This document shows positions 1-64,000 of a DNA stretch of 64,000 nt, one piece after another (positions within the stretch are counted from its first letter, which is position 1; each line of letters opens with the position of its first letter). The notes beneath the pieces are model-generated. The model ran no database searches. It was not told the DNA's origin and saw nothing but the letters and a program-made list of their open reading frames with translations. Source of the stretch: Flavobacteriaceae bacterium (lineage in GTDB: Bacteria; Bacteroidota; Bacteroidia; Flavobacteriales; Flavobacteriaceae); assembly GCA_028284005.1 (NCBI GenBank), contig JANQSO010000002.1, positions 124,001 to 188,000 on the forward strand, written 5' to 3'. Made by a program: the position numbers and the translations under genes.

Positions 1-228
1 TTTTGATTCATCCTTATTGATAAAGCGAAAAAAAGCGGTTTCCATTCCATAGGACAAAACCACATTTCCTAAAATAAGGAAAGCCATCAATGAAGCATAA
101 ATACCGTATTGCTCTTTTCCAAGAACCGTAACATATAACGGCACTAAAAAAATGGCCAAAGCGCGGGGTAAAACCGTTGCCAGGCCATAGATAAAGGTTT
201 GTTTGAAAAGTTTTTTGAAGATGCTCAA
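1..228 (-). CDS. Oligosaccharide flippase / polysaccharide biosynthesis membrane protein, N-terminal part (runs off the window)
   Basis: Reading leftwards from a TTG codon at 228-226, 76 codons stay open to the window edge. The N-terminus SIFKKLFKQTFIYGLATV is followed by a hydrophobic stretch with RALAIFLVPLYV and a second one with LILGNVVLSYGMETAFFRF. This is the usual start of Wzx/MATE-type lipid-linked oligosaccharide flippases of the inner membrane. No ATG lies between the preceding in-frame stop and this homologous start, so TTG is the likely initiator. It follows the lipoprotein gene by about 56 nt on the same strand and may be co-transcribed. Function is inferred from the first two membrane segments only; most of the protein lies outside the window. 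Confidence 0.7.
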   Translation of the reverse strand, partial: MSIFKKLFKQTFIYGLATVLPRALAIFLVPLYVTVLGKEQYGIYASLMAFLILGNVVLSYGMETAFFRFINKDESK

Positions 229-284
229 TACCTTATGGTTTACAGATAAAAGTATTGATATTACTTATGTGCAACACCTAAGTA

Positions 285-806
285 TTAATTCTTGTTATCC
301 GGTTTGGTCTGTGGATAAGCTATCATATCTTTTTTCTCCATACCCGATATCTTATAATACTTCATTTCTCCACTTTGTAAATAGCTAATTACAGCTTCAT
401 TATCTTTTAGGTCAAATGGAAACTTTTTTGGTGGGGTGTTTTGGGCTTCTTTTTTAGGGTCACCATCCATAATAATATCCCGTTCCATTTCATTTTTATA
501 ATAGCCAATGTATTGATTTCCATTTTGCGGAGATCTTTGAGCCTCCAATATTTTTTTTCTGAAGTAAATATCCTTCACTACAATATCTTTGGTGAAATTA
601 CTAAAAGAGATATAGACATTGGTTCCCGATCCACCTTCCTGGATTCCTGAAACCCAATCCTGATAGTAAACTTCACCTAAAGAAAAATCGGGTGTTTGTG
701 TTAAACTATATTTTGAAGCATCGGCTTTTGAACCTCCACAGTTAGAAAAGCTGAAGAGTACAAATGACATCCCTACAAGCCCAATTACATATTTTAATTG
801 TTTCAT
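285..806 (-). CDS. Predicted lipoprotein of unknown function
   Basis: A 173-residue protein begins with a basic-hydrophobic signal sequence (MKQLKYVIGLVGMSFVLFSF) and a cysteine at residue 23 in SNCGGS, giving a lipoprotein signal peptide with an atypical Asn just before the Cys. The mature part is polar, contains no membrane segment and ends in an Asp/Asn/Lys tail. I recognise no catalytic motif; the central segment (NVYISFSNFTKDIVVKDIYF) looks like beta structure. It lies between a flippase gene and the atp operon, separated from atpG by a terminator, so it is its own transcription unit or is led by a promoter in 807-850. Envelope localisation is well supported by the signal; the function is unknown. 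Confidence 0.75.
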   Translation of the reverse strand: MKQLKYVIGLVGMSFVLFSFSNCGGSKADASKYSLTQTPDFSLGEVYYQDWVSGIQEGGSGTNVYISFSNFTKDIVVKDIYFRKKILEAQRSPQNGNQYIGYYKNEMERDIIMDGDPKKEAQNTPPKKFPFDLKDNEAVISYLQSGEMKYYKISGMEKKDMIAYPQTKPDNKN

Positions 807-850
807 TTTTTTATTTTTTTAGGTCACTTCAAAATCCTTGCCGTAAATAT

Positions 851-886
851 ACAAAAAAGCCTTCTGTCTTGTTCAGAAGGCTTTTT
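851..886 (-). terminator. Rho-independent terminator of the atp operon
   Basis: A 13-bp perfect inverted repeat (arms 854-866 and 874-886, AAAAAGCCTTCTG and its complement) has a 7-nt loop and, read on the minus strand, a T-rich tail (rc of 851-858). It lies 20 nt downstream of the atpG stop and upstream of the lipoprotein start, so it ends the atp transcript. The arms are symmetrical with A and T runs on both sides, so it could act in either direction. Confidence 0.85.
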
Positions 887-906
887 AGCACAAAGTAGGT
901 CTTATA

Positions 907-1770
907 TTATCCTGCCAATGCTTCTGCACCACCAACGATCTCTAAAATCTCATTGGTAATAGCAGCCTGACGGGCCTTGTTATATTGTAATTTTAATGCA
1001 TCACGCAATTCGGTCGCATTATCGGTTGCTTTATGCATCGCCGTCATACGAGCTCCATGCTCACTTGCAGCACTGTCCCGAAGTGCCTTAAACAATTGTG
1101 TTTTCAAGCTTTTAGGAATTAATCCTTCAACGATTTCTGCCTTTGAAGGTTCAAAGATATAATCTGCTGTTGCTGTTGCTTCGGAAGTCTTTGGCGGAAG
1201 AATTGGTAAAAATTGTTCCGTCATCACAATTTGTGTGGCTGCATTTTTAAAGTGATTATATACCAATACAATTTTGTCGTATTCTCCTTTAGAAAACAGG
1301 TCCATCAAATTCTCGGCAATCTTAGCAGTATTTTCAAAAGACAAATCATCGAAAATAGCGTTATTATTTTCAATTACTGTTTCGGTCTTTTTTAAGATAT
1401 CATTTCCTTTTTTACCTAAAGTTAAAAAGTCCAATTGTTTTCCTGCATAGACTTCACTGGCCAAAATCTTGGCTTCTTTAATAATATTACTATTAAATGC
1501 GCCTGCCAAACCTCGATTAGATGTAATAGTAACAACCAATACTTTGTTTACTTCACGTTGGTCCGAATATTTACTGCCCGTATCACTGTCCAAAGATGCA
1601 CTAAGGTTTTGCAATAGCTCAGTCAATTTTTCAGAATAAGGGCGCATTGCTGTAATAGCATCCTGGGCCTTTTTCAACTTTGCAGCAGAAACCATTTTCA
1701 TGGCACTGGTGATCTGCATTGTTGATCCTACCGAAGCAATTCTGTTACGTATTTCTTTTAAGTTTGCCAT
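907..1770 (-). CDS. atpG: ATP synthase F1 subunit gamma
   Basis: The 287-residue protein starts MANLKEIRNRI, the standard gamma-subunit N-terminus, and ends with the conserved C-terminal helix region (ARQAAITNEILEIVGGAEAL). Gamma is the central rotor shaft that couples proton flow through Fo to catalysis in the F1 head. Length and both terminal signatures match the family. It is the last gene of atpB-E-F-H-A-G, 15 nt after atpA, and is followed by a strong terminator. atpD and atpC (beta and epsilon) do not follow it, unlike the classical enterobacterial order, so those subunits must come from another locus. Confidence 0.97.
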   Translation of the reverse strand: MANLKEIRNRIASVGSTMQITSAMKMVSAAKLKKAQDAITAMRPYSEKLTELLQNLSASLDSDTGSKYSDQREVNKVLVVTITSNRGLAGAFNSNIIKEAKILASEVYAGKQLDFLTLGKKGNDILKKTETVIENNNAIFDDLSFENTAKIAENLMDLFSKGEYDKIVLVYNHFKNAATQIVMTEQFLPILPPKTSEATATADYIFEPSKAEIVEGLIPKSLKTQLFKALRDSAASEHGARMTAMHKATDNATELRDALKLQYNKARQAAITNEILEIVGGAEALAG

Positions 1771-1785
1771 TCTTTCGGTTTAGAA

Positions 1786-3366
1786 TTATGCTTTGTACTT
1801 CGCTGAAAGGTCCGCAGCAACATTTGTTACGACATCGATAGCAGCGTCTGTCAATTTTCCTCCTTTTAATGTATCCAACGTATCTCTGTGCTTTGCATTC
1901 ATCATTTCCAAGAAATCTCTTTCAAATTCTTTCACCTTCTCAACCGGCACATCACGTAATAGGTTTTTAGACCCTGCATAGATAATTGCAATTTGGTCTT
2001 CAACTGTAAACGGATCGTTTTGAGCTTGCTTTAAGATCTCAACGTTACGTTTTCCTTTTTCAATTACATTTAACGTTGCTGCATCCAGGTCTGATCCAAA
2101 TTTTGCAAAGGCTTCCAGTTCACGGAACTGTGCCTGGTCCAATTTCAAAGTACCGGCTACCTTTTTCATCGATTTGATCTGTGCATTACCTCCTACACGA
2201 GATACCGAGATACCCACGTTAATTGCAGGACGAACACCGGCGTTAAACAGGTCTGATTCCAGGAAAATCTGTCCATCTGTAATCGAAATTACATTCGTTG
2301 GGATATATGCAGAAACGTCACCTGCCTGTGTTTCAATAATTGGAAGTGCCGTTAAAGAACCGCCTCCTTTTACTTTACTTTTTAAAGCTTCGGGAAGGTC
2401 GTTCATCTCTTTTGCTATATCGTCATCTGCAATTACTTTTGCTGAACGTTCCAATAATCTTGAGTGTAGATAGAAAACATCTCCAGGGTATGCTTCACGT
2501 CCCGGTGGACGACGTAATAATAGTGATACCTCACGATATGCTACAGCCTGTTTTGACAAATCATCATAGATAATCAAAGCAGGACGTCCCGTATCTCTAA
2601 AATACTCTCCAATTGCAGCCCCTGCGAATGGAGCATATACCTGCATAGGAGCAGGATCACTCGCATTTGCGGCAACAATAGTTGTATAAGCCAATGCACC
2701 TCTTTCTTCCAATACTTTTGCGATATTGGCAACCGTAGAAGCTTTTTGACCTACAGCAACGTAGATACAATATACCGGTTCACCGGCATCGTAAAACTCT
2801 TTCTGGTTCAAGATAGTATCAATACAAACCGTTGTTTTACCTGTTTGGCGGTCACCAATTACCAACTCACGCTGTCCTCTACCTACCGGGATCATCGCAT
2901 CAATAGACTTAATCCCTGTTTGCAATGGTTCGGTTACCGGCTCACGGTAAATTACACCGGGTGCTTTACGCTCTAATGGCATTTCGTAAGTTTCACCACT
3001 TATTGGCCCTTTTCCATCGATAGGTTGACCCAATGTGTTTACTACACGTCCTACAATACCTTCTCCTACGTTAAGGGAAGCGATTCGCTGTGTACGCTTT
3101 ACAGTAGCTCCTTCTTTAATTTCTTTTGAAGGTCCTAACAATACTACCCCTACATTGTCTTCTTCAAGGTTTAATACGATCCCTTCAAGTCCACTTTCAA
3201 ACTCTACCAATTCTCCATATTGTGCATTGGCAAGGCCGTAAATTCGGGCAATACCATCACCCACAGTTAATACGGTCCCCACTTCGTCTAATGAAGCTGT
3301 TGCTTCAAAACCTGAAAGTTGTTGTTTTAATATTGCTGATACTTCAGCTGGTTTAACTTCTGCCAT
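1786..3366 (-). CDS. atpA: ATP synthase F1 subunit alpha
   Basis: A 526-residue non-catalytic nucleotide-binding subunit of the F1 hexamer. The Walker A loop GDRQTGKT is at residues 171-178, and the alpha signature region around [14 protein letters not shown] is present. The N-terminus ([17 protein letters not shown]) is typical. Length agrees with bacterial alpha subunits (about 500-530). It lies 49 nt after atpH and 15 nt before atpG in the atp operon. Alpha alternates with beta around gamma; the beta gene is not in this window. Confidence 0.98.
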
Positions 3367-3415
3367 TTTGTTTAATTATATTTGATAGCCCTGAGCCTAA
3401 GCTTTGGGCCACACG

Positions 3416-3958
3416 TTATAAACTTTTACTAAATTCTCTTTTTAAATTTCCTAATTGATTAGCAATACTTGCATTGTATTGTAAATCCCCAACACGAAGG
3501 ATAAATCCTCCTATGATAGTTGTATCTATTTCGTTTTCTATAGTTACACTACTACTACCTGTCAACTCTTTTACTTTTGCCAATACTTGTTCTTCTAATG
3601 TATCAGAAAGAGGCACTGCTGTAATAACTTTTGCAACTTTAACTCCTTTTGATTCATTGTATAAATCAATATAACTTTCTGCAACAGAACTTAATGAGGC
3701 TATACGGCCATTGTCTGTTAATACTTTAATTAGTGATTTTGTATTTTCAGATCGATCTGCAAATATTTTGAGTAGTGCTTCTTTTTTGTCTTCAGATTTT
3801 ATTACCGGGCTTTTAAGCACGGCTCTTAACTCTTTACTATCTGATAGTGTGGTATACACAGATTGCATATCGTCAAATACAACGTTTGCTACATTAGCTT
3901 CGCCTGCTTGCTGTAAAACTGCTTTTGCGTATCGTATACCTGCTTTGCTTCCGCTCAT
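3416..3958 (-). CDS. atpH: ATP synthase F1 subunit delta (OSCP)
   Basis: The 180-residue protein begins MSGSKAGIRYAKAVLQQA, matching the conserved N-terminal helix of delta/OSCP (xRYAxAL). Its C-terminal part contains the diagnostic IIGGFILRVGD and ends in LKREFSKSL. Delta clamps the top of the alpha/beta ring to the peripheral stalk formed by subunit b. It starts 7 nt after the atpF stop, consistent with translational coupling in the atp operon, and is followed 49 nt later by atpA. Confidence 0.96.
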   Translation of the reverse strand: MSGSKAGIRYAKAVLQQAGEANVANVVFDDMQSVYTTLSDSKELRAVLKSPVIKSEDKKEALLKIFADRSENTKSLIKVLTDNGRIASLSSVAESYIDLYNESKGVKVAKVITAVPLSDTLEEQVLAKVKELTGSSSVTIENEIDTTIIGGFILRVGDLQYNASIANQLGNLKREFSKSL

Positions 3959-3965
3959 TTTGTAA

Positions 3966-4460
3966 TTAGTTTAATGTGGCATCACCCAACATGTCTTCTA
4001 CCAGTTTCAATTGCTTGTCTTTGTCTGAAAGCTCAGTCTTCACAACCTTTTCTGCAATCTCTACAGATAGTGAAGCTACTTGATTTTTCAATTCGGCAAC
4101 GGCAGATTTCTTTTCAGTCTCGATAGCTGCCTGTGCGTCTGTAATCATTTTATCTGCTGCCAATTTCGCTTCATCTTTTGCATCTGCGATCATCTTAGCT
4201 TTAAGCTCTCGTGCTTCTTTCATCATTACTTCTCTCTCTGCACGTGCTTCCTTTAAAATGCGCTCGTTATCTGCCGTAAGGTTTTCCATTTCTTTCTTGG
4301 CAGCCTCTGCAGAAGCCAATGCTTCCTTAATAGATTGTTCTCTGTCGTTCACAGTACCTACAATTGGTTTCCATGCAAATTTTTTCAGAAGAAAAAACAA
4401 GATAGCGAACGAGATGAACGTCCAAAATAATAATCCTACGTCTGGAGTAACTAAATCCAT
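3966..4460 (-). CDS. atpF: ATP synthase Fo subunit b
   Basis: The 164-residue protein has one N-terminal membrane helix (about residues 9-26, LLFWTFISFAILFFLL) and then a long, highly charged Ala/Glu/Lys-rich helix to the end, the dimeric peripheral stalk of F-type ATP synthase. Start MDLVTPDVGLLFWTF is typical for Bacteroidota b subunits. It is separated from atpE by a 73-nt spacer that contains a terminator-like hairpin, so its transcript level may be lower than that of atpE. Followed after 7 nt by atpH. Confidence 0.96.
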   Translation of the reverse strand: MDLVTPDVGLLFWTFISFAILFFLLKKFAWKPIVGTVNDREQSIKEALASAEAAKKEMENLTADNERILKEARAEREVMMKEARELKAKMIADAKDEAKLAADKMITDAQAAIETEKKSAVAELKNQVASLSVEIAEKVVKTELSDKDKQLKLVEDMLGDATLN

Positions 4461-4490
4461 TTCTTTATATTTTTATAATCTTTAGTATTT

Positions 4491-4526
4491 AAAAACAAAA
4501 AGGCGGCACAACCAACCGTTGTGCCG
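4491..4526 (-). terminator. Terminator-like hairpin (possible attenuator) between atpE and atpF
   Basis: On the minus strand, directly after the atpE stop (at 4534), a 9-bp perfect GC-rich stem (arms 4518-4526 and 4504-4512, CGGCACAAC and complement) with a 5-nt loop is followed by a T-rich run (rc of 4491-4501). This is the architecture of an intrinsic terminator inside an operon. It is likely a partial terminator or a 3'-end stabilising hairpin that raises atpE (c-ring) product relative to downstream genes; that role is inference. Confidence 0.7.
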
Positions 4527-4533
4527 TTCTTTT

Positions 4534-4788
<255 letters not shown>

Positions 4789-4799
4789 TTAAAAATTAA

Positions 4800-5903
4800 T
4801 TAATGTTCGTGTTCGTGTTCCTCCATTGCAGACCCGATATATAGGGCAGACAATAAAGTAAATATATACGCCTGTATGGCGACTACCAGTACTTCGATCA
4901 CACTAATAAATACCGAAAAGAAGATAGAGGCCGGTGAGACCCATACACTTTCAGCAATAAATATTAAGGAGATCAAACTAAGTACTATAATATGTCCCGC
5001 CGTGATGTTTGCAAACAAACGAATCATTAGCGAGATTGGTTTTATGAATATCCCCATAAACTCAATTGGGGCCAAAAATATTTTCATTGGTACAGGTAAT
5101 CCCGGCATCCAAAAAATATGTTTCCAGTAATCTTTATTAGCTACAAGAGTGGTAATTACAAATGTGATGATCGCAAGCACCAAAGTAAATGCAATGTTCC
5201 CACTTAGGTTTGCACTAAACGGGAAGAAAGGGATCAGTCCCATTATGTTGTTGATCCAGATAAAGAAGAACAACGTAAGCAAGAATGGTAAAAATCTTTT
5301 ATAATGCTTTTCTCCTATATTGGGTATGGCTACTTCGTCTCTTATAAAAACCACTAAAGGCTCCGTAAATTTAGCGAGGCCTCTAGGCACTCCGTTAGCA
5401 TCATATTTCCGCGCAGAAAGGCCAAAGATCAATAGTAATAATACCATAGACAGGAACATGGAAAATACCAATTTGGTAATTGAAAAATCAAGCGGGTGTG
5501 TATTTTCAGGGTGCCCGTCTGCTGCCATTGTCAGATAAGCTCCATTTGCATTCGCAGCATCGGCCGCATAGTAGATCTCTTCGTGATATTTTACAAATTT
5601 CTGTCCGTTCTTCTCAACAATCACACTTCCGGTATCGTCATGATGAAACTCGCTGGACATAAAAGTAACCAGTCCGTTTTCAGTCCAAAGAATTACGGGT
5701 AATGGAATAGAGATAGCATGGCCGTCCCAATCCATAATATGAAAATCATGCGCGTCCTTAATATGATGCATGATCATATCTGTTACGTTAAATTCTTCAT
5801 CGGATTCTTTGGAGGGTGAAGCCGCAAAAGTAGAGGTTGATACTAGGACAAAAAACGCCCCTAATACGAGGCTCTTGATGACGTTGAATTTTGTTGTTTT
5901 CAA
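4800..5903 (-). CDS. atpB: ATP synthase Fo subunit a, long Bacteroidota form with signal peptide
   Basis: The 367-residue protein is roughly 100 residues longer than E. coli subunit a. It starts with a signal peptide (cleavage expected near FAA-SP, residue 28). A His/Asp-rich outer domain follows (about 30-140, with HHIKDAHDFH and SSEFHHDD), then the membrane domain. The essential stator arginine is Arg295 in SLMIRLFANI. The C-terminus is acidic/His-rich (MEEHEHEH). Subunit a forms the proton half-channels against the c-ring. The long N-terminus is usual for this phylum. A near-perfect promoter lies upstream, so atpB opens its own transcription unit although it also follows the porW genes. 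Confidence 0.97.
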   Translation of the reverse strand: MKTTKFNVIKSLVLGAFFVLVSTSTFAASPSKESDEEFNVTDMIMHHIKDAHDFHIMDWDGHAISIPLPVILWTENGLVTFMSSEFHHDDTGSVIVEKNGQKFVKYHEEIYYAADAANANGAYLTMAADGHPENTHPLDFSITKLVFSMFLSMVLLLLIFGLSARKYDANGVPRGLAKFTEPLVVFIRDEVAIPNIGEKHYKRFLPFLLTLFFFIWINNIMGLIPFFPFSANLSGNIAFTLVLAIITFVITTLVANKDYWKHIFWMPGLPVPMKIFLAPIEFMGIFIKPISLMIRLFANITAGHIIVLSLISLIFIAESVWVSPASIFFSVFISVIEVLVVAIQAYIFTLLSALYIGSAMEEHEHEH

Positions 5904-5934
5904 TACAGTGTTTTTGCGTTCCTGAAATTTGGTG

Positions 5935-5965
5935 CAAATGTACTAATAGTAAATGAATTGACAAA
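5935..5965 (-). promoter_or_regulatory. Bacteroidota-type promoter of the atpB-E-F-H-A-G operon
   Basis: On the minus strand, TTTG (5965-5962) is followed by exactly 19 nt and then TACATTTG (5942-5935), a full match to the -33 TTTG / -7 TAnnTTTG consensus. The ATG of atpB is 31 nt further on. It lies in the 69-nt gap between the DUF6168 gene and atpB. Confidence 0.8.
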
Positions 5966-5972
5966 CCAAAAA

Positions 5973-6368
5973 TTACTTTGTTTCCTGGTTTTTAAAAAAA
6001 TTGTTTAGAGAGAAGATCTCGAAAGCTAAAAACAAAAAATAAGGGATGAAAAAATTAACAACTTCTATTTTAGAATTCGTTGATTTACCGAAAAATAGCG
6101 GCAATAAGAATACAATGGCCAGTACCATTTTTACAAGTGTGGAAATTAAAAAAAGATTGTATGTTTTTTTGTTTCCTTTTAAGAATTGATAATTTATAAT
6201 GGCATAAACAATAAAAACCAGGATCGCATTGAATGTATAAATGGTCCAAAGCGGAAAATAAAGCTGTATTTCGGAAAAGAAAGTAGCAAAAATGTAATAG
6301 TGAATTGCAAATAACAATCCCGTAAAAGCTACCAGTCTCAAAAAGAAGGCGAACAGGTCCTTATTCAT
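5973..6368 (-). CDS. DUF6168 family membrane protein (AtpI-like position)
   Basis: A 131-residue protein with four predicted membrane helices (around residues 10-28, 42-62, 75-95 and 105-122) and a short polar tail. I recognise it as the flavobacterial DUF6168 type. It overlaps the atpZ stop as TAATG and lies just before atpB, the position taken by uncI/atpI in other phyla. A role in assembly or ion handling of the ATP synthase is therefore plausible but only inferred from position and topology; no catalytic motif is visible. Confidence 0.8.
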   Translation of the reverse strand: MNKDLFAFFLRLVAFTGLLFAIHYYIFATFFSEIQLYFPLWTIYTFNAILVFIVYAIINYQFLKGNKKTYNLFLISTLVKMVLAIVFLLPLFFGKSTNSKIEVVNFFIPYFLFLAFEIFSLNNFFKNQETK

Positions 6369-6613
6369 TATTTTTTATTTGAAAAATCGGTTACTTGTTT
6401 TATCACGAAATACATGGCAATTGCCACAGAAGCTAAGCTGCAGATGATCGTATAAATTGAATAATCATTAGGGTAAGCCTCATCCAGCTTTACCCCTCCA
6501 TAACTCCCCAGCCCAATAATGGCTATCATTTGAAAAGCTACTCCCGTGAACCGGGCATAATTATTAATTCTGCTGTTCCGTTTTGGTTTTTTGGATTCTT
6601 TGTGATCTGTCAA
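6368..6613 (-). CDS. atpZ: AtpZ/AtpI family protein
   Basis: An 81-residue protein with a basic N-terminus (KESKKPKRNSRINNYAR) and two membrane helices (about 22-42 and 54-72), matching the AtpZ/AtpI family associated with F-type ATPase operons and reported in some bacteria to aid c-ring assembly or Mg/Ca transport. The next Met is inside helix 1, so the start at 6613 must be used. Its first 50 nt therefore overlap the 3' end of the bactofilin gene in another frame. It is coupled by TAATG to the DUF6168 gene. Confidence 0.85.
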   Translation of the reverse strand: MTDHKESKKPKRNSRINNYARFTGVAFQMIAIIGLGSYGGVKLDEAYPNDYSIYTIICSLASVAIAMYFVIKQVTDFSNKK

Positions 6614-7043
6614 AAGGATGATTTTGAGTCTTTAAACTCCCTGTATCTTTGGTTTGCGATGACACTATTGCCGCTTTTTCTTTTCCGGAACCTTTCATGG
6701 TACACGTTGCATTAAAAGTTGCACCGGGCTCTACAGCAAGTTTGCCAACAACTACTTGTCCTTCTATATGTGCTGTGGCTTTTAAGGTAAGTGTTCCGGA
6801 AACGTTTAGGTCTCCTTCAAATTTTCCTTCAATATCTGCATTCTCACAAGTTAAGGTTCCGTTGATAAAACCAGATTTACCTAATACTACTTTAGAGGGC
6901 GTACTTACATTACCTTCTATAGTTCCGTCAATTCTAAAAAACCCCTGAGAATTAATATCTCCTTTTAATTTGGTTCCTTCATTAATGCGATTTTGTCCTG
7001 TGGTTGGTTCTGTCATATTCTTATCTTTTTTATCTGAAAACAT
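6564..7043 (-). CDS. Bactofilin (polymer-forming cytoskeletal protein)
   Basis: The 159-residue protein has the bactofilin core at about residues 22-115: repeated short beta strands with Gly turns (GDINSQGFFRIDGTIEGNV, KSGFINGTLTCENADIEG, VSGTLTLKATAHIEG) that build a right-handed beta helix. Flexible polar tails lie on both sides. Bactofilins polymerise without nucleotide and scaffold membrane-linked processes such as cell-wall shaping or motility. It starts 5 nt after the porW stop and overlaps atpZ by 50 nt, so it is in the porW transcript. A link to T9SS/gliding machinery or cell shape is inferred from context only. Confidence 0.9.
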   Translation of the reverse strand: MFSDKKDKNMTEPTTGQNRINEGTKLKGDINSQGFFRIDGTIEGNVSTPSKVVLGKSGFINGTLTCENADIEGKFEGDLNVSGTLTLKATAHIEGQVVVGKLAVEPGATFNATCTMKGSGKEKAAIVSSQTKDTGSLKTQNHPFDRSQRIQKTKTEQQN

Positions 7044-7048
7044 AGTCG

Positions 7049-9613
7049 TTAATTTTGGGGATTACTATTTTTTTCTTCTTCTGAACTGCGGTTCAGATAG
7101 TCTTCAAGATTTTTATGAATCTGAATGATCTTATAGTTAGGTGTTGAAATTTCGAAATATGGGTCTGTAATTTTATATTTTTTGTTCTCTTTTAATACCT
7201 GGCCAAAACCACGACCTCCCAGTTTTGTATTCAACCCGTGAACAATTACAAAAATAGTATCCGGATCATAGTAATCTACAGAGGCATTCATTTTAATATA
7301 CCTGTATTCCTGAATAGCCATATCCAGTTTTTCTTTAAGGGCTTCGGCAGATTCTCTGTCGTCACTATTAAAGGTATATACTATTTTCCATTTGTTATCC
7401 TCATCGTCTGAAACGAATTCTTTAACTGCCAGTTTAGGTAAAACCGTATTGTATATTGTTTGTGCCTGTTTTCCCTCTTCGGAATTTGGATAGTTAAGCG
7501 ACACATAATTAAGCGCTTTTTTATAGGCTTCAAAACCGTCCTTACGGCCTAAGGCTGTAGCCTTTAACATTTCAAGCTTAGGAACAATATCATTACCATT
7601 ATAAAGGGAAATATATTCATCACTTGTTGCTATGACATTTTGGTAGTTCCCTGCTTCAAACTCTTTATAAAGCGCTTTGTACTTAAATTCCGGGCTAGAC
7701 TCATCTGTTGCTAATTGTGAATTTGGATTTAGCAAAATTTCAGCATATCGTGACTCCGGATAGTTATTGATGATATCATTTTTGTACTTATCGGCAAGTG
7801 CTGTCTGCTCTTCCTGATTGTATATTTTATACAAATTATATTTTGAAGGCAGAATTAATCTTTCTTCAGGATTAAATGTTAGTAGCTTCTCCAGTCGATC
7901 TGCCGCTAATCCGTATTCTTTAAACTTCTCTTTGTATATGAGCCCTAGTTGGTAATACGCAAAGTTTCGGTCTTTAGCAATACTGTCTATTACTTTTTGA
8001 TCTGTTGGAATTCTGGAAATATAGGTTTCCGGTTTGTATAATTCACTTTCGGCAATAGGTTCTGCTTCAACAACTGCTATTTCATCATCATTGATCCCAC
8101 TTGTTTGTTTGCTGGAAAGCCTCCAGTTATCTTCCAGTTTTCTATCTCCCCAAATTTTTCTGAACTCTTGTTTCCCATAAGCTACAGTGGCGGTATTGTA
8201 AAAATAAAATGCCCCTCCTTTTTCTTCTTCTTCTTTCTTTCCTTGTTTCTTATAAAATTCCTGGTTGGCAATACTTTTTTCTAATTTTACGCTTGCTATA
8301 GAGTCTTGGATCGCTTTTTCTTTTAGCTTGGTGGTGTATTCGGTGAAATATGCCAATTGCTGTGCTTCTGTCATATTTGCAATCCGAAGTATACTGTCAT
8401 TTGTTGTTGCAATATCTTCATATTTAATAACATCATCCAGGTTTTCACGCTTCTTCTTTACACGACGCCAAAGACGCGTATTCACTTCCAGGAAAGTAAG
8501 TGTACTGTCATAATAGCTTCCGGCAGTTTTATATTTAGCATCGTCAAAACTTATTTCGGCAAGCGTCTGGTAATTTACAGCCTGTAATATCCTGTCTTCT
8601 CTAAATGTTTGAATGGATTTATTATAATAGATAACTGCAGTGTCGATATTTTGGGTACTTCTATAGTACTCACCCATCTGGTTATATATTCTATCTAAAT
8701 AAGGTCTGTTCTCTCTGTCTTTTTCCAAATCCTGAAGTAATTCCAATAAAGCGATACGGTCTTCTTTATCATAATTAAAGTTCTTCGCTTTTGCTATATA
8801 CGCATTGATCATGTAGATACGAGGAGATTTTCTATTGAGCTCGATAACTTCATCAAAGGCCATATTTGCACTATCTTTCTGGTCCAAACGATTGTACAAC
8901 TGCCCCTTTATATATGCATAACGCCCTCTAAGTTCGTTATCTTTTACATATTCCGAAGCCATTTTAATATAAGGAACCGCCTCCTGAATAGAATCCAAAT
9001 TAATATATGCCTGAGCCATAATTGCAGCTCCATCTGCTAATTCTTCATCGTCAAGTTCTGTTTCGTCAAACATTTTTTGAAGATTCTCCAGCGCAATATC
9101 CTCATTCTTTAAACGGATATTGGTTTTTGCTTTCCAAACCTTCGCACGATTAATGTTATTACTTGTTGGGTATTTGTTTAAAATAAAATTAAAAGCATCC
9201 AAGGCAGGTACAAAGCGCTGGTCGTAGTATCGTGACTTTCCAAGCAGCATGTATGCTTCGTCAATTTGTGGATTGTACTCCTTGCCGTCAATGTAAATAG
9301 AATGTTTTTGAATCGCTTTTGCAGATTTTTCTTCGGCTCTGTTAAAATCCGGATTATCAGACTCTCCCGGCAAAGAAATTTTATCGATGATCTCTACGCG
9401 CTCCACAGGAAGGATTTCCCAAAAATTATCCCGATAGTTAAGAGCTAATTCCCTTTTTCCTTTTTCAAAGGCAAGCCCTCCGTTATAAAGTGTATTATAT
9501 TCTGCAGTTACCGCATGAAAATTGCGGCTCATAAATGTGTTTTTCTTTCTGGAACAAGCTGTTAGAACTAGAACAGCCAGTAAAAAAATGGTAATTTTGT
9601 ATATGCCTTTCAA
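7049..9613 (-). CDS. porW: Type IX secretion system lipoprotein PorW/SprE
   Basis: An 854-residue protein with a lipoprotein signal (lipobox LTAC, Cys20) followed by many tetratricopeptide-like helical repeats through most of its length (for example NRAKVWKAKTNIRLKNED around 150 and AYYQLGLIYKEKFKEYG around 560), then a C-terminal domain rich in Lys, Asn and Tyr. The N-terminal SRNFHAVTAEYNTLYNG region is characteristic of SprE/PorW. This outer-membrane/periplasmic lipoprotein is needed for T9SS function and, in Flavobacterium johnsoniae, gliding motility. It leads the genes bactofilin-atpZ-DUF6168. Confirms that the cell has a T9SS, consistent with the sorting domain at 25891-27507. Confidence 0.92.
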   Translation of the reverse strand: MKGIYKITIFLLAVLVLTACSRKKNTFMSRNFHAVTAEYNTLYNGGLAFEKGKRELALNYRDNFWEILPVERVEIIDKISLPGESDNPDFNRAEEKSAKAIQKHSIYIDGKEYNPQIDEAYMLLGKSRYYDQRFVPALDAFNFILNKYPTSNNINRAKVWKAKTNIRLKNEDIALENLQKMFDETELDDEELADGAAIMAQAYINLDSIQEAVPYIKMASEYVKDNELRGRYAYIKGQLYNRLDQKDSANMAFDEVIELNRKSPRIYMINAYIAKAKNFNYDKEDRIALLELLQDLEKDRENRPYLDRIYNQMGEYYRSTQNIDTAVIYYNKSIQTFREDRILQAVNYQTLAEISFDDAKYKTAGSYYDSTLTFLEVNTRLWRRVKKKRENLDDVIKYEDIATTNDSILRIANMTEAQQLAYFTEYTTKLKEKAIQDSIASVKLEKSIANQEFYKKQGKKEEEEKGGAFYFYNTATVAYGKQEFRKIWGDRKLEDNWRLSSKQTSGINDDEIAVVEAEPIAESELYKPETYISRIPTDQKVIDSIAKDRNFAYYQLGLIYKEKFKEYGLAADRLEKLLTFNPEERLILPSKYNLYKIYNQEEQTALADKYKNDIINNYPESRYAEILLNPNSQLATDESSPEFKYKALYKEFEAGNYQNVIATSDEYISLYNGNDIVPKLEMLKATALGRKDGFEAYKKALNYVSLNYPNSEEGKQAQTIYNTVLPKLAVKEFVSDDEDNKWKIVYTFNSDDRESAEALKEKLDMAIQEYRYIKMNASVDYYDPDTIFVIVHGLNTKLGGRGFGQVLKENKKYKITDPYFEISTPNYKIIQIHKNLEDYLNRSSEEEKNSNPQN

Positions 9614-9834
9614 AATACTTTCAGTTTATATGATACTGTAACTTAAAAGCTTTACTTTTAGTATGTAAAAACTCAACGGAACCGTAAAAATACGTTTCTT
9701 TTTAATATCTCGCCTGTTAAACGCTTAAAAAAAGGCGATTCATCTGTTTTTCATATAATTTCCTAAAAACTGAGATAGAACTTACTTAGCATCAACTAGC
9801 CCGGTTTTTGATCTTTATTTAAAGCTCATTTCAC

Positions 9835-9842
9835 TACATTTG
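9835..9842 (+). promoter_or_regulatory. Promoter -7 element of the ferredoxin-type reductase gene
   Basis: TACATTTG matches TAnnTTTG and ends 15 nt before the ATG at 9858. The nearest TTTG upstream is 24 nt away, so the -33 part is weak. The TTG at 9840 that would extend the gene lies inside this box, which argues for the ATG at 9858. Confidence 0.55.
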
Positions 9843-9857
9843 CGGAAAATTTTGTCT

Positions 9858-10907
9858 ATGAGCGAATTCCATACGCTTACTGTTTCTGAAGTAAAAAAAG
9901 AGACTCCCAATGCAGTTTCTATTGTTTTTGAAGTTCCTTCGGCATTAAAAGAAAAATTTCACTTTAAGGCCGGGCAGTATATCACTATTAAACATTCCCT
10001 GAACGGAAAAGAAATAAGAAGAGCCTATTCCATCTGTTGTTCCCAAAATAGCGGGTCATTGAAAGTAGGTGTTAAAAAAGTGAAAGGCGGTACATTTTCG
10101 GTATATGCAAATACCTTATTAAAGGCAGGTGATACATTGGATGTCATGCTTCCGGAAGGTACATTTGTTCTGGAACCTCAGCCCAATATTTCAAAAAATT
10201 ATGCAGCTTTTGTTGCCGGTAGCGGGATCACTCCCGTTTTGTCAATTGTACAAACCCTAATGGAAGCAGATTCTGATAGTACGTTTGTTTTGTTCTATGG
10301 AAACCAAACCTTAGGTGAAACTATGTTCTATTCAGAACTATTGGCCCTGCAAGAAAAATATCCGGACCGATTGCATATTGAATTTATATTTAGTCGTAAG
10401 CAGGAAGGTGATGCCATGTTTGGGAGAATAGAAAGGTCCACTGTAAATTATGTTGTCAAGAACAAATTTAAAGAACGTTCATTTGATGCTTTTTATCTCT
10501 GTGGGCCGGAACCTATGATCAATGAAGTATCTTCTGTGCTGCAAGAAAGTGGGATTAGCGAAAAGCAAATCTATTTTGAGCTTTTTACTACTACAGACGA
10601 AGGTTCTCTAACAGAGCCTCATGATGGAGACACACAAATTACCATAACTGTTGATGATGAAACCGAAACCTTTTCAATGCCTCAAAACAAATCGGTCCTG
10701 GAGGCTGCTCTCGAACAGAAGATCGATGCTCCCTATTCCTGCCAGGGAGGTATTTGCAGTACCTGTATTGCCCGCATTACAGAAGGAAAAGCCGAAATGA
10801 AGAAAAATCAGATCTTAACGGACATCGAAATAGCCGAAGGTTTAATCTTAACCTGCCAGGCGCATCCTACTACTCCTACTTTGGTTGTAGATTATGATGA
10901 TGTTTAA
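9858..10907 (+). CDS. FAD/[2Fe-2S] ferredoxin-type reductase (PaaE/HmpX-like oxidoreductase)
   Basis: A 349-residue two-part electron transferase. The N-terminal FNR module has the FAD-binding RAYSIC motif (around residue 55), a NADP-binding GSGITPVLS loop and CGPEPMI. The C-terminal plant-type ferredoxin has its cluster cysteines in CQGGICSTC plus the distant Cys of LTCQAHP. It moves electrons from NAD(P)H via FAD to the iron-sulfur centre and on to an oxygenase or other acceptor. Similar proteins serve PaaE of phenylacetyl-CoA epoxidase, but no paa genes are nearby, so the partner is unknown. ATG 9858 was chosen because an upstream TTG lies in the promoter. Its stop abuts the stop of the convergent GT9 gene with no spacer. 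Confidence 0.88.
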   Translation: MSEFHTLTVSEVKKETPNAVSIVFEVPSALKEKFHFKAGQYITIKHSLNGKEIRRAYSICCSQNSGSLKVGVKKVKGGTFSVYANTLLKAGDTLDVMLPEGTFVLEPQPNISKNYAAFVAGSGITPVLSIVQTLMEADSDSTFVLFYGNQTLGETMFYSELLALQEKYPDRLHIEFIFSRKQEGDAMFGRIERSTVNYVVKNKFKERSFDAFYLCGPEPMINEVSSVLQESGISEKQIYFELFTTTDEGSLTEPHDGDTQITITVDDETETFSMPQNKSVLEAALEQKIDAPYSCQGGICSTCIARITEGKAEMKKNQILTDIEIAEGLILTCQAHPTTPTLVVDYDDV

Positions 10908-11939
10908 TTAAATGGTTTCTACAATTTTTTTAACAACAGTATCCGGAGCGATCGTTTCCATAACCTTTTCATATCCTTCGGGATATTTATTTCCATAAAT
11001 GGAAGTAGGAATTAGAGGATATTTATTCCGGTCTGCTGTCAATTGATTTTTTTCCGGCTGTCCAAAAGGCACAAAACCTGCATAAGGGTGCGTAGCTCCC
11101 CAAAGTGTGATTACGGGAATACCGAAAATAGTAGCCAAATGACCATTCCCACTATCCATGGAAAGCATTAGGTCAAGATTACAGATTAGGGACAATTCGT
11201 CTTCAAAGGTAAGTTGTCCGGCAACATTGGTAACTGTAGAATGTAAGGATTCTATTTTTGAAAGTACCTCGATCTCTTCTTTTCCTCCGCCAAAAAGAAA
11301 AATACGATAGTTTCCCAATGCATCTAATTGAGTGATGACTTCTTTCATAAGCTCGATAGGATACATTTTACTCTTAAAAGCCGCAAAAGGAGCTATTCCA
11401 ATTGCTTTTAGAGTATGTGTGCCTATTAGGCTCAACAGTCTGGGGGTTAATTGTTTCTTCTTAGGAAATTGGTGCTCACTAAGCGTGACAGGGTATCCTA
11501 GTTTTTCAAAGACATCTGCATAGCGCTGATGTGTGCTTTTTAATGGCCAAATTGGATTCCCGTTTGCGCTGGTAAGTGCTTTCTTTTCGGCTCTACCCTT
11601 ATCAATAGTTGAAATCTTTATCCCTCTTAATCTTAGATAATTGGTAATTACTTTGGAGCGGATCACATTGTGCAAGTCTGCTACCGCAGTAATTCCCAAT
11701 CTCTTTGCTTCTTTAGCAAGCTTTACCAATCCAAGGCCTTTGTGCTGTCCATATACATCTGCTTCCAAAAAAGAAATGTTTGGAATATCTTCAAATAAAG
11801 GTTTAAAAAAGGGTCGAGTAAGAACTGTTAGTTTAATATTTGGATAGGTTCGAGCCACAACTCTAAGGACAGGAATCGTCATTGCTACATCACCCAAAGC
11901 AGACAGGCGGATTACAAGTATGTGAACAGGGGGTGCCAA
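10908..11939 (-). CDS. Glycosyltransferase family 9 (heptosyltransferase-like)
   Basis: A 343-residue protein with the GT9 start (HILVIRLSALGDVAMTIPVL) and the C-terminal donor-site region (LMLSMDSGNGHLATIFGIP followed by TLWGATHPY). GT9 enzymes such as WaaC/WaaF transfer heptose from ADP-heptose to the LPS inner core at the inner face of the cytoplasmic membrane. The start is a TTG 6 nt after the DUF4254 stop; no ATG exists before residue 20, inside the conserved motif, so TTG is the likely initiator. Pairing with DUF4254 is a recurrent flavobacterial arrangement. The exact acceptor is unknown. Confidence 0.88.
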   Translation of the reverse strand: MAPPVHILVIRLSALGDVAMTIPVLRVVARTYPNIKLTVLTRPFFKPLFEDIPNISFLEADVYGQHKGLGLVKLAKEAKRLGITAVADLHNVIRSKVITNYLRLRGIKISTIDKGRAEKKALTSANGNPIWPLKSTHQRYADVFEKLGYPVTLSEHQFPKKKQLTPRLLSLIGTHTLKAIGIAPFAAFKSKMYPIELMKEVITQLDALGNYRIFLFGGGKEEIEVLSKIESLHSTVTNVAGQLTFEDELSLICNLDLMLSMDSGNGHLATIFGIPVITLWGATHPYAGFVPFGQPEKNQLTADRNKYPLIPTSIYGNKYPEGYEKVMETIAPDTVVKKIVETI

Positions 11940-11945
11940 GTCTAG

Positions 11946-12554
11946 CTATTTTTCGCCTCGTAGTACAGGGTTTAGTTCATCGTCATTGTACATTTTCATT
12001 TGTTTATAAACTTTCATGTATTTTTTTCCGTGAGCTATATCACTTAACAATTGATCAATAGCAGTGCTTAAATCAACACGTTGTTCCAATAATACATTGA
12101 GTTTTGCCTGGCAATTCGCCCGATGCGCTTCGGAAGCATTTGTGCGAGTCGCTTCTTCATGCATATGATAAATTTTTAAAGCTAAAATAGAAAGGCGGTC
12201 TACCCCCCAGGCAGGGCTTTCGGTATTGATGGTTGCATCTTCACCTACTGTTACATCTTTATATTTTTCCAAAAAATAGCTGTCGATATATTCCACCATG
12301 TCTGTACGGTCCTGGTTGGAAGCATCTATCTGCCGTTTCAGTTTTAAAGCGGCAACAGGTTCTATATCCGGGTCGCGAATAATGTCTTCATAATGCCATT
12401 GCACAGTATCGATCCAACATTTTCTATATAACAAATGTTCCAGGAGTTGGTCCTTTTTATCGTAAGGATTTGTAAAAGGCTGGTCTACTGTATTTACTTC
12501 GTGGTATTTGTCAATTACCTCAACAAATATTTTATTGGCTTTATCACTAAACAT
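11946..12554 (-). CDS. DUF4254 domain-containing protein
   Basis: A 202-residue, mostly helical, highly charged cytoplasmic protein with no signal or membrane segment. The central segment (LEHLLYRKCWIDTVQWHYEDIIRDP, and RLSILALKIYHM near residue 125) fits DUF4254. Function is unknown; it sits 6 nt upstream of the GT9 gene, so a role linked to LPS core sugar transfer is plausible. ATG 12554 is preferred over an in-frame TTG 18 nt upstream that is not needed for the domain. A TAnnTTTG box at 12617-12624 probably drives the pair. Confidence 0.82.
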   Translation of the reverse strand: MFSDKANKIFVEVIDKYHEVNTVDQPFTNPYDKKDQLLEHLLYRKCWIDTVQWHYEDIIRDPDIEPVAALKLKRQIDASNQDRTDMVEYIDSYFLEKYKDVTVGEDATINTESPAWGVDRLSILALKIYHMHEEATRTNASEAHRANCQAKLNVLLEQRVDLSTAIDQLLSDIAHGKKYMKVYKQMKMYNDDELNPVLRGEK

Positions 12555-12616
12555 AATTTCTTGGTTTTGCAAAAATTACTTTTCAGAATAGTCTCTAAAT
12601 TCTGTTTTCCGTTGCG

Positions 12617-12624
12617 CAAAGGTA
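12617..12624 (-). promoter_or_regulatory. Promoter -7 element for the DUF4254-GT9 pair
   Basis: TACCTTTG on the minus strand, a full TAnnTTTG match, 62 nt upstream of the ATG at 12554. No well-spaced -33 TTG is present (nearest at about 23 nt). A second, imperfect box with one extra base lies around 12570. Confidence 0.5.
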
Positions 12625-12727
12625 TTATATTTTACAATAGTATTTAGCAAATGGTCGTTAGCTTTGCTTTGTTATCTTTCAGATATAGCACCTGAACACA
12701 TACTATTCTTTTAGATCGTGTGGCAGT

Positions 12728-13651
12728 TCATATAAACAGAAGAACTATTGGGAGCAATACTACCAGTAATAACAATAATTCTCTAAACCAAAACTCTTTG
12801 ATGTTCTCAATATAATTAGAAGTGATTATGGCCGTAGGAGCCAATAAAAATAAAAGCTCTCCACCTGTCTTTTGAGGACTGGATACTGTTATAAAAATTG
12901 ATATTATGGTTACTACTAACATTAACAGATAATTAGGTTTATCTTTTTTGGGAATAGATGAAAGCTTAAAGATTCTGTATATGCCTGTCCAAATAATAAA
13001 GGTTACAATTATAGTTGCAGGAATTAAGATCTTTGCAGTGTGGTATGCAGAAAAATCCGTGCCTATTATCATTTGCAGCTCGAAAACCCAGTTTAAAGAG
13101 TCATACACAAAAAAATGATATGCAGTTACAATGATCAAAACACCCAAAAAACCTACAAAAGGAATAAGCAAATGTTTATATGTGGTATGCTTTTTTCTTA
13201 AAATGGCCAGAAACAAAACGATAAAGAACAAAAGGCAGTAAAAATAGAAGAAAGACGCTATCGTAATCCATAGGGAAGCATCAAGTATTTTCTTTTCAGT
13301 ATTTTTTTCAGATTTCAGGCTTAGAACCCTACGCAAAGCCAGTAACAGAAAGATATTGGCCAAAAGAATATTTTTTTCAAAAAAAATGACCGGAAGCATT
13401 ACCAGAAAGCAACTAAAGAAAAGTATTCCAAAAGTATTGGACTTTGTTAGATCGTTCTTTCTAATAATAAAATCAACCAATAACATGGAGAAAACACACA
13501 CTGCAATAAAGAAGAGATGTTCTGCCAACCACATTCCTGAAAACTTTATTGGAGCACCAAACAGGATTCCTAAAACATAGCCTATGAAAATAAATATGCC
13601 AAGTATTAAGAAGTTTACAGGATTAGATTTGCCAAAAAAGCTTGTAAGCAT
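12728..13651 (-). CDS. DUF6427 family integral membrane protein
   Basis: A 307-residue protein dominated by hydrophobic helices (about 10-12 membrane segments), beginning MLTSFFGKSNPVNFLILG, the usual start of DUF6427 proteins. An upstream extension to 13723 would use a TTG/ATG outside the conserved start and overlap the divergent promoter, so 13651 is chosen. No catalytic motif is recognised. Such proteins occur beside purD/upp and DUF6341 in Flavobacteriaceae, as here. Function unknown; inner-membrane location is clear from the hydrophobicity. Confidence 0.82.
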   Translation of the reverse strand: MLTSFFGKSNPVNFLILGIFIFIGYVLGILFGAPIKFSGMWLAEHLFFIAVCVFSMLLVDFIIRKNDLTKSNTFGILFFSCFLVMLPVIFFEKNILLANIFLLLALRRVLSLKSEKNTEKKILDASLWITIASFFYFYCLLFFIVLFLAILRKKHTTYKHLLIPFVGFLGVLIIVTAYHFFVYDSLNWVFELQMIIGTDFSAYHTAKILIPATIIVTFIIWTGIYRIFKLSSIPKKDKPNYLLMLVVTIISIFITVSSPQKTGGELLFLLAPTAIITSNYIENIKEFWFRELLLLLVVLLPIVLLFI

Positions 13652-13672
13652 GCTATGTAATTTATACTTTTG
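13642..13672 (+). promoter_or_regulatory. Promoter of the DUF6341 gene
   Basis: TTG (13642-13644), 20 nt, then TACTTTTG (13665-13672): a good -33/-7 pair. The ATG at 13691 is 18 nt downstream of the box. It overlaps the first codons of the divergent DUF6427 gene. Confidence 0.65.
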
Positions 13673-13690
13673 TGTTATAAATATAAAGAT

Positions 13691-13924
13691 ATGACTTGGA
13701 AAGGTTTTTTTGAGGGAATACAATCATTTAGTGAAAATATATTATTTGCTCCCTACGATGCTTTGCGATTAGGAGTGGATAGCTGGTGGATGTCTAATAT
13801 TGTAAGCTGGTTATTAACCCTTTGTGGTTTTGTTGCTTTTGTCTATTGGATGGGGCAATTAAAAAAATACAATGATAGCGGTGAAGAAGATAAAAGTATA
13901 ACTTCCCATTCGTATTTAGAATAG
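13691..13924 (+). CDS. DUF6341 family small membrane protein
   Basis: A 77-residue protein starting MTWKGFFEGIQSFSENILF, with one clear membrane helix near residues 34-54 (NIVSWLLTLCGFVAFVYWMG) and a charged tail (GQLKKYNDSGEEDKS). It matches the small DUF6341 proteins that are sometimes mislabelled uracil phosphoribosyltransferase because they neighbour upp; there is no phosphoribosyltransferase motif. A TTG start at 13670 falls inside the -7 box and was rejected. Its stop overlaps the 3' end of convergent purD by 9 bp. Function unknown. Confidence 0.8.
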   Translation: MTWKGFFEGIQSFSENILFAPYDALRLGVDSWWMSNIVSWLLTLCGFVAFVYWMGQLKKYNDSGEEDKSITSHSYLE

Positions 13925-15190
13925 GTCGAAACCAATATCGGAACGATAATACATCCTGTCAAAAGATAGTTTTGCTATGTTTTGATAGGATTTTTTTAAT
14001 GCCATTTTGTAGTCGATATCTAAAGATGTAATAGCCATCACTCTTCCTCCGTTGGTGGTGATCTTCCCGTCTTTTTGCGAAGTTCCGGCATGAAAAACAA
14101 TAGAATCTTCTATTTCTGAAACTCCGGATATCTCTTTCCCCTTTTCATAAGCTTCAGGATATCCTCCAGAAACAACCATAACGGTAGTTGCAGCGCGTTC
14201 ATCTATTTCAATTGAAACCTCATCTAGCTTTTGTTGGCATGTAGCTTCGAAAAGAGTTACCAAATCCGTTTTAATTCTGGGTAATACCACTTCGGTCTCC
14301 GGGTCACCCATACGCACATTATATTCTATTACAAAAGGTTCGCCAGCCACTTTAATTAAGCCAATAAATATAAAGCCCTTATAGTCAATCTGTTCTTTTT
14401 TCAAACCATCGACCGTTGGTTTTACGATCCTATCTTCAATTTTTTGCATTAAAAGGGAATCTGCAAAAGGGACAGGGGATATAGCTCCCATACCTCCGGT
14501 ATTTAACCCTGTATCTCCTTCTCCAATACGTTTATAATCTTTAGCCGTAGGAAGTATTTTATAGTTTTTACCATCGGTTAAAACAAAAACGCTCAATTCA
14601 ATTCCATCGAGAAATTCTTCGATCACTACTGTAGAACTTGCTTCGCCAAATTTGCTGTGCGCAAGCATATTCTCTAATTCTTGCCTGGCTTCATTCAGGT
14701 CATTAAGGATCAAAACACCTTTCCCAGCTGCCAATCCATCTGCTTTTAAAACATAGGGAGGTTTTAAGCTTTCTAAAAATTGTTTCCCTGCTTCCAAAGA
14801 GTCTTTTGTAAAACTTGCATATGCCGCCGTAGGAATGTTATGCTCCAGCATAAATTCTTTGGCTCGTTCTTTACTTCCTTCCAATAACGCCCCTCGCTGA
14901 GAAGGCCCTATAATCATAACATCTTTTAAAAGTGGTGTACTGGCAAAATAATTTGTTATTCCATTTACCAAAGGGTCTTCAGGCCCAACTACAACCATTT
15001 TAATATCGTTTTCCAGCACACAATTCTTAATTGCCTCAAAATCACTTAGTGAAAGAGAAAGGTTTGTTGCAATTGAAGCTGTTCCCGCATTTCCGGGAGC
15101 TACAAAAAGGGCATCACAATGTTTACTTTCTGCAATTTTGTAAGCAAAGGTGTGTTCGCGGCCGCCAGATCCTAATATTAAAATGTTCAT
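13916..15190 (-). CDS. purD: Phosphoribosylamine--glycine ligase (GAR synthetase)
   Basis: A 424-residue ATP-grasp enzyme that joins glycine to phosphoribosylamine in the second step of purine synthesis. It starts MNILILGSGGREHTF, the diagnostic N-terminal nucleotide-fold loop, and contains the ATP-grasp lid PPYVLKADGLAAGKGV (around residue 140) and the metal/ATP-binding EYNVRMGDPETEVVLP (around 290). Length is standard. The start is supported by the motif at residue 8. A -7 box lies 26 nt upstream. It is convergent with, and overlaps by 9 bp, the DUF6341 gene. Confidence 0.97.
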   Translation of the reverse strand: MNILILGSGGREHTFAYKIAESKHCDALFVAPGNAGTASIATNLSLSLSDFEAIKNCVLENDIKMVVVGPEDPLVNGITNYFASTPLLKDVMIIGPSQRGALLEGSKERAKEFMLEHNIPTAAYASFTKDSLEAGKQFLESLKPPYVLKADGLAAGKGVLILNDLNEARQELENMLAHSKFGEASSTVVIEEFLDGIELSVFVLTDGKNYKILPTAKDYKRIGEGDTGLNTGGMGAISPVPFADSLLMQKIEDRIVKPTVDGLKKEQIDYKGFIFIGLIKVAGEPFVIEYNVRMGDPETEVVLPRIKTDLVTLFEATCQQKLDEVSIEIDERAATTVMVVSGGYPEAYEKGKEISGVSEIEDSIVFHAGTSQKDGKITTNGGRVMAITSLDIDYKMALKKSYQNIAKLSFDRMYYRSDIGFDLF

Positions 15191-15215
15191 TTTTAGAAAG
15201 ATTTTAATTCGAGAT

Positions 15216-15223
15216 CAAAAATA
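15216..15223 (-). promoter_or_regulatory. Promoter -7 element of purD
   Basis: TATTTTTG on the minus strand, a TAnnTTTG match, 25 nt before the purD ATG; no clear -33 TTG at the expected distance. Confidence 0.5.
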
Positions 15224-15256
15224 ATTGTTTGTAAATTGACCTACTAATATTTTAGC

Positions 15257-16567
15257 TTGAATTTATTTGAACTTACATTACGTTTTAAAGGTTTCCCGAT
15301 CGCGGAAGCAAAAAAACATTTAGAAGAAATTCAGAAGGTCTCAGAAAACGATTACACAGCTTATATTGACAAGCAACGAATGAGTATTTTTGAGTACCAT
15401 CAACGCGAAAATTCTTTTTATCAAAATTTTATTGGCGCATCTTCTTTTTCAAATTGGAACGAGATCCCTGTTATGCAGAAAAGTGATTTGCAAAGGCCCC
15501 TTGCTGAAAGACTTTCCAATGGTTTTTCAAAGAAAAACGTATATATAAACAAAACATCCGGGTCTAGCGGGCATCCCTTTATTTTTGCAAAAGATACATT
15601 TTGTCACGCGTTAACCTGGGCAGAAATTATAGACAGGTACAATTGGTATGGCCTGGATTTCAATAGTTCACTGGAAGCACGATTCTATGGGATCCCCCTG
15701 GATGTAAAAGGGTATCAAAAAGAACGTTTAAAGGACCGTTTAAGTAAACGCTACCGCTTTCCCATCTTTAATCTTTCCGAAGAAAAAATGGAAGAATTTC
15801 TTCACATCTTCCAAAGAAAGAAGTTTGCATATATAAACGGTTATACCAGTTCTATTGTTCTTTTTGCAAAATTTCTTTTAAAAAAAGGAATCCACTTAAA
15901 AGACGTGTGCCCAACTTTAAATTATTGTATTGTCACCAGTGAAATGCTTTTTGAAAATGATAAAAAACTATTGGAATCCACTCTTGGCGTTCCTGTAATC
16001 AATGAATATGGTGCAAGTGAATTGGACCTCATCGCATTCACAAATCCTCAAGGTGAATTTGTTGTAAACAGCGAAACCCTTTTTTTAGAAATTCTGGATG
16101 ACAAAAATCAACCTGTTATCAACGGAAATCCAGGGCGTATTGTAATCACGTCTTTATATAATAGAGCGCAGCCCATGATTCGATATGATATTGGAGACAC
16201 TGGAGTATTAAGTCCGCAAAGCACATTAAAAAAACCTGTTTTAAAACAATTGATCGGGAGAACAAATGATATTGCTAAGCTTCCGGGGGGAAAGACCGTC
16301 CCCGGCCTTACCTTTTATTATGTTACTAAAAGTGTGATCGAAGACGATGGAAATGTAAAAGAATTCATTATTGAGCAAACCGCTTTAGACACTTTTAAGA
16401 TCATATATGTATCTGAACGTGAACTCATTAAAACCGAAGCCGAAACTATAAAAAAAGCATTGTTCCAATACCTGGAAAATGACCTTACCCTAATTTTTGA
16501 AAGAGTAGCTGTCCTTGACCGAAGTAGTCGTGGAAAACTAAAGCAGTTTAATAGTTTACTTAATTAA
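15257..16567 (+). CDS. CapK/PaaK-like adenylate-forming enzyme (phenylacetate--CoA ligase family)
   Basis: A 436-residue protein of the PaaK/CapK branch of adenylate-forming enzymes. The phosphate-binding loop is KTSGSSGHPF (around residue 99), followed by the NEYGASELD motif (around 250) and the YDIGDTG hinge region (around 310). Members activate a carboxylate with ATP; CapK relatives occur in capsule loci where their substrate is uncertain. It starts 58 nt upstream of the wecB ATG and heads a small polysaccharide unit (this gene, wecB, GT4), so surface-polymer modification is more likely than phenylacetate breakdown. TTG 15257 is the only start that keeps the conserved N-terminus; an in-frame stop lies just upstream. 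Confidence 0.8.
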   Translation: MNLFELTLRFKGFPIAEAKKHLEEIQKVSENDYTAYIDKQRMSIFEYHQRENSFYQNFIGASSFSNWNEIPVMQKSDLQRPLAERLSNGFSKKNVYINKTSGSSGHPFIFAKDTFCHALTWAEIIDRYNWYGLDFNSSLEARFYGIPLDVKGYQKERLKDRLSKRYRFPIFNLSEEKMEEFLHIFQRKKFAYINGYTSSIVLFAKFLLKKGIHLKDVCPTLNYCIVTSEMLFENDKKLLESTLGVPVINEYGASELDLIAFTNPQGEFVVNSETLFLEILDDKNQPVINGNPGRIVITSLYNRAQPMIRYDIGDTGVLSPQSTLKKPVLKQLIGRTNDIAKLPGGKTVPGLTFYYVTKSVIEDDGNVKEFIIEQTALDTFKIIYVSERELIKTEAETIKKALFQYLENDLTLIFERVAVLDRSSRGKLKQFNSLLN

Positions 16568-16573
16568 ACCACT

Positions 16574-16602
16574 TGTTAAGTGAGGTTATTTCTTATTTTT
16601 GA
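16574..16602 (+). promoter_or_regulatory. Promoter of wecB
   Basis: TTG (16574-16576), 18 nt, TATTTTTG (16595-16602), then 23 nt to the ATG at 16626. The in-frame TTG at 16599 lies in the box and is rejected as a start. Confidence 0.65.
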
Positions 16603-16625
16603 AATATAAAGTTAGTCACCTTATT

Positions 16626-17720
16626 ATGAAAATTACCATTGTTGCAGGAGCCCGTCCAAATTTCATTAAAATCGCTCCTATAATTCATGAAATAGAAAAG
16701 CAACAAAAGAACAAAGTGGTAATTTCATATAGATTGGTCCATACAGGACAGCATTACAATAAAAACCTAAGCGATACTTTTTTTGAAGAATTGAATATTC
16801 CTGCCCCCCATAATAACCTTGGGGTAAAGAGCGGGACCCAGGCAGAACAAACAGCTGCTATTATGATAAGCTTTGAAAAAGAGCTTTTGCAGCACCCCAC
16901 AGATTTGGTTTTGGTTGTTGGAGATGTAAATTCAACTATGGCTTGTACTATAGTTGCCAAAAAAGCCCATACTCCGGTGGCACATGTAGAAGCAGGTATT
17001 CGTTCCGGAGATATGAAAATGCCCGAGGAAATCAATAGAATAGTTACCGACAGTATTACAGATTATTTCTTTACCACATCACCACATGCCAGCGATCATT
17101 TAAAGCGTATTGGAAAGCCTTCGGAACATGTTCTTTTTGTAGGAAATGTGATGATAGATACCTTGTTAAACAATCTACCCCGTATTAATAAACCGGTCTT
17201 TTGGGATGAACTGAACTTAGTTAAGGGAAAATATTTTACTCTTACACTTCACAGACCTTCCAATGTAGACGAATTAGGTACATTTTCGAGATTACTGAAA
17301 CATGTTGTAAACAAAGCTAACGGACTGCCTATTATTTTTCCCGTACATCCCAGGACACAGAAAATATTGAAAGAGGCAAAACTTACTTTTGAAAATTTGC
17401 ACTTTGTTAACCCTCAAGGGTATCTATCATTTATATATTTGGTTAAATATGCTAAGGCTGTTTTAACAGATTCCGGAGGAATTACTGAAGAAGCTGCGGT
17501 ATTAAATGTGCCTTGTATTACTTTTAGAGATAGTACAGAGCGCCCCGAAACGATTGAGTTGGGAACAAATATCCTGGTGGGGGACGATATTTCAAAAATT
17601 GACAATGCATTTAACGTTTTAGACTCCGGAAATTGGAAGCGTGCAAAATCAATTCCTAAATGGGATGGTAAAACTGCGGAACGAATTATAGAAAACATCT
17701 TAACTCTATATGGTAACTGA
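16626..17720 (+). CDS. wecB: UDP-N-acetylglucosamine 2-epimerase (non-hydrolysing)
   Basis: A 364-residue enzyme that interconverts UDP-GlcNAc and UDP-ManNAc. It begins MKITIVAGARPNFIKIAP and shows VEAGIRSGDMKMPEEINR (around residue 115), LTLHRPSNVD (around 205) and the C-terminal LTDSGGITEEA and RDSTERPET motifs, all diagnostic of WecB. No wecC (UDP-ManNAc dehydrogenase) is beside it, so ManNAc itself or a derivative made elsewhere is expected in the polymer. Start 16626 was chosen because the upstream TTG belongs to the promoter. The next gene, a GT4, starts within its last codons (11-bp overlap). Confidence 0.95.
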   Translation: MKITIVAGARPNFIKIAPIIHEIEKQQKNKVVISYRLVHTGQHYNKNLSDTFFEELNIPAPHNNLGVKSGTQAEQTAAIMISFEKELLQHPTDLVLVVGDVNSTMACTIVAKKAHTPVAHVEAGIRSGDMKMPEEINRIVTDSITDYFFTTSPHASDHLKRIGKPSEHVLFVGNVMIDTLLNNLPRINKPVFWDELNLVKGKYFTLTLHRPSNVDELGTFSRLLKHVVNKANGLPIIFPVHPRTQKILKEAKLTFENLHFVNPQGYLSFIYLVKYAKAVLTDSGGITEEAAVLNVPCITFRDSTERPETIELGTNILVGDDISKIDNAFNVLDSGNWKRAKSIPKWDGKTAERIIENILTLYGN

Positions 17721-18876
17721 GAAAATCTTATTGGTTACTAATTATTTTCCCCCGGAGAAAGGGGCCGCTGCAAACCGTATGTTCTCTTTGGCAACTGCTC
17801 TTGCCGAAAACAAATACCAGGTTGCTGTGGTATGTCCTTTCCCCAACTATCCAAAGGGAAAAGTATTTGATAATTATAAAGGGAAGCTGTACGATAAATC
17901 TATCGAAAGTGAATTAACAGTTCATAGATTGTGGGTATGGCCAAGTAATTCTCAAAATAAGTTCTTGCGATTACTTTCTATGATTTCCTTTTCCATTAGT
18001 TTGATGCTTTTTTTCTTTTTTAAAAAAATTCCAAAAAAGGTCTTTATCCAATATTCTCCTGTATTTGTAGGGTTTACAGCAGTTTTTTGGGGCTGGGTCT
18101 TCAGAAAGAAATTGATTTTGAACATTTCTGACCTCTGGCCCTTAGCAGGTTTGGAAATGGGTTTGCTAAAGAAAGGGATATACTATTCGATACTCAAAAA
18201 AATAGAGCTCTTTTGTTATGGAAAAGCCACATTGATCACTGGTCAATCTAAAGAAATTTTAACTCACATAAAGAACTTAGGATTTAAAAAGGAATCTTTT
18301 TTATATAGAAATCTTCCAAGATTTAAAGCACCTGCAATTTCTGAAAAGCTGCCAGAGCCAAAAATTTCCCTGGTTTATGGAGGCCTCTTGGGATTGGCCC
18401 AGGGGCTGTTCAAAATTTGCTCTCAAATTGAGTTTCCGGAAAATGTAACAATACACATTTATGGTGCCGGCCCGGAAAAGGACGCCATTATGTCTTTAAA
18501 TAACAACCAAATACTCTTTCACGATGAAATAGCTCGTGAGAAATTACATGAAGAATTACTGCAATATGACATTGCCTTTATTCCACTTACTAACAGGATC
18601 TACGGCTCTGTTCCCTCTAAGATCTTTGAATACAGCCGGCTGGGTCTGCCCATTTTATATTATGGAGGAGGCGAAGGAGAACAGATTGTTGCTAAAAACA
18701 ACCTGGGCTGGGTAATACCGGTAAATAATCTGAAAGAGCTTCAGGAGTTTATCAATTCTTTAAATACAGATAAATTAAGGGAGTTTTCAAGAGCCCGTGT
18801 TCAAAAAAACGCGTTGGAGGCTTTTAATTTTGAAAAACAATTTGAGAGTTTCATTAAAAGAATAGAATTTCTTTAA
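17710..18876 (+). CDS. Glycosyltransferase family 4 (WbuB-like)
   Basis: A 388-residue GT-B enzyme. The N-terminus ILLVTNYFPPEKGAAANR with PFPNYPKGK (around residue 45) is typical of WbuB-like GT4 proteins. The C-terminal donor domain has YGAGPEKDAI (around 255) and VPSKIFEYSRLGLPILYYGGGEG (around 297-320), with the Glu of the EX7E region. It transfers a sugar from a nucleotide donor, possibly ManNAc from the adjacent WecB, to a lipid-linked acceptor on the cytoplasmic side. Its start overlaps wecB by 11 bp (coupling), and its stop overlaps the convergent wcaJ-like gene by 4 bp. Confidence 0.88.
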   Translation: MVTEKILLVTNYFPPEKGAAANRMFSLATALAENKYQVAVVCPFPNYPKGKVFDNYKGKLYDKSIESELTVHRLWVWPSNSQNKFLRLLSMISFSISLMLFFFFKKIPKKVFIQYSPVFVGFTAVFWGWVFRKKLILNISDLWPLAGLEMGLLKKGIYYSILKKIELFCYGKATLITGQSKEILTHIKNLGFKKESFLYRNLPRFKAPAISEKLPEPKISLVYGGLLGLAQGLFKICSQIEFPENVTIHIYGAGPEKDAIMSLNNNQILFHDEIAREKLHEELLQYDIAFIPLTNRIYGSVPSKIFEYSRLGLPILYYGGGEGEQIVAKNNLGWVIPVNNLKELQEFINSLNTDKLREFSRARVQKNALEAFNFEKQFESFIKRIEFL

Positions 18877-20228
18877 TATGCTTTTTCCTCTCCTCTAAGT
18901 GCATTATAAACCGTTTGAAAGACAATCTTTAAATCTAAAAACAAGGACCAGTTCTCCAGGTAAAATATATCGTATTTCACCCTGTTTATAATATCATTGT
19001 CATTTTCTACCTCACCTCTGTAACCACTAATTTGTGCTAATCCGGTAATTCCCGGTTTTACAAAGTGCCGTACCATAAATTTGTCTATTCGTTCTGCATA
19101 CATGTGAGTATGGCTCACCATATGAGGTCTTGGGCCTACTACAGACATTTCACCTTTAAGTACATTGATAAATTGTGGTAATTCATCAATACTGGTTTTT
19201 CTAATAATTCTTCCAACTCTTGTTATCCTTTCATCTCCTTTTGTTACCTGGTAAAGGTCTGCAATAGGGTTGGGCCTCATTGAGCGAAACTTATAGCAAA
19301 AGAATTCCTTATAATCCAGCCCGTTTCTTTTTTGTTTGAAAAAAACAGGGCCTTTGGATTCCAATTTAATGATAAGGCCCAAAATAGGTGTTAGCCATGA
19401 TAAGATCCCTGCTATAATTATAATAGACAAGATCACGTCAAAACTTCTTTTAATAAATTTGTTGAAAGGTTCGTCCATAGGTATTTTGCGTAGTGATAAA
19501 ATGGGCAAAACACCATAATATGCAAAGTCTAGTTTTTTAGAATATATTTCTTTATTGTCCGGAAGAAATTTTAGAATCTTCAAATTATTATCAGCGAAAT
19601 CAATTAATTTCAATAATTTATCATTATCCAATTCGGCTACAGAAGAATATATCTCGTCAATATTATTTTTCATAACATATTCAAAACATTCTTCTATTTC
19701 ATATTTCTCCGTCCCGTTTAGATCAAATGTCTTTTGTAAATGATATCCAAATTCCGGCCGGTCCAGAAAAAATTTTCGGAGCTGATCTGTTTTTTGATTA
19801 AGTCCTATTATAACTACTTTTCTGTTATTGCCCCCTAAGAGTTGTCGGTATTTTTTTAACAAGAAATAAATAGTAAGCTTAATAATACTTATCAATAGCA
19901 TCGCCAAAATGGTATATTTTAAAATTGCTACTGGGTCTGTATTCAAGTGGTTATAAAAGCCAAAAAAAGCAAATACTATTAAAAAATAAAGGATCCCTTG
20001 CTTGCTTACCAATGATATGATTTTGGCAACATGTGTAAAGCGATAGATCTCATAGAAATTCGACTTTAATGAGAGGACGATCCACGCTATGGATACAAAA
20101 ACTATGTAGTGTAAATAATACGAATCTTTAACAAAAAATTGTTTCGCCAATACATTAATAATAGTCAAATCAATTATATATGAAATTGGCCTTAAAAACC
20201 CCGAATATCTCCCACTTCTAAATATCAT
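18873..20228 (-). CDS. wcaJ: Undecaprenyl-phosphate sugar phosphotransferase (WcaJ-type)
   Basis: A 451-residue priming enzyme. Four or five N-terminal membrane segments (to about residue 135) precede a CoA-binding-like domain (VVIIGLNQKTDQLRKFFL). A re-entrant helix (about 262-285) leads to the catalytic domain with KQKRNGLDYKEFFCYKFRSM (around 305-325) and DELPQFINVLKGEMSVVGPR (around 350). It transfers a hexose-1-phosphate, often glucose or galactose, from UDP-sugar to undecaprenyl phosphate to start repeat-unit assembly. It is the last gene of the wcaF-wcaI-ugd-uxs-wzy-wcaJ unit. The first sugar cannot be decided from sequence. Confidence 0.93.
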   Translation of the reverse strand: MIFRSGRYSGFLRPISYIIDLTIINVLAKQFFVKDSYYLHYIVFVSIAWIVLSLKSNFYEIYRFTHVAKIISLVSKQGILYFLIVFAFFGFYNHLNTDPVAILKYTILAMLLISIIKLTIYFLLKKYRQLLGGNNRKVVIIGLNQKTDQLRKFFLDRPEFGYHLQKTFDLNGTEKYEIEECFEYVMKNNIDEIYSSVAELDNDKLLKLIDFADNNLKILKFLPDNKEIYSKKLDFAYYGVLPILSLRKIPMDEPFNKFIKRSFDVILSIIIIAGILSWLTPILGLIIKLESKGPVFFKQKRNGLDYKEFFCYKFRSMRPNPIADLYQVTKGDERITRVGRIIRKTSIDELPQFINVLKGEMSVVGPRPHMVSHTHMYAERIDKFMVRHFVKPGITGLAQISGYRGEVENDNDIINRVKYDIFYLENWSLFLDLKIVFQTVYNALRGEEKAY

Positions 20229-20310
20229 TTCTAATTATCTGCTATATGTTTTTAAATTATGTTGTAAACTGTTCATATTGGTCAATATTTCCCTTAATGT
20301 CCAATTCATT

Positions 20311-21525
20311 TTATCCTTCCTTTTCTTTAATATTCCAACTATTAATAAAAAGTATTATCAATACAAAGCCTGCGTAATAAGCACCTAATTGACGATGAAA
20401 TACATTTTCCATAAAACAATAAGATGCTAAAATTAACAATAGGCTTGTAGCGAAAAAATTCTTTCGGACGATCCCAAATAATGAAATAAACATCCCTCCA
20501 AACAACAGAAGGCCAATAATTCCTGAGCTCAAATAAAAATCAATGAACTGGTTATGTGTATTATAACGTTCCGATACAAATTTTTCTCTTTTATGGGTGT
20601 CTTTAATGCTTTCGGTATAACAGGAGACCAGTTTATCTTTTGTCCCTGTAAACCCAAGCCCCTTTAAAGTAAACCCAATTTCTTGTGATACTAAATTAGA
20701 GCAATGCCATGCTATGGACCTGATTTCCCAGGTTAACGTATTCTTTGGGAAGTTAGCTTCCGATGAGGTTTTCTCCATCAGGAACTCTTGTTTTTGTAGG
20801 TCGTCCTTTATAGAGATAAACACCACTGACAGTAGTACAATTGTCAATAAGGTCACTAGAATTCTTATCTTTTTATTTTTACCGTAAAACTGCCTAAGGA
20901 TAAGCAAGAACAAGAGGATTAATAATGCAATCTTTGAAACTATTAGTACAAGGAACAGAATGTTTACAATAATATTTATGAAAAAATACCTGTTGTCCGG
21001 ATGGTATTTGGGTTGTATGGATTGGTAAGAGATTATGATACTCAGAACACATAAAAATCCTAAATAGACCCGGTCTATTAAAAGTGATTCAATAAGCTTG
21101 GGATAGTTTTCAAATATTAGATCCCCACTTACATTATTTGCTATCACAATATTGATTATTGAAAATAGAATTGTGGCTAATGAAGAAAAAACAATTGCCT
21201 TCTTAATTTTTCCAACATCATGTACCGGTAAGTAAAGGATCAATAACCCTACAACAATAAGAACCTTTTTTATGATATTAAAATCAGATTCTAGGCGTCC
21301 AAAAATTGTTGCATTCAATATTAAAAAAAGAAAAAAAGAAAAAAAGAGCAGGACCGGAGTCGATCTTAATTTGCCGAAGTCCTTTTTAGATACTACAAAA
21401 GGAAAGGCCAGAATCAAAATCCCCAATAGAATATTTGGCAGTGCTCTTACATAATTATCAAACGGTATAATTATATAAAGTAAGAGAAAAGCGTATGGAT
21501 AAATAGCTCCTAAGAGTATTTTCAT
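20311..21525 (-). CDS. O-antigen ligase/polymerase family protein (Wzy/WaaL-like)
   Basis: A 404-residue integral membrane protein with about ten helices and a large outer loop around residues 230-320 containing WEIRSIAWHCSN and LKGLGFTGTKDKL, then the conserved NTHNQFIDFYLSSGIIGL (around 330). That is the Wzy_C pattern of O-antigen polymerases and ligases. It would polymerise undecaprenyl-linked repeat units, or ligate finished polymer to lipid A, on the periplasmic side. It lies between uxs and wcaJ in the first polysaccharide operon. Polymerase is favoured over ligase because of its operon, but sequence alone does not decide. Confidence 0.85.
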   Translation of the reverse strand: MKILLGAIYPYAFLLLYIIIPFDNYVRALPNILLGILILAFPFVVSKKDFGKLRSTPVLLFFSFFLFLILNATIFGRLESDFNIIKKVLIVVGLLILYLPVHDVGKIKKAIVFSSLATILFSIINIVIANNVSGDLIFENYPKLIESLLIDRVYLGFLCVLSIIISYQSIQPKYHPDNRYFFINIIVNILFLVLIVSKIALLILLFLLILRQFYGKNKKIRILVTLLTIVLLSVVFISIKDDLQKQEFLMEKTSSEANFPKNTLTWEIRSIAWHCSNLVSQEIGFTLKGLGFTGTKDKLVSCYTESIKDTHKREKFVSERYNTHNQFIDFYLSSGIIGLLLFGGMFISLFGIVRKNFFATSLLLILASYCFMENVFHRQLGAYYAGFVLIILFINSWNIKEKEG

Positions 21526-21629
21526 AACTATTTGTATTCTAGTAAGTTTATGGAAAGGTAAAAAACTATATGCTAACCTTTCGTACTTTGTCTTCTTATT
21601 TCACTGAAACTGAAATTATCAGTTCATTC

Positions 21630-22616
21630 TTATTTAATGTGTTTTGAAAAGTCTTTGTGTTCACTTTTCAATAATTCTTCTTTTGAAAGATTTTTAAAAT
21701 ATTCGTAGGTTGTTTTCATTCCATCTTCCCTCGATATCTTTGGTTCCCAATTCAATATTTCTTTTGCCTTAGAAATATCCGGTTGTCTTTGTAAGGGGTC
21801 ATCCTGAGGTAGTGGTTTATATATAATCTTTTGTTTTGTTCCTGTTAACTTAATTATTTCCCGGGCAAAATCTAAAATAGTGATCTCATTAGGGTTTCCA
21901 ATATTCATGGGTAACGAATAATCACTTAACAATAAGCTATACAAGCCCTGAATTTGATCATCTACATAACAAAAAGATCGGGTTTGCGAACCATCTCCAA
22001 ATACAGTTAAATCTTCTCCCCTAAGCGCCTGGCCTATGAAAGCCGGAATAACCCTGCCGTCATTTAGCCGCATTCTGGGGCCATATGTATTAAAGATACG
22101 AGCTATACGTGTTTCAACCCCATGAAAACGATGATATGCCATAGTGATAGATTCCTGAAAACGTTTTGCTTCATCGTATACTCCTCTTGGCCCAATTGTA
22201 TTTACGTTTCCAAAATATTCCTCATTTTGAGGATGTACCAAAGGATCGCCATACACTTCCGAAGTGGAGGCGATAAGAATCCGTGCATTTTTTTCCTTTG
22301 CCAACCCTAATAGATTATGTGTCCCCAAAGAACCTACTTTAAGTGTTTGTATGGGTATTTTTAAATAATCTATAGGACTCGCGGGAGATGCAAAATGGAG
22401 TATGTAATCTATCTTTCCGGGAACGTGTACAAATTTTGTAACATCATGATGGTAGAATTCAAAATTTTCAAGTTTAAACAGGTGTTCAATGTTCTTTAGA
22501 TCTCCTGTAATTAAGTTATCCATCCCAATCACCTCATACCCTTCATTAATAAATCGATCACAAAGGTGAGATCCTAAAAAACCCGAAGCGCCAGTAATTA
22601 AAACTCTTTTCATCAT
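21630..22616 (-). CDS. UDP-glucuronate decarboxylase (UDP-xylose synthase)
   Basis: A 328-residue short-chain dehydrogenase/reductase. The NAD loop is [11 protein letters not shown] (residues 6-16); the UXS-specific [11 protein letters not shown] is near residue 75, and the catalytic STSEVYG plus [11 protein letters not shown] (Tyr-x-x-x-Lys) near 120-150. It oxidises and decarboxylates UDP-glucuronate to UDP-xylose. Its ATGATG start overlaps the ugd stop (TAATG), so UDP-glucose to UDP-glucuronate to UDP-xylose is encoded as a coupled pair. The product feeds the polymer of the first polysaccharide operon. Confidence 0.94.
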
Positions 22617-23926
22617 TAGTTTATTTGTTTTCTTCCTATGGAAAAATAGGTAAATCCTTCCTGTTCCATATCATCCAGGTTATAAAGGTTTCTACCGTCA
22701 AAGATGACAGGTTGCTTTAATAGTTGCTTCAGTTTTTGATAATTTGGTGTTCTAAAAATGCTCCATTCCGTACAGATCACCAAAGCCTCTGCATCTTCTA
22801 AAGCCTCATACATTGAATTGGCATAGGTTATCTTGTCACCAAATTGTTTTTTAATGTTTGGCATGGCTTCGGGATCAAAAACAGTTAGGTGTGCACCTCT
22901 TTCAAGCAACGCATTCATAACATCAATGGAAGGTGCCTCTCTAATATCATCTGTTTCCGGTTTGAAAGCAAGCCCCCATACTGCAATCTTTTTTTCAGAA
23001 AGGGCATTCCCAAAGAAATTTTCAATCTTTGGAATTAAGATCGTTTTTTGTTTACTATTTATATCAATAACCGAATTGAGCATCTTAAAATCATAATCTA
23101 TGTCCTTCCCTGCTTTTTGTAATGCTTTCACGTCCTTTGGGAAACAAGATCCTCCGTAACCAATTCCGGGAAACAGGAATCGTTTTCCTATTCTGGAATC
23201 CGTACCCATTCCAACTCGTACCTGGTCAACATCGGCTCCTACTTTTTCACAATAGTTAGCGATCTCATTCATAAATGTGATCTTGGTCGCCAGAAAAGCG
23301 TTTGCTGCGTATTTTGTCAATTCTGCAGAACGCTCGTCCATAACAATAACCGGGTTTCCGGAGCGAACAAAAGGAGCATATAGTTTTTTCATAAGGGAAG
23401 TAGCCCGTTCACTACTTGAGCCCACAATAATACGTTCCGGCTTTAAAAAATCATCGACCGCAAAACCTTCCCTTAGAAATTCGGGATTGGAGACAACGTC
23501 GAAATCACATTCGGTATTTCTGGCAATCACCTCTCTTACTTGTTCTGCAGTACCTACAGGCACTGTACTTTTATCTACAATTATTTTATAGGATTTGATC
23601 TTTTTTCCAATCTCTTCCGAAGTATTTAACACATAGGTCAGGTCTGCAGAGCCGTCTTCATCTTCAGGTGTCGGGAGTGCCAAAAAAATGATATCTCCAT
23701 GTGCCAAACCTTCATCCAAAGAGGTAGTGAACCTCAAACGATTTGCATTTATATTTCTTTCAAAGAGTACATCCAGATGAGGTTCGTAAATGGGTACTGT
23801 TCCGGCTTGCATTTTTTCTACCTTAGATTGGTCAATATCCACACATATCACCTCATTTCCTGTTTCGGCGAGACATGTTCCTGTAACTAATCCTACATAT
23901 CCTGTTCCTATTACGGCTATCTTCAT
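22616..23926 (-). CDS. ugd: UDP-glucose 6-dehydrogenase
   Basis: A 436-residue NAD-dependent enzyme that oxidises UDP-glucose twice to UDP-glucuronate. The N-terminal loop is [15 protein letters not shown], the catalytic cysteine is in [10 protein letters not shown] (around residue 260), and the C-terminal UDP-binding domain includes [18 protein letters not shown] (around 318). Length matches the family. It is followed with 1-bp overlap by the UDP-xylose synthase gene. A -7 box at 23946-23953 suggests an internal promoter in addition to the wcaF promoter. Confidence 0.97.
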
Positions 23927-23945
23927 GTTTTTTAATTTGTATTGG

Positions 23946-23953
23946 CAAAAATA
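23946..23953 (-). promoter_or_regulatory. Possible internal promoter -7 element before ugd
   Basis: TATTTTTG on the minus strand in the 60-nt gap between the WcaI-like gene and ugd, 19 nt before the ugd ATG; no -33 TTG at the expected spacing. Confidence 0.4.
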
Positions 23954-23986
23954 GTAAAGTATTCTTAGCTACTGAAGCCTCTGATT

Positions 23987-25207
23987 TTAAACTTGGGCCA
24001 ATGTTTCCGTAAATCTTTTTAAAATTCGATCCTTTGAAAAATTGGAGACTACATAGCTTCTTGCATTTACCCCCATTTGCTCCGCTTTCACCTTTTCATT
24101 GGCAAGACTTTCAAAATGTTGTATTACATGTTCCAGGTTTCTGTCCGAAATATAAAACCCTCCCTGTGACTCAAGCATTACTTTAGCTACTTCAGAATCC
24201 GGATGCCCGGTAATAACAGAAGGTTTTGCGCTTGCCATCATGCCTAGTATCTTGGACGGCATCACAGTATCAATGATGTCTGTCTTCTGAAACAAAAGAT
24301 GGGCGTCTGCACTACACAAGAGGTCGGACAGGTCTTCATATGCAATTGGTGCATATAGGCTAACCCCCGGGAGTTGTACTATTTCCTCTTCTAACTGAGC
24401 CCGCCGTGCCCCGTCTCCCACTATAATTACTTCAAAATGGTCAAAATCCAATCTTTCAACAAAACTTAAAAAAAAGTCCCAGTCCTGTTTGTCACCAATA
24501 TTTCCCGAATAAAGGATCTTAAATTTTGAAGAGGTAAGGTACGGGTGCTGTTGGGACCTCATAGGATCTATTTCTTCTGCATCGATCCAATTGGGCAAAA
24601 AATAAGTATCACTCGATGTCTTCTCGGATAGCCTGTTGAGCATCATTTTGCTAATAGTACTTACTGTATCTGCTTTTGAAAAGATCCTTTTTTCCAGTCG
24701 CATCAGAGAATTATAAATAAATCCTTTCTTTTTCTTTTTAGATTGCACAAGCCCGGATTGAAAAGCCGCATCAAATTCAAAATCCTGAATGTGTATCCAA
24801 TGCTTTGCTTTCATTCTCTTTTTTAAAATATTTCCTAAAAAAGCTGAGCTGGTGAACGGAACTATCGAAATCACATAATCACATTGTTTGATCTTTCGAA
24901 GGTTCATATAAGATCCAAAGGTAAAATCGATAATATGGATCACCCTTTTTAAAAAAGTAGGACGGGAAGGGGTATATTGCTTATATCGATACAATTTCAT
25001 GCCGTTATAGTCCTCTTCCAGGTAACGCTTTTTATTTTTATACTCTTTTGCGATCTCCCACTGTGGATAATAAGGAAAAGCAGTAATTACAGTTACGATG
25101 GCTCCTTTGTCCCTGAGGTAATTGCTCAATTGGGTAGAATAGAGGCCTATTGCGGTATCTTCAGGGTAAAAATTAAGCCCTATTAAAGTAATGTGTTTAT
25201 TTTTCAA
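23987..25207 (-). CDS. wcaI: WcaI-like glycosyltransferase family 4
   Basis: About 406 residues: the N-terminus HITLIGLNFYPEDTAIGLYS is the WcaI-type GT4 start, with TAFPYYPQW (around residue 40), a basic KKRMKAKHWIHIQDFEFD segment near 130 and a C-terminal donor domain with ILYSGNIGDKQDWD, IVGDGARRAQLEE and VMPSKILGMMASAKPSV. It transfers a sugar to a lipid-linked intermediate in exopolysaccharide assembly. The best start is TTG at 25207, 4 nt after the wcaF stop. A GTG at 25285 would add 26 residues lying inside wcaF and is less likely. Confidence 0.85.
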   Translation of the reverse strand: MKNKHITLIGLNFYPEDTAIGLYSTQLSNYLRDKGAIVTVITAFPYYPQWEIAKEYKNKKRYLEEDYNGMKLYRYKQYTPSRPTFLKRVIHIIDFTFGSYMNLRKIKQCDYVISIVPFTSSAFLGNILKKRMKAKHWIHIQDFEFDAAFQSGLVQSKKKKKGFIYNSLMRLEKRIFSKADTVSTISKMMLNRLSEKTSSDTYFLPNWIDAEEIDPMRSQQHPYLTSSKFKILYSGNIGDKQDWDFFLSFVERLDFDHFEVIIVGDGARRAQLEEEIVQLPGVSLYAPIAYEDLSDLLCSADAHLLFQKTDIIDTVMPSKILGMMASAKPSVITGHPDSEVAKVMLESQGGFYISDRNLEHVIQHFESLANEKVKAEQMGVNARSYVVSNFSKDRILKRFTETLAQV

Positions 25208-25211
25208 CAGT

Positions 25212-25757
25212 TCAGAATCTATTTTTAATGGGTTTTGCGGGACTTCCCAAACATATTTTTCCTTCAGGCAGATCTTTGAACACACTGCTCCTGGCTCCTA
25301 CTACCGTTGCATCTCCAATTGTTATATTGGGGGCAACATATACATCGGTTGCCAGCCAACATCGATCACCAATGGTGATCTTTTGAGAATAAATGGTGAA
25401 GCTTTCCGATTGATAATCGTGTGTTCCCGTACAGAGGTAGCATCTTTGTGATATCACAGCGTTCTCACCAATCTCGATCTCTCCTAAAGTATATAAGACC
25501 ACATCATCACCGATCCAGCTGTAATCCCCTATTTCCAATTTCCAGGGGTAGGTGATGCTCACACTGGGCCTTATAATGACATTCCTGCCAATCTGCGCTC
25601 CAAAAGAGCGCAATAAAAAACGTCTCCATCCATATAAAAACTGGGGAGACCATCTAAATAGTGTTGCTTGCACGATCCGCCATAGCTGTACACTTATCTT
25701 AGACCTTCCCCTAAAGTCCTTGGGAGTCTTATATTTTGACAGATTTTGAAAATCCAT
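25212..25757 (-). CDS. wcaF: WcaF-like sugar O-acetyltransferase
   Basis: A 181-residue left-handed beta-helix acetyltransferase. An N-terminal helical segment is followed by hexapeptide repeats (IGRNVIIRPSVSITYP, IGDYSWIGDDVVLYT, IGENAVISQ, IGDRCWLATDVYVAPNITIG) and the closing LGSPAKPIKN typical of WcaF. It acetylates a sugar hydroxyl using acetyl-CoA, giving an O-acetylated polymer. It is the first gene of the operon running to wcaJ and has its own promoter, divergent from the leucine-rich-repeat gene. Confidence 0.92.
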   Translation of the reverse strand: MDFQNLSKYKTPKDFRGRSKISVQLWRIVQATLFRWSPQFLYGWRRFLLRSFGAQIGRNVIIRPSVSITYPWKLEIGDYSWIGDDVVLYTLGEIEIGENAVISQRCYLCTGTHDYQSESFTIYSQKITIGDRCWLATDVYVAPNITIGDATVVGARSSVFKDLPEGKICLGSPAKPIKNRF

Positions 25758-25792
25758 AGGTTGTGGTTGATGCTATAAATAATAACAATTGG

Positions 25793-25824
25793 CAAAGATA
25801 CATAATAGTAAAGGCGCAAACAAA
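25793..25824 (-). promoter_or_regulatory. Promoter of the wcaF-wcaI-ugd-uxs-wzy-wcaJ operon
   Basis: On the minus strand TTTG (25824-25821), 20 nt, TATCTTTG (25800-25793), then 35 nt to the wcaF ATG. A second TTTG at 25820-25817 gives a 16-nt spacing. Confidence 0.65.
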
Positions 25825-25890
25825 ATACTTAGCTATAACTGGTGTGTTTAGAACTACATTTTGTAACTTTAGATATATTATTCATTTGCT

Positions 25891-27507
25891 ATGAAAAAAT
25901 TATACTTCTTGCTATGCCTTTTTTTTACAATACCTCTGGTACAGGCTCAAATTGTTAATATCCCGGATGATAATTTTAGATTTGCATTATTGAATCATGA
26001 ATGGCCAACTATTGATACTAATGGAGATAACCAAATACAAGTAAGTGAAGCTGAGGCTGTTCATGGTAAACTAAAGCTTTATAATAAAGGCATACAGTCT
26101 TTAGAAGGCATACAATATTTCATCAATATTGAAGAATTACTCTGTCATGACAATCAATTAACCAGCCTTGATGTAACGCAAATTCCAACTCTCAAAAAGC
26201 TGTGGTGTCATGAAAATAATATTACAAGTCTCGATATTACACAAAATATTAATCTTGAAGAATTAAGCTGTAGCAGAAATCAATTAGATTTTTTGGATGT
26301 CACTAAAAATCTAAATCTCAAAATACTGTCTTGTTATAATAACAATTTGACAAGTATTGATGTATCTCAAAATTCGGACTTAGAAACGTTTTACATCTTT
26401 GATAATCCATTAACCAGCCTTGATGTAACGCAAAACACAAACCTTAAAAATCTATGGTGTGTTCGTAATGGATTAACAAGTATTGATGTGTCCCAAAACC
26501 TTCTTTTGGAAGAATTATATTGTCACGGAAATCAATTAGTGGCATTAGATGTATCTCAGAATTTATCTTTAAAGGACCTAAGGTGTTATGATAATCAATT
26601 AACCAATTTATCGCTTCAAAATCCGGCTCTTCAAAGATTAGAATGCAACAATAATCTATTAACTATCCTGGATGTGTCTCAATGCCAGGGTCTATTAACT
26701 TTGGATTGTTATGAAAACCAATTAACAAGCTTAATCACACAAAATCCGGCTCTGGAAAAAATAGATTGCCAGGATAATCAACTAACAGTGCTCGATGTAT
26801 CTCAAAACCCTAATCTTAAAGAATTGATCAGTAACAAAAACCTGCTGACCAGTTTAGACGTCTCTGATTGTTCGAACCTTCGCTGGCTAAACTGTAATGA
26901 TAATCAATTGGCAAGCCTGGATATAGCTTCAAATACAAATCTCTATTATTTGTATTGTAATCAAAATCAACTTACAAGTCTATATCCTCGTTTTAATACA
27001 AGGCTAAGATTAATAGAATGTGAAAACAACCTTTTAACTGAACTAGATCTTAGGCATAATCTTAATTTAAGAACATTAAATTGTAAAAACAATGACCTTT
27101 TAGGTTTAAACCTTAGAAGTAGCCGCAATGATCTGTTGTCTTCCATGAAGGCCATTAATAATCCTGATTTGCCCTGCATACAGGTAGAAGATGTGGAATA
27201 TGCAAATAACCACCCTAATTGGGAAAAGGATGTTTCTGCCATATATGCACAAGACTGTAACTTCTTTGGAATAGAAGAGTTTGAAGGTATATATATTACA
27301 CTATACCCCAATCCCGCAAAAGACGTCTTAAACATCACAAGTAATGAGCCCTTTGAAACATTAGAGATTTATTCTCTACAAGGTGCTGTTGTTAAAGAAG
27401 CTGCTTACGTACAGGAAATAAATGTTTCCGAATTACCAACAGGTCTGTATTTTATACAACTTGCTGTGAATGGAAAAACAGTTACTAAGAAGTTTGTGAA
27501 ACAGTAG
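25891..27507 (+). CDS. Secreted leucine-rich-repeat protein with EF-hand-like loop and T9SS sorting domain
   Basis: A 538-residue protein. A signal peptide (MKKLYFLLCLFFTIPLVQAQ) is followed by VNIPDDNFR and a canonical calcium loop DTNGDNQIQVSE (residues 43-54). About 16 leucine-rich repeats of roughly 21 residues follow (about 65-410, consensus LxxLxCxxNQLTSLDVSQN), many with a Cys at the LxC position. The C-terminal type A sorting domain (about 465-538) contains LYPNPAKDVLNI, LPTGLYFIQL and a KKFVKQ end. It should be exported by the T9SS and attached to, or released from, the cell surface, with binding or adhesion as the likely role. It lies between two polysaccharide operons and its 3' end overlaps a convergent gene by 23 bp. 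Confidence 0.9.
   Translation: MKKLYFLLCLFFTIPLVQAQIVNIPDDNFRFALLNHEWPTIDTNGDNQIQVSEAEAVHGKLKLYNKGIQSLEGIQYFINIEELLCHDNQLTSLDVTQIPTLKKLWCHENNITSLDITQNINLEELSCSRNQLDFLDVTKNLNLKILSCYNNNLTSIDVSQNSDLETFYIFDNPLTSLDVTQNTNLKNLWCVRNGLTSIDVSQNLLLEELYCHGNQLVALDVSQNLSLKDLRCYDNQLTNLSLQNPALQRLECNNNLLTILDVSQCQGLLTLDCYENQLTSLITQNPALEKIDCQDNQLTVLDVSQNPNLKELISNKNLLTSLDVSDCSNLRWLNCNDNQLASLDIASNTNLYYLYCNQNQLTSLYPRFNTRLRLIECENNLLTELDLRHNLNLRTLNCKNNDLLGLNLRSSRNDLLSSMKAINNPDLPCIQVEDVEYANNHPNWEKDVSAIYAQDCNFFGIEEFEGIYITLYPNPAKDVLNITSNEPFETLEIYSLQGAVVKEAAYVQEINVSELPTGLYFIQLAVNGKTVTKKFVKQ
26110..27130 (+). repeat. In-gene tandem leucine-rich-repeat array (about 63-nt period)
   Basis: About 16 degenerate units of roughly 21 codons encode the LxxLxCxxNxL repeat of the secreted protein. 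The protein pattern is conserved while DNA identity between units is only moderate, except a few near-identical stretches (AACCAGCCTTGATGTAACGC at 26160 and again near 26410). Confidence 0.75.
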
Positions 27508-28261
27508 TGATTTCGGCTATATCCCTTTTATTGAATATTTGCAGCTTCCCATCGATCGTATAGTCTGTAATAGGTACATTATTGGCTTCAAAATATTCCT
27601 TGCTCAATTGATATAGCTTTTCACTTGTATCCAGGTCCGGTATGCCCCAGAACTGCCCTTTAAAATAGTCTTTGCTGAAGTGATTTTCGTCATCACCTTC
27701 CATTTTATAGACTTCCTTATCCTTATTGAAGTTAAAACTATGGTCCAGACCAACTATATTTACATCCCTGGGCTCCAAATAAGCCGCTATCTGCAATGCT
27801 AAGAAAGTTACTGTACATCCGGAAGAAATTTTCTTTTCGATGTCCTTATTGACCTTAAATTCATCTTTTAAATTCAGAAAGAAAACATTATCTCTTTTTT
27901 TGACCCCTAAATAGTAGGCCTTTACGGGTACAAGTAACATACTATCTGTAGTATTAAAAAATTCCTTGTTCTGTTTTAATACCAGGCCATTGGTGCATAC
28001 TATAATTTCGGGCCTCCAGGAAGTTTTTTCGTAGATTAGATTGATCTTGTTCATCCCTATGGAAACCTTATCTATTGCATTTAAGGGGGTTTTATTTAAA
28101 CTGGGGCCATTGCAAACCAACAGTATCGACTTGTTAAAATAAGGGGTAAGCAAGTCCCATTTATTTTTTCGGGATAAGAAAGCGTTGTACAATATCCTAT
28201 CAATAATGCTCCGTGGATAGTGGGTATATACCCTAAGAAAGTTCAGCAACTTTTCTTTCAT
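27485..28261 (-). CDS. MptE/DUF115-like or GT42 (Cst-like) putative glycosyltransferase
   Basis: A 258-residue soluble protein. Key features are a nucleotide-sugar-type loop LLVCNGPSLNKT (residues 47-58), a following SIGMNKINLIYEKTSW segment, and later SSGCTVTFLALQIAAYL leading into DVNIVGLDHSF. This order (NGPSL, then SG.....A...A.., then hydrophobic strand ending D) is shared by MptE/MAF_flag10 (DUF115) proteins and by GT42 sialyltransferases, both tied to CMP-sugars or pterin substrates. It is the last gene of the second polysaccharide operon, overlapping the upstream polymerase gene by 29 bp, and is the only glycosyltransferase-like protein there. ATG 28261 is preferred over a TTG 9 nt upstream. 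A CMP-sugar transferase role is inference. Confidence 0.6.
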   Translation of the reverse strand: MKEKLLNFLRVYTHYPRSIIDRILYNAFLSRKNKWDLLTPYFNKSILLVCNGPSLNKTPLNAIDKVSIGMNKINLIYEKTSWRPEIIVCTNGLVLKQNKEFFNTTDSMLLVPVKAYYLGVKKRDNVFFLNLKDEFKVNKDIEKKISSGCTVTFLALQIAAYLEPRDVNIVGLDHSFNFNKDKEVYKMEGDDENHFSKDYFKGQFWGIPDLDTSEKLYQLSKEYFEANNVPITDYTIDGKLQIFNKRDIAEITTVSQTS

Positions 28262-29411
28262 TCTTAACAATTATAAGTGAGACTAATGCAATAAAAAACA
28301 AGGTGGGTTCAAAAGAATAAAATGTAGGTATGGATTCTGTAGTTCCCATCAACAAGATCATGACCATCAAAATTGTAATTATATACGATTTTAAACTAAT
28401 CATATATCTCAATAATTTATAAATAAGCCCCAAAATTATAATAATACCAACAATTCCAAAATCGATCATACATTGAAAAATAAAATTATGTGCGGTCTGG
28501 AGCCTTTGTTTGTCAAAAGACTCTTTTACAGAGTCCAGCATATTTGTTTCAAAACCATTGATCCCATACCCAAAAATCACCCTTAGATCACTCACAATAA
28601 CCTTTAGTGCTTCTCCAATGATGTCTATTCTTGAAATCACCTCTCCCGTTTTCTCTCCCGGTCTTTTAATAGCATCAAACAGAGATGTTCCATAGAAAAC
28701 ATACATAAAAGCTATTAATAAGACACTTAGGCCTAACCAGTATTTCTTCAAATAATAAATTATTCTTGTCAATGAAACCCAATAAATAAATGAAAATAGT
28801 ACTGTAAAGAATAGAATCAATCGTGAGTCCGCTAAAATAAGCATAAATATGTAAAAGCCATAGATAATTGCGTGTACTAACTTCTTGGGTGTTGTTTTAA
28901 TGAAATAAAGTGCTATCAAGGCATTTAAGGCCAATTGTGAGGTGAAAATATTTGCGCCGGAAGATAACGGGAAATAAATTCTATAGCCAAAAACACCAAA
29001 CATCCCCATGATACTATTGATCCCCCTCTGCTGATCGGAAAAATACAATACGTAAAATATATAATTGGAAATATTATATATTAAAAAAGTAATTAGTAAA
29101 TATCGTAAAGCCTGGTTAATCGTTTTGTTCTTAAAATAGGTTAGCGTGAATACAAACCATATCCAAAAGGTTAGTAAAACGGCAACATCCCTAATATAGA
29201 CTTCGCCGAAAATAAGCCCATGGACCATCACGGCAATAATTGTTACAAATGAATAAAAAGTATACTTTGGAATTTTATTGATCCGTTTTAAAGGAGTTCT
29301 TTTAATGATCGAAAAGGCAATCAGGGCAAATACAACAATGAACCACACTATTTTTTGTGATCCTTCCAGATAGGCAACAATTCTCAATAAAAGTAAAAAT
29401 AAGTAGATCAC
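28233..29411 (-). CDS. O-antigen polymerase/ligase family protein (Wzy/WaaL-like)
   Basis: A 392-residue membrane protein with about ten helices. The outer loop (about 250-300) contains SDLRVIFGYGINGFETN and is followed by QTAHNFIFQCMIDFGIVGI, the Wzy_C signature (G-x-G then HN...G..G). It would polymerise repeat units or ligate polymer at the periplasmic face. It starts with GTG overlapping the flippase stop (GTGA, 4 bp) and overlaps the MptE-like gene downstream. Together with the larger 30642-32498 protein it gives this operon two members of the family; which is polymerase and which ligase is not decided by sequence. Confidence 0.82.
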   Translation of the reverse strand: MIYLFLLLLRIVAYLEGSQKIVWFIVVFALIAFSIIKRTPLKRINKIPKYTFYSFVTIIAVMVHGLIFGEVYIRDVAVLLTFWIWFVFTLTYFKNKTINQALRYLLITFLIYNISNYIFYVLYFSDQQRGINSIMGMFGVFGYRIYFPLSSGANIFTSQLALNALIALYFIKTTPKKLVHAIIYGFYIFMLILADSRLILFFTVLFSFIYWVSLTRIIYYLKKYWLGLSVLLIAFMYVFYGTSLFDAIKRPGEKTGEVISRIDIIGEALKVIVSDLRVIFGYGINGFETNMLDSVKESFDKQRLQTAHNFIFQCMIDFGIVGIIIILGLIYKLLRYMISLKSYIITILMVMILLMGTTESIPTFYSFEPTLFFIALVSLIIVKNERKVAELS

Positions 29412-30664
29412 CGTATTTTATAATAATTTAGTAGTGCAAATCCTCCCTGGATCAATACAAAAATAGTCATGATCAATAACAGCCAAAACTGTTCGTTAAT
29501 TGATGGGATCATAATAGGCAATGTGAACACTATCGCCATAACAATGTATTGAATATAATTCAATTTAATAATATTGGAAAATAATTTATTATAAATTAAA
29601 ATGAACACAAAAGGCTGTACAATTGCAAAGAGTACAGCGGCCAAAGATACTTTAATTAATAACATTCCATATTCCGAATATTTTTCGAAAAACCATAATA
29701 ATATCTGATCGTTAAGCATTGTAAATACAATAAGTAATGCAATAATAAAAGGAGCAAGGGTCTTGACCATTCTTCTATACATTTTGTTGAAAAATGACCT
29801 GGTGATTATTTCATCGCTTTTAACGGTAATCTTAGACTGAAACCCGGATACTACAGAAATTGTCAACAGGCTAAATACATTGTAAAACTGATACATTATA
29901 TGAGCATATGCCACAAACAGGTCTCCAAAATATATTTGTCCTAAATACCTAACCCCAAAATTTGAAAGCACTTCATTCCCCCTCAAAATAGTATAGTTTA
30001 AGCCTAATTTAAAGTCTTTAATGGAAAAATCCCTAAAACTAATCCCGTAGGAATTTATAGAAAGGTCAAACTTTCGTTTAAAAAGTATAAGGCATACAAC
30101 AGCAGTTATTATCAATGATATCAATAACATGAGCATTACTACAAAAATGTCATTATAATAATAGAGGCCACAAATGCTCGTAACAAAGAATAAGAGATAG
30201 AATAAGAAGTCTTCAATAAAAATTGACAAAAACAAATTGTTGTCTGCTTTCGCAAATTCTGATAAGTTCCTAATAACCACATAACACAGTAAACAGGGTA
30301 TAAAAATAATTGCGACCCAGATTTCTTCAAATAAAAATAAGGATGCAATAAAGAAGATTACGCTAAAAGAAATACATGTTAAAATGATATTGGCCGACAC
30401 ACTCTTTGGCCATTTCCCCTTATTAATTAAATAATCCCGAACCTTATCGAAATAAATGATATACAAATTATTTGAAGAATAAAATGTAAACATCCTGAGG
30501 CTGGCCCAGATGACCGCAAAATCCGCGAAGTCCTTAATAGAAAGCTTAAATGAAAAGAAGGATAGTAAAATTAAAAACAATACCCGCCCAAAAGACTTAC
30601 CAAACAAATTGATGAGCCCCAGGTTTTGTGTAATTCTGTTTTTATACTTCTCTGGTAGTTTCAT
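29408..30664 (-). CDS. Lipid-linked oligosaccharide flippase (Wzx-like)
   Basis: A 418-residue protein with about 12 membrane helices and basic cytoplasmic loops, starting MKLPEKYKNRITQNLGLINLFGKSFGRV. The spacing of helices and the FADFAVIWASLRMFTFYSS segment near residue 45 fit polysaccharide-export flippases of the MATE-like superfamily. It would move undecaprenyl-linked repeat units to the periplasm for the neighbouring Wzy-like enzymes. It overlaps the upstream gene by 23 bp and the downstream gene by 4 bp, so all three membrane proteins are translated in a coupled way. Similarity is structural rather than motif-based, hence moderate certainty. Confidence 0.8.
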   Translation of the reverse strand: MKLPEKYKNRITQNLGLINLFGKSFGRVLFLILLSFFSFKLSIKDFADFAVIWASLRMFTFYSSNNLYIIYFDKVRDYLINKGKWPKSVSANIILTCISFSVIFFIASLFLFEEIWVAIIFIPCLLCYVVIRNLSEFAKADNNLFLSIFIEDFLFYLLFFVTSICGLYYYNDIFVVMLMLLISLIITAVVCLILFKRKFDLSINSYGISFRDFSIKDFKLGLNYTILRGNEVLSNFGVRYLGQIYFGDLFVAYAHIMYQFYNVFSLLTISVVSGFQSKITVKSDEIITRSFFNKMYRRMVKTLAPFIIALLIVFTMLNDQILLWFFEKYSEYGMLLIKVSLAAVLFAIVQPFVFILIYNKLFSNIIKLNYIQYIVMAIVFTLPIMIPSINEQFWLLLIMTIFVLIQGGFALLNYYKIR

Positions 30665-32498
30665 CTTTGGAATTTGTTGTGAAAAGTATAAATAACATCA
30701 TAGAAATAAACATTAATCCCCAATGTCTTGCCAGAATGTTTTCAGTTAAGAAGTTTAAACCAATAACAATCACAAAAGTTAATTGCAAAATATTACGGTT
30801 CTTAAAGGATATATACAATAATAATAATAAGCTTATAACAAACCCTAATAAACATATAACTCCTCCCGAAAGCAGAAAGAACAGATAGTTGTTATGGGTG
30901 TTCAATTTTTCAGAGATTACATAATCTATTAACTCAAAATTGTTTTTTACGTATGCCGTTGGCATTTGTGCTTCTTCAATTTGGGCTCCCCATAGGAGTA
31001 TTTCTTTTGCGCTGGATTTATAGATATAATCTGCATTTTCATTTGAAATTCCTATTATCACCAGTGCAGAATCAACATTTGTAACTGTAATCGAGCATCT
31101 ATACCATTCACCCATCGCCGGAGTAATTCTTGCCTCGGTAATACCCTCTCCCTTTGCCTTTATGGTTCCTTCCATCAAATTAAATGTAGCCCTATGAGGC
31201 AATTCTCCTAATCTTAAAATAAGGTAATTAGCGGAACCTTTTTTAGCAAAAACTGAAAATGTATAGGTTCGATTTTTGTCCAGTAAAATATCTGTAGACA
31301 AATTATGTGAAGCGGCTATTTCATTGTTCTGTTCAATAAGCCGGTCTGCATTCTTCTTTTGGTCAGGGGACAATTCTGAATTTGGCACAATCTCAATATT
31401 GTTTCTAAACCAGTAATCACTGTTGAATTGTTCGTTGTAAAGAAGTATATTTTTTGTTTTATTGACACTCAATCTTTCTTTAAGTTCATTGTGCAATGTA
31501 GCTTGTGCGTCTCCAATCCCATATCCAAAGATAATTTCACTCGCTGTAGCTCTTTTCCATAAATTGGAAACCGATTTGTATATCTCTACCCGCGCATCAT
31601 TGTCTTCAACAGATTCTTGATATACAACTGATCTAATAAAATTAAACCCCTTTACAACTCCTATATCTTTAGACTTATAAAAAACTCCTGTCAAAAGAAC
31701 CCCTAATACAATAGTCCCCGGGACTAAAAATTTCTTTAGCTTCAACCTGCTTTTGTTTGCCTTACCCCACCCAAAAAGGATAATACAAATGAACAGAGCT
31801 AGTACATTAGGAAATGAAAAGGTATATAAAATTAAAAGCAGGAAATAAAAAAAGAAAAATAGATATAACAAGCTTTTCTTTTTATGCTTATTAAAGCATC
31901 GTGTGGATTCCCGCAAGGCAAATATTGCCGAAATCACAAACCCCATCGAAAAATATGGTTTGTGAATAAATAGGATATCTTCTAAAAAAGTTCCCAGAAT
32001 TACTTCATTCAATACAAACTGAACTTTATCGTAATTCAATAAAAAATTACTGCTGTTTATTCCCTCCAGCCCAATTATATCCTTATTTAGCACATACATT
32101 GCGGCCAAGAAAACGGAATATAGAAAATTGACCCCTAAAAACACATTGAGGACCGTGTCCCTTATTGAACTACTGATCTTAGGTCTAAAAAAAATGATCA
32201 CAAAAGGGACAATAAAAAGCGGTATTAATTGCATTGTCTTTTCTAATCCATAGCCTATATCTGTAGAATAAAAAGAAGAAAGTAATAATATTGTGAAAAA
32301 TGAAGTGGCTGCCAGAAACAGTTTTATATTAGAAGCTGTAAAAAGGTACGTACCCCTTTTTACAGAGAAATAGACACTAACAACACAAGATGTTATTAAA
32401 ATAATTGAAGAGTAATTAAATTTTAATAATGGATAAAATGCTAATAATGAAAATAATATGTAAAGTAAATTGAATTTACTTTTTAGAACTTGCTTCAT
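30642..32498 (-). CDS. O-antigen polymerase/ligase with carbohydrate-binding-like domain inserted in the main outer loop
   Basis: A 618-residue protein, much longer than ordinary Wzy/WaaL proteins (about 400). Residues 1-300 are membrane helices and the start of the outer loop; EIIFGYGIGDAQATLHNEL (321-339) and LNTHNNYLFFLLSGG (532-546) are the two halves of the Wzy_C signature. Between them, residues about 346-520 form a beta-rich segment of the kind seen in phage tail-spike and LamG-like carbohydrate-binding modules: NILLYNEQF..W, RTYTFSVFAKKGS, GEWYRCSITVTN, ILLWGAQIEEAQMPTAY. Three more helices follow. The insert should face the periplasm and could bind growing polymer or acceptor. It overlaps its neighbours by about 23 bp on both sides. 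Confidence 0.85.
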   Translation of the reverse strand: MKQVLKSKFNLLYILFSLLAFYPLLKFNYSSIILITSCVVSVYFSVKRGTYLFTASNIKLFLAATSFFTILLLSSFYSTDIGYGLEKTMQLIPLFIVPFVIIFFRPKISSSIRDTVLNVFLGVNFLYSVFLAAMYVLNKDIIGLEGINSSNFLLNYDKVQFVLNEVILGTFLEDILFIHKPYFSMGFVISAIFALRESTRCFNKHKKKSLLYLFFFFYFLLLILYTFSFPNVLALFICIILFGWGKANKSRLKLKKFLVPGTIVLGVLLTGVFYKSKDIGVVKGFNFIRSVVYQESVEDNDARVEIYKSVSNLWKRATASEIIFGYGIGDAQATLHNELKERLSVNKTKNILLYNEQFNSDYWFRNNIEIVPNSELSPDQKKNADRLIEQNNEIAASHNLSTDILLDKNRTYTFSVFAKKGSANYLILRLGELPHRATFNLMEGTIKAKGEGITEARITPAMGEWYRCSITVTNVDSALVIIGISNENADYIYKSSAKEILLWGAQIEEAQMPTAYVKNNFELIDYVISEKLNTHNNYLFFLLSGGVICLLGFVISLLLLLYISFKNRNILQLTFVIVIGLNFLTENILARHWGLMFISMMLFILFTTNSKDETTREV

Positions 32499-33426
32499 TT
32501 ATCATTCTTATTAAATTTCTTACAGCCATTGTTCCTTGCTTCTCAACACTTTGATATGTTCTTGAACCCACATGGGGTGTTATGATAATATTTTCAATTC
32601 CTCTTAGCACTTCGTTTTCCAAAATAGGTTCTGTTTCCAGAACATCTGCCAAGTAGCCTCTAATCTTTTTTTCTTTTAGCCCTTCAACAATGGCTTGGGC
32701 ATCTACCAATTTTCCTCTTGCCGTATTAATTATAACAGGTGTCTTTTTCAGCCTATTAAAAATGACGTTCCTGTTTATTAAATGCTCCGTTTCTTGTGTG
32801 TGTGGTACATGTAAGCTTATAAAATCGGCTTTCTGAAATATTTCATCAATATCCTTTACAAAGCTAATATCATTATAGCTGTTAAGGAAAGCTTCATCTT
32901 TAAACACATCGTATGCTATTACATGAAGGCCCAAAGCATGTGACCTTTTTGCAAGTTCTTTTCCAATAGCTCCAAGGCCAATAATTCCTATCGTCTGGCC
33001 ATAAACCTCTCTCCCAATCCATCTTTTCCAACTACCCTCCTGGGTACTTATATGCTGCAGATGAATGTTTTTTTCGAAAGTTAATACTAGCGCCAATACA
33101 TGTTCAGCCACAGAAACTTGATTTACTCCCGGACAATTTGAGACCGGAATTCCAAGTTCGCGGCAAGCATTCAAATCTATTTTATCTAATCCTACACCAT
33201 ATTTAGAAATAAACTTCAGTTTTCCTTCCTTTCCTTTCTTTAGTACTGCAGAGGTATACTCATCATCTCCGCAGATCACAGCATCGTACTCTTGTATTAT
33301 GGGCAGCAAAACGTCTTCTGAAACAGGGCCTCTCAGCACATCAACCGAAAATCCTTGACTATTTAAAAGTTTTTGATGGTCTCCGGGAGTGTCTTGAAAA
33401 GATGTTGATGTTAATAATATTCTCAT
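32476..33426 (-). CDS. D-2-hydroxyacid dehydrogenase (phosphoglycerate dehydrogenase-like)
   Basis: A 316-residue NAD-dependent enzyme with the full catalytic set of the D-isomer 2-hydroxyacid dehydrogenases: Rossmann loop GIIGLGAIGKELAKR (around residue 147), arginine in NTARGKLVD (around 233), glutamate in DVLETEPI (around 260) and histidine in ITPHVGSRT (around 283). It lacks the C-terminal ACT domain of SerA, so it is probably not the serine-pathway enzyme. It lies in the cassette with an aldolase and a CMP-sugar synthetase-like enzyme, 4-bp overlap with the HAD gene, and probably oxidises or reduces a sugar-acid intermediate. The substrate is unknown. Confidence 0.85.
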   Translation of the reverse strand: MRILLTSTSFQDTPGDHQKLLNSQGFSVDVLRGPVSEDVLLPIIQEYDAVICGDDEYTSAVLKKGKEGKLKFISKYGVGLDKIDLNACRELGIPVSNCPGVNQVSVAEHVLALVLTFEKNIHLQHISTQEGSWKRWIGREVYGQTIGIIGLGAIGKELAKRSHALGLHVIAYDVFKDEAFLNSYNDISFVKDIDEIFQKADFISLHVPHTQETEHLINRNVIFNRLKKTPVIINTARGKLVDAQAIVEGLKEKKIRGYLADVLETEPILENEVLRGIENIIITPHVGSRTYQSVEKQGTMAVRNLIRMINEASSKK

Positions 33427-34076
33427 TCTAAATGGGGTTTAAGAAGGTTTTCAAAATCATGAAAATTTACAAATCTAAGGCCGTTGTAATCTTTAAATAA
33501 TTCTCTGTTCTCATCATGCTCTCTTAAGGCAAAATGTGTTTTTGAATAAAGAGCAGCTTCATAATCTGTTGTAGCATCACCCAAAAACAAGGTTTCCTCT
33601 CGTTTAAGGCTAAACTTTTCAATTAAGAATTCAGTCCAAAATTTCTTTTTTTCGGGTGAGCCATGAAGTCCCAAAAAATAGTGACTCAAAGAGCGCTGGT
33701 TGGCAATATCTATTATCTCCTGAGTAGGTGTCCCGGTTATAATCCAAAATTGTAAGTGCTTATAATACTTTTCTAAAAAAGCTTTGGCTCCTGTAACCTC
33801 ATTAGAATCGATAACCTTTTTCAATACCAGGTTTGAAAATTTTTTCGCTAGTTCCTGAACTTCTTGTTCCGAAATATCCCGATGCAAGAATTCGGTATGA
33901 TAGATTTTGAATTTTTCATAACGGGAAACGCCTCCGTGGTATATATGATGATCAACCACTTTAGCGGCAATCTCTTCTCCATAGGGGAGATATAGCTCTT
34001 TAAAAGCTTCGGTTTTTGCATTGACAGACTCTGCTAAAACTCCGTCAAAGTCGAAAAATATATTTTTTATTTTCAT
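33423..34076 (-). CDS. HAD superfamily phosphatase
   Basis: A 217-residue HAD hydrolase with motif I FFDFDGVLAES (nucleophile and acid Asp), motif II in ITGTPTQE (around residue 108), and motif IV LGDATTDYEAA (around 165). The helical cap lies between motifs I and II. It likely removes phosphate from a sugar-phosphate, the role KdsC or NeuB-pathway phosphatases play before CMP activation. The start at 34076 overlaps the stop of the preceding gene as TGATG; an ATG at 34097 would add seven residues before the conserved KIKNIFFDFDG and is less likely. Substrate inferred from context. Confidence 0.85.
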   Translation of the reverse strand: MKIKNIFFDFDGVLAESVNAKTEAFKELYLPYGEEIAAKVVDHHIYHGGVSRYEKFKIYHTEFLHRDISEQEVQELAKKFSNLVLKKVIDSNEVTGAKAFLEKYYKHLQFWIITGTPTQEIIDIANQRSLSHYFLGLHGSPEKKKFWTEFLIEKFSLKREETLFLGDATTDYEAALYSKTHFALREHDENRELFKDYNGLRFVNFHDFENLLKPHLE

Positions 34077-34777
34077 CAATTCTTGGAAATGATCCAACTC
34101 ATTTTTAAATCGGACTTTACTAATTTGTGTATAGGGTATATTGATTCTTCAAGAGTATAAAGCTCTTCAACGATCTTTCTTTTTTTCTCTCCTTTAATTA
34201 AGACTATTGCTTCGCCGGAATTTTTAATTACCGGAAATGTTAGCGTAATTCTATGACTGTTTAACTTAGGAACATAGTTTTTTACCACACTTTGTGTGTT
34301 TTCATTTAATGCTTCGGTGCCGGAAAACAGAGAAGCGGTATGCCCATCTTCTCCCATGCCCAGAAGAATTAGATCAAAAAAAGGTTGGTTATGGTTCCTT
34401 GTGGGAATATGTGTTTTTAAAGCCTTTATATACGCTTCAACAGCAGTGTCTATTTGATAACCTTCCTTTACCATTGGATAATTATTCGATGGGATGTGTT
34501 TAAAAAAGGAATCATAGATATTCTTATAATTGCTTTGATCACTTTTAACTGAGACAAATCTTTCATCTACCATAAAAAAATTGAACAATTCCCATTTTAG
34601 GTCAAAGTCCTTTAAAAGATTATATATCGGTAAAGGAGTTCTCCCTCCGGATAAGCCTATGTTAATTTTCGTATTTGTATTTTGAAGTACTTCCAGCTTT
34701 TCTTTTAAAATACCCGCTGCAAAAACATCAAAACTTGACTCGTCAGTCTCATATAACATGGGGGAGTTATCGCTCAT
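34076..34777 (-). CDS. 6-phosphogluconolactonase-like protein
   Basis: A 233-residue protein of the 6PGL/NagB fold with LSGGRTPLPIY (around residue 43), FMVDERFV (around 70) and the 6PGL-type signature LGMGEDGHTASLF (around 138-150). 6PGL hydrolyses 6-phosphogluconolactone in the pentose phosphate pathway. Finding it inside a polysaccharide operon, without zwf or gnd beside it, suggests hydrolysis of another sugar lactone made in the same cassette, or a local copy recruited for it. Overlaps the preceding gene by 11 bp and the HAD gene by 1 nt. Confidence 0.82.
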   Translation of the reverse strand: MSDNSPMLYETDESSFDVFAAGILKEKLEVLQNTNTKINIGLSGGRTPLPIYNLLKDFDLKWELFNFFMVDERFVSVKSDQSNYKNIYDSFFKHIPSNNYPMVKEGYQIDTAVEAYIKALKTHIPTRNHNQPFFDLILLGMGEDGHTASLFSGTEALNENTQSVVKNYVPKLNSHRITLTFPVIKNSGEAIVLIKGEKKRKIVEELYTLEESIYPIHKLVKSDLKMSWIISKN

Positions 34778-35648
34778 TTTTATAAACAGCTCTTATGCAT
34801 TCCAATAGCCCCTGTCCCATATCAATATGTGGGTTTGCAATAAGTTTTTTGCTCACAGAGGGTTCAAAAGAATATGGGGTAAATTTATAATGATGTTCAT
34901 ACCCGGTATTATTATAGCTTATTTTTACCCTATCACTTAATATTTCATTTATCATGTCAAAAAGTTCCATTCTTTTAATCCTTTCGGTTCCCGTAAGGAT
35001 AACATGTAAATTATCATATTCATTAGATTCTATAACATCCGCAGATAATTTCGCCGCGTCAGCCGCGTGTATGTATTCTCTTATTTCGTTGCCATCTCCT
35101 CTGTGTTCGATCTTAGACTCCAGAACTGCCTTTTTCACTAAATTATATACATAGTTATTATCATAAGATCTCTCCGAATATACAGAGCCATATCTTAATA
35201 TTATAAAGGAGAGGTCCTTCTTTTTGTGGTATTCTTCAATAATTTTTTCTGAAGCTAACTTACTTATACCGTAAAAAGAGCCCTTATTGCTCATCGCATA
35301 AGCGCTACTGGCATATACAAATTTTGATATGTTATTTTTGACGCATTCTTCCAGAATGTACATATTTCCAATAACATTTAACTGTATGGTCCTAATAGGA
35401 AACTTAGTGGCATTATCTAGGTTAGCAAATCCAGCTAAATTATATACAACTTCAAATTTTCCTGATTGAAATACATTTTCAACATCTTCTCTGTCAAGAA
35501 TATCACATTTAATATAGTTTACTCCTTCTGGTGATTCCTTGTTTTCAAAAATATCTGCGACGGTAACTTCATGTCCTCTTTTCACCAATTCTTGAATTAG
35601 GTAAAAACCTAAAAATCCATATCCTCCAAATACTAAAATATTTTTCAT
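34767..35648 (-). CDS. NAD-dependent epimerase/dehydratase family protein
   Basis: A 293-residue extended SDR with the NAD loop FGGYGFLGFYL (residues 7-17), KFVYASSAYA (around 110) and the catalytic YGISK (around 125), plus REYIHAADAA near 193, common in nucleotide-sugar epimerases and dehydratases. It lies directly downstream of the aldolase gene (9-nt gap) and overlaps the lactonase-like gene by 11 bp. The substrate is probably a nucleotide sugar or a sugar acid of this cassette; nothing in the sequence fixes it. Confidence 0.82.
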   Translation of the reverse strand: MKNILVFGGYGFLGFYLIQELVKRGHEVTVADIFENKESPEGVNYIKCDILDREDVENVFQSGKFEVVYNLAGFANLDNATKFPIRTIQLNVIGNMYILEECVKNNISKFVYASSAYAMSNKGSFYGISKLASEKIIEEYHKKKDLSFIILRYGSVYSERSYDNNYVYNLVKKAVLESKIEHRGDGNEIREYIHAADAAKLSADVIESNEYDNLHVILTGTERIKRMELFDMINEILSDRVKISYNNTGYEHHYKFTPYSFEPSVSKKLIANPHIDMGQGLLECIRAVYKNER

Positions 35649-35657
35649 CCTTTACGC

Positions 35658-36443
35658 TTATAATTTACTTCTAAGTAAGCTCATTTCTTCCCTGGCTTTA
35701 TCTCCTAAAAAGAAAAAATCCAGGCTAAATGCCAGAAGAGAATATCTTTTATCAATTTTTTCGATCATTTTTAAATGGTCAGAATCAATAACATGAAACC
35801 CTAATGGTTTTTTCTTTTCAAGAGTTATTTTGTCAATTCTTTTCAAAACCTCCTTTACATCATCATCATCAAACATTCCCGGCTTACCCATAGAAGCAGA
35901 AAGGTCATAGGGCCCTACAATAATACCGTCAATTCCTTCAACATCGAGGATTTCAGCTAAATTTTCTACCGCGCTAATATGCTCTATTTGAACAATTACA
36001 ACAGACTCTTCTTGTACCCATTTTTTATAGGATTCAAACCCAATTCCATAGTGTTGGGCTCTTGAAAGTCCAACTCCTCTTTTTCCAAAGGGTGGGTATT
36101 TGGTAAAAGCTACAGCATCCCGTGCTTCATTTGCGTCTTTAACCATAGGGACAATAACTCCGTTTGCCCCGGCATCCATCACTCTTTTAATAACAACCTC
36201 ATCATTTTTACTAACTCTTACCAATGCCTCCATATCATTTGCCTGAATATGCCCAATAAGGTTCTGGGTTGTTTGAAAGTCTATTGCAGAATGCTCAATA
36301 TCAATTGTAAGCCATTCGAAACCGGCAGAAGACATGATCTCTACAATAGATTGATGAGGAATGGTTAACCAGGAACCAAGGGTTAACTCATTACTTGCAA
36401 GTTTAGCCTTAAGTTTACTTTTAATATGTGAAAAATTTTTCAT
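35658..36443 (-). CDS. HpcH/HpaI family aldolase (class II 2-oxo-3-deoxy acid aldolase type)
   Basis: A 261-residue TIM-barrel protein with all metal and catalytic residues of the HpcH/HpaI (GarL) family: LTIDIEHSAID (catalytic His, about residue 51), VRVSKNDEVVIKRVMDAGANG (Arg and Asp, about 75-95), PPFGKRGVGLSRA, VQIEHISAVEN (metal Glu, about 152) and IVGPYDLSASMG (metal Asp, about 178). Such enzymes join pyruvate to an aldehyde, or cleave 2-oxo-3-deoxy sugar acids. The gene lies 47 nt downstream of a CMP-sugar synthetase-like gene. This suggests synthesis rather than breakdown of a 2-oxo-3-deoxy acid for polymer use, which would be an unusual role. Confidence 0.88.
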   Translation of the reverse strand: MKNFSHIKSKLKAKLASNELTLGSWLTIPHQSIVEIMSSAGFEWLTIDIEHSAIDFQTTQNLIGHIQANDMEALVRVSKNDEVVIKRVMDAGANGVIVPMVKDANEARDAVAFTKYPPFGKRGVGLSRAQHYGIGFESYKKWVQEESVVIVQIEHISAVENLAEILDVEGIDGIIVGPYDLSASMGKPGMFDDDDVKEVLKRIDKITLEKKKPLGFHVIDSDHLKMIEKIDKRYSLLAFSLDFFFLGDKAREEMSLLRSKL

Positions 36444-36489
36444 CTGTCAATCTAATGCTTTAATTCAACCTTTATTGTGTACAAGAAAA

Positions 36490-37194
36490 CTATGTTACGG
36501 TTTTAAATATGGCCTCTGCCAATACAAAATCCTGAGGCTCATCAATATCAACTGCTTCTAACTTATCCAGTTCAAACATATAAGGGGTTTTACCAATTCT
36601 CTTATTTCCATTTTCTTTAAAGGACGCTTTACTGAAAATAAAAAAGTTCGAGTTCTCTTCATATAATGGGGGAAGATCCTGGGTGCGTATCAATTCATTC
36701 GGGTTGTGGTTCACCGGATTTCCTTTTTCATCAAACAACCTGGTTTGAATTTTTGTTACAGAAAAAATTGAATCGTGTGATCTTTTTTTGAATAGTTCCA
36801 CCATTTTTTCAATAGCATTATCTATAGATTCAACTTTTAATAAGGGATTTGTACTATGTGTTTGAAAATAGAAAGTAGCATCTATCTTTGAGATATCGAA
36901 TGCGATAATGTCATTCATTGAAACACAATCTCCTTGTATTTCTTCGGGCCTGTTGTGTATTTTGACCCGATCATCAAAATTGAGTTGAATATCGTTCTTT
37001 ATATTTTCACTATCTGTATTAACAACTACAGCGCTTATGTATTTTGAAGCAAGAAGTGATTCTAAAACCATGTGATATAATGGTTTACCACAAAAATGCA
37101 TCAGGTTTTTATTGGGTATTCTTTCAGAGTGACCCTTCATTGGTAAAAGTGCAACTATTTTTACCATATCTATTTCTTTATTGCTATCACTCAT
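36490..37194 (-). CDS. Acylneuraminate cytidylyltransferase family protein (CMP-sugar synthetase-like)
   Basis: A 234-residue nucleotidyltransferase with LLPMKGHSERIPNKNL (residues 17-32), the CTP-binding loop of NeuA/KdsB-type enzymes in the MKGHSERIPNKN variant, and a C-terminal DIDEPQDFVLAE that supplies metal ligands. These enzymes make CMP-activated acidic sugars (Neu5Ac, Kdo, Pse, Leg). No NeuB or KdsA-type synthase is nearby; the neighbour is an HpaI-type aldolase. ATG 37194 is used; ATG 37167 (MVKIVALLPM) is an equally good alternative nearer the loop. Located 39 nt after the fcl stop. Confidence 0.85.
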   Translation of the reverse strand: MSDSNKEIDMVKIVALLPMKGHSERIPNKNLMHFCGKPLYHMVLESLLASKYISAVVVNTDSENIKNDIQLNFDDRVKIHNRPEEIQGDCVSMNDIIAFDISKIDATFYFQTHSTNPLLKVESIDNAIEKMVELFKKRSHDSIFSVTKIQTRLFDEKGNPVNHNPNELIRTQDLPPLYEENSNFFIFSKASFKENGNKRIGKTPYMFELDKLEAVDIDEPQDFVLAEAIFKTVT

Positions 37195-37233
37195 GAATTT
37201 ATTTTCTCCTTATACACATTGTATGCCTCTCCA

Positions 37234-38334
37234 CTAATGTGCTTCTGAAACATACCAAAGATATATCTTTTTTATTCCATCGTTCAATTCTACGGTATGT
37301 TTCCAACCCAATTTATTTAGCTTGGAGCTATCCGTTAATTTTCTCATTACTCCGTCCGGTTTTGCAGTATTAAACACGATTTTTCCCTTAAAATCGATTG
37401 TTTTCTTAATGGTTTCGGCCAATTCCTGTATTGTACTGTCTGTTCCGGTACCAACATTTAAATGCGTGTTTCTTATCTCAGTTTGGCCTTTTTCGTACAT
37501 ATCTGAAAAATCTCTATTCTCCATTAAAAAAACACAGGCATCTGCCATGTCCTGGCTCCATAGAAATTCCCGCTTTGGTTTACCACTGCCCCAAACTTCA
37601 ACAGAAACAACGCTGGAGTCTTTAGCATCCTTTGTAACTCCGTATTTAGATAACATGTTGCGTATTTCCTCTTCTGTGGCAGTCCCATTTACCCCTTCTA
37701 TAGGGCGCTTGGACAAGTCTTTTCTTATCGCTTCCCAATCATTATTCTCCAAAGCTTTTCCTAAGTGAATTTTTCTGACCAAAGCAGGTAATACATGTGA
37801 TTTCTCCAGGTCGAAATTGTCATTATATCCATACAAGTTCGTAGGCATAACCGAAATAAAGTTTGTGCCGTATTGTAAGTTATAGCTTTCGCACATCTTA
37901 ATTCCGGAAATTTTAGCAATTGCATAGGGCTCATTGGTATACTCCAAAACATCGGTAAGAAGATATTCTTCTTTTATAGGCTGAGGACAATTTTTTGGAT
38001 AGATACAAGTACTTCCAAGAAATAATAGCTTCTTTACGCCATGAAGATAGCTTTGATGAATAACATTGTTTTGTATGGTTATATTTTCATATATAAAATC
38101 TCCTCTATACTTATTATTTGCAACAATTCCGCCTACTTTTGCGGCCGCCAAAAAAACATATTCCGGAGTTTCTTCTTCAAAAAACCTCGCAGTGGCTATT
38201 TGATCGGTCAAATCCAGCTCTTTGTGTGTTCGCGTAACAATATTATGATATCCCTTGCTCTGCAACTGATTCATAATAGCACTGCCAACAAGCCCTCTGT
38301 GGCCTGCAATATATATTTTAGATCCTTTGTTCAT
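37234..38334 (-). CDS. fcl: GDP-L-fucose synthase
   Basis: A 366-residue epimerase-reductase that turns GDP-4-keto-6-deoxy-mannose into GDP-L-fucose. Motifs: YIAGHRGLVGSAI (NADP loop), AAKVGGIVANN (around residue 65), LGSTCIYPKNCPQPI (around 108) and the catalytic EPYAIAK. A roughly 45-residue insertion around 195-245 (containing EGVNGTATEEEIRNMLSKYG) makes it longer than the E. coli enzyme, as in other Bacteroidota. It overlaps the SGNH lipoprotein gene by 17 bp and pairs functionally with gmd two genes upstream. Confidence 0.94.
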   Translation of the reverse strand: MNKGSKIYIAGHRGLVGSAIMNQLQSKGYHNIVTRTHKELDLTDQIATARFFEEETPEYVFLAAAKVGGIVANNKYRGDFIYENITIQNNVIHQSYLHGVKKLLFLGSTCIYPKNCPQPIKEEYLLTDVLEYTNEPYAIAKISGIKMCESYNLQYGTNFISVMPTNLYGYNDNFDLEKSHVLPALVRKIHLGKALENNDWEAIRKDLSKRPIEGVNGTATEEEIRNMLSKYGVTKDAKDSSVVSVEVWGSGKPKREFLWSQDMADACVFLMENRDFSDMYEKGQTEIRNTHLNVGTGTDSTIQELAETIKKTIDFKGKIVFNTAKPDGVMRKLTDSSKLNKLGWKHTVELNDGIKKIYLWYVSEAH

Positions 38335-39706
38335 CTCTTTCCAAATAAGGCCTGTAAACCAATAATTCTTTAAGTCTGGTATCGCCGTTCAATATTTTTA
38401 GCTTTAACGAATGTTTTTCGTTTTCAAAACTTCTAAACAATGTATACTTTAAGATATTAGGGTTTAAAGTTATTGTGTCTTTTGCTACAGGAATAACCTT
38501 GAATTTAACTTTGAAGTTTGCCGGGGTTTCTTTTTGAATAATTCTTTCGATATCAAAAAGATAAAAATCTTCCTTGTTTATTATTATTCGTTTAGAATTC
38601 GACTCAAAATCTGAATTTGAATCCCCTTTGCCGTCAAATCCTGTAATGCTGCCGGCAACTTCGTAATTAAATGTTCTTTTTTCTCTGTCTATTTCACAAA
38701 AAGTAAGTTCCCATTCTTCTGTTCTGGGAAATGTTTTTCCTAAAGTTATTTTTTTGATCATAGGCATCCAGCTTTTAAATCCTATGCTGGGCCTGGTAAC
38801 ATAGTATGAGCTCCTAAAGCTTGAAGGTGGCTCCCCATCTACTAAAACCTGTATTTTTGTGTCCTTGTCAACAATAGTATCAAGCGCCAATTCAACTCTG
38901 TTGCCTGTAAATTCTTTTCTATGTAGCCGCTTACCCTTACGTAACGAAACGGTTTGTCTTAATTTATCTTTGCCGGGATTGTAATTGTTACTTATACTAA
39001 CACTATCCAATAAACGTGAAATAATAATATCTCTTAATAGTTTATCTCCTTCGTCATTAGGATGAACTTCAGGGTTTATAGTGTCACCTATTAAGACATT
39101 TACACCCAAATTATTATCCTCCAGATAATTTGCCCATTGTTCTCGTAAGTTCACATAACCACAATCATATTTCTTCGCAATTTTCTTTATCGCAAGAGAC
39201 TCAATACTATCAATTATATTTCGAGATTTTAGTCGTGTCTGGGAAGTATCCCAAATGTAATGATGGTCAAACAATAAGATCTCTGAACTCATTCTACTTC
39301 TAATGGTTCGTATCAAGCTATCAAATATGCCATCTTTTATTCCATTATAGGCATGAAAAACAACAAGGTCCGGGTTTTTGTGATACAGGTCGTGTTCGGC
39401 AGTTTTAATTAAGCTTGGAGCTGTAAATCCTCCTATTGCTTTATTTGAATGGTTTATCTTGACTGAAGGGAATATTTTTTTTAATGAATCAACAAGGAGG
39501 CTGGACTTCATTCCGCCAACAATAGATTGGCCATAGAAGAATATATCCAATTCATTAGGCTGTTCCGGAGTACTGTTATATAATATTGACAAAGATCTGT
39601 CTATTCCGTTATATCGAATTAGATCTTCGTTGGACTTTTCTCCGGCACAAGAACAAATGAAAATTAAAGAGCAAAGTAAAATGCTTTTTAAAACCCCGTT
39701 TCTCAT
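38318..39706 (-). CDS. SGNH/GDSL-type hydrolase lipoprotein
   Basis: A 462-residue protein with a lipoprotein signal (lipobox FICSC, Cys20) and an SGNH-like domain: FFYGQSIVGG (nucleophile Ser, around residue 60), AYNGIKDGIF (block with Asn, around 120) and EVHPNDEGDKLL (His, around 220). The canonical Asp three residues before the His is a Pro here, with a Glu two before it. A beta-rich C-terminal half (about 250-462) could bind carbohydrate. SGNH enzymes add or remove O-acyl groups from polysaccharides. Its place between gmd and fcl suggests trimming or acylating a fucose-containing polymer at the envelope. Activity is inferred. Confidence 0.75.
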   Translation of the reverse strand: MRNGVLKSILLCSLIFICSCAGEKSNEDLIRYNGIDRSLSILYNSTPEQPNELDIFFYGQSIVGGMKSSLLVDSLKKIFPSVKINHSNKAIGGFTAPSLIKTAEHDLYHKNPDLVVFHAYNGIKDGIFDSLIRTIRSRMSSEILLFDHHYIWDTSQTRLKSRNIIDSIESLAIKKIAKKYDCGYVNLREQWANYLEDNNLGVNVLIGDTINPEVHPNDEGDKLLRDIIISRLLDSVSISNNYNPGKDKLRQTVSLRKGKRLHRKEFTGNRVELALDTIVDKDTKIQVLVDGEPPSSFRSSYYVTRPSIGFKSWMPMIKKITLGKTFPRTEEWELTFCEIDREKRTFNYEVAGSITGFDGKGDSNSDFESNSKRIIINKEDFYLFDIERIIQKETPANFKVKFKVIPVAKDTITLNPNILKYTLFRSFENEKHSLKLKILNGDTRLKELLVYRPYLERDEQRI

Positions 39707-39711
39707 CCTTA

Positions 39712-40830
39712 CTATTCAAAATAATTTAAAATACGATACCCTCCTTCTCCCAAATAACTTTCTTTCTGCATTAACTTTATATCGTTTTTCATCATATCAT
39801 CTACCAAATCCTGTAATTCATATTCCGGTTTCCAGCCAAGTTTTTCGTATGCTTTTGAAGAGTCGCCTATTAATAATTCAACTTCGGTAGGTCTAAAATA
39901 TTTTTCATCAACAGCAGTGACCTGTTGCCCAACTTTAACCTTAAAAGAATCGTTTGTAGTTGCTGTTACTATTCCTTTTTCTTGAACTCCTTCGCCAACA
40001 AATTCCAGAGTAACTCCTATATATTTAAAAGCCATTCTAACGAAGTCTCTTACAGAGGTCGTTTTTCCTGTAGCAATCACCCAATCTTCGGGCTTCTCTG
40101 CCTGAAGTATCATCCACATCATTTTTACATAATCTTTTGCATGGCCCCAATCCCTTTTTGCGTCAAGGTTTCCAAGATACATTTTCTCCTGAAGTCCCAG
40201 TGCAATTCGAGAAGCTGCTCTTGTTATCTTTCTTGTAACAAAGGTTTCTCCTCTTACCGGAGATTCATGGTTGAACAGAATACCATTACACGCAAACACA
40301 TTATAGGCCTCCCGGTAATTCACTGTTGCCCAATATGCATACAATTTGGAAACTGCATAAGGGCTTCTTGGATAAAAAGGAGTGTTTTCTGTTTGAGGCA
40401 CTTCCTGTACCTTTCCGTAGAGTTCGGAAGTAGAAGCCTGGTAAATTCTTGTCTTTTTCTCCAATCCTAAAATGCGAACTGCCTCCAGAATACGCAATGC
40501 ACCTAAACCATCAACATTTGCAGTATATTCCGGCATCTCAAATGATACCTGAACGTGGCTCATTGCACCTAAATTATATATTTCATCCGGCTGAACCTCC
40601 TGGATTATTCGCAGAAGATTAGTGCTATCGGTAAGGTCGCCATAATGTAGAAAAAAATTCCTGTTGTCTATATGAGGGTCCTGGTACAGATGGTCTATCC
40701 GATCTGTATTAAACAAAGAGGTACGCCGTTTTATTCCATGGACTATATAGTCTTTTTTAAGTAAAAACTCACTAAGATAAGCCCCATCTTGCCCGGTTAT
40801 TCCTGTTATTAGTGCAATTTTTTTTTTCAT
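39712..40830 (-). CDS. gmd: GDP-mannose 4,6-dehydratase
   Basis: A 372-residue SDR enzyme that makes GDP-4-keto-6-deoxy-D-mannose, the precursor of GDP-L-fucose. It shows [19 protein letters not shown] at the N-terminus, [14 protein letters not shown] (around residue 130) and the catalytic [10 protein letters not shown] (around 155), plus [16 protein letters not shown] (around 185). All signature residues are present and the length is normal. It is 5 nt upstream of the SGNH gene and 10 nt downstream of the Wzz-like gene. manB/manC for GDP-mannose are not in the window. Confidence 0.97.
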
Positions 40831-40840
40831 TATTTGTTTT

Positions 40841-41827
40841 TTAAGAATTATCCGCGATTTCCTTAAGGTATCGATATATATACTTAGCGAATGAAAAAAG
40901 TAAGAATAACATGATTAGAACAAAAGGATAGAATATGACTTTGTTGCTGGTGATCCCCGAATCTTCAGATACTAACCTGGGAGTATTTACGGCAACTGCA
41001 ATATCTTTCGAGTAAACCAATTCTTTTTTTAATTCTTCATTTTCGTTTTGTAGTTCCACTTTTTGTGTAAGCAGGCTTGAAACACTGAAGTTCTTATCTA
41101 CAACATATATTTCACTGGAAGGTGCTGCCAACGATTCATTGGTATAATAAGTATCTAACAATCGGTCTATTTGATCAATTACTTCGGTATTATTCTTTAT
41201 TTTTTCTTCAATATTCTTTACTACTGTAACTCTAAGCTCTTCTAAGAACTCGTTGTTGTTAATGTAATTAAGAATTATATCTATAGTGCCCTCGTTTGCG
41301 TAACTAGAAAGATAAAGGCGCATATTGTGGTATTTGTATTCGGACATGAAGGTCCTGTCCAAAAGAGTCTCATTTTCGTCGAACAATTCATTTATTTCAA
41401 GATTTCTAAGGACCGCTTCAAGACTCCTGTCGTTCTCTTCATATTTTTCAATTATATCTTTAATATTGATATGAGGTACAGCATCTATTTTCTTGATTTC
41501 AAGAGAATCCGGATTAAGCCCTAATTTTGATAGAAAAATAGAGTCATTATCAGCTATCTTCTGGTTTAATACATCTACTGTAGAATAAACATAGTTTACA
41601 GCATCAAAATTCACCCTCAAAAGAATATTTGCCTTCTTAGGAGGCTTAGAGTTTATCTTGGAGTAAATTCCTAACCCTACTCCAATAACTAAAAGCACGG
41701 CAATAACTCTCCACTTTTTTAGAATGAAGTTAAGTGCTTTAAAAAGTAGGATAATCCCTCTTTTTAGTATGTCTTTAAATTTCTTATATAAAAATATTAA
41801 ATCTACTTCACCTGTATTTTCTGTCAT
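40841..41827 (-). CDS. Wzz-like chain-length determinant (polysaccharide co-polymerase)
   Basis: A 328-residue protein with two membrane helices (about 38-60, [15 protein letters not shown], and about 292-315, [15 protein letters not shown]). A periplasmic, charged, coiled-coil-prone segment between them contains [15 protein letters not shown] and [18 protein letters not shown]. This topology is that of Wzz-type polysaccharide co-polymerases that set polymer length. No tyrosine-kinase domain is fused. It is flanked by rfbD upstream and gmd downstream, fitting Wzy-dependent assembly together with the Wzx and Wzy proteins further on. Sequence motifs are weak; topology and context carry the call. 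Confidence 0.75.
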
Positions 41828-41838
41828 AAATTCTAATT

Positions 41839-42708
41839 TTATAATTTATTACTATACGTTTTATTCTCAAAAAACTTCGCTAAACTCAGATCCCAATCTA
41901 AAGATAAGGTTTGAAATGTCGAAATGCATTTATTCTTATCTAAAACACAATACTCAGGTCGTTTTGCAAAAGTATGATATTGTCTTGTTTTAACAAGTTT
42001 TGTGGCATCAAATTGATTTGATAATTTCAAAATTGCCTCCGCAAACCCATACCAAGTAGTCTCTCCTTCGTTACTGAAATGATACAACCCATAATCTTCA
42101 CTTCCCGAAACAATAATATCCAAAATCAGTCTTGCAAGATCATTTGCATTGGTTGGTGTTCCTGTCTGCTCTGTTGTTACAGTAAGCCGTTTTCCTTCTT
42201 TAGAAAATTTTAAAATACTTTTTAAAAAATTATGACCGTATTGTGAGTACAACCATGAGGTGCGAATAATAAAATATCTCTCACATATTTCCCGAATATA
42301 TTGTTCTCCTTTTAGCTTTGAGGCTCCATATACATTTAAAGGGTTGGTTATGTCTTCTTCTACATAGGGGGCCTTCTTTTTCCCGTCAAACACATAATCT
42401 GTAGAAATATGAATAAAAACGATTCCTGCTTCTTTACATTGTAACGCAAGTTTTTTAACAGCCTGCGCATTGACCATAAAGGCTTTATCCTGTTCACTTT
42501 CGGCTTTCTCAACATTAGTATATGCCGCCGCATTTATGCAATAGTCAAAAGAGTTTGTTTTAAAAAACTCTTCAACCAAAGCTGTATTTTCAATGTCCAA
42601 TTCATTTTTTGAAGCAAAGAAAATGTCTAGTCCGGAGTATTCAGAGACTGCGTCTCTAATACATCTTCCCAATTGTCCTTTCGCACCTGTAACTAATACC
42701 TTTTTCAT
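41839..42708 (-). CDS. rfbD: dTDP-4-dehydrorhamnose reductase
   Basis: A 289-residue NADPH-dependent reductase, last step of dTDP-L-rhamnose synthesis. It shows VTGAKGQLGRCIRD at the N-terminus, YCINAAAYTNVEKAE (around residue 60), HISTDYVFDGKK (around 100) and the catalytic NVYGASKLKGE (around 128). It overlaps rfbC by 4 bp (ATGA) within rfbB-A-C-D. Confidence 0.96.
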   Translation of the reverse strand: MKKVLVTGAKGQLGRCIRDAVSEYSGLDIFFASKNELDIENTALVEEFFKTNSFDYCINAAAYTNVEKAESEQDKAFMVNAQAVKKLALQCKEAGIVFIHISTDYVFDGKKKAPYVEEDITNPLNVYGASKLKGEQYIREICERYFIIRTSWLYSQYGHNFLKSILKFSKEGKRLTVTTEQTGTPTNANDLARLILDIIVSGSEDYGLYHFSNEGETTWYGFAEAILKLSNQFDATKLVKTRQYHTFAKRPEYCVLDKNKCISTFQTLSLDWDLSLAKFFENKTYSNKL

Positions 42709-43250
42709 TTAATAGCCTCCTCAAAAGTAGGAAGTTGTAAGTCCTTTTCTGAAATGATGAAATCTTCCTTCGGAAGATGCCAATCTAAAGATAAGGTTGC
42801 GTCATTATAGATGATTCCTCCTTCTGAAGCTTTGTCATAATAGTTATCACATTTATAAGCAAAAACAGACTTTTCCGAAAGCGTTATAAATCCATGGGCA
42901 AATCCTCTGGGAACAAATAGTTGTTCGTTTTCAACGTCATCCAGTACATAAGAAAGATGTTTGCCAAAGGTTTTAGATCCTTTCCGCAGGTCAACAACAA
43001 TATCCAGCACTTTACCTTTTATTACCCTAACCAGTTTAGCTTGTGCCATCATTCCCTTTTGATAGTGAAGCCCCCGGAGCACACCATAACTGGAAACAGA
43101 TTGATTGTCCTGTACAAAGTCAATCTCTATTCCTGTGGCTTTCTTAAAGGTTTTTTTATTAAAGGTCTCACAAAACAAACCTCGTTCGTCTTTGAAAACG
43201 CTCGGCTTTATTATAATGCAGTCTTCCAGTGATGTGTGTCTTATTTCCAA
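42705..43250 (-). CDS. rfbC: dTDP-4-dehydrorhamnose 3,5-epimerase
   Basis: A 181-residue cupin-fold epimerase. Characteristic segments are DERGLFCETFNKKTF (around residue 22), QDNQSVSSYGVLRGLHYQ with the catalytic His (around 46-64), VDLRKGSKTFGKH (around 90) and FVPRGFAHGFITL (around 113). Third enzyme of the dTDP-rhamnose set; 3 nt after rfbA and overlapping rfbD by 4 bp. Confidence 0.97.
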   Translation of the reverse strand: MEIRHTSLEDCIIIKPSVFKDERGLFCETFNKKTFKKATGIEIDFVQDNQSVSSYGVLRGLHYQKGMMAQAKLVRVIKGKVLDIVVDLRKGSKTFGKHLSYVLDDVENEQLFVPRGFAHGFITLSEKSVFAYKCDNYYDKASEGGIIYNDATLSLDWHLPKEDFIISEKDLQLPTFEEAIK

Positions 43251-43253
43251 AAT

Positions 43254-44111
43254 TTAATCCAGTTGTAACAAATGTTTTCCGTAGCCGCTTTTTAATAGCG
43301 GCTTTGCCAAAGTAGTAAGCTCTTCTTTTGAAATATACCCCATTTCATAAGCCGCTTCCTCAATAGATCCTATCTTTAACCCTTGTCGCTCTTCAATTAC
43401 TTCTACAAATTTTGCTGCCTGCATTAAAGATGCAAATGTCCCTGTATCCAGCCAGGCGGTCCCTTTATCCAGTATGCTAACATTTAATTTTCCCTGCTGT
43501 AAATAGGCATTATTTACATCGGTTATTTCTAATTCTCCCCGGGCACTGGGCTCTATATTTGAAGCAATTTCCACGACATTATTGTCATAAAAGTAAATTC
43601 CGGGTACCGCAAAATTTGATTTTGGCGATTTTGGCTTTTCTTCAATAGAGAGTGCCTTTCCGGTTTTATCGAATTCTACCACTCCATAACGTTCGGGGTC
43701 ATGGACATGATATGCATATATTACTCCTCCGTCCGGATCACTGTTAGATTGCAATAATTCTTTTAATCCCGAACCATAGAAAATATTGTCTCCCAATATC
43801 AGGGCCACTTTCTCATTTCCAATAAATTCTTTCCCGATAATAAATGCTTCGGCCAGGCCATTAGGTTGTTCCTGGATTGCATAGCTAAATGTGCAACCAA
43901 ATTTCTTACCATCTCCTAATAATTTCTGAAAAAGAGGTAAATCCTGCGGCGTTGAAATAATCAATATTTCTCTGATCCCAGCATACATTAACGTTGATAA
44001 AGGATAATAAATCATAGGTTTATCATACACAGGCATCAATTGCTTGCTTACCGCTAAAGTAATTGGATGTAATCGTGTGCCGGAGCCCCCCGCTAATATA
44101 ATTCCCTTCAT
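43254..44111 (-). CDS. rfbA: Glucose-1-phosphate thymidylyltransferase
   Basis: A 285-residue nucleotidyltransferase that makes dTDP-glucose. It begins [18 protein letters not shown], the nucleotide-binding signature, and has GDNIFYGSG (around residue 110), [15 protein letters not shown] (around 160) and [13 protein letters not shown] (around 222). Length is standard. It overlaps rfbB by 4 bp and leads into rfbC. Confidence 0.97.
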
Positions 44112-45124
44112 AATCGGTCTGTGTTGTTTAAATACCAGTTTACAGTTTTCAAAATACCTGTTTCAAAGTTTTCTTGTGCCTTCCAACCTAATTTGTTTTC
44201 AATCTTCGAAGCGTCAATAGCATATCTAAAATCGTGGCCGGGCCTGTCCTTTACAAAAGTTATCTGGTCCTTATACGAAATATCCTTCGGTTTTAATTGA
44301 TCCAGAAGCTCACAAATCCTATGAGCTATATACAGGTTTTCACGCTCATTATCCCCTCCTATATTATAGGTTTCACCCAATGCTCCTTTATCTATAGCCA
44401 GCTTAATTCCTATACAATGGTCTTCCACATATAACCAATCCCTTATATTCTTTCCTTCTCCGTAAATTGGGATAGGCTCTCCCGAAATTGCTTTTCTGAT
44501 GATCGTAGGTATCAATTTTTCTTTATGCTGGTTAGGGCCATAATTGTTAGAACAGTTGGTTGTAACTACCGGCAGCCCATATGTGTGGAAATAACTTCGG
44601 ACCAAAAAATCTGAAGATGCTTTAGATGCGCTGTATGGACTATTGGGCGCATAAGGTGTTTTTTCAGTAAATAGTCCCGTTTCGCCTAAAGTTCCATATA
44701 CTTCATCTGTAGATACATGTAAAAACCTGGCAGACCTAAAATCTTCTTTTATTTCATTAGGCCCATCCATCCATGTTTTGTAGGCATTTTGCAAAAGGTT
44801 AAAAGTCCCTACAATATTGGTTTGTATAAATGCTGCAGGCCCTGTTATAGAATTATCAACATGAGATTCTGCCGCAAAATGCACTATTTTGGAAAACTTA
44901 TGTTCTTCGAACAATTCTTCAACTAAAGCCTCATCACAAATATCTCCTTTGACAAAAGTATAGTTAGGATTTTCCGAAATATCAGCCAAATTCTTTAAAT
45001 CACCCGCATATGTTAGCTTATCCAAGACAAGAATCTGATCTTCTGTATTAGTAATAAGATACTTTACATAATTAGAGCCAATAAACCCGGCTCCCCCGGT
45101 AATTAAGACTTTGTTGTTATTCAA
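44108..45124 (-). CDS. rfbB: dTDP-glucose 4,6-dehydratase
   Basis: A 338-residue SDR enzyme with the NAD loop [15 protein letters not shown] (residues 8-22), [12 protein letters not shown] (around 82), HVSTDEVYG (around 135), the catalytic YSASKASSD (around 162) and [17 protein letters not shown] (around 190). First gene of the rfbBACD block and 14 nt after the DUF6909 gene, so the whole second polysaccharide operon may be read from the DUF6909 promoter. Confidence 0.97.
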
Positions 45125-45138
45125 AATATTTTTTTAGT

Positions 45139-46824
45139 TTAATCTAAAATCTGTTTTAATATCTTTTCTGTTATTACATAGGTAGGTTTAACCCCTGTTG
45201 TGCCCAGTCCTCCGGAGGCCAGTGTGCTTCCTGTCTCCAATGGGTTGTCCGATGCATAATACGCATACCGGACCTCGACTTTGCTATTTATGCTATTTCT
45301 AATCTTTGATGCTGCTTGTATCGCTTTTTGATAATGTGCTCCTTCCATCTCCAGACCGATCACATTCCATGTAGAATCGTGAAAGAACTTTAAAATATCC
45401 CTGTTCTGAAGTGAAGTTCCCAATACGGTGATCATAGCACCCGTACAAACATTAACATCATCATCTACAAACTGCGATTTCTTTAATTTATTTTTAAAAG
45501 GGTAATTATCTGCCGTTCCTTCAAAAACATGTGCAGAAGGAATCATAATATCTCCTTTTCCTCCTTCTAAAATTCCGGCTTTTCCCATTATTGATATTGA
45601 AACAACATTTAAAAAATGCTTTGTTTTATCAATCTCAAAGGGTTTTAAAAGCTCATCCATGCTTTCGTAGGCCTGCTCACCAAAGGCATAGTCCATAACG
45701 ATGATTACCGGGCTTTCTTCAATTGGTGTTGTTTTTTCGGGTGAGGTTGTTGTATTTTCGGGAAGGTTTGAAGTATCGAAGATCTGCACATTTATATTTG
45801 TTCCGCTACTGTCTTCGATCAGAGTCATTCCATTTTGTAATGCCACCTTGGTGACTTTTTCACGAAGTTTACTGTTTTCCGCCTTGCTAAGAGCTTCGTA
45901 TACTTCTAATGGCCGTTTTTTCTTAAATTCAGTAGGCAAAGCCATAGAAGCATATAAACTATTCATAATACTGTGCATATTCGCACTAATGATATGCAAA
46001 GGCCTTTTTAAGTATCCTTTTTCTTCAAGTGTTTCCTTAATTTTTAGCGCCCATCGTTCTCCGTGAATGTGGTGTCCCAAACGCTCCCGAAGTACCGGGC
46101 TAAAGGTAATGATGCGTTTATTATCATCTATCACTTCTTCAATGGCATATTTTCCCAAGTAATAAATGATGTTTAAAAATCGGTTTTCGTCTTCAGCACA
46201 AGCAAACTCCGGGTATATTTCATAGACCTCTTCAAAGGTTCGTCCTAAAAAATTAGCTGTATGTGTTAAAGCAATTTCCTTTTCTTTTTGAGTGAGCTCT
46301 CCTTTTTTAAGTACAGCTTCTTCCAGTTTTTTCCAGTCACGGATCACACTTCCTTTTTCATTGATCAACACCTGTTTCATGATCTTATGAGACTCTATAT
46401 AAAGGAAAGTCAGATGTGTAAGAATATCATAAATCTCTGAGCGGCCTCTAGTAACCTCAATATTCATTTGTTCAGAGTCGATCCGGTAACAATTGCGGCG
46501 GCGCTTCTCAGGAATAATAACTTTAAAATGTGAATTTTTATATCCTTCATCACTGGTAAGATTCACAAACCGGCACTCTTCAATTCCAAACGGTAATCTG
46601 TCAATAACATATAACAATCCCTGAAGTTCTATCTTTTCTTCGGCAATAGACCCGTAAATCTCCGGCCTTAAAATGAAAAGAGCATCTCGAAGTGTTTCGC
46701 CGGAAAGCCCCATTGGTTTATAATAACCCCTGTTAAAAAGGTGCCGCATCGTAATATACAATCGCTCAATAGCACCGGAGCTTTCTTGTGCACGTGTTCT
46801 TGTGTGTGATTTCAATTTATTCAT
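45139..46824 (-). CDS. DUF6909 family protein with a nucleoside-phosphorylase-like C-terminal region
   Basis: A 561-residue cytoplasmic protein of the flavobacterial DUF6909 type. The N-terminal third is helical (TRAQESSGAIERLYITMRHL near the start). A Thr/Pro/Glu-rich linker (about residue 350-365) leads to a C-terminal part with NVIGLEMEGAHYQKAI (around 488) and YYASDNPLETG (around 522). These resemble the Met-Glu-x-Glu/Glu-Gly-Ala helix and the Asp-bearing loop of purine/uridine phosphorylases and AMP nucleosidase; that link is my inference. ATG 46824 is chosen because a perfect -7 box ends 6 nt upstream; a start at 46872 would lie upstream of that promoter. Confidence 0.78.
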   Translation of the reverse strand: MNKLKSHTRTRAQESSGAIERLYITMRHLFNRGYYKPMGLSGETLRDALFILRPEIYGSIAEEKIELQGLLYVIDRLPFGIEECRFVNLTSDEGYKNSHFKVIIPEKRRRNCYRIDSEQMNIEVTRGRSEIYDILTHLTFLYIESHKIMKQVLINEKGSVIRDWKKLEEAVLKKGELTQKEKEIALTHTANFLGRTFEEVYEIYPEFACAEDENRFLNIIYYLGKYAIEEVIDDNKRIITFSPVLRERLGHHIHGERWALKIKETLEEKGYLKRPLHIISANMHSIMNSLYASMALPTEFKKKRPLEVYEALSKAENSKLREKVTKVALQNGMTLIEDSSGTNINVQIFDTSNLPENTTTSPEKTTPIEESPVIIVMDYAFGEQAYESMDELLKPFEIDKTKHFLNVVSISIMGKAGILEGGKGDIMIPSAHVFEGTADNYPFKNKLKKSQFVDDDVNVCTGAMITVLGTSLQNRDILKFFHDSTWNVIGLEMEGAHYQKAIQAASKIRNSINSKVEVRYAYYASDNPLETGSTLASGGLGTTGVKPTYVITEKILKQILD

Positions 46825-46830
46825 ATTTTG

Positions 46831-46838
46831 CAAAGATA
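46831..46838 (-). promoter_or_regulatory. Promoter -7 element of the DUF6909 (and possibly rfb) operon
   Basis: TATCTTTG on the minus strand, full TAnnTTTG match, ending 6 nt before ATG 46824, so the transcript would have almost no leader. No clear -33 TTG. Confidence 0.6.
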
Positions 46839-46846
46839 CGCTAAAT

Positions 46847-48343
46847 TTAAGGTTGTAATTTAACCAGTGCATCTGCTATCTTTCGGTCATTTGCGAGCCT
46901 GGGTGTCTTGTTTTGGCCCCCCAATTTTCCTTGGGACCTCATATAATCGTTGAAACTATTTCTTACTAAAGGTCTAATCTTTAAAGGCTGAAGTACTTTT
47001 CCTTTGATCAGGTCAAAGTAATACGAATTCTGTTTTTGCAAAGACGCATCTAAAGCGCCAGCGATCTGCAAAAGATCTTTGGGTTCTACTTCAAACTCGA
47101 TCAGCCATTCATGATATGGTAATTCTCCGGTTTCTACTTGCATTTTCGGCGCCACTGTAAATTCAGAAATTGAAAAATTGAACTGCTCTATAGTTTCTTG
47201 CATGGCTTGTTCAACTTCTTTCCCTATCACATGTTCTCCAAAAGCCGAAATAAAGTGTTTGATTCGGCCCGAAACAATTAAACGATACGGATTTGTTGAT
47301 GTGAACTGAACTGTATCTCCCAGGTTATAAGCCCATAGGCCGGCATTTGTAGAGATGATCATTACATAATTAACTCCGGTTTTCACTTCGCCAATGGTAA
47401 GTCTGGGCGCATCTTTTTCAAAAAACCTGGAAGATTCAACAAACTCATAAAAAATTCCCGAATCCAATTGAAGCAGCATCCCTTTTTCATTCTGCTTGTC
47501 TTGAAAAGCAAAAAATCCTTCGCTGGCAGGAAATAATTCAATACTGTTTACTTTTCTTCCTATGAGATCCTCAAATTTGGCACGATACGGTTCATAATTA
47601 ACTCCGCCGTAAATGAAAAGGTCAAAATTTTTAAATAGTTCACCAACTTTTTTGCCTGTTGCCGCATTTAATCTTTCAAAATACATCTGAACCCAGGAAG
47701 GAATCCCGCTAATAACAGTCATATTCTGGTTCTTTGTCTCTTCTACAATGGCATCAACTTTAGATTCCCAATCTTCTATACAATTGGTTTCCATACTGGG
47801 TAATCTGTTTTTTTGAAGATAGCCGGGGACATAATGAGCTACTATTCCGGAAAGCCTGCCAAGTTTAATGCCATTCTTTTCAGATAGTTTTGGACTTCCC
47901 TGTAAAAAGATCATCTTACCGTCAACAAAATTTGCATTTCCTGTTTCGTTGATATAAAACAAAATAGCATTTCGGGCCGCATTGATATGCGATGGCATTG
48001 AAGCTTTGGTAAGCGGAATATACTTGGCACCGCTGGTGGTTCCGGATGTCTTTGCAAAATAAAGTGGTTTTCCGGGCCAGAGAATGTTTTCCTGACCGCT
48101 TACCACTCGTTCTACATACGGTTTTAATGCCTCATAATCTCTTATAGGCACTTGTTCTGCAAAGTCTTCAGGAGCTATAATACTATGGAAATTGTGGTCT
48201 TTTCCAAATGCAGTGTCTTTGGCTTCGGCAATTAATCTTTTAAGAACACGACGCTGTGTTTCCTGTGGCTTTTTCGCCCACTTATACGTGCGGTAAACCA
48301 CAACTTTCGCAAAAATTTTAGCTGCAAAGGATTTTAAAGACAT
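46847..48343 (-). CDS. GH3-like acyl-adenylate-forming protein
   Basis: A 498-residue protein of the GH3 (auxin-responsive) type. The ATP-binding loop is YFAKTSGTTSGAKYIPLT (around residue 105), followed by a mid-domain YGGVNYEPY (around 250) and EGFFAFQD (around 285) near the acid substrate site. The C-terminal lobe contains GRIKHFISAFGEHV. Plant members conjugate amino acids to hormones; bacterial members are common in Bacteroidota with unknown substrates. It follows the M23 peptidase gene by 6 nt, which hints at envelope-related work, but no function can be assigned. Confidence 0.88.
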   Translation of the reverse strand: MSLKSFAAKIFAKVVVYRTYKWAKKPQETQRRVLKRLIAEAKDTAFGKDHNFHSIIAPEDFAEQVPIRDYEALKPYVERVVSGQENILWPGKPLYFAKTSGTTSGAKYIPLTKASMPSHINAARNAILFYINETGNANFVDGKMIFLQGSPKLSEKNGIKLGRLSGIVAHYVPGYLQKNRLPSMETNCIEDWESKVDAIVEETKNQNMTVISGIPSWVQMYFERLNAATGKKVGELFKNFDLFIYGGVNYEPYRAKFEDLIGRKVNSIELFPASEGFFAFQDKQNEKGMLLQLDSGIFYEFVESSRFFEKDAPRLTIGEVKTGVNYVMIISTNAGLWAYNLGDTVQFTSTNPYRLIVSGRIKHFISAFGEHVIGKEVEQAMQETIEQFNFSISEFTVAPKMQVETGELPYHEWLIEFEVEPKDLLQIAGALDASLQKQNSYYFDLIKGKVLQPLKIRPLVRNSFNDYMRSQGKLGGQNKTPRLANDRKIADALVKLQP

Positions 48344-48349
48344 ACTGTA

Positions 48350-49216
48350 TTAGTCAAAATCAATAAAGTTAGTTGGATTTATAGGATACCCTTCGCTCCA
48401 CAATTCAAAATGAAGGTGTGGACCCGTAGAAAGTTCTCCTGTATTTCCGGCAATGGCAATCACCTCTCCCGCCTTCACTAGTTCACCCTGCTCTTTATTC
48501 AGTGCCGCATTGTGCTTATAGACCGAAATAAGGTTATTTGAATGTTCTATAATAAGCACATAACCTGTATCTGCAGTCCATTCGGCAAAAATAACCGTTC
48601 CATCTGCAGTTGCTTTTACAGGAGCGTCTTTTACAGTTACTATATCTACGGCAAAATGCTTTTCCTTAGGGTTGTATTCTTCAGAAATAGTTCCTTTTAC
48701 CGGAGCAAAAAGCACAAAGCTTACTTCTGTATAACCAGTCAACGGATTGTATTTATCCTCTTGGGATACTTTTTCTCTTAGCAGGGAATCTTGTCTCGAA
48801 GCATTCAGGTTTATTTGGGACGCATCGATCTTTGCTGCTTCTATGATGGAATCCTTATTGAAATCAACTGTTTTTACGTCTCCTGTAAGGACTTTGCGTA
48901 TAGAAGCAAGGTATTGTTCATTTATATTGATAACCTGTTGTAGAGAGTCTGTTTTAAAGGTGAGGTCCGTTGCCTTTTTCTTTAAAGAAGTAGACGAATA
49001 GCCCGGAATATATTCCCGCAAAGGGGTAAAAGCGATGATCAGAGTAGTGATCGTAATTAAAAAAAAAGCAAAAAAAGTACTAAAGACAAAGACGTTCAGC
49101 CTGTTCAATTTAAATGAAAAACGTTCTTCAAAAGTATCTTCATTAAGCACAACTAAACGATACTTATGCAATAACTTCTTCTTAAAATATTTAGCTCTTT
49201 TCTCTTTTTTTGCCAT
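48350..49216 (-). CDS. M23 family metallopeptidase (LytM-type)
   Basis: A 288-residue protein: a basic cytoplasmic N-terminus, one membrane helix (about 33-55, VFVFSTFFAFFLITI), a helical periplasmic segment, and a C-terminal LytM domain with HFAVDIV (first His/Asp zinc ligands, around residue 185) and GPHLHFELW (HxH, around 265). The LytM zinc site appears complete. It cleaves peptide crosslinks in peptidoglycan or acts as a regulator of cell-wall hydrolysis. It starts the M23-GH3 unit from a good promoter, divergent from tatA. Confidence 0.92.
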   Translation of the reverse strand: MAKKEKRAKYFKKKLLHKYRLVVLNEDTFEERFSFKLNRLNVFVFSTFFAFFLITITTLIIAFTPLREYIPGYSSTSLKKKATDLTFKTDSLQQVININEQYLASIRKVLTGDVKTVDFNKDSIIEAAKIDASQINLNASRQDSLLREKVSQEDKYNPLTGYTEVSFVLFAPVKGTISEEYNPKEKHFAVDIVTVKDAPVKATADGTVIFAEWTADTGYVLIIEHSNNLISVYKHNAALNKEQGELVKAGEVIAIAGNTGELSTGPHLHFELWSEGYPINPTNFIDFD

Positions 49217-49234
49217 TGCGAATGCTTAAGGATA

Positions 49235-49263
49235 CAAATATAAAATAAACTGTACGGGTTCAA
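49235..49263 (-). promoter_or_regulatory. Promoter of the M23 peptidase gene
   Basis: On the minus strand TTG (49263-49261), 18 nt, TATATTTG (49242-49235), then 18 nt to the ATG at 49216. Confidence 0.7.
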
Positions 49264-49306
49264 TGCTAAACTTAATTGGAAAACGTTATATGTAAGTATT
49301 TCTTGT

Positions 49307-49314
49307 TACCTTTG
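49307..49314 (+). promoter_or_regulatory. Promoter -7 element of tatA
   Basis: TACCTTTG, full TAnnTTTG match, 19 nt before the ATG at 49334. No TTG at the expected -33 distance. Confidence 0.6.
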
Positions 49315-49333
49315 TATCTTAAATTTTATAAAG

Positions 49334-49522
49334 ATGGATGCATTAATTATACCCTTAGCAATCGGTCCTTGGCAAATTGCATTAATTGTTGTGATTGTTT
49401 TATTGTTATTTGGCGGAAGAAAAATTCCTGAATTAATGCGTGGTTTAGGAAGCGGGATCAAAGAATTCAAGGATGCTTCAAAAGAAGAGAACGACGACAA
49501 TAAACTAGATGAAAAGAAATAA
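49334..49522 (+). CDS. tatA: Twin-arginine translocase subunit TatA/E
   Basis: A 62-residue protein with a short periplasmic N-terminus (GPWQIA), one membrane helix (about 13-26, [12 protein letters not shown]), the hinge [14 protein letters not shown] and an amphipathic helix, then an acidic/Lys tail. This is the TatA/TatE pattern; TatA oligomers form the pore for folded proteins. Single-gene unit with its own promoter and a terminator right after it; tatB/tatC are not adjacent, as is common in Bacteroidota. Confidence 0.95.
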
Positions 49523-49545
49523 TCTTTTTCTTTTTATTCAGCTAT

Positions 49546-49582
49546 AAAAAGCCTGCTATTGTAGAAATAACAGGCTTTTTTT
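49546..49582. terminator. Bidirectional terminator between tatA and the DUF4837 gene
   Basis: Arms AAAAAGCCTG (49546-49555) and CAGGCTTTTT (49571-49580) pair perfectly; after one mismatch TATT/AATA extend the stem. T-runs follow on both strands. It serves tatA on the plus strand and the convergent DUF4837 gene on the minus strand. Confidence 0.85.
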
Positions 49583-49596
49583 AAATATTTTATTTG

Positions 49597-50571
49597 CTAT
49601 TCTATCCTGGCAGATTTTAAAATTGCCTCCAACTCAAACTGAAGATCTCTCTTGGCAACAGAAGGAGCATATGTAAATCCTTCTAATATTAGATATCTGT
49701 TGTTATCTTCGTCCCTAACCGCATAATTTAGAAAAGGACCTGCCATATATTTATCTTTTACTTCCCATGTTCCTTTTGTCTCGTACGCAAATTTTCCATC
49801 TATCTCACTGGTAAACAAGTAGGGTGCATAAGCCTCTTCGGTAATAAAACGACCTTCATCTTCCACCGGAAGGTAATTACCTCCAATAGAATCCCGTATT
49901 TTAATTATATCGCCTACAATGGTAGAATCTTTACCGATCATTCCCATGGGAACCTCGTAAATGATGACATTGGTACTCCCCGATTTAAGATCTTTTCTGA
50001 TCCAGTAAAAATCTTCTGAGGCCAAAGCGGTCCTATATGCCGAGGGGATTCTGAGACTAACCCCCAGGCGTTCCTTCAATGAATCCAATTTTTTCAATGA
50101 GATCTTGATCCTACGTTGTTTTTCGGCTATTTCCGAAGCCCGAAATGCGGCAAGTATGCTTTTGTGGTTTTCTGCGATTAAAGCAACCAGGCGCTCTGCG
50201 CTTTTTGCTATTACAAATGCTCCTGTCTGTGGCGTTGAGTATGAGTTCTTCCTTATGGAAACATCTTCTTCGTCCCCAATGGCCACATTTAGAAAAATCC
50301 TGTTCTTACGCACAAAGCCCGTAAAGGTAGAGGGTGGCATTTGATTAATGGAGTACAAAGGCTCTTCTTGGGGAAGGCCGTCTGTTGGAGCCGCAAAATA
50401 TGTGCGTATTTCTTCGCCCACCTCCGCATTCCAGAGGTCATTAGCAATAATAACCTGTAATGAATTTATATTTCCCAGAGATTTAGGAAGGTAAGAGACA
50501 TCTTTTTTCCCACTATTATCACAGGAGATAAACAAAAAAGCGGCAAAAGCAGCCAGGTAGAACGATTTCAT
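49597..50571 (-). CDS. DUF4837 family lipoprotein
   Basis: A 324-residue lipoprotein (signal MKSFYLAAFAAFLFISC with Cys17). The mature part contains TNVIIYEVPMGM and a C-terminal KGTWEVKDKYMAGPFLNY with LILEGFTYAPS, which I recognise as the DUF4837 type of Bacteroidota. Function is unknown. It starts 21 nt after the LysM transglycosylase gene on the same strand, so a link to cell-wall turnover is possible but unproven. Confidence 0.85.
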   Translation of the reverse strand: MKSFYLAAFAAFLFISCDNSGKKDVSYLPKSLGNINSLQVIIANDLWNAEVGEEIRTYFAAPTDGLPQEEPLYSINQMPPSTFTGFVRKNRIFLNVAIGDEEDVSIRKNSYSTPQTGAFVIAKSAERLVALIAENHKSILAAFRASEIAEKQRRIKISLKKLDSLKERLGVSLRIPSAYRTALASEDFYWIRKDLKSGSTNVIIYEVPMGMIGKDSTIVGDIIKIRDSIGGNYLPVEDEGRFITEEAYAPYLFTSEIDGKFAYETKGTWEVKDKYMAGPFLNYAVRDEDNNRYLILEGFTYAPSVAKRDLQFELEAILKSARIE

Positions 50572-50592
50572 AAAAAGAGGTTTATGTGGGAA

Positions 50593-52152
50593 CTATCCTT
50601 TTGAAACTTTAAGTTTCATTCCCGGTTTTAATTTGTTACTGCTAATATCATTCCATTTTTTAATATTCTGAACCGTAACACCAGGAAATTTTTGAGAAAT
50701 GCTCCATAATGAATCCCCACTCTTCACAGTGTACACTTTCGCATTACCATTATTTGAAACAGTGGTCTTTGCAACGCTTTTACCTACAGGGTTCCTGGGG
50801 TGGATAGTGAGTCGTTGTCCAATTTTAAGCCTGCTGCTTCTTAATCCGTTCCAACGCTTTATCTGGCCAACTGTTACCCCGTATCTTGCCGCTATTTTTC
50901 CTAAGTAATCTCCGCTTCTTACACGATATCGTATTCTGTTAGATTGTTCAAAAAGCTGTGGTAATGGTTTCTCTCTATCATTGAACTCCTTTTCTGCATA
51001 CGCATAAATAGCTTCTTCATTCGCTACAAATTTTCCAACAGCATCCAACGGTAACCTCAATACATAGTTTTCATTTTTCACCTTTGGGATGATACCCAGT
51101 TTGTAAGACGGATTTAAAAACTGTAACTCGGCAAGGTTGGTATTTGTTACTTTTGCAACCTGGTCCAGACTTATCATTTTTTTAATGCGGATGGTGTCTG
51201 TAGCAACATAAGGTATTGCAGGTCCGTTACTTTTAAAGCCGTGTTCTTCGGCAAATTCAAAAATATACATTGTAGCCAAAAAAGCCGGCAAATATCCAGC
51301 TGTCTCACGTGGAAGATATTGTCTTATGTTCCAATAATTGGTATAACCTCCGGAACGTCTCAATGCCTTTGAAACATTTCCGGGCCCTGAATTATATGCC
51401 GCCAATGCCAGGTCCCAATCGCCCAAGCTTTTATATAAGCTTTTAAGATATTTACATGCAGCCTCAGTTGCCAACGTGGGGTCAGACCGGTCATCAACAT
51501 AAGAACTCACATCCAATCCAAATAATTTTCCGGTATTGAACATAAATTGCCATAAGCCGGTAGCTCCTACTCTGGATTTTGCCCGCGGGTTTAATGCAGA
51601 TTCAACAATAGCAAGGTATTTTAGCTCTAAAGGAAGGTTGTGTTTGTCCAGTTCCTCTTCAAACATTGGAAAATAGTAATCGCTTAATGCCATTAGTTTT
51701 ACCATTGTTTTTCTTCGATTCTTAAGATATTGCTTAATTACACTTTCTAAAGAAGGGTTGTATTCCACATTAAAAGGGGTCCTCGCATTTAGCTCTTCTA
51801 GGCGTTGTTTTAGAACTTCCGTAGACAATTCTTCATAAGCGACCGGTTCATAGGTCTGAGTCGTTACAGCTCCATATACCTCCTCAAATAGTTCAGAGCT
51901 ATACAGTTCCTGAAGCCATAAGCTATCCTTTTCTCTTGCTAGGGCCATATCTTTAAGGTCAAAGACCAATGTATCTTTAACTTTTGTTGCCACAAGGGTT
52001 GTAGGAAGATCTCCTGAGATTTGTTGAACAGCAATAGAGTCAACAACTTGAATTTGTTTTTGTTGAAGAGAATCTATAGGCGCTTTTTCATCCTGAGCAT
52101 ATAAAATTCCACAGCCTAAAAAAAGAGTAAAAAGTAAGAGATATCTTTTCAT
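50593..52152 (-). CDS. Membrane-bound lytic transglycosylase with two LysM domains (MltD-like)
   Basis: A 519-residue exported protein. A signal peptide (MKRYLLLFTLFLGCGILYAQ) is followed by a Glu/Val-rich region. The SLT domain has the catalytic Glu in AIVESALNPRA (around residue 200), GLWQFMF (around 225) and AAYNSGPGNV (around 275). Two LysM repeats follow near 410-455 (YRVRSGDYLGKIAARYGV) and 470-515 (YTVKSGDSLWSISQKF). It cuts glycan strands of peptidoglycan by an intramolecular reaction. Start 52152 was chosen at the signal peptide; a longer frame to 52218 adds 22 residues that destroy the signal layout. Co-directional with DUF4837. Confidence 0.93.
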   Translation of the reverse strand: MKRYLLLFTLFLGCGILYAQDEKAPIDSLQQKQIQVVDSIAVQQISGDLPTTLVATKVKDTLVFDLKDMALAREKDSLWLQELYSSELFEEVYGAVTTQTYEPVAYEELSTEVLKQRLEELNARTPFNVEYNPSLESVIKQYLKNRRKTMVKLMALSDYYFPMFEEELDKHNLPLELKYLAIVESALNPRAKSRVGATGLWQFMFNTGKLFGLDVSSYVDDRSDPTLATEAACKYLKSLYKSLGDWDLALAAYNSGPGNVSKALRRSGGYTNYWNIRQYLPRETAGYLPAFLATMYIFEFAEEHGFKSNGPAIPYVATDTIRIKKMISLDQVAKVTNTNLAELQFLNPSYKLGIIPKVKNENYVLRLPLDAVGKFVANEEAIYAYAEKEFNDREKPLPQLFEQSNRIRYRVRSGDYLGKIAARYGVTVGQIKRWNGLRSSRLKIGQRLTIHPRNPVGKSVAKTTVSNNGNAKVYTVKSGDSLWSISQKFPGVTVQNIKKWNDISSNKLKPGMKLKVSKG

Positions 52153-52269
52153 ATAGAGATAAACGTAGGTTAATGGGGTAAATTTTGCTAAAATTAATGA
52201 ATTGAAGGAAATAGACAAATTTTTAACATACCGAAAAGCAGCGTTATTGCGGTTATTACAGGTTGATCG

Positions 52270-53457
52270 CTACTCTAAAATTGCATTTATACCAGGTAAT
52301 GTTTTCCCTTCCAGCATTTCCAACATAGCGCCTCCTCCCGTAGAAACGTAGCTCACTCTATCTGTAAAATTGAATTTCTTAACGGCAGCAACAGAATCTC
52401 CTCCTCCTACCAGTGAAAACGCCCCCTCTTTTGTTGCGTGAGCAATCGCATTTCCTAAAGCTATGGTACCTTCGGCAAATGGGGCCATTTCAAAAACTCC
52501 TACAGGGCCATTCCACAAAATAGTTTTCGATACTGCGATTACTTCTGCAAAATCTTCATTGGTCTTAGGCCCGGTGTCCAGACCCATCCAACCTTCAGAG
52601 ATAGTATAGGCATCACTTATTGACGTATTGGCAAATTCAGAAAAACTGTCGGCTATAATGGCATCCGTGGGAAGGTGTACCTGTACATTTTTCTCTTTGG
52701 CTTTTTCAAGGATCTCAAGTGCCAATTCTTGTTTGTCCTCCTCTACTAAGGAGCTTCCTATACTGCCTCCTTTAGCTTTTACAAAAGTAAAGGCCATTCC
52801 ACCGCCTATGATTAAGTGATCTACTTTATCCAATATATTCTCAATGATCGTGATCTTTGAAGATACTTTTGCACCCCCTATAATAGCAGTTACAGGCGCC
52901 TGGCTATTAGTGAGCACCTTATTTACATTCTCGATCTCTGAGGCCAGTAACAAACCAAAGCATTTATTTTGAGGAAAGAAATCTGCAATTACAGCGGTAG
53001 AAGCATGTGCTCTGTGCGCTGTTCCAAAAGCATCATTTACGTAGATGTCTCCTAATGCAGAAAGTTGCTGTGCAAAATTGCGGTCGCCTTTTGTTTCTTC
53101 TTCGTAATAGCGAAGGTTTTCCAGTAATAAAATTTCTCCGGGAACTAAATTTGAGACAGCTTCCGTTGCCATGTTTCCTATACAGTCCTCAACAAATTTA
53201 ACATTCACGCCTAAAATTTCGGAAGCAGTTTTCACAATATGCTGTAATGAGAATCTTTCTTCTTTATTTTTTGGCCTTCCTAAATGAGTCATCAAAATAC
53301 AGCTTCCCCCATCTTCTAAGATTTTAATAATAGTAGGTTTTGCAGCCTCTATACGAGTAGTATCGGTAACTTCAAGGTCGTCATTCAAAGGAACATTGAA
53401 ATCCACCCGAATAAGTGCTTTTTTATTGTTAAAATCAAAGTCATTTACAGTTTTCAT
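52270..53457 (-). CDS. pgk: Phosphoglycerate kinase
   Basis: A 395-residue glycolytic kinase. It starts MKTVNDFDFNNKKALIRVDFNVPLN (conserved RVDFNVP near residue 18), and has HLGRPK (around 55), GGAKVSSKI (around 195) and the C-terminal nucleotide site ILWNGPVGVFE (around 315) and GGGDSVAAV. It transfers phosphate from 1,3-bisphosphoglycerate to ADP. ATG 53457 fits the family; upstream candidates at 53463 and a TTG at 53478 lie at or in the promoter box. Divergent from holB, whose promoter shares this short region. Confidence 0.97.
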   Translation of the reverse strand: MKTVNDFDFNNKKALIRVDFNVPLNDDLEVTDTTRIEAAKPTIIKILEDGGSCILMTHLGRPKNKEERFSLQHIVKTASEILGVNVKFVEDCIGNMATEAVSNLVPGEILLLENLRYYEEETKGDRNFAQQLSALGDIYVNDAFGTAHRAHASTAVIADFFPQNKCFGLLLASEIENVNKVLTNSQAPVTAIIGGAKVSSKITIIENILDKVDHLIIGGGMAFTFVKAKGGSIGSSLVEEDKQELALEILEKAKEKNVQVHLPTDAIIADSFSEFANTSISDAYTISEGWMGLDTGPKTNEDFAEVIAVSKTILWNGPVGVFEMAPFAEGTIALGNAIAHATKEGAFSLVGGGDSVAAVKKFNFTDRVSYVSTGGGAMLEMLEGKTLPGINAILE

Positions 53458-53475
53458 ATGCATGTATTTCTGCTG

Positions 53476-53483
53476 CAAATATA
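53476..53483 (-). promoter_or_regulatory. Promoter -7 element of pgk
   Basis: TATATTTG on the minus strand, 18 nt before the ATG at 53457; no TTG at the -33 distance. Confidence 0.6.
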
Positions 53484-53520
53484 CAAGTTTAGCACTTCTT
53501 TTTTCGAACTAAAAAAAGTG

Positions 53521-53528
53521 TAGTTTTG
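53521..53528 (+). promoter_or_regulatory. Promoter -7 element of holB, almost touching the start codon
   Basis: TAGTTTTG, full TAnnTTTG match, with only 3 nt before the ATG at 53532. If used, the mRNA would be leaderless or nearly so. Confidence 0.55.
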
Positions 53529-53531
53529 TAA

Positions 53532-54686
53532 ATGGATTTTTCTGAAATAATTGGTCAAAAACATCTTAAGGTACACCTCGCAAAAACGATAGAAAACAGT
53601 CGTGTGCCACATGCACAATTATTTGTGGGTGTTAATGGAACCGGGCTCTTACCTATGGCAATAGCTTATGCTAAACAGCTTTTATGCAACCATTATGAAA
53701 AGAATAGTCCTGAGTTTGAAATTTGCGCCCGAAAAGTTGATAAGCTATCACATCCCGACCTCCATTTTGTATATCCCGTAAACACAAACGACACCGTCAA
53801 AAAGAATCCTGTATCTTCTCTTTTTACTGAGGAATGGCGAAGTTTTGTGATCGCCAATCCCTATGCCTCTCTTTTTGATTGGTTTCAAAATTTGGGAATA
53901 GAGAACAAGCAAGGTAATATTAGTGTGCGCGAAGCCGAAGAGATCTCTAAAAAACTGTCCTTAAAAGCGTATGAAGGAGGTTACAAAGTTATGATCATAT
54001 GGATGGCAGATAAAATGAATACGGAATGCGCCAATAAAATTCTCAAAATTGTAGAAGAACCGCCGGAAAAAACAGTGTTGTTGCTACTTACCGAAAATGA
54101 AGAACACATTTTAACCACAATTAGGTCCCGTTGCCAGAAATTACATTTTCCTCTGCTTCCTGAAGAAGAAATTGCAATGATTCTTACTCAAAAGCATGGG
54201 ATTGCAAAAAATACCGCAAAAAAAATAAGCAGGCAGGCTCATGGTGATTATAATAAAGCATTGCATATAATGCATCACGATGGCGACGACCTGACATTTG
54301 AAAAATGGTTTGTATCCTGGGTACGAACTGCCTTTCGGGCGAAAGGAAATAAAAAAGTCATTAATGATCTAATACAATGGAGCGATATTATTGCCGGACA
54401 AGGCAGGGAAACCCAAAAGAAGTTTCTCCGGTTTTGTATTGAAGTATTTAGGCAGGCTTTACTTAAAAATTACAAAGCAGATTCGCTACTCTTCTTTGAA
54501 TCTGAAGAGACCGGTTTTTCAATTGAGAAGTTTGCTCCTTTCGTTCATCAAAATAATATTTTTGAAATTACAAAGGCTTTAGAAGATGCTACTTACCATA
54601 TTGAACGAAATGGAAATGCCAAAATTATTTTTACAGATCTATCTATTCAATTAACGCGATTAATTCATAAGACCGAGCTGGTATAA
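53532..54686 (+). CDS. holB: DNA polymerase III subunit delta'
   Basis: A 384-residue clamp-loader subunit. The N-terminus MDFSEIIGQKHLKVHL and GTGLLPMAIAYAKQLLC (degenerate P-loop, without the GKT lysine, as usual in delta') are followed by HPDLHFVYPVN, KVMIIWMADKMN (around 150), the sensor region KILKIVEEPPEKTVLLLLTE and TTIRSRCQKLHF. It is a structural ATPase-dead subunit of the complex that loads the sliding clamp. The start matches family N-termini, yet lies 3 nt from a promoter box. A single-gene unit on the plus strand. Confidence 0.93.
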   Translation: MDFSEIIGQKHLKVHLAKTIENSRVPHAQLFVGVNGTGLLPMAIAYAKQLLCNHYEKNSPEFEICARKVDKLSHPDLHFVYPVNTNDTVKKNPVSSLFTEEWRSFVIANPYASLFDWFQNLGIENKQGNISVREAEEISKKLSLKAYEGGYKVMIIWMADKMNTECANKILKIVEEPPEKTVLLLLTENEEHILTTIRSRCQKLHFPLLPEEEIAMILTQKHGIAKNTAKKISRQAHGDYNKALHIMHHDGDDLTFEKWFVSWVRTAFRAKGNKKVINDLIQWSDIIAGQGRETQKKFLRFCIEVFRQALLKNYKADSLLFFESEETGFSIEKFAPFVHQNNIFEITKALEDATYHIERNGNAKIIFTDLSIQLTRLIHKTELV

Positions 54687-54829
54687 GCCTCCATTATTAA
54701 GAATGAGTGTTGTATAGATTTTAATTATTGTTTAACGCTTTAAATTCTAACTTCCTGGGCCGTTTTGATTTTCATTGAGGTTTCTGTGCATCTATAGCAA
54801 AATATTGCGTTAAACTGCCTTAAAATTGA

Positions 54830-55678
54830 TTATTTGGTCTTTTTGAAGCAATAAATAAGGGAAGAAAACTCTTTTGTACGCCAGGCAGCCATATTTGACC
54901 AGAATCCTATAAAAAACGCCTTAATGGAAAATCTATTTTTGGATTTGTATTTTTCTGAAAGTAAGCTCACATAAAACGAATCAAAAATCATTGGTTTTAT
55001 TTTTAAGAGCTTCATTTTTCCGGAAAATAATTTCTGCATTGATGCTCTTGAAAAATGCCAAAGGTGTCTTGGCGTATCATAAGCAGCCCAAAATTCCTTA
55101 TAATACTTTGCATCAAAAGATCGAAAGTTAGGTACAGCGACAATTAAAGTACCCCCGGGCTTTACAAAAGATTCTATTTTAGAAATCGTTTCTTTTAAAT
55201 CGGGCAGGTGTTCTAAAACATGCCATAGTGTAACAACATCAAATTGTTTTCCTTCCAGGTCGTCGATAGAGATTTCACTGTTTATTCCTTTTTCACTGGA
55301 AAAGCCTCGTGCCTTTTCGTTGGGCTCAACCCCGTATACCTCCCAGCCATTGTCCTTGGCCAATTTTAAAAATTCTCCTGTTCCGGCACCAATGTCCAAT
55401 AAAGACCCCGGGCTCTTATTTAAAAAAGTAATCAGCCTTAACTTCAAAGCCAGTGAATACTTTTTTACGGTCTGATACAGTGTTGCCAGCAACCCCTTTT
55501 TGGCATCTGTGTGAGAAATATATTCATCGCTCTCGTAATAAGAAGTGAGGTCTTCTTTGTTGGGGGCCGGGTTGGTGATCAACATTTCCTTTCCCGGCTC
55601 ATATAACAAATCAAAAGATTCTCCCGAAACGAGAAAATCTTTTGTAGTTAAATATATGTTTTCCTGACTTTTTTTCAA
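54830..55678 (-). CDS. SAM-dependent methyltransferase (class I)
   Basis: A 282-residue protein. The SAM-binding motif I is LLDIGAGTGEFLKLA (around residue 92), followed by an acidic strand end in VYGVEPNEKARG (around 114), motif FDVVTLWHVLEHLPD (around 145) and PGGTLIVAVPNF (around 172). The YDTPRHLWHFSR segment near 195 is common in methyltransferases of small molecules and surface glycans. Substrate unknown. It is separated from mnmG by a parS-like palindrome and may be co-transcribed with it. Confidence 0.88.
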   Translation of the reverse strand: MKKSQENIYLTTKDFLVSGESFDLLYEPGKEMLITNPAPNKEDLTSYYESDEYISHTDAKKGLLATLYQTVKKYSLALKLRLITFLNKSPGSLLDIGAGTGEFLKLAKDNGWEVYGVEPNEKARGFSSEKGINSEISIDDLEGKQFDVVTLWHVLEHLPDLKETISKIESFVKPGGTLIVAVPNFRSFDAKYYKEFWAAYDTPRHLWHFSRASMQKLFSGKMKLLKIKPMIFDSFYVSLLSEKYKSKNRFSIKAFFIGFWSNMAAWRTKEFSSLIYCFKKTK

Positions 55679-55690
55679 TTTACATATTTA

Positions 55691-55710
55691 GTTGTTCCAC
55701 GTGGAACAAC
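55691..55710. other. parS-like ParB-binding palindrome (downstream of mnmG)
   Basis: A perfect 20-bp palindrome, two arms GTTGTTCCAC and GTGGAACAAC, containing the 16-bp TGTTCCACGTGGAACA core that is a known parS form in several bacteria. It fills the 36-nt gap between mnmG and the methyltransferase gene. Confidence 0.75.
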
Positions 55711-55714
55711 TTAT

Positions 55715-57586
55715 TTAACGCCCCATATATACAAGCATTACCGAGATATCGTTTGGTGAAACACCACTAATTCTGGATGCCTGCGAAACTGTTGTTGGTT
55801 TGATCGCGCTTAGTTTTTCCTTTGCCTCATAAGACAATGATTTCAGTTTTGAATAATCAAAGTTTTCAGGTATTCTGATCTCTTCTAAGCGATTTAATTT
55901 ATCGGCATTATTCTTTTCTTTTGCAATATATCCGGCATATTTGACCTGTATTTCGGTTTGCTGAAGAACTTCAGCATCTAATTTGTTTTCTGCGATATGC
56001 GCTTCTACCGTGTCAATTTTCCGAATATCATCCATGGTAATATTGGGTCGCGAAAATATCTTGAACATTTTATCACTTTGCTTTATAGCCGCAGACGATT
56101 TAGATTCCAATATTGGGTTTATCTTTTCCGGGGTGACACTGGTCTCCTTAAAAAACCGAATGAATGCATCTGAATCTTCCTTTTTCTTCTCCATTTTTTT
56201 CATTCGCTCATCAGTAGCCAGTCCAATTTCATGAGATTTTGGAGTAAGCCTGAAATCAGCATTGTCCTGTCTTAATAAGGTTCTGTATTCTGCCCTTGAA
56301 GTAAACATTCTATAAGGCTCTTCGGTTCCTTTTGTAATAAGGTCATCTATTAAAACACCGATATATGCCTCATCCCTTTTTAAAATAAAAGGATCTTTTT
56401 CAGTAACCTTAAGGTGTGCATTGATCCCTGCCATTAGTCCCTGCGAAGCGGCTTCTTCATAACCGGTGGTGCCATTGATCTGTCCTGCAAAAAAGAGCCC
56501 GGAAACCAGTTTGGTCTCTAATGTATGTTTCAATTGAGTAGGGGGAAAATAGTCATATTCTATGGCGTAGCCCGGCCTGAAGAGCTTTACGTTCTCAAAT
56601 CCTTCTACTTTTCGCAAAGCGTTAAATTGAACATCTTCCGGCAAGGATGTAGAAAAACCGTTAATATAATACTCTACAGTATCCCAGCCTTCGGGTTCAA
56701 CAAATAACTGATGCTTTTCTTTATCTGCAAATCTGTTTATCTTGTCTTCAATAGAGGGACAGTAACGCGGACCTATGCTTTTAATAGCCCCGTTGAACAT
56801 TGGAGATCGGTCAAAACCTTCCTTTAAAAGCGCATGTACCAGAGTGCTGGTATATGTCATATGACATGGCCGTTGTTCTTTTAAGGGCTGTGTACAATCC
56901 AAATAAGAAAATTTTTCAGGAATATCGTCTCCCGGTTGAATGATCATTTTAGAAAAGTCTAAAGACCTGCCGTCTACTCTGGGCGGGGTTCCTGTTTTCA
57001 TTCTTCCGGCATCAAAGCCAAGATCAACCAGTTCTTTGGTGATTCCGGTAGCCGCACGCTCACCTGCTCTACCTCCGCCAAATTGTTTTTCTCCAATATG
57101 GATTACCCCGTTTAAAAAGGTTCCGTTTGTAAGAATAACTGTTTTCCCTCTAACTTCAAGACCCAATGAAGTCTTAACCCCAACAACTTTTTCGCCTTCC
57201 GTAATGATTCCGGAAACCATTTCCTGATAAAAATCAAGATTCCTGGTTTGTTCCAATGCGAGCCTCCATGCTTCTGAAAAGCGCATACGGTCACTTTGTA
57301 CTCTCGGGCTCCACATGGCAGGGCCCTTTGATTTGTTCAGCATCTTAAACTGTATAGCGGTTTTATCTGAAACTATACCGCTATATCCTCCTAAAGCATC
57401 AATCTCACGCACAATTTGTCCCTTAGCAATTCCTCCCATGGCAGGATTACAAGACATTTGCCCAATATTCTGAAGGTTCATTGTGATCAACAGTGTTTTG
57501 GAGCCCAAATTAGCTGCAGCTGCAGCTGCCTCAGAGCCTGCATGACCTCCACCAACAACTATTACATCATATTCTTTTTGAAACAT
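55715..57586 (-). CDS. mnmG: tRNA uridine-5-carboxymethylaminomethyl modification enzyme MnmG (GidA)
   Basis: A 623-residue FAD enzyme that with MnmE modifies the wobble uridine of several tRNAs. The FAD loop is DVIVVGGGHAGSEAAAAAA (residues 6-24), with MSCNPAMGGIAKGQIVREIDALGG (around 45-68), the cysteine-bearing QRPCHMTYT (around 240) and FAGQINGTTGYEEAASQG (around 370). Length is standard. It is flanked on both sides by parS-like palindromes; the upstream one lies in its own 5' leader. Confidence 0.98.
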   Translation of the reverse strand: MFQKEYDVIVVGGGHAGSEAAAAAANLGSKTLLITMNLQNIGQMSCNPAMGGIAKGQIVREIDALGGYSGIVSDKTAIQFKMLNKSKGPAMWSPRVQSDRMRFSEAWRLALEQTRNLDFYQEMVSGIITEGEKVVGVKTSLGLEVRGKTVILTNGTFLNGVIHIGEKQFGGGRAGERAATGITKELVDLGFDAGRMKTGTPPRVDGRSLDFSKMIIQPGDDIPEKFSYLDCTQPLKEQRPCHMTYTSTLVHALLKEGFDRSPMFNGAIKSIGPRYCPSIEDKINRFADKEKHQLFVEPEGWDTVEYYINGFSTSLPEDVQFNALRKVEGFENVKLFRPGYAIEYDYFPPTQLKHTLETKLVSGLFFAGQINGTTGYEEAASQGLMAGINAHLKVTEKDPFILKRDEAYIGVLIDDLITKGTEEPYRMFTSRAEYRTLLRQDNADFRLTPKSHEIGLATDERMKKMEKKKEDSDAFIRFFKETSVTPEKINPILESKSSAAIKQSDKMFKIFSRPNITMDDIRKIDTVEAHIAENKLDAEVLQQTEIQVKYAGYIAKEKNNADKLNRLEEIRIPENFDYSKLKSLSYEAKEKLSAIKPTTVSQASRISGVSPNDISVMLVYMGR

Positions 57587-57597
57587 TGTATTTCATT

Positions 57598-57613
57598 TGT
57601 TCCACGTGGAACA
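57598..57613. other. parS-like ParB-binding palindrome (in the mnmG leader)
   Basis: TGTTCCACGTGGAACA, perfect 16-bp palindrome identical in its core to the copy at 55691-55710. It lies 12 nt before the mnmG ATG and downstream of the mnmG -7 box, so it is also part of the mRNA leader. Confidence 0.78.
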
Positions 57614-57635
57614 TTATAAAAAATTTTTAGGGCTG

Positions 57636-57664
57636 CAAATATAGTGTAAATTACTTAAAATCAA
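57636..57664 (-). promoter_or_regulatory. Promoter of mnmG
   Basis: On the minus strand TTG (57664-57662), 18 nt, TATATTTG (57643-57636), then 49 nt of leader, including the parS-like palindrome, to the ATG at 57586. Confidence 0.7.
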
Positions 57665-57698
57665 CAAGTTAAATGATAAAAAACTGAAAATCAGACCT

Positions 57699-58115
57699 CT
57701 AGACAAAAGTTCGCCTCTTGAGTGCTTCATCTTCTTTCCTGCGCATTATTGCAGCGTCCGTATCCAATTTGTCTTTAAATCCACAGAAATGGAGTATACC
57801 ATGAATCATAACCCGGTGCAACTCTGCTTCAAAACCAGTGGAAAAAATTGCGGCATTTTCTTTAACCCTTTCTACAGAAATATAAATTTCTCCATGTATT
57901 TGTTTACCTAAAGTATAGTCGAAACTTATAATATCCGTAAACGTATCATGGTCCAAGAATTCTACGTTCAGCCTGTGCAAATACACATCATCACAAAATA
58001 TGTATGCAATATCTCCTTCTTCATAGCCTTCGGAAGTAATACTTTCTGAGATCCATTTTGTGACTGCATCTGAATCATTCAACTGAAAATTTGTTTCAGA
58101 ATAAAATTCAATCAT
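57699..58115 (-). CDS. ybeY: Endoribonuclease YbeY (rRNA maturation factor)
   Basis: A 138-residue metalloprotein, start MIEFYSETNFQL. It shows FLDHDTFTDIISFDY (around residue 55) and the zinc motif HRVMIHGILHFCGFKD (around 100-115), where the third ligand position reads Asp/Lys rather than the His seen in Escherichia, a form found in this phylum. It functions in 16S rRNA 3' maturation and ribosome quality control. Start 58115 overlaps the DUF4175 stop by 8 bp; a longer frame would begin 21 codons earlier inside that gene and lacks family support. Confidence 0.92.
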   Translation of the reverse strand: MIEFYSETNFQLNDSDAVTKWISESITSEGYEEGDIAYIFCDDVYLHRLNVEFLDHDTFTDIISFDYTLGKQIHGEIYISVERVKENAAIFSTGFEAELHRVMIHGILHFCGFKDKLDTDAAIMRRKEDEALKRRTFV

Positions 58116-61100
58116 TTTTTTCCTTAAAATAGGTCTGTACCCTTTTCTTGTATTCTTGACGCAAAGGTAGCGCCTCACGATTTAAAATTTCAGTAGAATT
58201 AAAATATTTTTTCACATCGTCCGGCGATAATCTCAAGCTGTTTTGGTAGTTAGTCCGGTTCGTTCGGGACTCCCTTCTGGTTTCCTGTCCTTGTTCAAAA
58301 TCTGCTTTATCCAGCTTAAGTAATTCATACTTTAAATTAAGCATTTTTTCCAACGTTCGTTGGTTAAAGCCTTTATCAAGTAGCTGCTGTTCGATATCTT
58401 CCATTTGACGCAACAGATCGCCTCCTTTACCCTTTAAACCTTCCTTACTAAGCTTGTCCTGAAGTTGCTGTCTAAGCATTTGTTGTTGTTTGTATATCTC
58501 ATACAACTCTCCGTTTAAGTCTTCGTTTTCACCTTCTCCATCTCCACTATTGCCATCTTTTCCTTCTCCTTGTCCGTCATTCCCTTTTTCTCCGTTATTA
58601 CCATCGCCTTGACCATCTCCTTCTCCACTTCCTTCACCTTCGCCTTGGCCTTCTTTTCCTTTTTGCATTCCTTCTTTCATCTTTTCTCCAAGACTTTCCT
58701 GTTTCTCAATTATATCCGGCAATTGAAATCCTTTTCCCTGTCCTTCGCCTTGTCCTTGTCCTTTCCCTTTACCGGCACCCGCTCCAAAGCTGGGCATATT
58801 CATCGCATTCTGCATACTGTTGAGCAACTCACTTAATAAAATGGCAAGTTCATTTGCCCCGGTAACAGTGTATTGCTGATTGGATATTCCCTGTCGCATA
58901 TGGTTTTCTGCGAGTCGCTCTAAAGACTTGTCAATATTGTATTGTACTTCTGTCAAAGACTCATTAATACTGTTGCTTATCATGGGTTGACGTAAGGAGA
59001 GTGCAAACAAACTATCATCAATATGTTCAAAATTTAATTTTAGATCATTTTGTAGATTCAGCTTTTTTCCAAAAACAGGATTGCCATATTTTGTCTTCTT
59101 AAAATCCTCCATAAGGCTTTCCTGCTCAAAAGAAAATACGACAAGGTTGTCCAGTATCTGCCGTAGCATTTCCACATCTTCTTCAATGGTTTCCATTTGC
59201 CCTGCCTGCATTTGCATCTGCATTTGCTGGCCCATTTGTTTCATTTTCTTTCCAGCTTTTTTCTGATTTTCTGAAGCTCCCTTTTTATTGTCCTGTTGTA
59301 ACTTATTTGTTGCTTTTTGTTGTTCTTCCTTCACCTGTTGCTCTCCTGTTTTATCTTGTGGAATGTCCATGGGTTTCTTCAAGCCATCGTTCTCCTTTTT
59401 AAGCTCCTCCATCTGCTTTTTATATTCTTCAAATTCCTTGTTGAGCTCTTCTTGCTTTTCCTTGGTGTTCTCATCTTCCGGAGCGTCTGCCAGTTTTTCT
59501 TGTTTTTCACCCAGTTTATATATTTCCTCAGCAAGTTTTTCAGCCTTTTTGTTCACATAATAGCGCTTTGTCAACTCTAAAAGCTGTTCAAGGTTCTTTT
59601 CCTGATTTTTATTCTGCTTGGCAAGTTTTTCCAGTTTTTCGGTCAACTCCTCTTTCTGGATCTTCTCCTGAAGTTTTTCTAGCTCCTCCAGGAGTTTTTC
59701 ATTTTCTTTCAGGCGTTCTTCATTTTCCTCCAAACGTTCCTTCAGTTGCTCCTTATAAGGGTCTTCTTCATCCTCAGGCTGGAAATTCTCCAGGTTTTCT
59801 TTCAGCTCCTTCGAGAAATTCTTCATCATTTCTTCCTGCTGTTTTTGTCGCTTTATAAAGTTCTCCAGCTTCTTTTTGTCGTTCCAGTTGAGCTCATTTT
59901 TTTCTTTTTGGGTTTTAGACAATTCTTCCAGTTTCTTTTCCTGATCTCTCAAATCTTCAAGCGATTTATCCAGGCCTTTTATGGAGTTCTCCTGATTTTG
60001 AAGTTGTTCATTTTCCCTTTCGTCCTCAGTTAGTTTTCTAAATGTGTATATCCCCGATTTACTGGACTTAAACCTACGGATGGCATCATTATCAAAAACC
60101 TCAAAATAATATTCGTAAGCTACACCATCTGTAAGTTGAAGGTTGCCGGGAAAGGCATATACAAATTGATCAAAGTTTGTTTTGTTAAGAGGCAATGGTT
60201 CTGTCTTTTTTTGCAGTTCCTCTCCTTCGGGATAATAGACCAGTTGTAGTTTTGTTAGCCCGTAATCATCACTTACACGGCCAAGAAAATATACCAATTG
60301 GCTGTTTGTACTGTCTCTCTTTGATTGTATGTCGATCTCAGGATATTCATCTTTAATAACTCCCAGGGTAAAAGAGAGGTTTTCGTAGTCTTTTAAATCT
60401 TTATTAGATGTAGTAATGGCATAGTCCAATTTATTATATACTCCCCTGTCAAAAGCAAAGTTTTGGTCTTTTGATAAAAACTCATAGGTGGTGTCCTTTG
60501 TTTTTAAATGCACTGCGTCTGTGTTTTTGGTATTTACTTTCCACGCAACACGAGTACCTTCGGGAATAGTAGCATTTCCTGTACTTTTTAAGACTTCATC
60601 CTTTTTTCCTGTATAGCCAGGATAATCCAGCACCATCTCAAAAGACAACAGTGATGGTGTTTTAACAACACCCAGGGTATATTTTTGAGAGCTAACTTTG
60701 TTTGCCTTTAATTGAAAATCGATGGTTTCGTCCGGCTGCAAAAAAGTATATTCAAACATGCCCGGAGCTGTTTGTTGAAGGTAATAGGTTTCGTCGTTAT
60801 AATGAATACTTACATTTTCAGGAAGCACCTCTCCTTCCGTGCGTATTTTCAGGGTAAAGCTGTTGTTTTCAATAGCGTTCAGGTTCTCATTCAGCACAAA
60901 AAATGAAAAAGGGGCTGGTGGTTCGTAGGCAGTATCATAATTCACTACTCGTTTATAACTATTGGAAAAAAGGTCCTTTTCGCCCAATATACTGAACAGC
61001 ACAAAAATTATGATCGGTATCGCCGCATATTTTAAGTATTTGGCGTTCTTTTTAAAATTGACCGCTCTTTTAAATTGAATGGGTTGCAGCTCTCCCGATT

Positions 61101-61491
61101 TTTGATCTATACTAGCAGCGAGTAATTCACTTTCGCGTTGGTTTTGATTCAATTGAATTACATTCAATAGCTTATCATTTACTTGAGGAAAGTGATCTCC
61201 TATGATCTTTGAGGCCTCCTCATGAGAAATTCCGCTCTGGAGATTAAACAATTTTAAAAGAGGGAATGCAATAAAGCGAACAAATAATCCTGCTTCCACA
61301 ACAACAAATGCCCAAAATAGAATGGTGCGGCCCAGAGGGTCCAACCATAAAAAATATTCGACCAGGAGCGTAATCAAAAAATACAATAGTCCAATAGCGA
61401 AGAAAAGGATCGCTCCCCTGATCAACTCATTGGTATAGTATTTTTTTATAAATTGTTCCAGCTTTTGCTGAATGATACTAAATGTACTCAT
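58108..61491 (-). CDS. DUF4175 family membrane protein with long coiled-coil and Gly/Glu/Gln-rich low-complexity region
   Basis: A 1127-residue protein. Two or three membrane helices in the first 180 residues (about 20-45, 50-75 and 148-165) are followed by beta-rich outer segments (about 185-480). A long Glu/Lys/Gln helix follows (about 485-790, rich in EELKEN and LEELEKLQ), then a segment with RQPMISNSINESLTEVQ. A low-complexity stretch of Gly/Lys/Gln/Glu/Asp (about 895-985) precedes the conserved C-terminus (LRQMEDIEQQLLDKGFNQ). It fits DUF4175, large envelope proteins of Bacteroidota of unknown function. It overlaps ybeY by 8 bp. Start ATG 61491. Confidence 0.85.
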   Translation of the reverse strand: MSTFSIIQQKLEQFIKKYYTNELIRGAILFFAIGLLYFLITLLVEYFLWLDPLGRTILFWAFVVVEAGLFVRFIAFPLLKLFNLQSGISHEEASKIIGDHFPQVNDKLLNVIQLNQNQRESELLAASIDQKSGELQPIQFKRAVNFKKNAKYLKYAAIPIIIFVLFSILGEKDLFSNSYKRVVNYDTAYEPPAPFSFFVLNENLNAIENNSFTLKIRTEGEVLPENVSIHYNDETYYLQQTAPGMFEYTFLQPDETIDFQLKANKVSSQKYTLGVVKTPSLLSFEMVLDYPGYTGKKDEVLKSTGNATIPEGTRVAWKVNTKNTDAVHLKTKDTTYEFLSKDQNFAFDRGVYNKLDYAITTSNKDLKDYENLSFTLGVIKDEYPEIDIQSKRDSTNSQLVYFLGRVSDDYGLTKLQLVYYPEGEELQKKTEPLPLNKTNFDQFVYAFPGNLQLTDGVAYEYYFEVFDNDAIRRFKSSKSGIYTFRKLTEDERENEQLQNQENSIKGLDKSLEDLRDQEKKLEELSKTQKEKNELNWNDKKKLENFIKRQKQQEEMMKNFSKELKENLENFQPEDEEDPYKEQLKERLEENEERLKENEKLLEELEKLQEKIQKEELTEKLEKLAKQNKNQEKNLEQLLELTKRYYVNKKAEKLAEEIYKLGEKQEKLADAPEDENTKEKQEELNKEFEEYKKQMEELKKENDGLKKPMDIPQDKTGEQQVKEEQQKATNKLQQDNKKGASENQKKAGKKMKQMGQQMQMQMQAGQMETIEEDVEMLRQILDNLVVFSFEQESLMEDFKKTKYGNPVFGKKLNLQNDLKLNFEHIDDSLFALSLRQPMISNSINESLTEVQYNIDKSLERLAENHMRQGISNQQYTVTGANELAILLSELLNSMQNAMNMPSFGAGAGKGKGQGQGEGQGKGFQLPDIIEKQESLGEKMKEGMQKGKEGQGEGEGSGEGDGQGDGNNGEKGNDGQGEGKDGNSGDGEGENEDLNGELYEIYKQQQMLRQQLQDKLSKEGLKGKGGDLLRQMEDIEQQLLDKGFNQRTLEKMLNLKYELLKLDKADFEQGQETRRESRTNRTNYQNSLRLSPDDVKKYFNSTEILNREALPLRQEYKKRVQTYFKEKND
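58520..58787 (-). repeat. Low-complexity coding repeat in the DUF4175 gene
   Basis: Irregular short repeats (plus-strand CCTTCGCCTTG, CCTTGTCC and CCATCTCC type units) encode GKGQGEGQGKG, EGEGSGEGDGQGDG and similar segments. It is in frame throughout and most likely a flexible linker; length variation between strains is expected. Confidence 0.75.
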
Positions 61492-61569
61492 CAATAGGTT
61501 TTACTTAGAAACAGAATTTCTAAAATACAACTTTATTTTGTATCAAAAATTGCTCCAAAACACTCTGTT

Positions 61570-62610
61570 ATGAAGGATTTAAAATATCTCGCCGCATTCT
61601 CGATCCCCGTCGCAGCTGTTATTGGGTTGATATTAAGGGGATATTGGGTGTTTTTTACGCCTTTTTTTGCATTTGTTTTGGTTCCTGTCCTTGAAATCCT
61701 ACTCCCTGTAGAAAACAGAAACCTTTCCGAAGATGAAGCAAAAGCAAAAGGCAAAAATCCTTTTTTTGATATTTTACTTTATCTGAACCTTCCCCTGGTC
61801 TATGGTATTCTGGGCTGGTTTTTATGGAGTATCAACCGGGCCGAGTATTCAATGTATGAGTTAGTTGGCCTTACGTTTTCAATTGGAATTGTATTAGGGT
61901 CCAACGGGATTAATGTTGCACATGAATTAGGACATCGTAAAACACAATGGGAGAAAACACTTGGAAAATCACTACTGCTCCCGGCATTATATATGCATTT
62001 TTATATAGAGCATAATTTTGGGCATCACCTCAATGCAGCTACCAAAGAAGATCCCGCAAGCGCAAAGTACAATCAAACCTTATACTCTTTTTGGGTAACT
62101 TCCATGGTACGACAATACATAAGTGCCTGGAAAATTCAACGAAGTTTGTTGAAACGAGAAAACAGATCTTTTTTCAGTTTTAAAAATGATATGTTTTGGT
62201 TCGTTATTTTACAAGTTGCATATGTAGGAAGCATTTTTTTATTCTTTGGAACTACAGCTTTTTGGGTTGCCATTGTGATCGGGCTGATTGGGGCGATTTT
62301 GCTGGAAACCATAAATTATATTGAACATTACGGGCTTAGTAGAAACAAAACCTCTTCCGGGCGCTACGAGAGAATGCAGGAAATTCATTCCTGGAACTCT
62401 AATCATGTATTAGGACGTATAATACTCTATGAGCTCACGAGGCATAGCGACCATCATTATCGGGCTCATAAAAAATATCAATTACTGGATTGCCATGAAA
62501 CAAGCCCTCAAATGCCTTATGGCTATCCTACCTCCATGATACTTTCCATGCTGCCACCTTTGTGGTTTGCAATAATGAACAAAAGAATTCCTATTGAAAT
62601 GCGATCTTAG
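61570..62610 (+). CDS. alkB: Alkane 1-monooxygenase-like membrane hydroxylase
   Basis: A 346-residue integral membrane di-iron enzyme with all histidine boxes: AHELGHRKTQ (around residue 119), EHNFGHHLNAA (around 149), the AlkB-specific NYIEHYGLSR (around 250) and LTRHSDHHYRAH (around 293). Several membrane helices surround them (about 7-40, 55-75, 88-105, 205-245). AlkB hydroxylates the terminal carbon of medium-chain alkanes using O2 and electrons from rubredoxin. No rubredoxin or alkane regulator gene is adjacent, so the true substrate may be another acyl or lipid molecule. The HYG motif favours AlkB over the related desaturases. Confidence 0.88.
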   Translation: MKDLKYLAAFSIPVAAVIGLILRGYWVFFTPFFAFVLVPVLEILLPVENRNLSEDEAKAKGKNPFFDILLYLNLPLVYGILGWFLWSINRAEYSMYELVGLTFSIGIVLGSNGINVAHELGHRKTQWEKTLGKSLLLPALYMHFYIEHNFGHHLNAATKEDPASAKYNQTLYSFWVTSMVRQYISAWKIQRSLLKRENRSFFSFKNDMFWFVILQVAYVGSIFLFFGTTAFWVAIVIGLIGAILLETINYIEHYGLSRNKTSSGRYERMQEIHSWNSNHVLGRIILYELTRHSDHHYRAHKKYQLLDCHETSPQMPYGYPTSMILSMLPPLWFAIMNKRIPIEMRS

Positions 62611-62623
62611 GATTGTATCTTTG
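62594..62623 (+). promoter_or_regulatory. Promoter of gltX
   Basis: TTG (62594-62596), exactly 19 nt, TATCTTTG (62616-62623), then 26 nt to the ATG at 62650. The -33 part overlaps the end of alkB. Confidence 0.75.
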
Positions 62624-62649
62624 CCTATTCAGAAAAAAGAAGACCATTT

Positions 62650-64000
62650 ATGAGCAAAAAAGTGCGTGTGCGTTTTGCCCCTAGTCCAACAGGGCCGCTC
62701 CACATTGGAGGAGTAAGAACCGCTTTATTTAATTATTTATTTGCAAAAAAACACGGTGGTGATTTTATCTTACGAATTGAAGATACGGATCAAAACCGCT
62801 ATGTTGAAGGTGCTGAAGAATATATTGTTGAAGCGCTTAACTGGCTTGCTATTCCCTTTGATGAAGGACCCGGAAAAGAAGGGGGTTTTGGCCCCTATCG
62901 TCAAAGTGAGCGAAAGCATTTGTATAGAGAATATGCGGAAAGCTTAGTTGCCAATGGAAACGCTTATTATGCTTTTGATACTTCGGAAGAATTGAATGCC
63001 CATAGAAAAGACCATGAAGCAAATGGAAAAACATTTATCTATAATTGGCACAATCGCTTAAAGCTGAAAAATTCATTGTCTCTTTCAGAAGCAGAGATAC
63101 AGGAAAAATTATCGGCAGGAGAAGAATATGTCATCCGGTTTAAGTCTCCGCAAAATGAAACGCTTCATTTAAGAGATATTATTCGCGGAGATATGGAAAT
63201 TAATACCAATGTGCTGGATGATAAAGTGCTTTTTAAGAGTGACGGTATGCCTACATATCATTTGGCAAATATCGTAGATGATCATTTAATGGAAATCTCT
63301 CATGTGATTCGTGGAGAAGAATGGCTTCCTTCATTAGCTTTACACGTATTACTGTATAAGGCTTTTAATTGGACGGCTCCTCAATTTGCCCACTTACCGT
63401 TGATCATGAAGCCGCAGGGTAAAGGAAAATTAAGTAAACGCGATGGTGATAAAATGGGGTTTCCTGTATTTCCTTTGGAATGGAAAGCCGTAGACGGAGA
63501 TACATTTGCCGGCTATAGAGAAGATGGTTATTTGCCTGAAGCCGTTGTAAATATGCTGGCCTTTTTAGGTTGGAACCCGGGAACAGAAAAAGAGATCTTC
63601 AGCTTGGAAGAGCTTGTAAGTGCTTTTGAACTGGACCGTGTACATAAAGCAGGAGCTAAGTTTGACCCTGAAAAAACAAAATGGTATCAGCATCACTATT
63701 TACAGGAAATGGATGAGTCTGTTCTTGTTGATCAATTTACAACTTTGCTTAAAGAAAAAGGGATTGTGAATGCGTCGAATGTAGCAACCATTGTATCTCT
63801 TTTAAAGGAACGCGCCACGTTTATGAATGATCTCTGGGAGCAGGGAAATTTCTTTTTTGAAAGGCCGGAAAGCTATGATGAAAAGGCTTCGGCTAAAGCC
63901 TTTAAGGCGGAAACTCCTGAAATTCTTCGGAATGTTGTAATGATCCTGGATCAGGACATTGATTTTTCCGCAGCTACTATTTCAGAAAAAGTAAAAGGGT
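62650..64000 (+). CDS. gltX: Glutamate--tRNA ligase, N-terminal 450 residues (runs off the window)
   Basis: Open from ATG 62650 to the window edge, 450 codons. It starts MSKKVRVRFAPSPTGPLHIGG, carrying the class I HIGH-type signature, with ILRIEDTDQNR (around residue 40), GMPTYHLANIVDDHLM (around 200) and the KMSKS-type loop GKGKLSKRDGDKMGFP (around 258). It charges tRNA-Glu in the cytoplasm. The C-terminal anticodon-binding end is beyond the window. It has its own well-formed promoter, separate from alkB. Confidence 0.96.
   Translation, partial: MSKKVRVRFAPSPTGPLHIGGVRTALFNYLFAKKHGGDFILRIEDTDQNRYVEGAEEYIVEALNWLAIPFDEGPGKEGGFGPYRQSERKHLYREYAESLVANGNAYYAFDTSEELNAHRKDHEANGKTFIYNWHNRLKLKNSLSLSEAEIQEKLSAGEEYVIRFKSPQNETLHLRDIIRGDMEINTNVLDDKVLFKSDGMPTYHLANIVDDHLMEISHVIRGEEWLPSLALHVLLYKAFNWTAPQFAHLPLIMKPQGKGKLSKRDGDKMGFPVFPLEWKAVDGDTFAGYREDGYLPEAVVNMLAFLGWNPGTEKEIFSLEELVSAFELDRVHKAGAKFDPEKTKWYQHHYLQEMDESVLVDQFTTLLKEKGIVNASNVATIVSLLKERATFMNDLWEQGNFFFERPESYDEKASAKAFKAETPEILRNVVMILDQDIDFSAATISEKVKG

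Follow-up and report, generated by a model that had tools for sequence, protein, structure and literature searches.

A conserved Bacteroidota operon as a probable NeuB- and KdsA-independent route to a CMP-activated sugar acid

Introduction

How might a bacterium make a CMP-activated sugar acid at a locus that carries neither of the usual synthases? To our knowledge, a PEP-dependent synthase of the NeuB/KdsA family is common to the established routes by which CMP-ulosonic acids (sialic acid, Kdo, pseudaminic and legionaminic acids) are formed. NeuB serves as a marker for sialic-acid-like sugars in genome surveys. The question is raised by a window of 64,000 nucleotides (the whole stretch of DNA that was analysed) from a Flavobacteriaceae bacterium, in which a compact cassette had been predicted, from the sequence alone, to make a CMP-activated 2-oxo-3-deoxy sugar acid by condensation with pyruvate. 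The compact, conserved cassette without NeuB or KdsA stands; on the other hand, the pyruvate condensation and the 3-deoxy product are not established. The operon probably directs the synthesis, without NeuB or KdsA, of a CMP-activated 2-oxo sugar acid (an ulosonic acid) destined for a surface polysaccharide, by way of a phosphosugar-lactone scheme. As a means of forming and activating an acidic surface sugar, it appears not to have been described before.

Gene organization and conservation

The six genes lie at positions 32476-37194 on the minus strand and are tightly packed, with overlaps of 4-22 bp or gaps of 9-46 bp. All are open reading frames, and the Pfam matches of all six products exceed the gathering scores, in agreement with the overlapping or adjacent genes, and the families, first named for this locus. 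The gene of an O-antigen ligase/polymerase-like membrane protein (30642-32498, minus strand, 618 aa) shares 23 bp with the dehydrogenase gene and ties the cassette end to the polysaccharide operon; its PF04932 Wzy_C match is weak (29.4 bits, E 8e-7), under the cut-off of 31.7.

At least 24 other Bacteroidota genomes carry the six-gene operon in the same order. In the Bacteroidota loci compared, whose hosts are Flavobacteriaceae, Chitinophagaceae and other Bacteroidota, the order cytidylyltransferase-(anomerase)-aldolase-SDR-(lactonase)-HAD-dehydrogenase is kept in 25 of 26, and the gene arrangement is therefore not due to chance. NeuB lies alongside in none of them, so that the co-occurrence in other genomes that had been proposed as a check was indeed found. 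The core enzymes of the relatives are about 45-82% identical to those of the window, with the dehydrogenases of five loci at 32-36%; by tblastn, locus L059 also has the cassette aldolase. A DUF386 protein is encoded between the cytidylyltransferase and aldolase genes in 15 of the 26 loci, the rearranged locus L054 included, and a search of the window's own genome (G000) found no DUF386 anomerase. This anomerase and an alternative lactonase are seen only in relatives, and the original prediction could not show them. Related clusters carry a GmhA-like isomerase together with a Gfo/Idh protein, a dehydrogenase and an AroB-related phospholyase, and in wider loci a KdsB-like enzyme takes the cytidylyltransferase role.

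The lactonase and the Zwf pattern

The product of the lactonase gene (34076-34777, minus strand, 233 aa, PF01182) belongs to the 6-phosphogluconolactonase (PGL) family and passes the TIGR01198 model for 6-phosphogluconolactonase with 159 bits (cut-off 124.45). It is the sole PF01182 protein of G000, and no Zwf (G6P dehydrogenase, PF02781) was found when that genome was searched; a pentose-phosphate housekeeping role was rejected on these grounds. The lactonase slot holds PGL in 15 loci and an unrelated cyclase-family hydrolase (PF04199) in five, and is empty in five ordered loci. Four of the five empty-slot genomes have Zwf and another PGL, and the fifth has an orphan PGL; Zwf is absent from the searched cassette genomes with PGL or the cyclase. 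The association between slot and Zwf (Fisher p = 6e-4) is uncorrected for phylogeny and rests on few independent events, in about two to four clades. Zwf occurs in 49 of 249 Flavobacteriaceae and PGL in 51; the two extra genomes, G000 and G057, are the only ones with PGL but without Zwf, and both carry the cassette. That the pathway needs a lactonase is thus well supported.

The proposed pathway

In the scheme proposed here, the extended SDR of the epimerase/dehydratase family (34767-35648, minus strand, 293 aa; PF01370, 137 bits) would oxidize C1 of a sugar phosphate to give a lactone, which the PGL-family lactonase would open. The phosphoglycerate-dehydrogenase-like D-2-hydroxyacid dehydrogenase (DH; 32476-33426, minus strand, 316 aa; PF02826, 174 bits, and PF00389) would oxidize C2 of the resulting 2-hydroxy acid phosphate, and the HpaI-type class II aldolase (35658-36443, minus strand, 261 aa; PF03328, 112 bits) would make or remake the bond between C3 and C4 of the 2-oxo acid, possibly with a C3-hydroxylated partner in view of its His217. 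The HAD phosphatase (33423-34097, minus strand, 224 aa; PF13419, 44 bits) would remove the phosphate. Finally, the CMP-sugar synthetase-like cytidylyltransferase (CTP_transf_3, PseF/NeuA-like; 36490-37194, minus strand, 234 aa; PF02348, 106 bits) would, judged by its family, form the CMP-sugar, and an MptE/GT42/Maf-like putative CMP-sugar transferase of the same polysaccharide cluster (27485-28270, minus strand, 261 aa) would consume it. In relatives, the DUF386 anomerase would interconvert forms of the ulosonic acid.

It is likely that the pathway leads to a CMP-ulosonic acid without NeuB, and we have equally good confidence in a lactone intermediate. Creation of the 2-oxo group by DH is plausible but tentative, and the same holds for condensation by the aldolase of pyruvate or hydroxypyruvate with an aldehyde, with which a 2-oxo group created by DH is compatible; the group may with equal likelihood arise by oxidation or by a pyruvate aldol. 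A point against the lactone route is that the lactonase product carries no aldehyde for the aldolase. The absence of DUF386 from G000 likewise counts against the scheme as a whole.

The aldolase

The aldolase residues E50, H51, R76, E154 and D180 are invariant in 34 sequences, which bears out the claim that all active-site residues are present, and they are the counterparts of the catalytic residues Glu46, His47, Arg72, Glu151 and Asp177 of AbHpaI (PMC8560999). With the catalytic residues intact, the predicted reaction class is that of a class II HpaI-type aldolase. The closest solved structures are YfaU and HpaI, and the protein falls under the cut-off of every named NCBIfam equivalog, with 169, 157-160 and 148 bits for the catabolic HpaI, GarL and YfaU (cut-offs 369-441). 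His217 is present in 32 of 32 polysaccharide-locus aldolases; the residue is Phe in two solitary homologues, and Leu in E. coli HpaI (Leu212) and in YfaU. It lies at or adjoining the position of SwHKA F210, which touches C3 of hydroxypyruvate (PMC10099721).

It is possible, although we regard it with some doubt, that the aldolase joins pyruvate or hydroxypyruvate and a sugar aldehyde directly to a 3-deoxy or 3-hydroxy ulosonic acid, as first predicted for pyruvate. DH and HAD would then make hydroxypyruvate from 3-phosphoglycerate, and the SDR, PGL and DH would have preparatory or modifying roles, on the acceptor or on the product. The intact catalytic residues and the position of His217 favor this route, as do the known substrates of HpcH/HpaI enzymes, whose donors are pyruvate and, in some cases, hydroxypyruvate, and whose acceptors include glyceraldehyde and erythrose (PMC7610986). 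In addition, the nearest structures of DH are phosphoglycerate dehydrogenases, and its gene adjoins that of HAD. However, the well-supported lactonase would be left without a natural role, and no gene obviously provides the aldehyde acceptor.

The SDR, HAD phosphatase and dehydrogenase

In the phosphosugar-lactone scheme, the SDR is the proposed sugar-phosphate C1 dehydrogenase or epimerase. It is 55-75% identical in 24 relatives, and the folds nearest to its AlphaFold2 model (pLDDT 89) are UDP-glucose 4-epimerases; the fold search returned only nucleotide-sugar epimerases and their relatives. The protein also retains the motif GDG.E.REYIHA, like nucleotide-sugar epimerases. Since both the nearest folds and this motif are epimerase-like, the SDR may not be a C1 dehydrogenase. 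Of the reaction sequence drawn up originally, the lactone-opening step is supported, but the SDR as lactone-former is not established. A role as a simple Zwf substitute is unsupported, as the SDR is retained in cassette genomes that have Zwf.

The HAD phosphatase (40-65% identity in 22 relatives) has an intact DFDGV motif and invariant D16, D18, K151, D174 and D178; its reading frame opens with TTG, but translation may in fact begin at an internal ATG. R237, E266 and H285 of DH are invariant in 23 sequences. The original prediction assigned DH no role. DH itself could oxidize the lactonase product and thereby introduce the 2-oxo group.

A purely oxidative route, in which the SDR, lactonase and DH turn an aldose phosphate into a 2-oxo-aldonate phosphate, is less probable and on balance unlikely. 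No chain would be built, and the HpaI-fold protein would be a C3/C4 epimerase acting by retro-aldol cleavage and re-addition or by enolization. Lactone opening gives a 2-hydroxy acid, and the neighboring DH belongs to a class that acts on such acids. The slot contents and the Zwf pattern indicate lactonase dependence. The related clusters with the GmhA-like isomerase, Gfo/Idh protein, DH and AroB-related phospholyase also speak for this route; the archetype of the AroB class acts on heptulosonate phosphate. Aldolase-fold epimerases exist in other families, L-ribulose-5-phosphate 4-epimerase being a precedent, but we know of no HpaI-family epimerase, and the SDR, with its epimerase-like nearest folds, may not be the C1 dehydrogenase that this route requires.

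The cytidylyltransferase and the putative transferase

Under the phosphosugar-lactone scheme the product would be activated with CMP. The best NCBIfam match of the cytidylyltransferase is PseF, at 90 bits far under the cut-off of 205.7, with the KdsB models lower still, and no named model of a CMP-sugar synthetase is matched at its cut-off. Its PDB matches are CMP-Neu5Ac synthetases, and its motifs are common to 25 relatives (48-69% identity).

The original prediction overlooked the product of 27485-28270, a putative CMP-sugar transferase that is related to GT42/Maf enzymes by fold and motif. Its PF01973 score of 33.5 bits is just under the cut-off of 34.6, and a homologue in locus L033 is above it. 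A profile search led to the CstII sialyltransferase (E 2.7e-4), and Foldseek matched Maf 5mu5 (E 1.9e-4) and 1ro8 (E 3e-3) with TM about 0.5; the fold matches include MptE, CstII and ST8SiaIII. CMP-transferase-like genes are found in 12 loci, that is, the window and 11 related ones.

The low scores against every named model would fit a cytidylyltransferase whose substrate is not an ulosonic acid, in which case the cassette would supply some other CMP-linked building block. This is quite improbable, however, given the DUF386 and GT42/Maf-like partners, the closeness to PseF and CMP-Neu5Ac synthetases, and the KdsB-like enzyme in the same role in wider loci.

NeuB and KdsA in the locus and the genome

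With the organism's own NeuB as query, no match was found in the 26 loci, and no KdsA was found among the cassette proteins with Pfam and NCBIfam. The absence of NeuB stated originally is true of the locus but not of the genome, which has one NeuB on another contig (C8), beside its own cytidylyltransferase. The three CTP_transf_3 genes of this genome are on contig C6, on C8 adjoining NeuB, and in the cassette; the cassette enzyme was rejected as a Kdo or NeuB partner in view of the other two. Of 25 cassette or related genomes, 13 have no NeuB by the Pfam model (PF03102), which rules out a general need for NeuB in trans. Maribacter flavus and Flavobacterium akiainvivens are examples of cassette strains that lack NeuB. 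A NeuB elsewhere serving this locus had been named as evidence that would count against the prediction; a NeuB does exist elsewhere in the genome, but it has its own cytidylyltransferase beside it, and the 13 genomes have none. A conventional pathway to a nonulosonic acid or to Kdo, with its synthase in trans and an aldolase that recycles or degrades surplus product like sialate aldolases, is thus very unlikely: the single NeuB and the service of E. coli YhcH-type anomerases to a catabolic aldolase (PMC8141875) fit it, but a degradative aldolase would not be expected to stay, locus after locus, in a constant arrangement with the DH, HAD and lactonase genes.

Comparison with known systems

A literature search for the cassette gene combination found no published description. 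NeuB-type pathways (CMP-Neu5Ac, CMP-Pse, CMP-Leg) share with the cassette CTP_transf_3 activation, a polysaccharide locus and a CMP-sugar-transferase-like neighbor, but the cassette has an HpaI aldolase, a lactonase and a D-2-hydroxyacid dehydrogenase instead of NeuB. The Kdo pathway (KdsA, KdsC, KdsB) is alike by analogy in its 2-oxo sugar acid phosphate, HAD phosphatase and CTP_transf_3 activation; it differs from the cassette, which lacks KdsA and has a HAD of the HAD-IA type, a PseF-like cytidylyltransferase and extra lactone and dehydrogenase steps. The catabolic HpcH/HpaI aldolases (HpaI, YfaU, GarL) and SwHKA have the same fold, metal ligands and catalytic His and Arg, whereas the cassette aldolase lies in polysaccharide loci beside a cytidylyltransferase, with no catabolic genes around, and has His217 where HpaI and YfaU have Leu. 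The E. coli nan genes (NanA and YhcH) likewise bring together an aldolase and a DUF386 anomerase, as in 15 related loci, and YhcH, a characterized DUF386 member, is a sialate anomerase serving an aldolase (PMC8141875). However, NanA is a class I aldolase and nan degrades sialic acid, while the cassette has an activating enzyme and no transporter or kinase. The EpaA/EpaB module for 8-epipseudaminic acid also pairs a CTP_transf_3 domain with a dehydrogenase in nonulosonic acid tailoring, but its proteins, a classical SDR and a fusion of CTP_transf_3 with an aldo/keto reductase, modify a ready-made NeuB product, and it has no aldolase (PMC12053666); epimerization of a finished nonulosonic acid in this manner was rejected because the gene set is different.

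Implications

More broadly, a second, NeuB/KdsA-independent route to CMP-2-ulosonic acids may extend across Bacteroidota, to which we give an even chance. It would combine a biosynthetic HpaI-type subfamily, marked by a Leu-to-His change by the nucleophilic carbon, with a phosphosugar-lactone step and DH, in versions that are PGL- or cyclase-dependent, use PseF-like or KdsB-like activation, or include AroB-related phospholyases. If the proposed pathway is true, strains without NeuB would still make sialic-acid-like (CMP-ulosonic) sugars, and an aldolase family so far associated mostly with catabolism and biocatalysis would turn out to serve biosynthesis as well. The retention of phosphogluconolactonase in some genomes without the oxidative pentose phosphate pathway would be explained, too.

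Conservation of the cassette

The six minus-strand ORFs of the original prediction, overlapping or nearly so, were found at window 32476-37194, and Pfam and NCBIfam place them in the CTP_transf_3 (CTP), HpcH_HpaI (ALD), NAD-dependent epimerase/dehydratase (SDR), 6-phosphogluconolactonase (PGL), HAD and D-2-hydroxyacid dehydrogenase (DH) families. The surrounding polysaccharide cluster also holds GDP-fucose-type and dTDP-rhamnose-type sugar genes (FCL-like by Pfam/NCBIfam; GMD and RmlA-D by sequence reading) and continues straight into O-antigen-ligase/Wzy-like genes. A 462-aa lipoprotein-like ORF without a Pfam or NCBIfam match lies between the fcl-like and gmd-like genes (38318-39706), and a GH3-family (auxin-conjugase-like) acyl-adenylating protein is encoded near the cluster (46847-48343). 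The genome (G000) is 99.95% complete; the nearest relatives found are Flavobacteriaceae, many from marine genera.

An SDR profile search over 84,980 species genomes gave 22 strong relatives, and genome searches added further ones. Across the 26 loci compared (the window, L032, L033, L040-L061 minus the duplicate L048, L099 and L100), the order CTP-(DUF386)-ALD-SDR-(lactonase)-HAD-DH is held in 25, L054 being rearranged; the contig of L049 ends just upstream of the aldolase, cutting that locus. This recurrence is far beyond chance, and the families, intact catalytic motifs and conserved order are evident from sequence. The flanking genes vary between loci, and in the tree the aldolases of L042 (Flavobacterium) and L045 (Polaribacter) are near-identical, which suggests that the cassette has moved horizontally.

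NeuB and the product class

None of the 26 loci contains a NeuB match, and NeuB is wholly missing in 13 of the 25 cassette or related genomes searched, including the near-complete G215, G299 and G552. The single NeuB of G000 belongs to a second polysaccharide locus (contig C8, 175001-195000), where a cytidylyltransferase of its own is encoded some 2 kb away, so a conventional nonulosonic acid is probably also made by this strain. A third CTP_transf_3 gene, on contig C6, is presumably KdsB, judging from its score. Elsewhere, one ORF (L034:4046-5758, genome G112) joins a cassette-type cytidylyltransferase to a family 2 glycosyltransferase; its short contig carries no other cassette gene. Loci L036 and L037 lack the aldolase; in them a HAD sharing 29-33% identity with that of the cassette adjoins a cytidylyltransferase of 34-36% identity, and a gene for a 516-517-aa protein comes before them.

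Two partner proteins point to a CMP-activated 2-ulosonic acid as the product class. DUF386 proteins, which share a family with the sialate anomerase YhcH (PMC8141875), are encoded in 15 loci, either next to CTP or in the interval from CTP to ALD; none was found in a search of G000. The protein at window 27485-28270 belongs to an MptE-like group with relatives in 11 other loci; its profile matches GT42 sialyltransferases, and its AlphaFold2 model (pLDDT 89) best matches a Maf glycosyltransferase, MptE, CstII and ST8SiaIII.

The lactonase slot

Between SDR and HAD, 15 loci carry PGL and 5 an unrelated PF04199 cyclase-family hydrolase; in 5 ordered loci the slot is empty. Four of the five empty-slot loci (L033, L044, L046, L053) lie in genomes with Zwf (G6P dehydrogenase) and another PGL, and in the L056 genome, the remaining case, an orphan PGL is found outside the cassette. 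Zwf is missing in all searched cassette genomes with PGL or cyclase (Fisher p 6e-4, uncorrected for phylogeny), among them the L049 Maribacter, whose PGL-less congeners have it. Among 249 background Flavobacteriaceae genomes, Zwf occurs in 49 and PGL in 51; only G000 and G057 have PGL without Zwf, and both carry the cassette. At most three of the 200 genomes lacking Zwf carry the cassette (G000, G057, and G112 by its cytidylyltransferase alone), which puts the chance of this at about 3/19,900 by hand arithmetic that ignores phylogeny. The pathway thus appears to need a lactonase, for which a housekeeping PGL can stand in, and this need points to a 6-phosphogluconolactone-like intermediate; since trees show few independent events behind the pattern, the evidence is strong but not final.

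Wider related loci keep the aldolase, often with DH, and L088, L089 and L091-L095 use a KdsB-like cytidylyltransferase (by sequence; HMM-tested in L088). In L054, L088, L090 and L098, the HpaI-type aldolase and DH are joined by a GmhA-like isomerase, a Gfo/Idh oxidoreductase, a FabG-like SDR and an AroB-related phospholyase (HMM-tested in L098, where TIGR04425 is above cut-off); these clusters probably make a different ulosonic or cyclitol-type sugar. In L098 the cyclase-type hydrolase is present again, and its genome lacks Zwf. A 590-aa fusion of an N-terminal CTP_transf_3-like domain to a D-2-hydroxyacid dehydrogenase (L089:5681-7453) hints that these two enzymes work in the same pathway.

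Aldolase and proposed chemistry

The cassette aldolase is nearest by profile to E. coli YfaU and HpaI. Its catalytic and metal residues E50, H51, R76, E154 and D180, counterparts of AbHpaI Glu46, His47, Arg72, Glu151 and Asp177 (PMC8560999), are invariant across 34 aldolase sequences. His217, a diagnostic substitution, aligns to Leu212 of EcHpaI and to Leu in YfaU; the position is His in 32/32 polysaccharide-locus aldolases, at identities down to ~37%, whereas the solitary homologues L096 and L097 have Phe. In SwHKA, F210 touches C3 of bound hydroxypyruvate (PMC10099721). Alignment offsets would put His217 at or adjacent to this position, which suggests a nucleophile or substrate other than plain pyruvate.

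In the proposed route, SDR would form the lactone, DH would oxidise a 2-hydroxy acid, HAD would take off the phosphate, and the aldolase would make or remake a C3-C4 bond. The SDR role is the weakest link, because its fold matches are nucleotide-sugar 4-epimerases. Two sub-routes are open: pyruvate or hydroxypyruvate may be added to an aldehyde, consistent with the acceptance of these donors and of sugar-like aldehydes by HpaI-family enzymes (PMC7610986), or DH may create the 2-oxo group oxidatively from the lactonase product.

We found no description of this pathway in the literature searched. The original prediction, a CMP-activated 2-oxo-3-deoxy sugar acid made via an HpaI-type aldolase without NeuB/KdsA, is supported in part and extended: comparative evidence supports the CMP-ulosonate class, the dispensability of NeuB and the need for a lactonase. 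We regard the cassette as a variant of CMP-ulosonic acid biosynthesis, and there is good evidence that it represents a real and widespread pathway, for which the chemistry above is a proposal.
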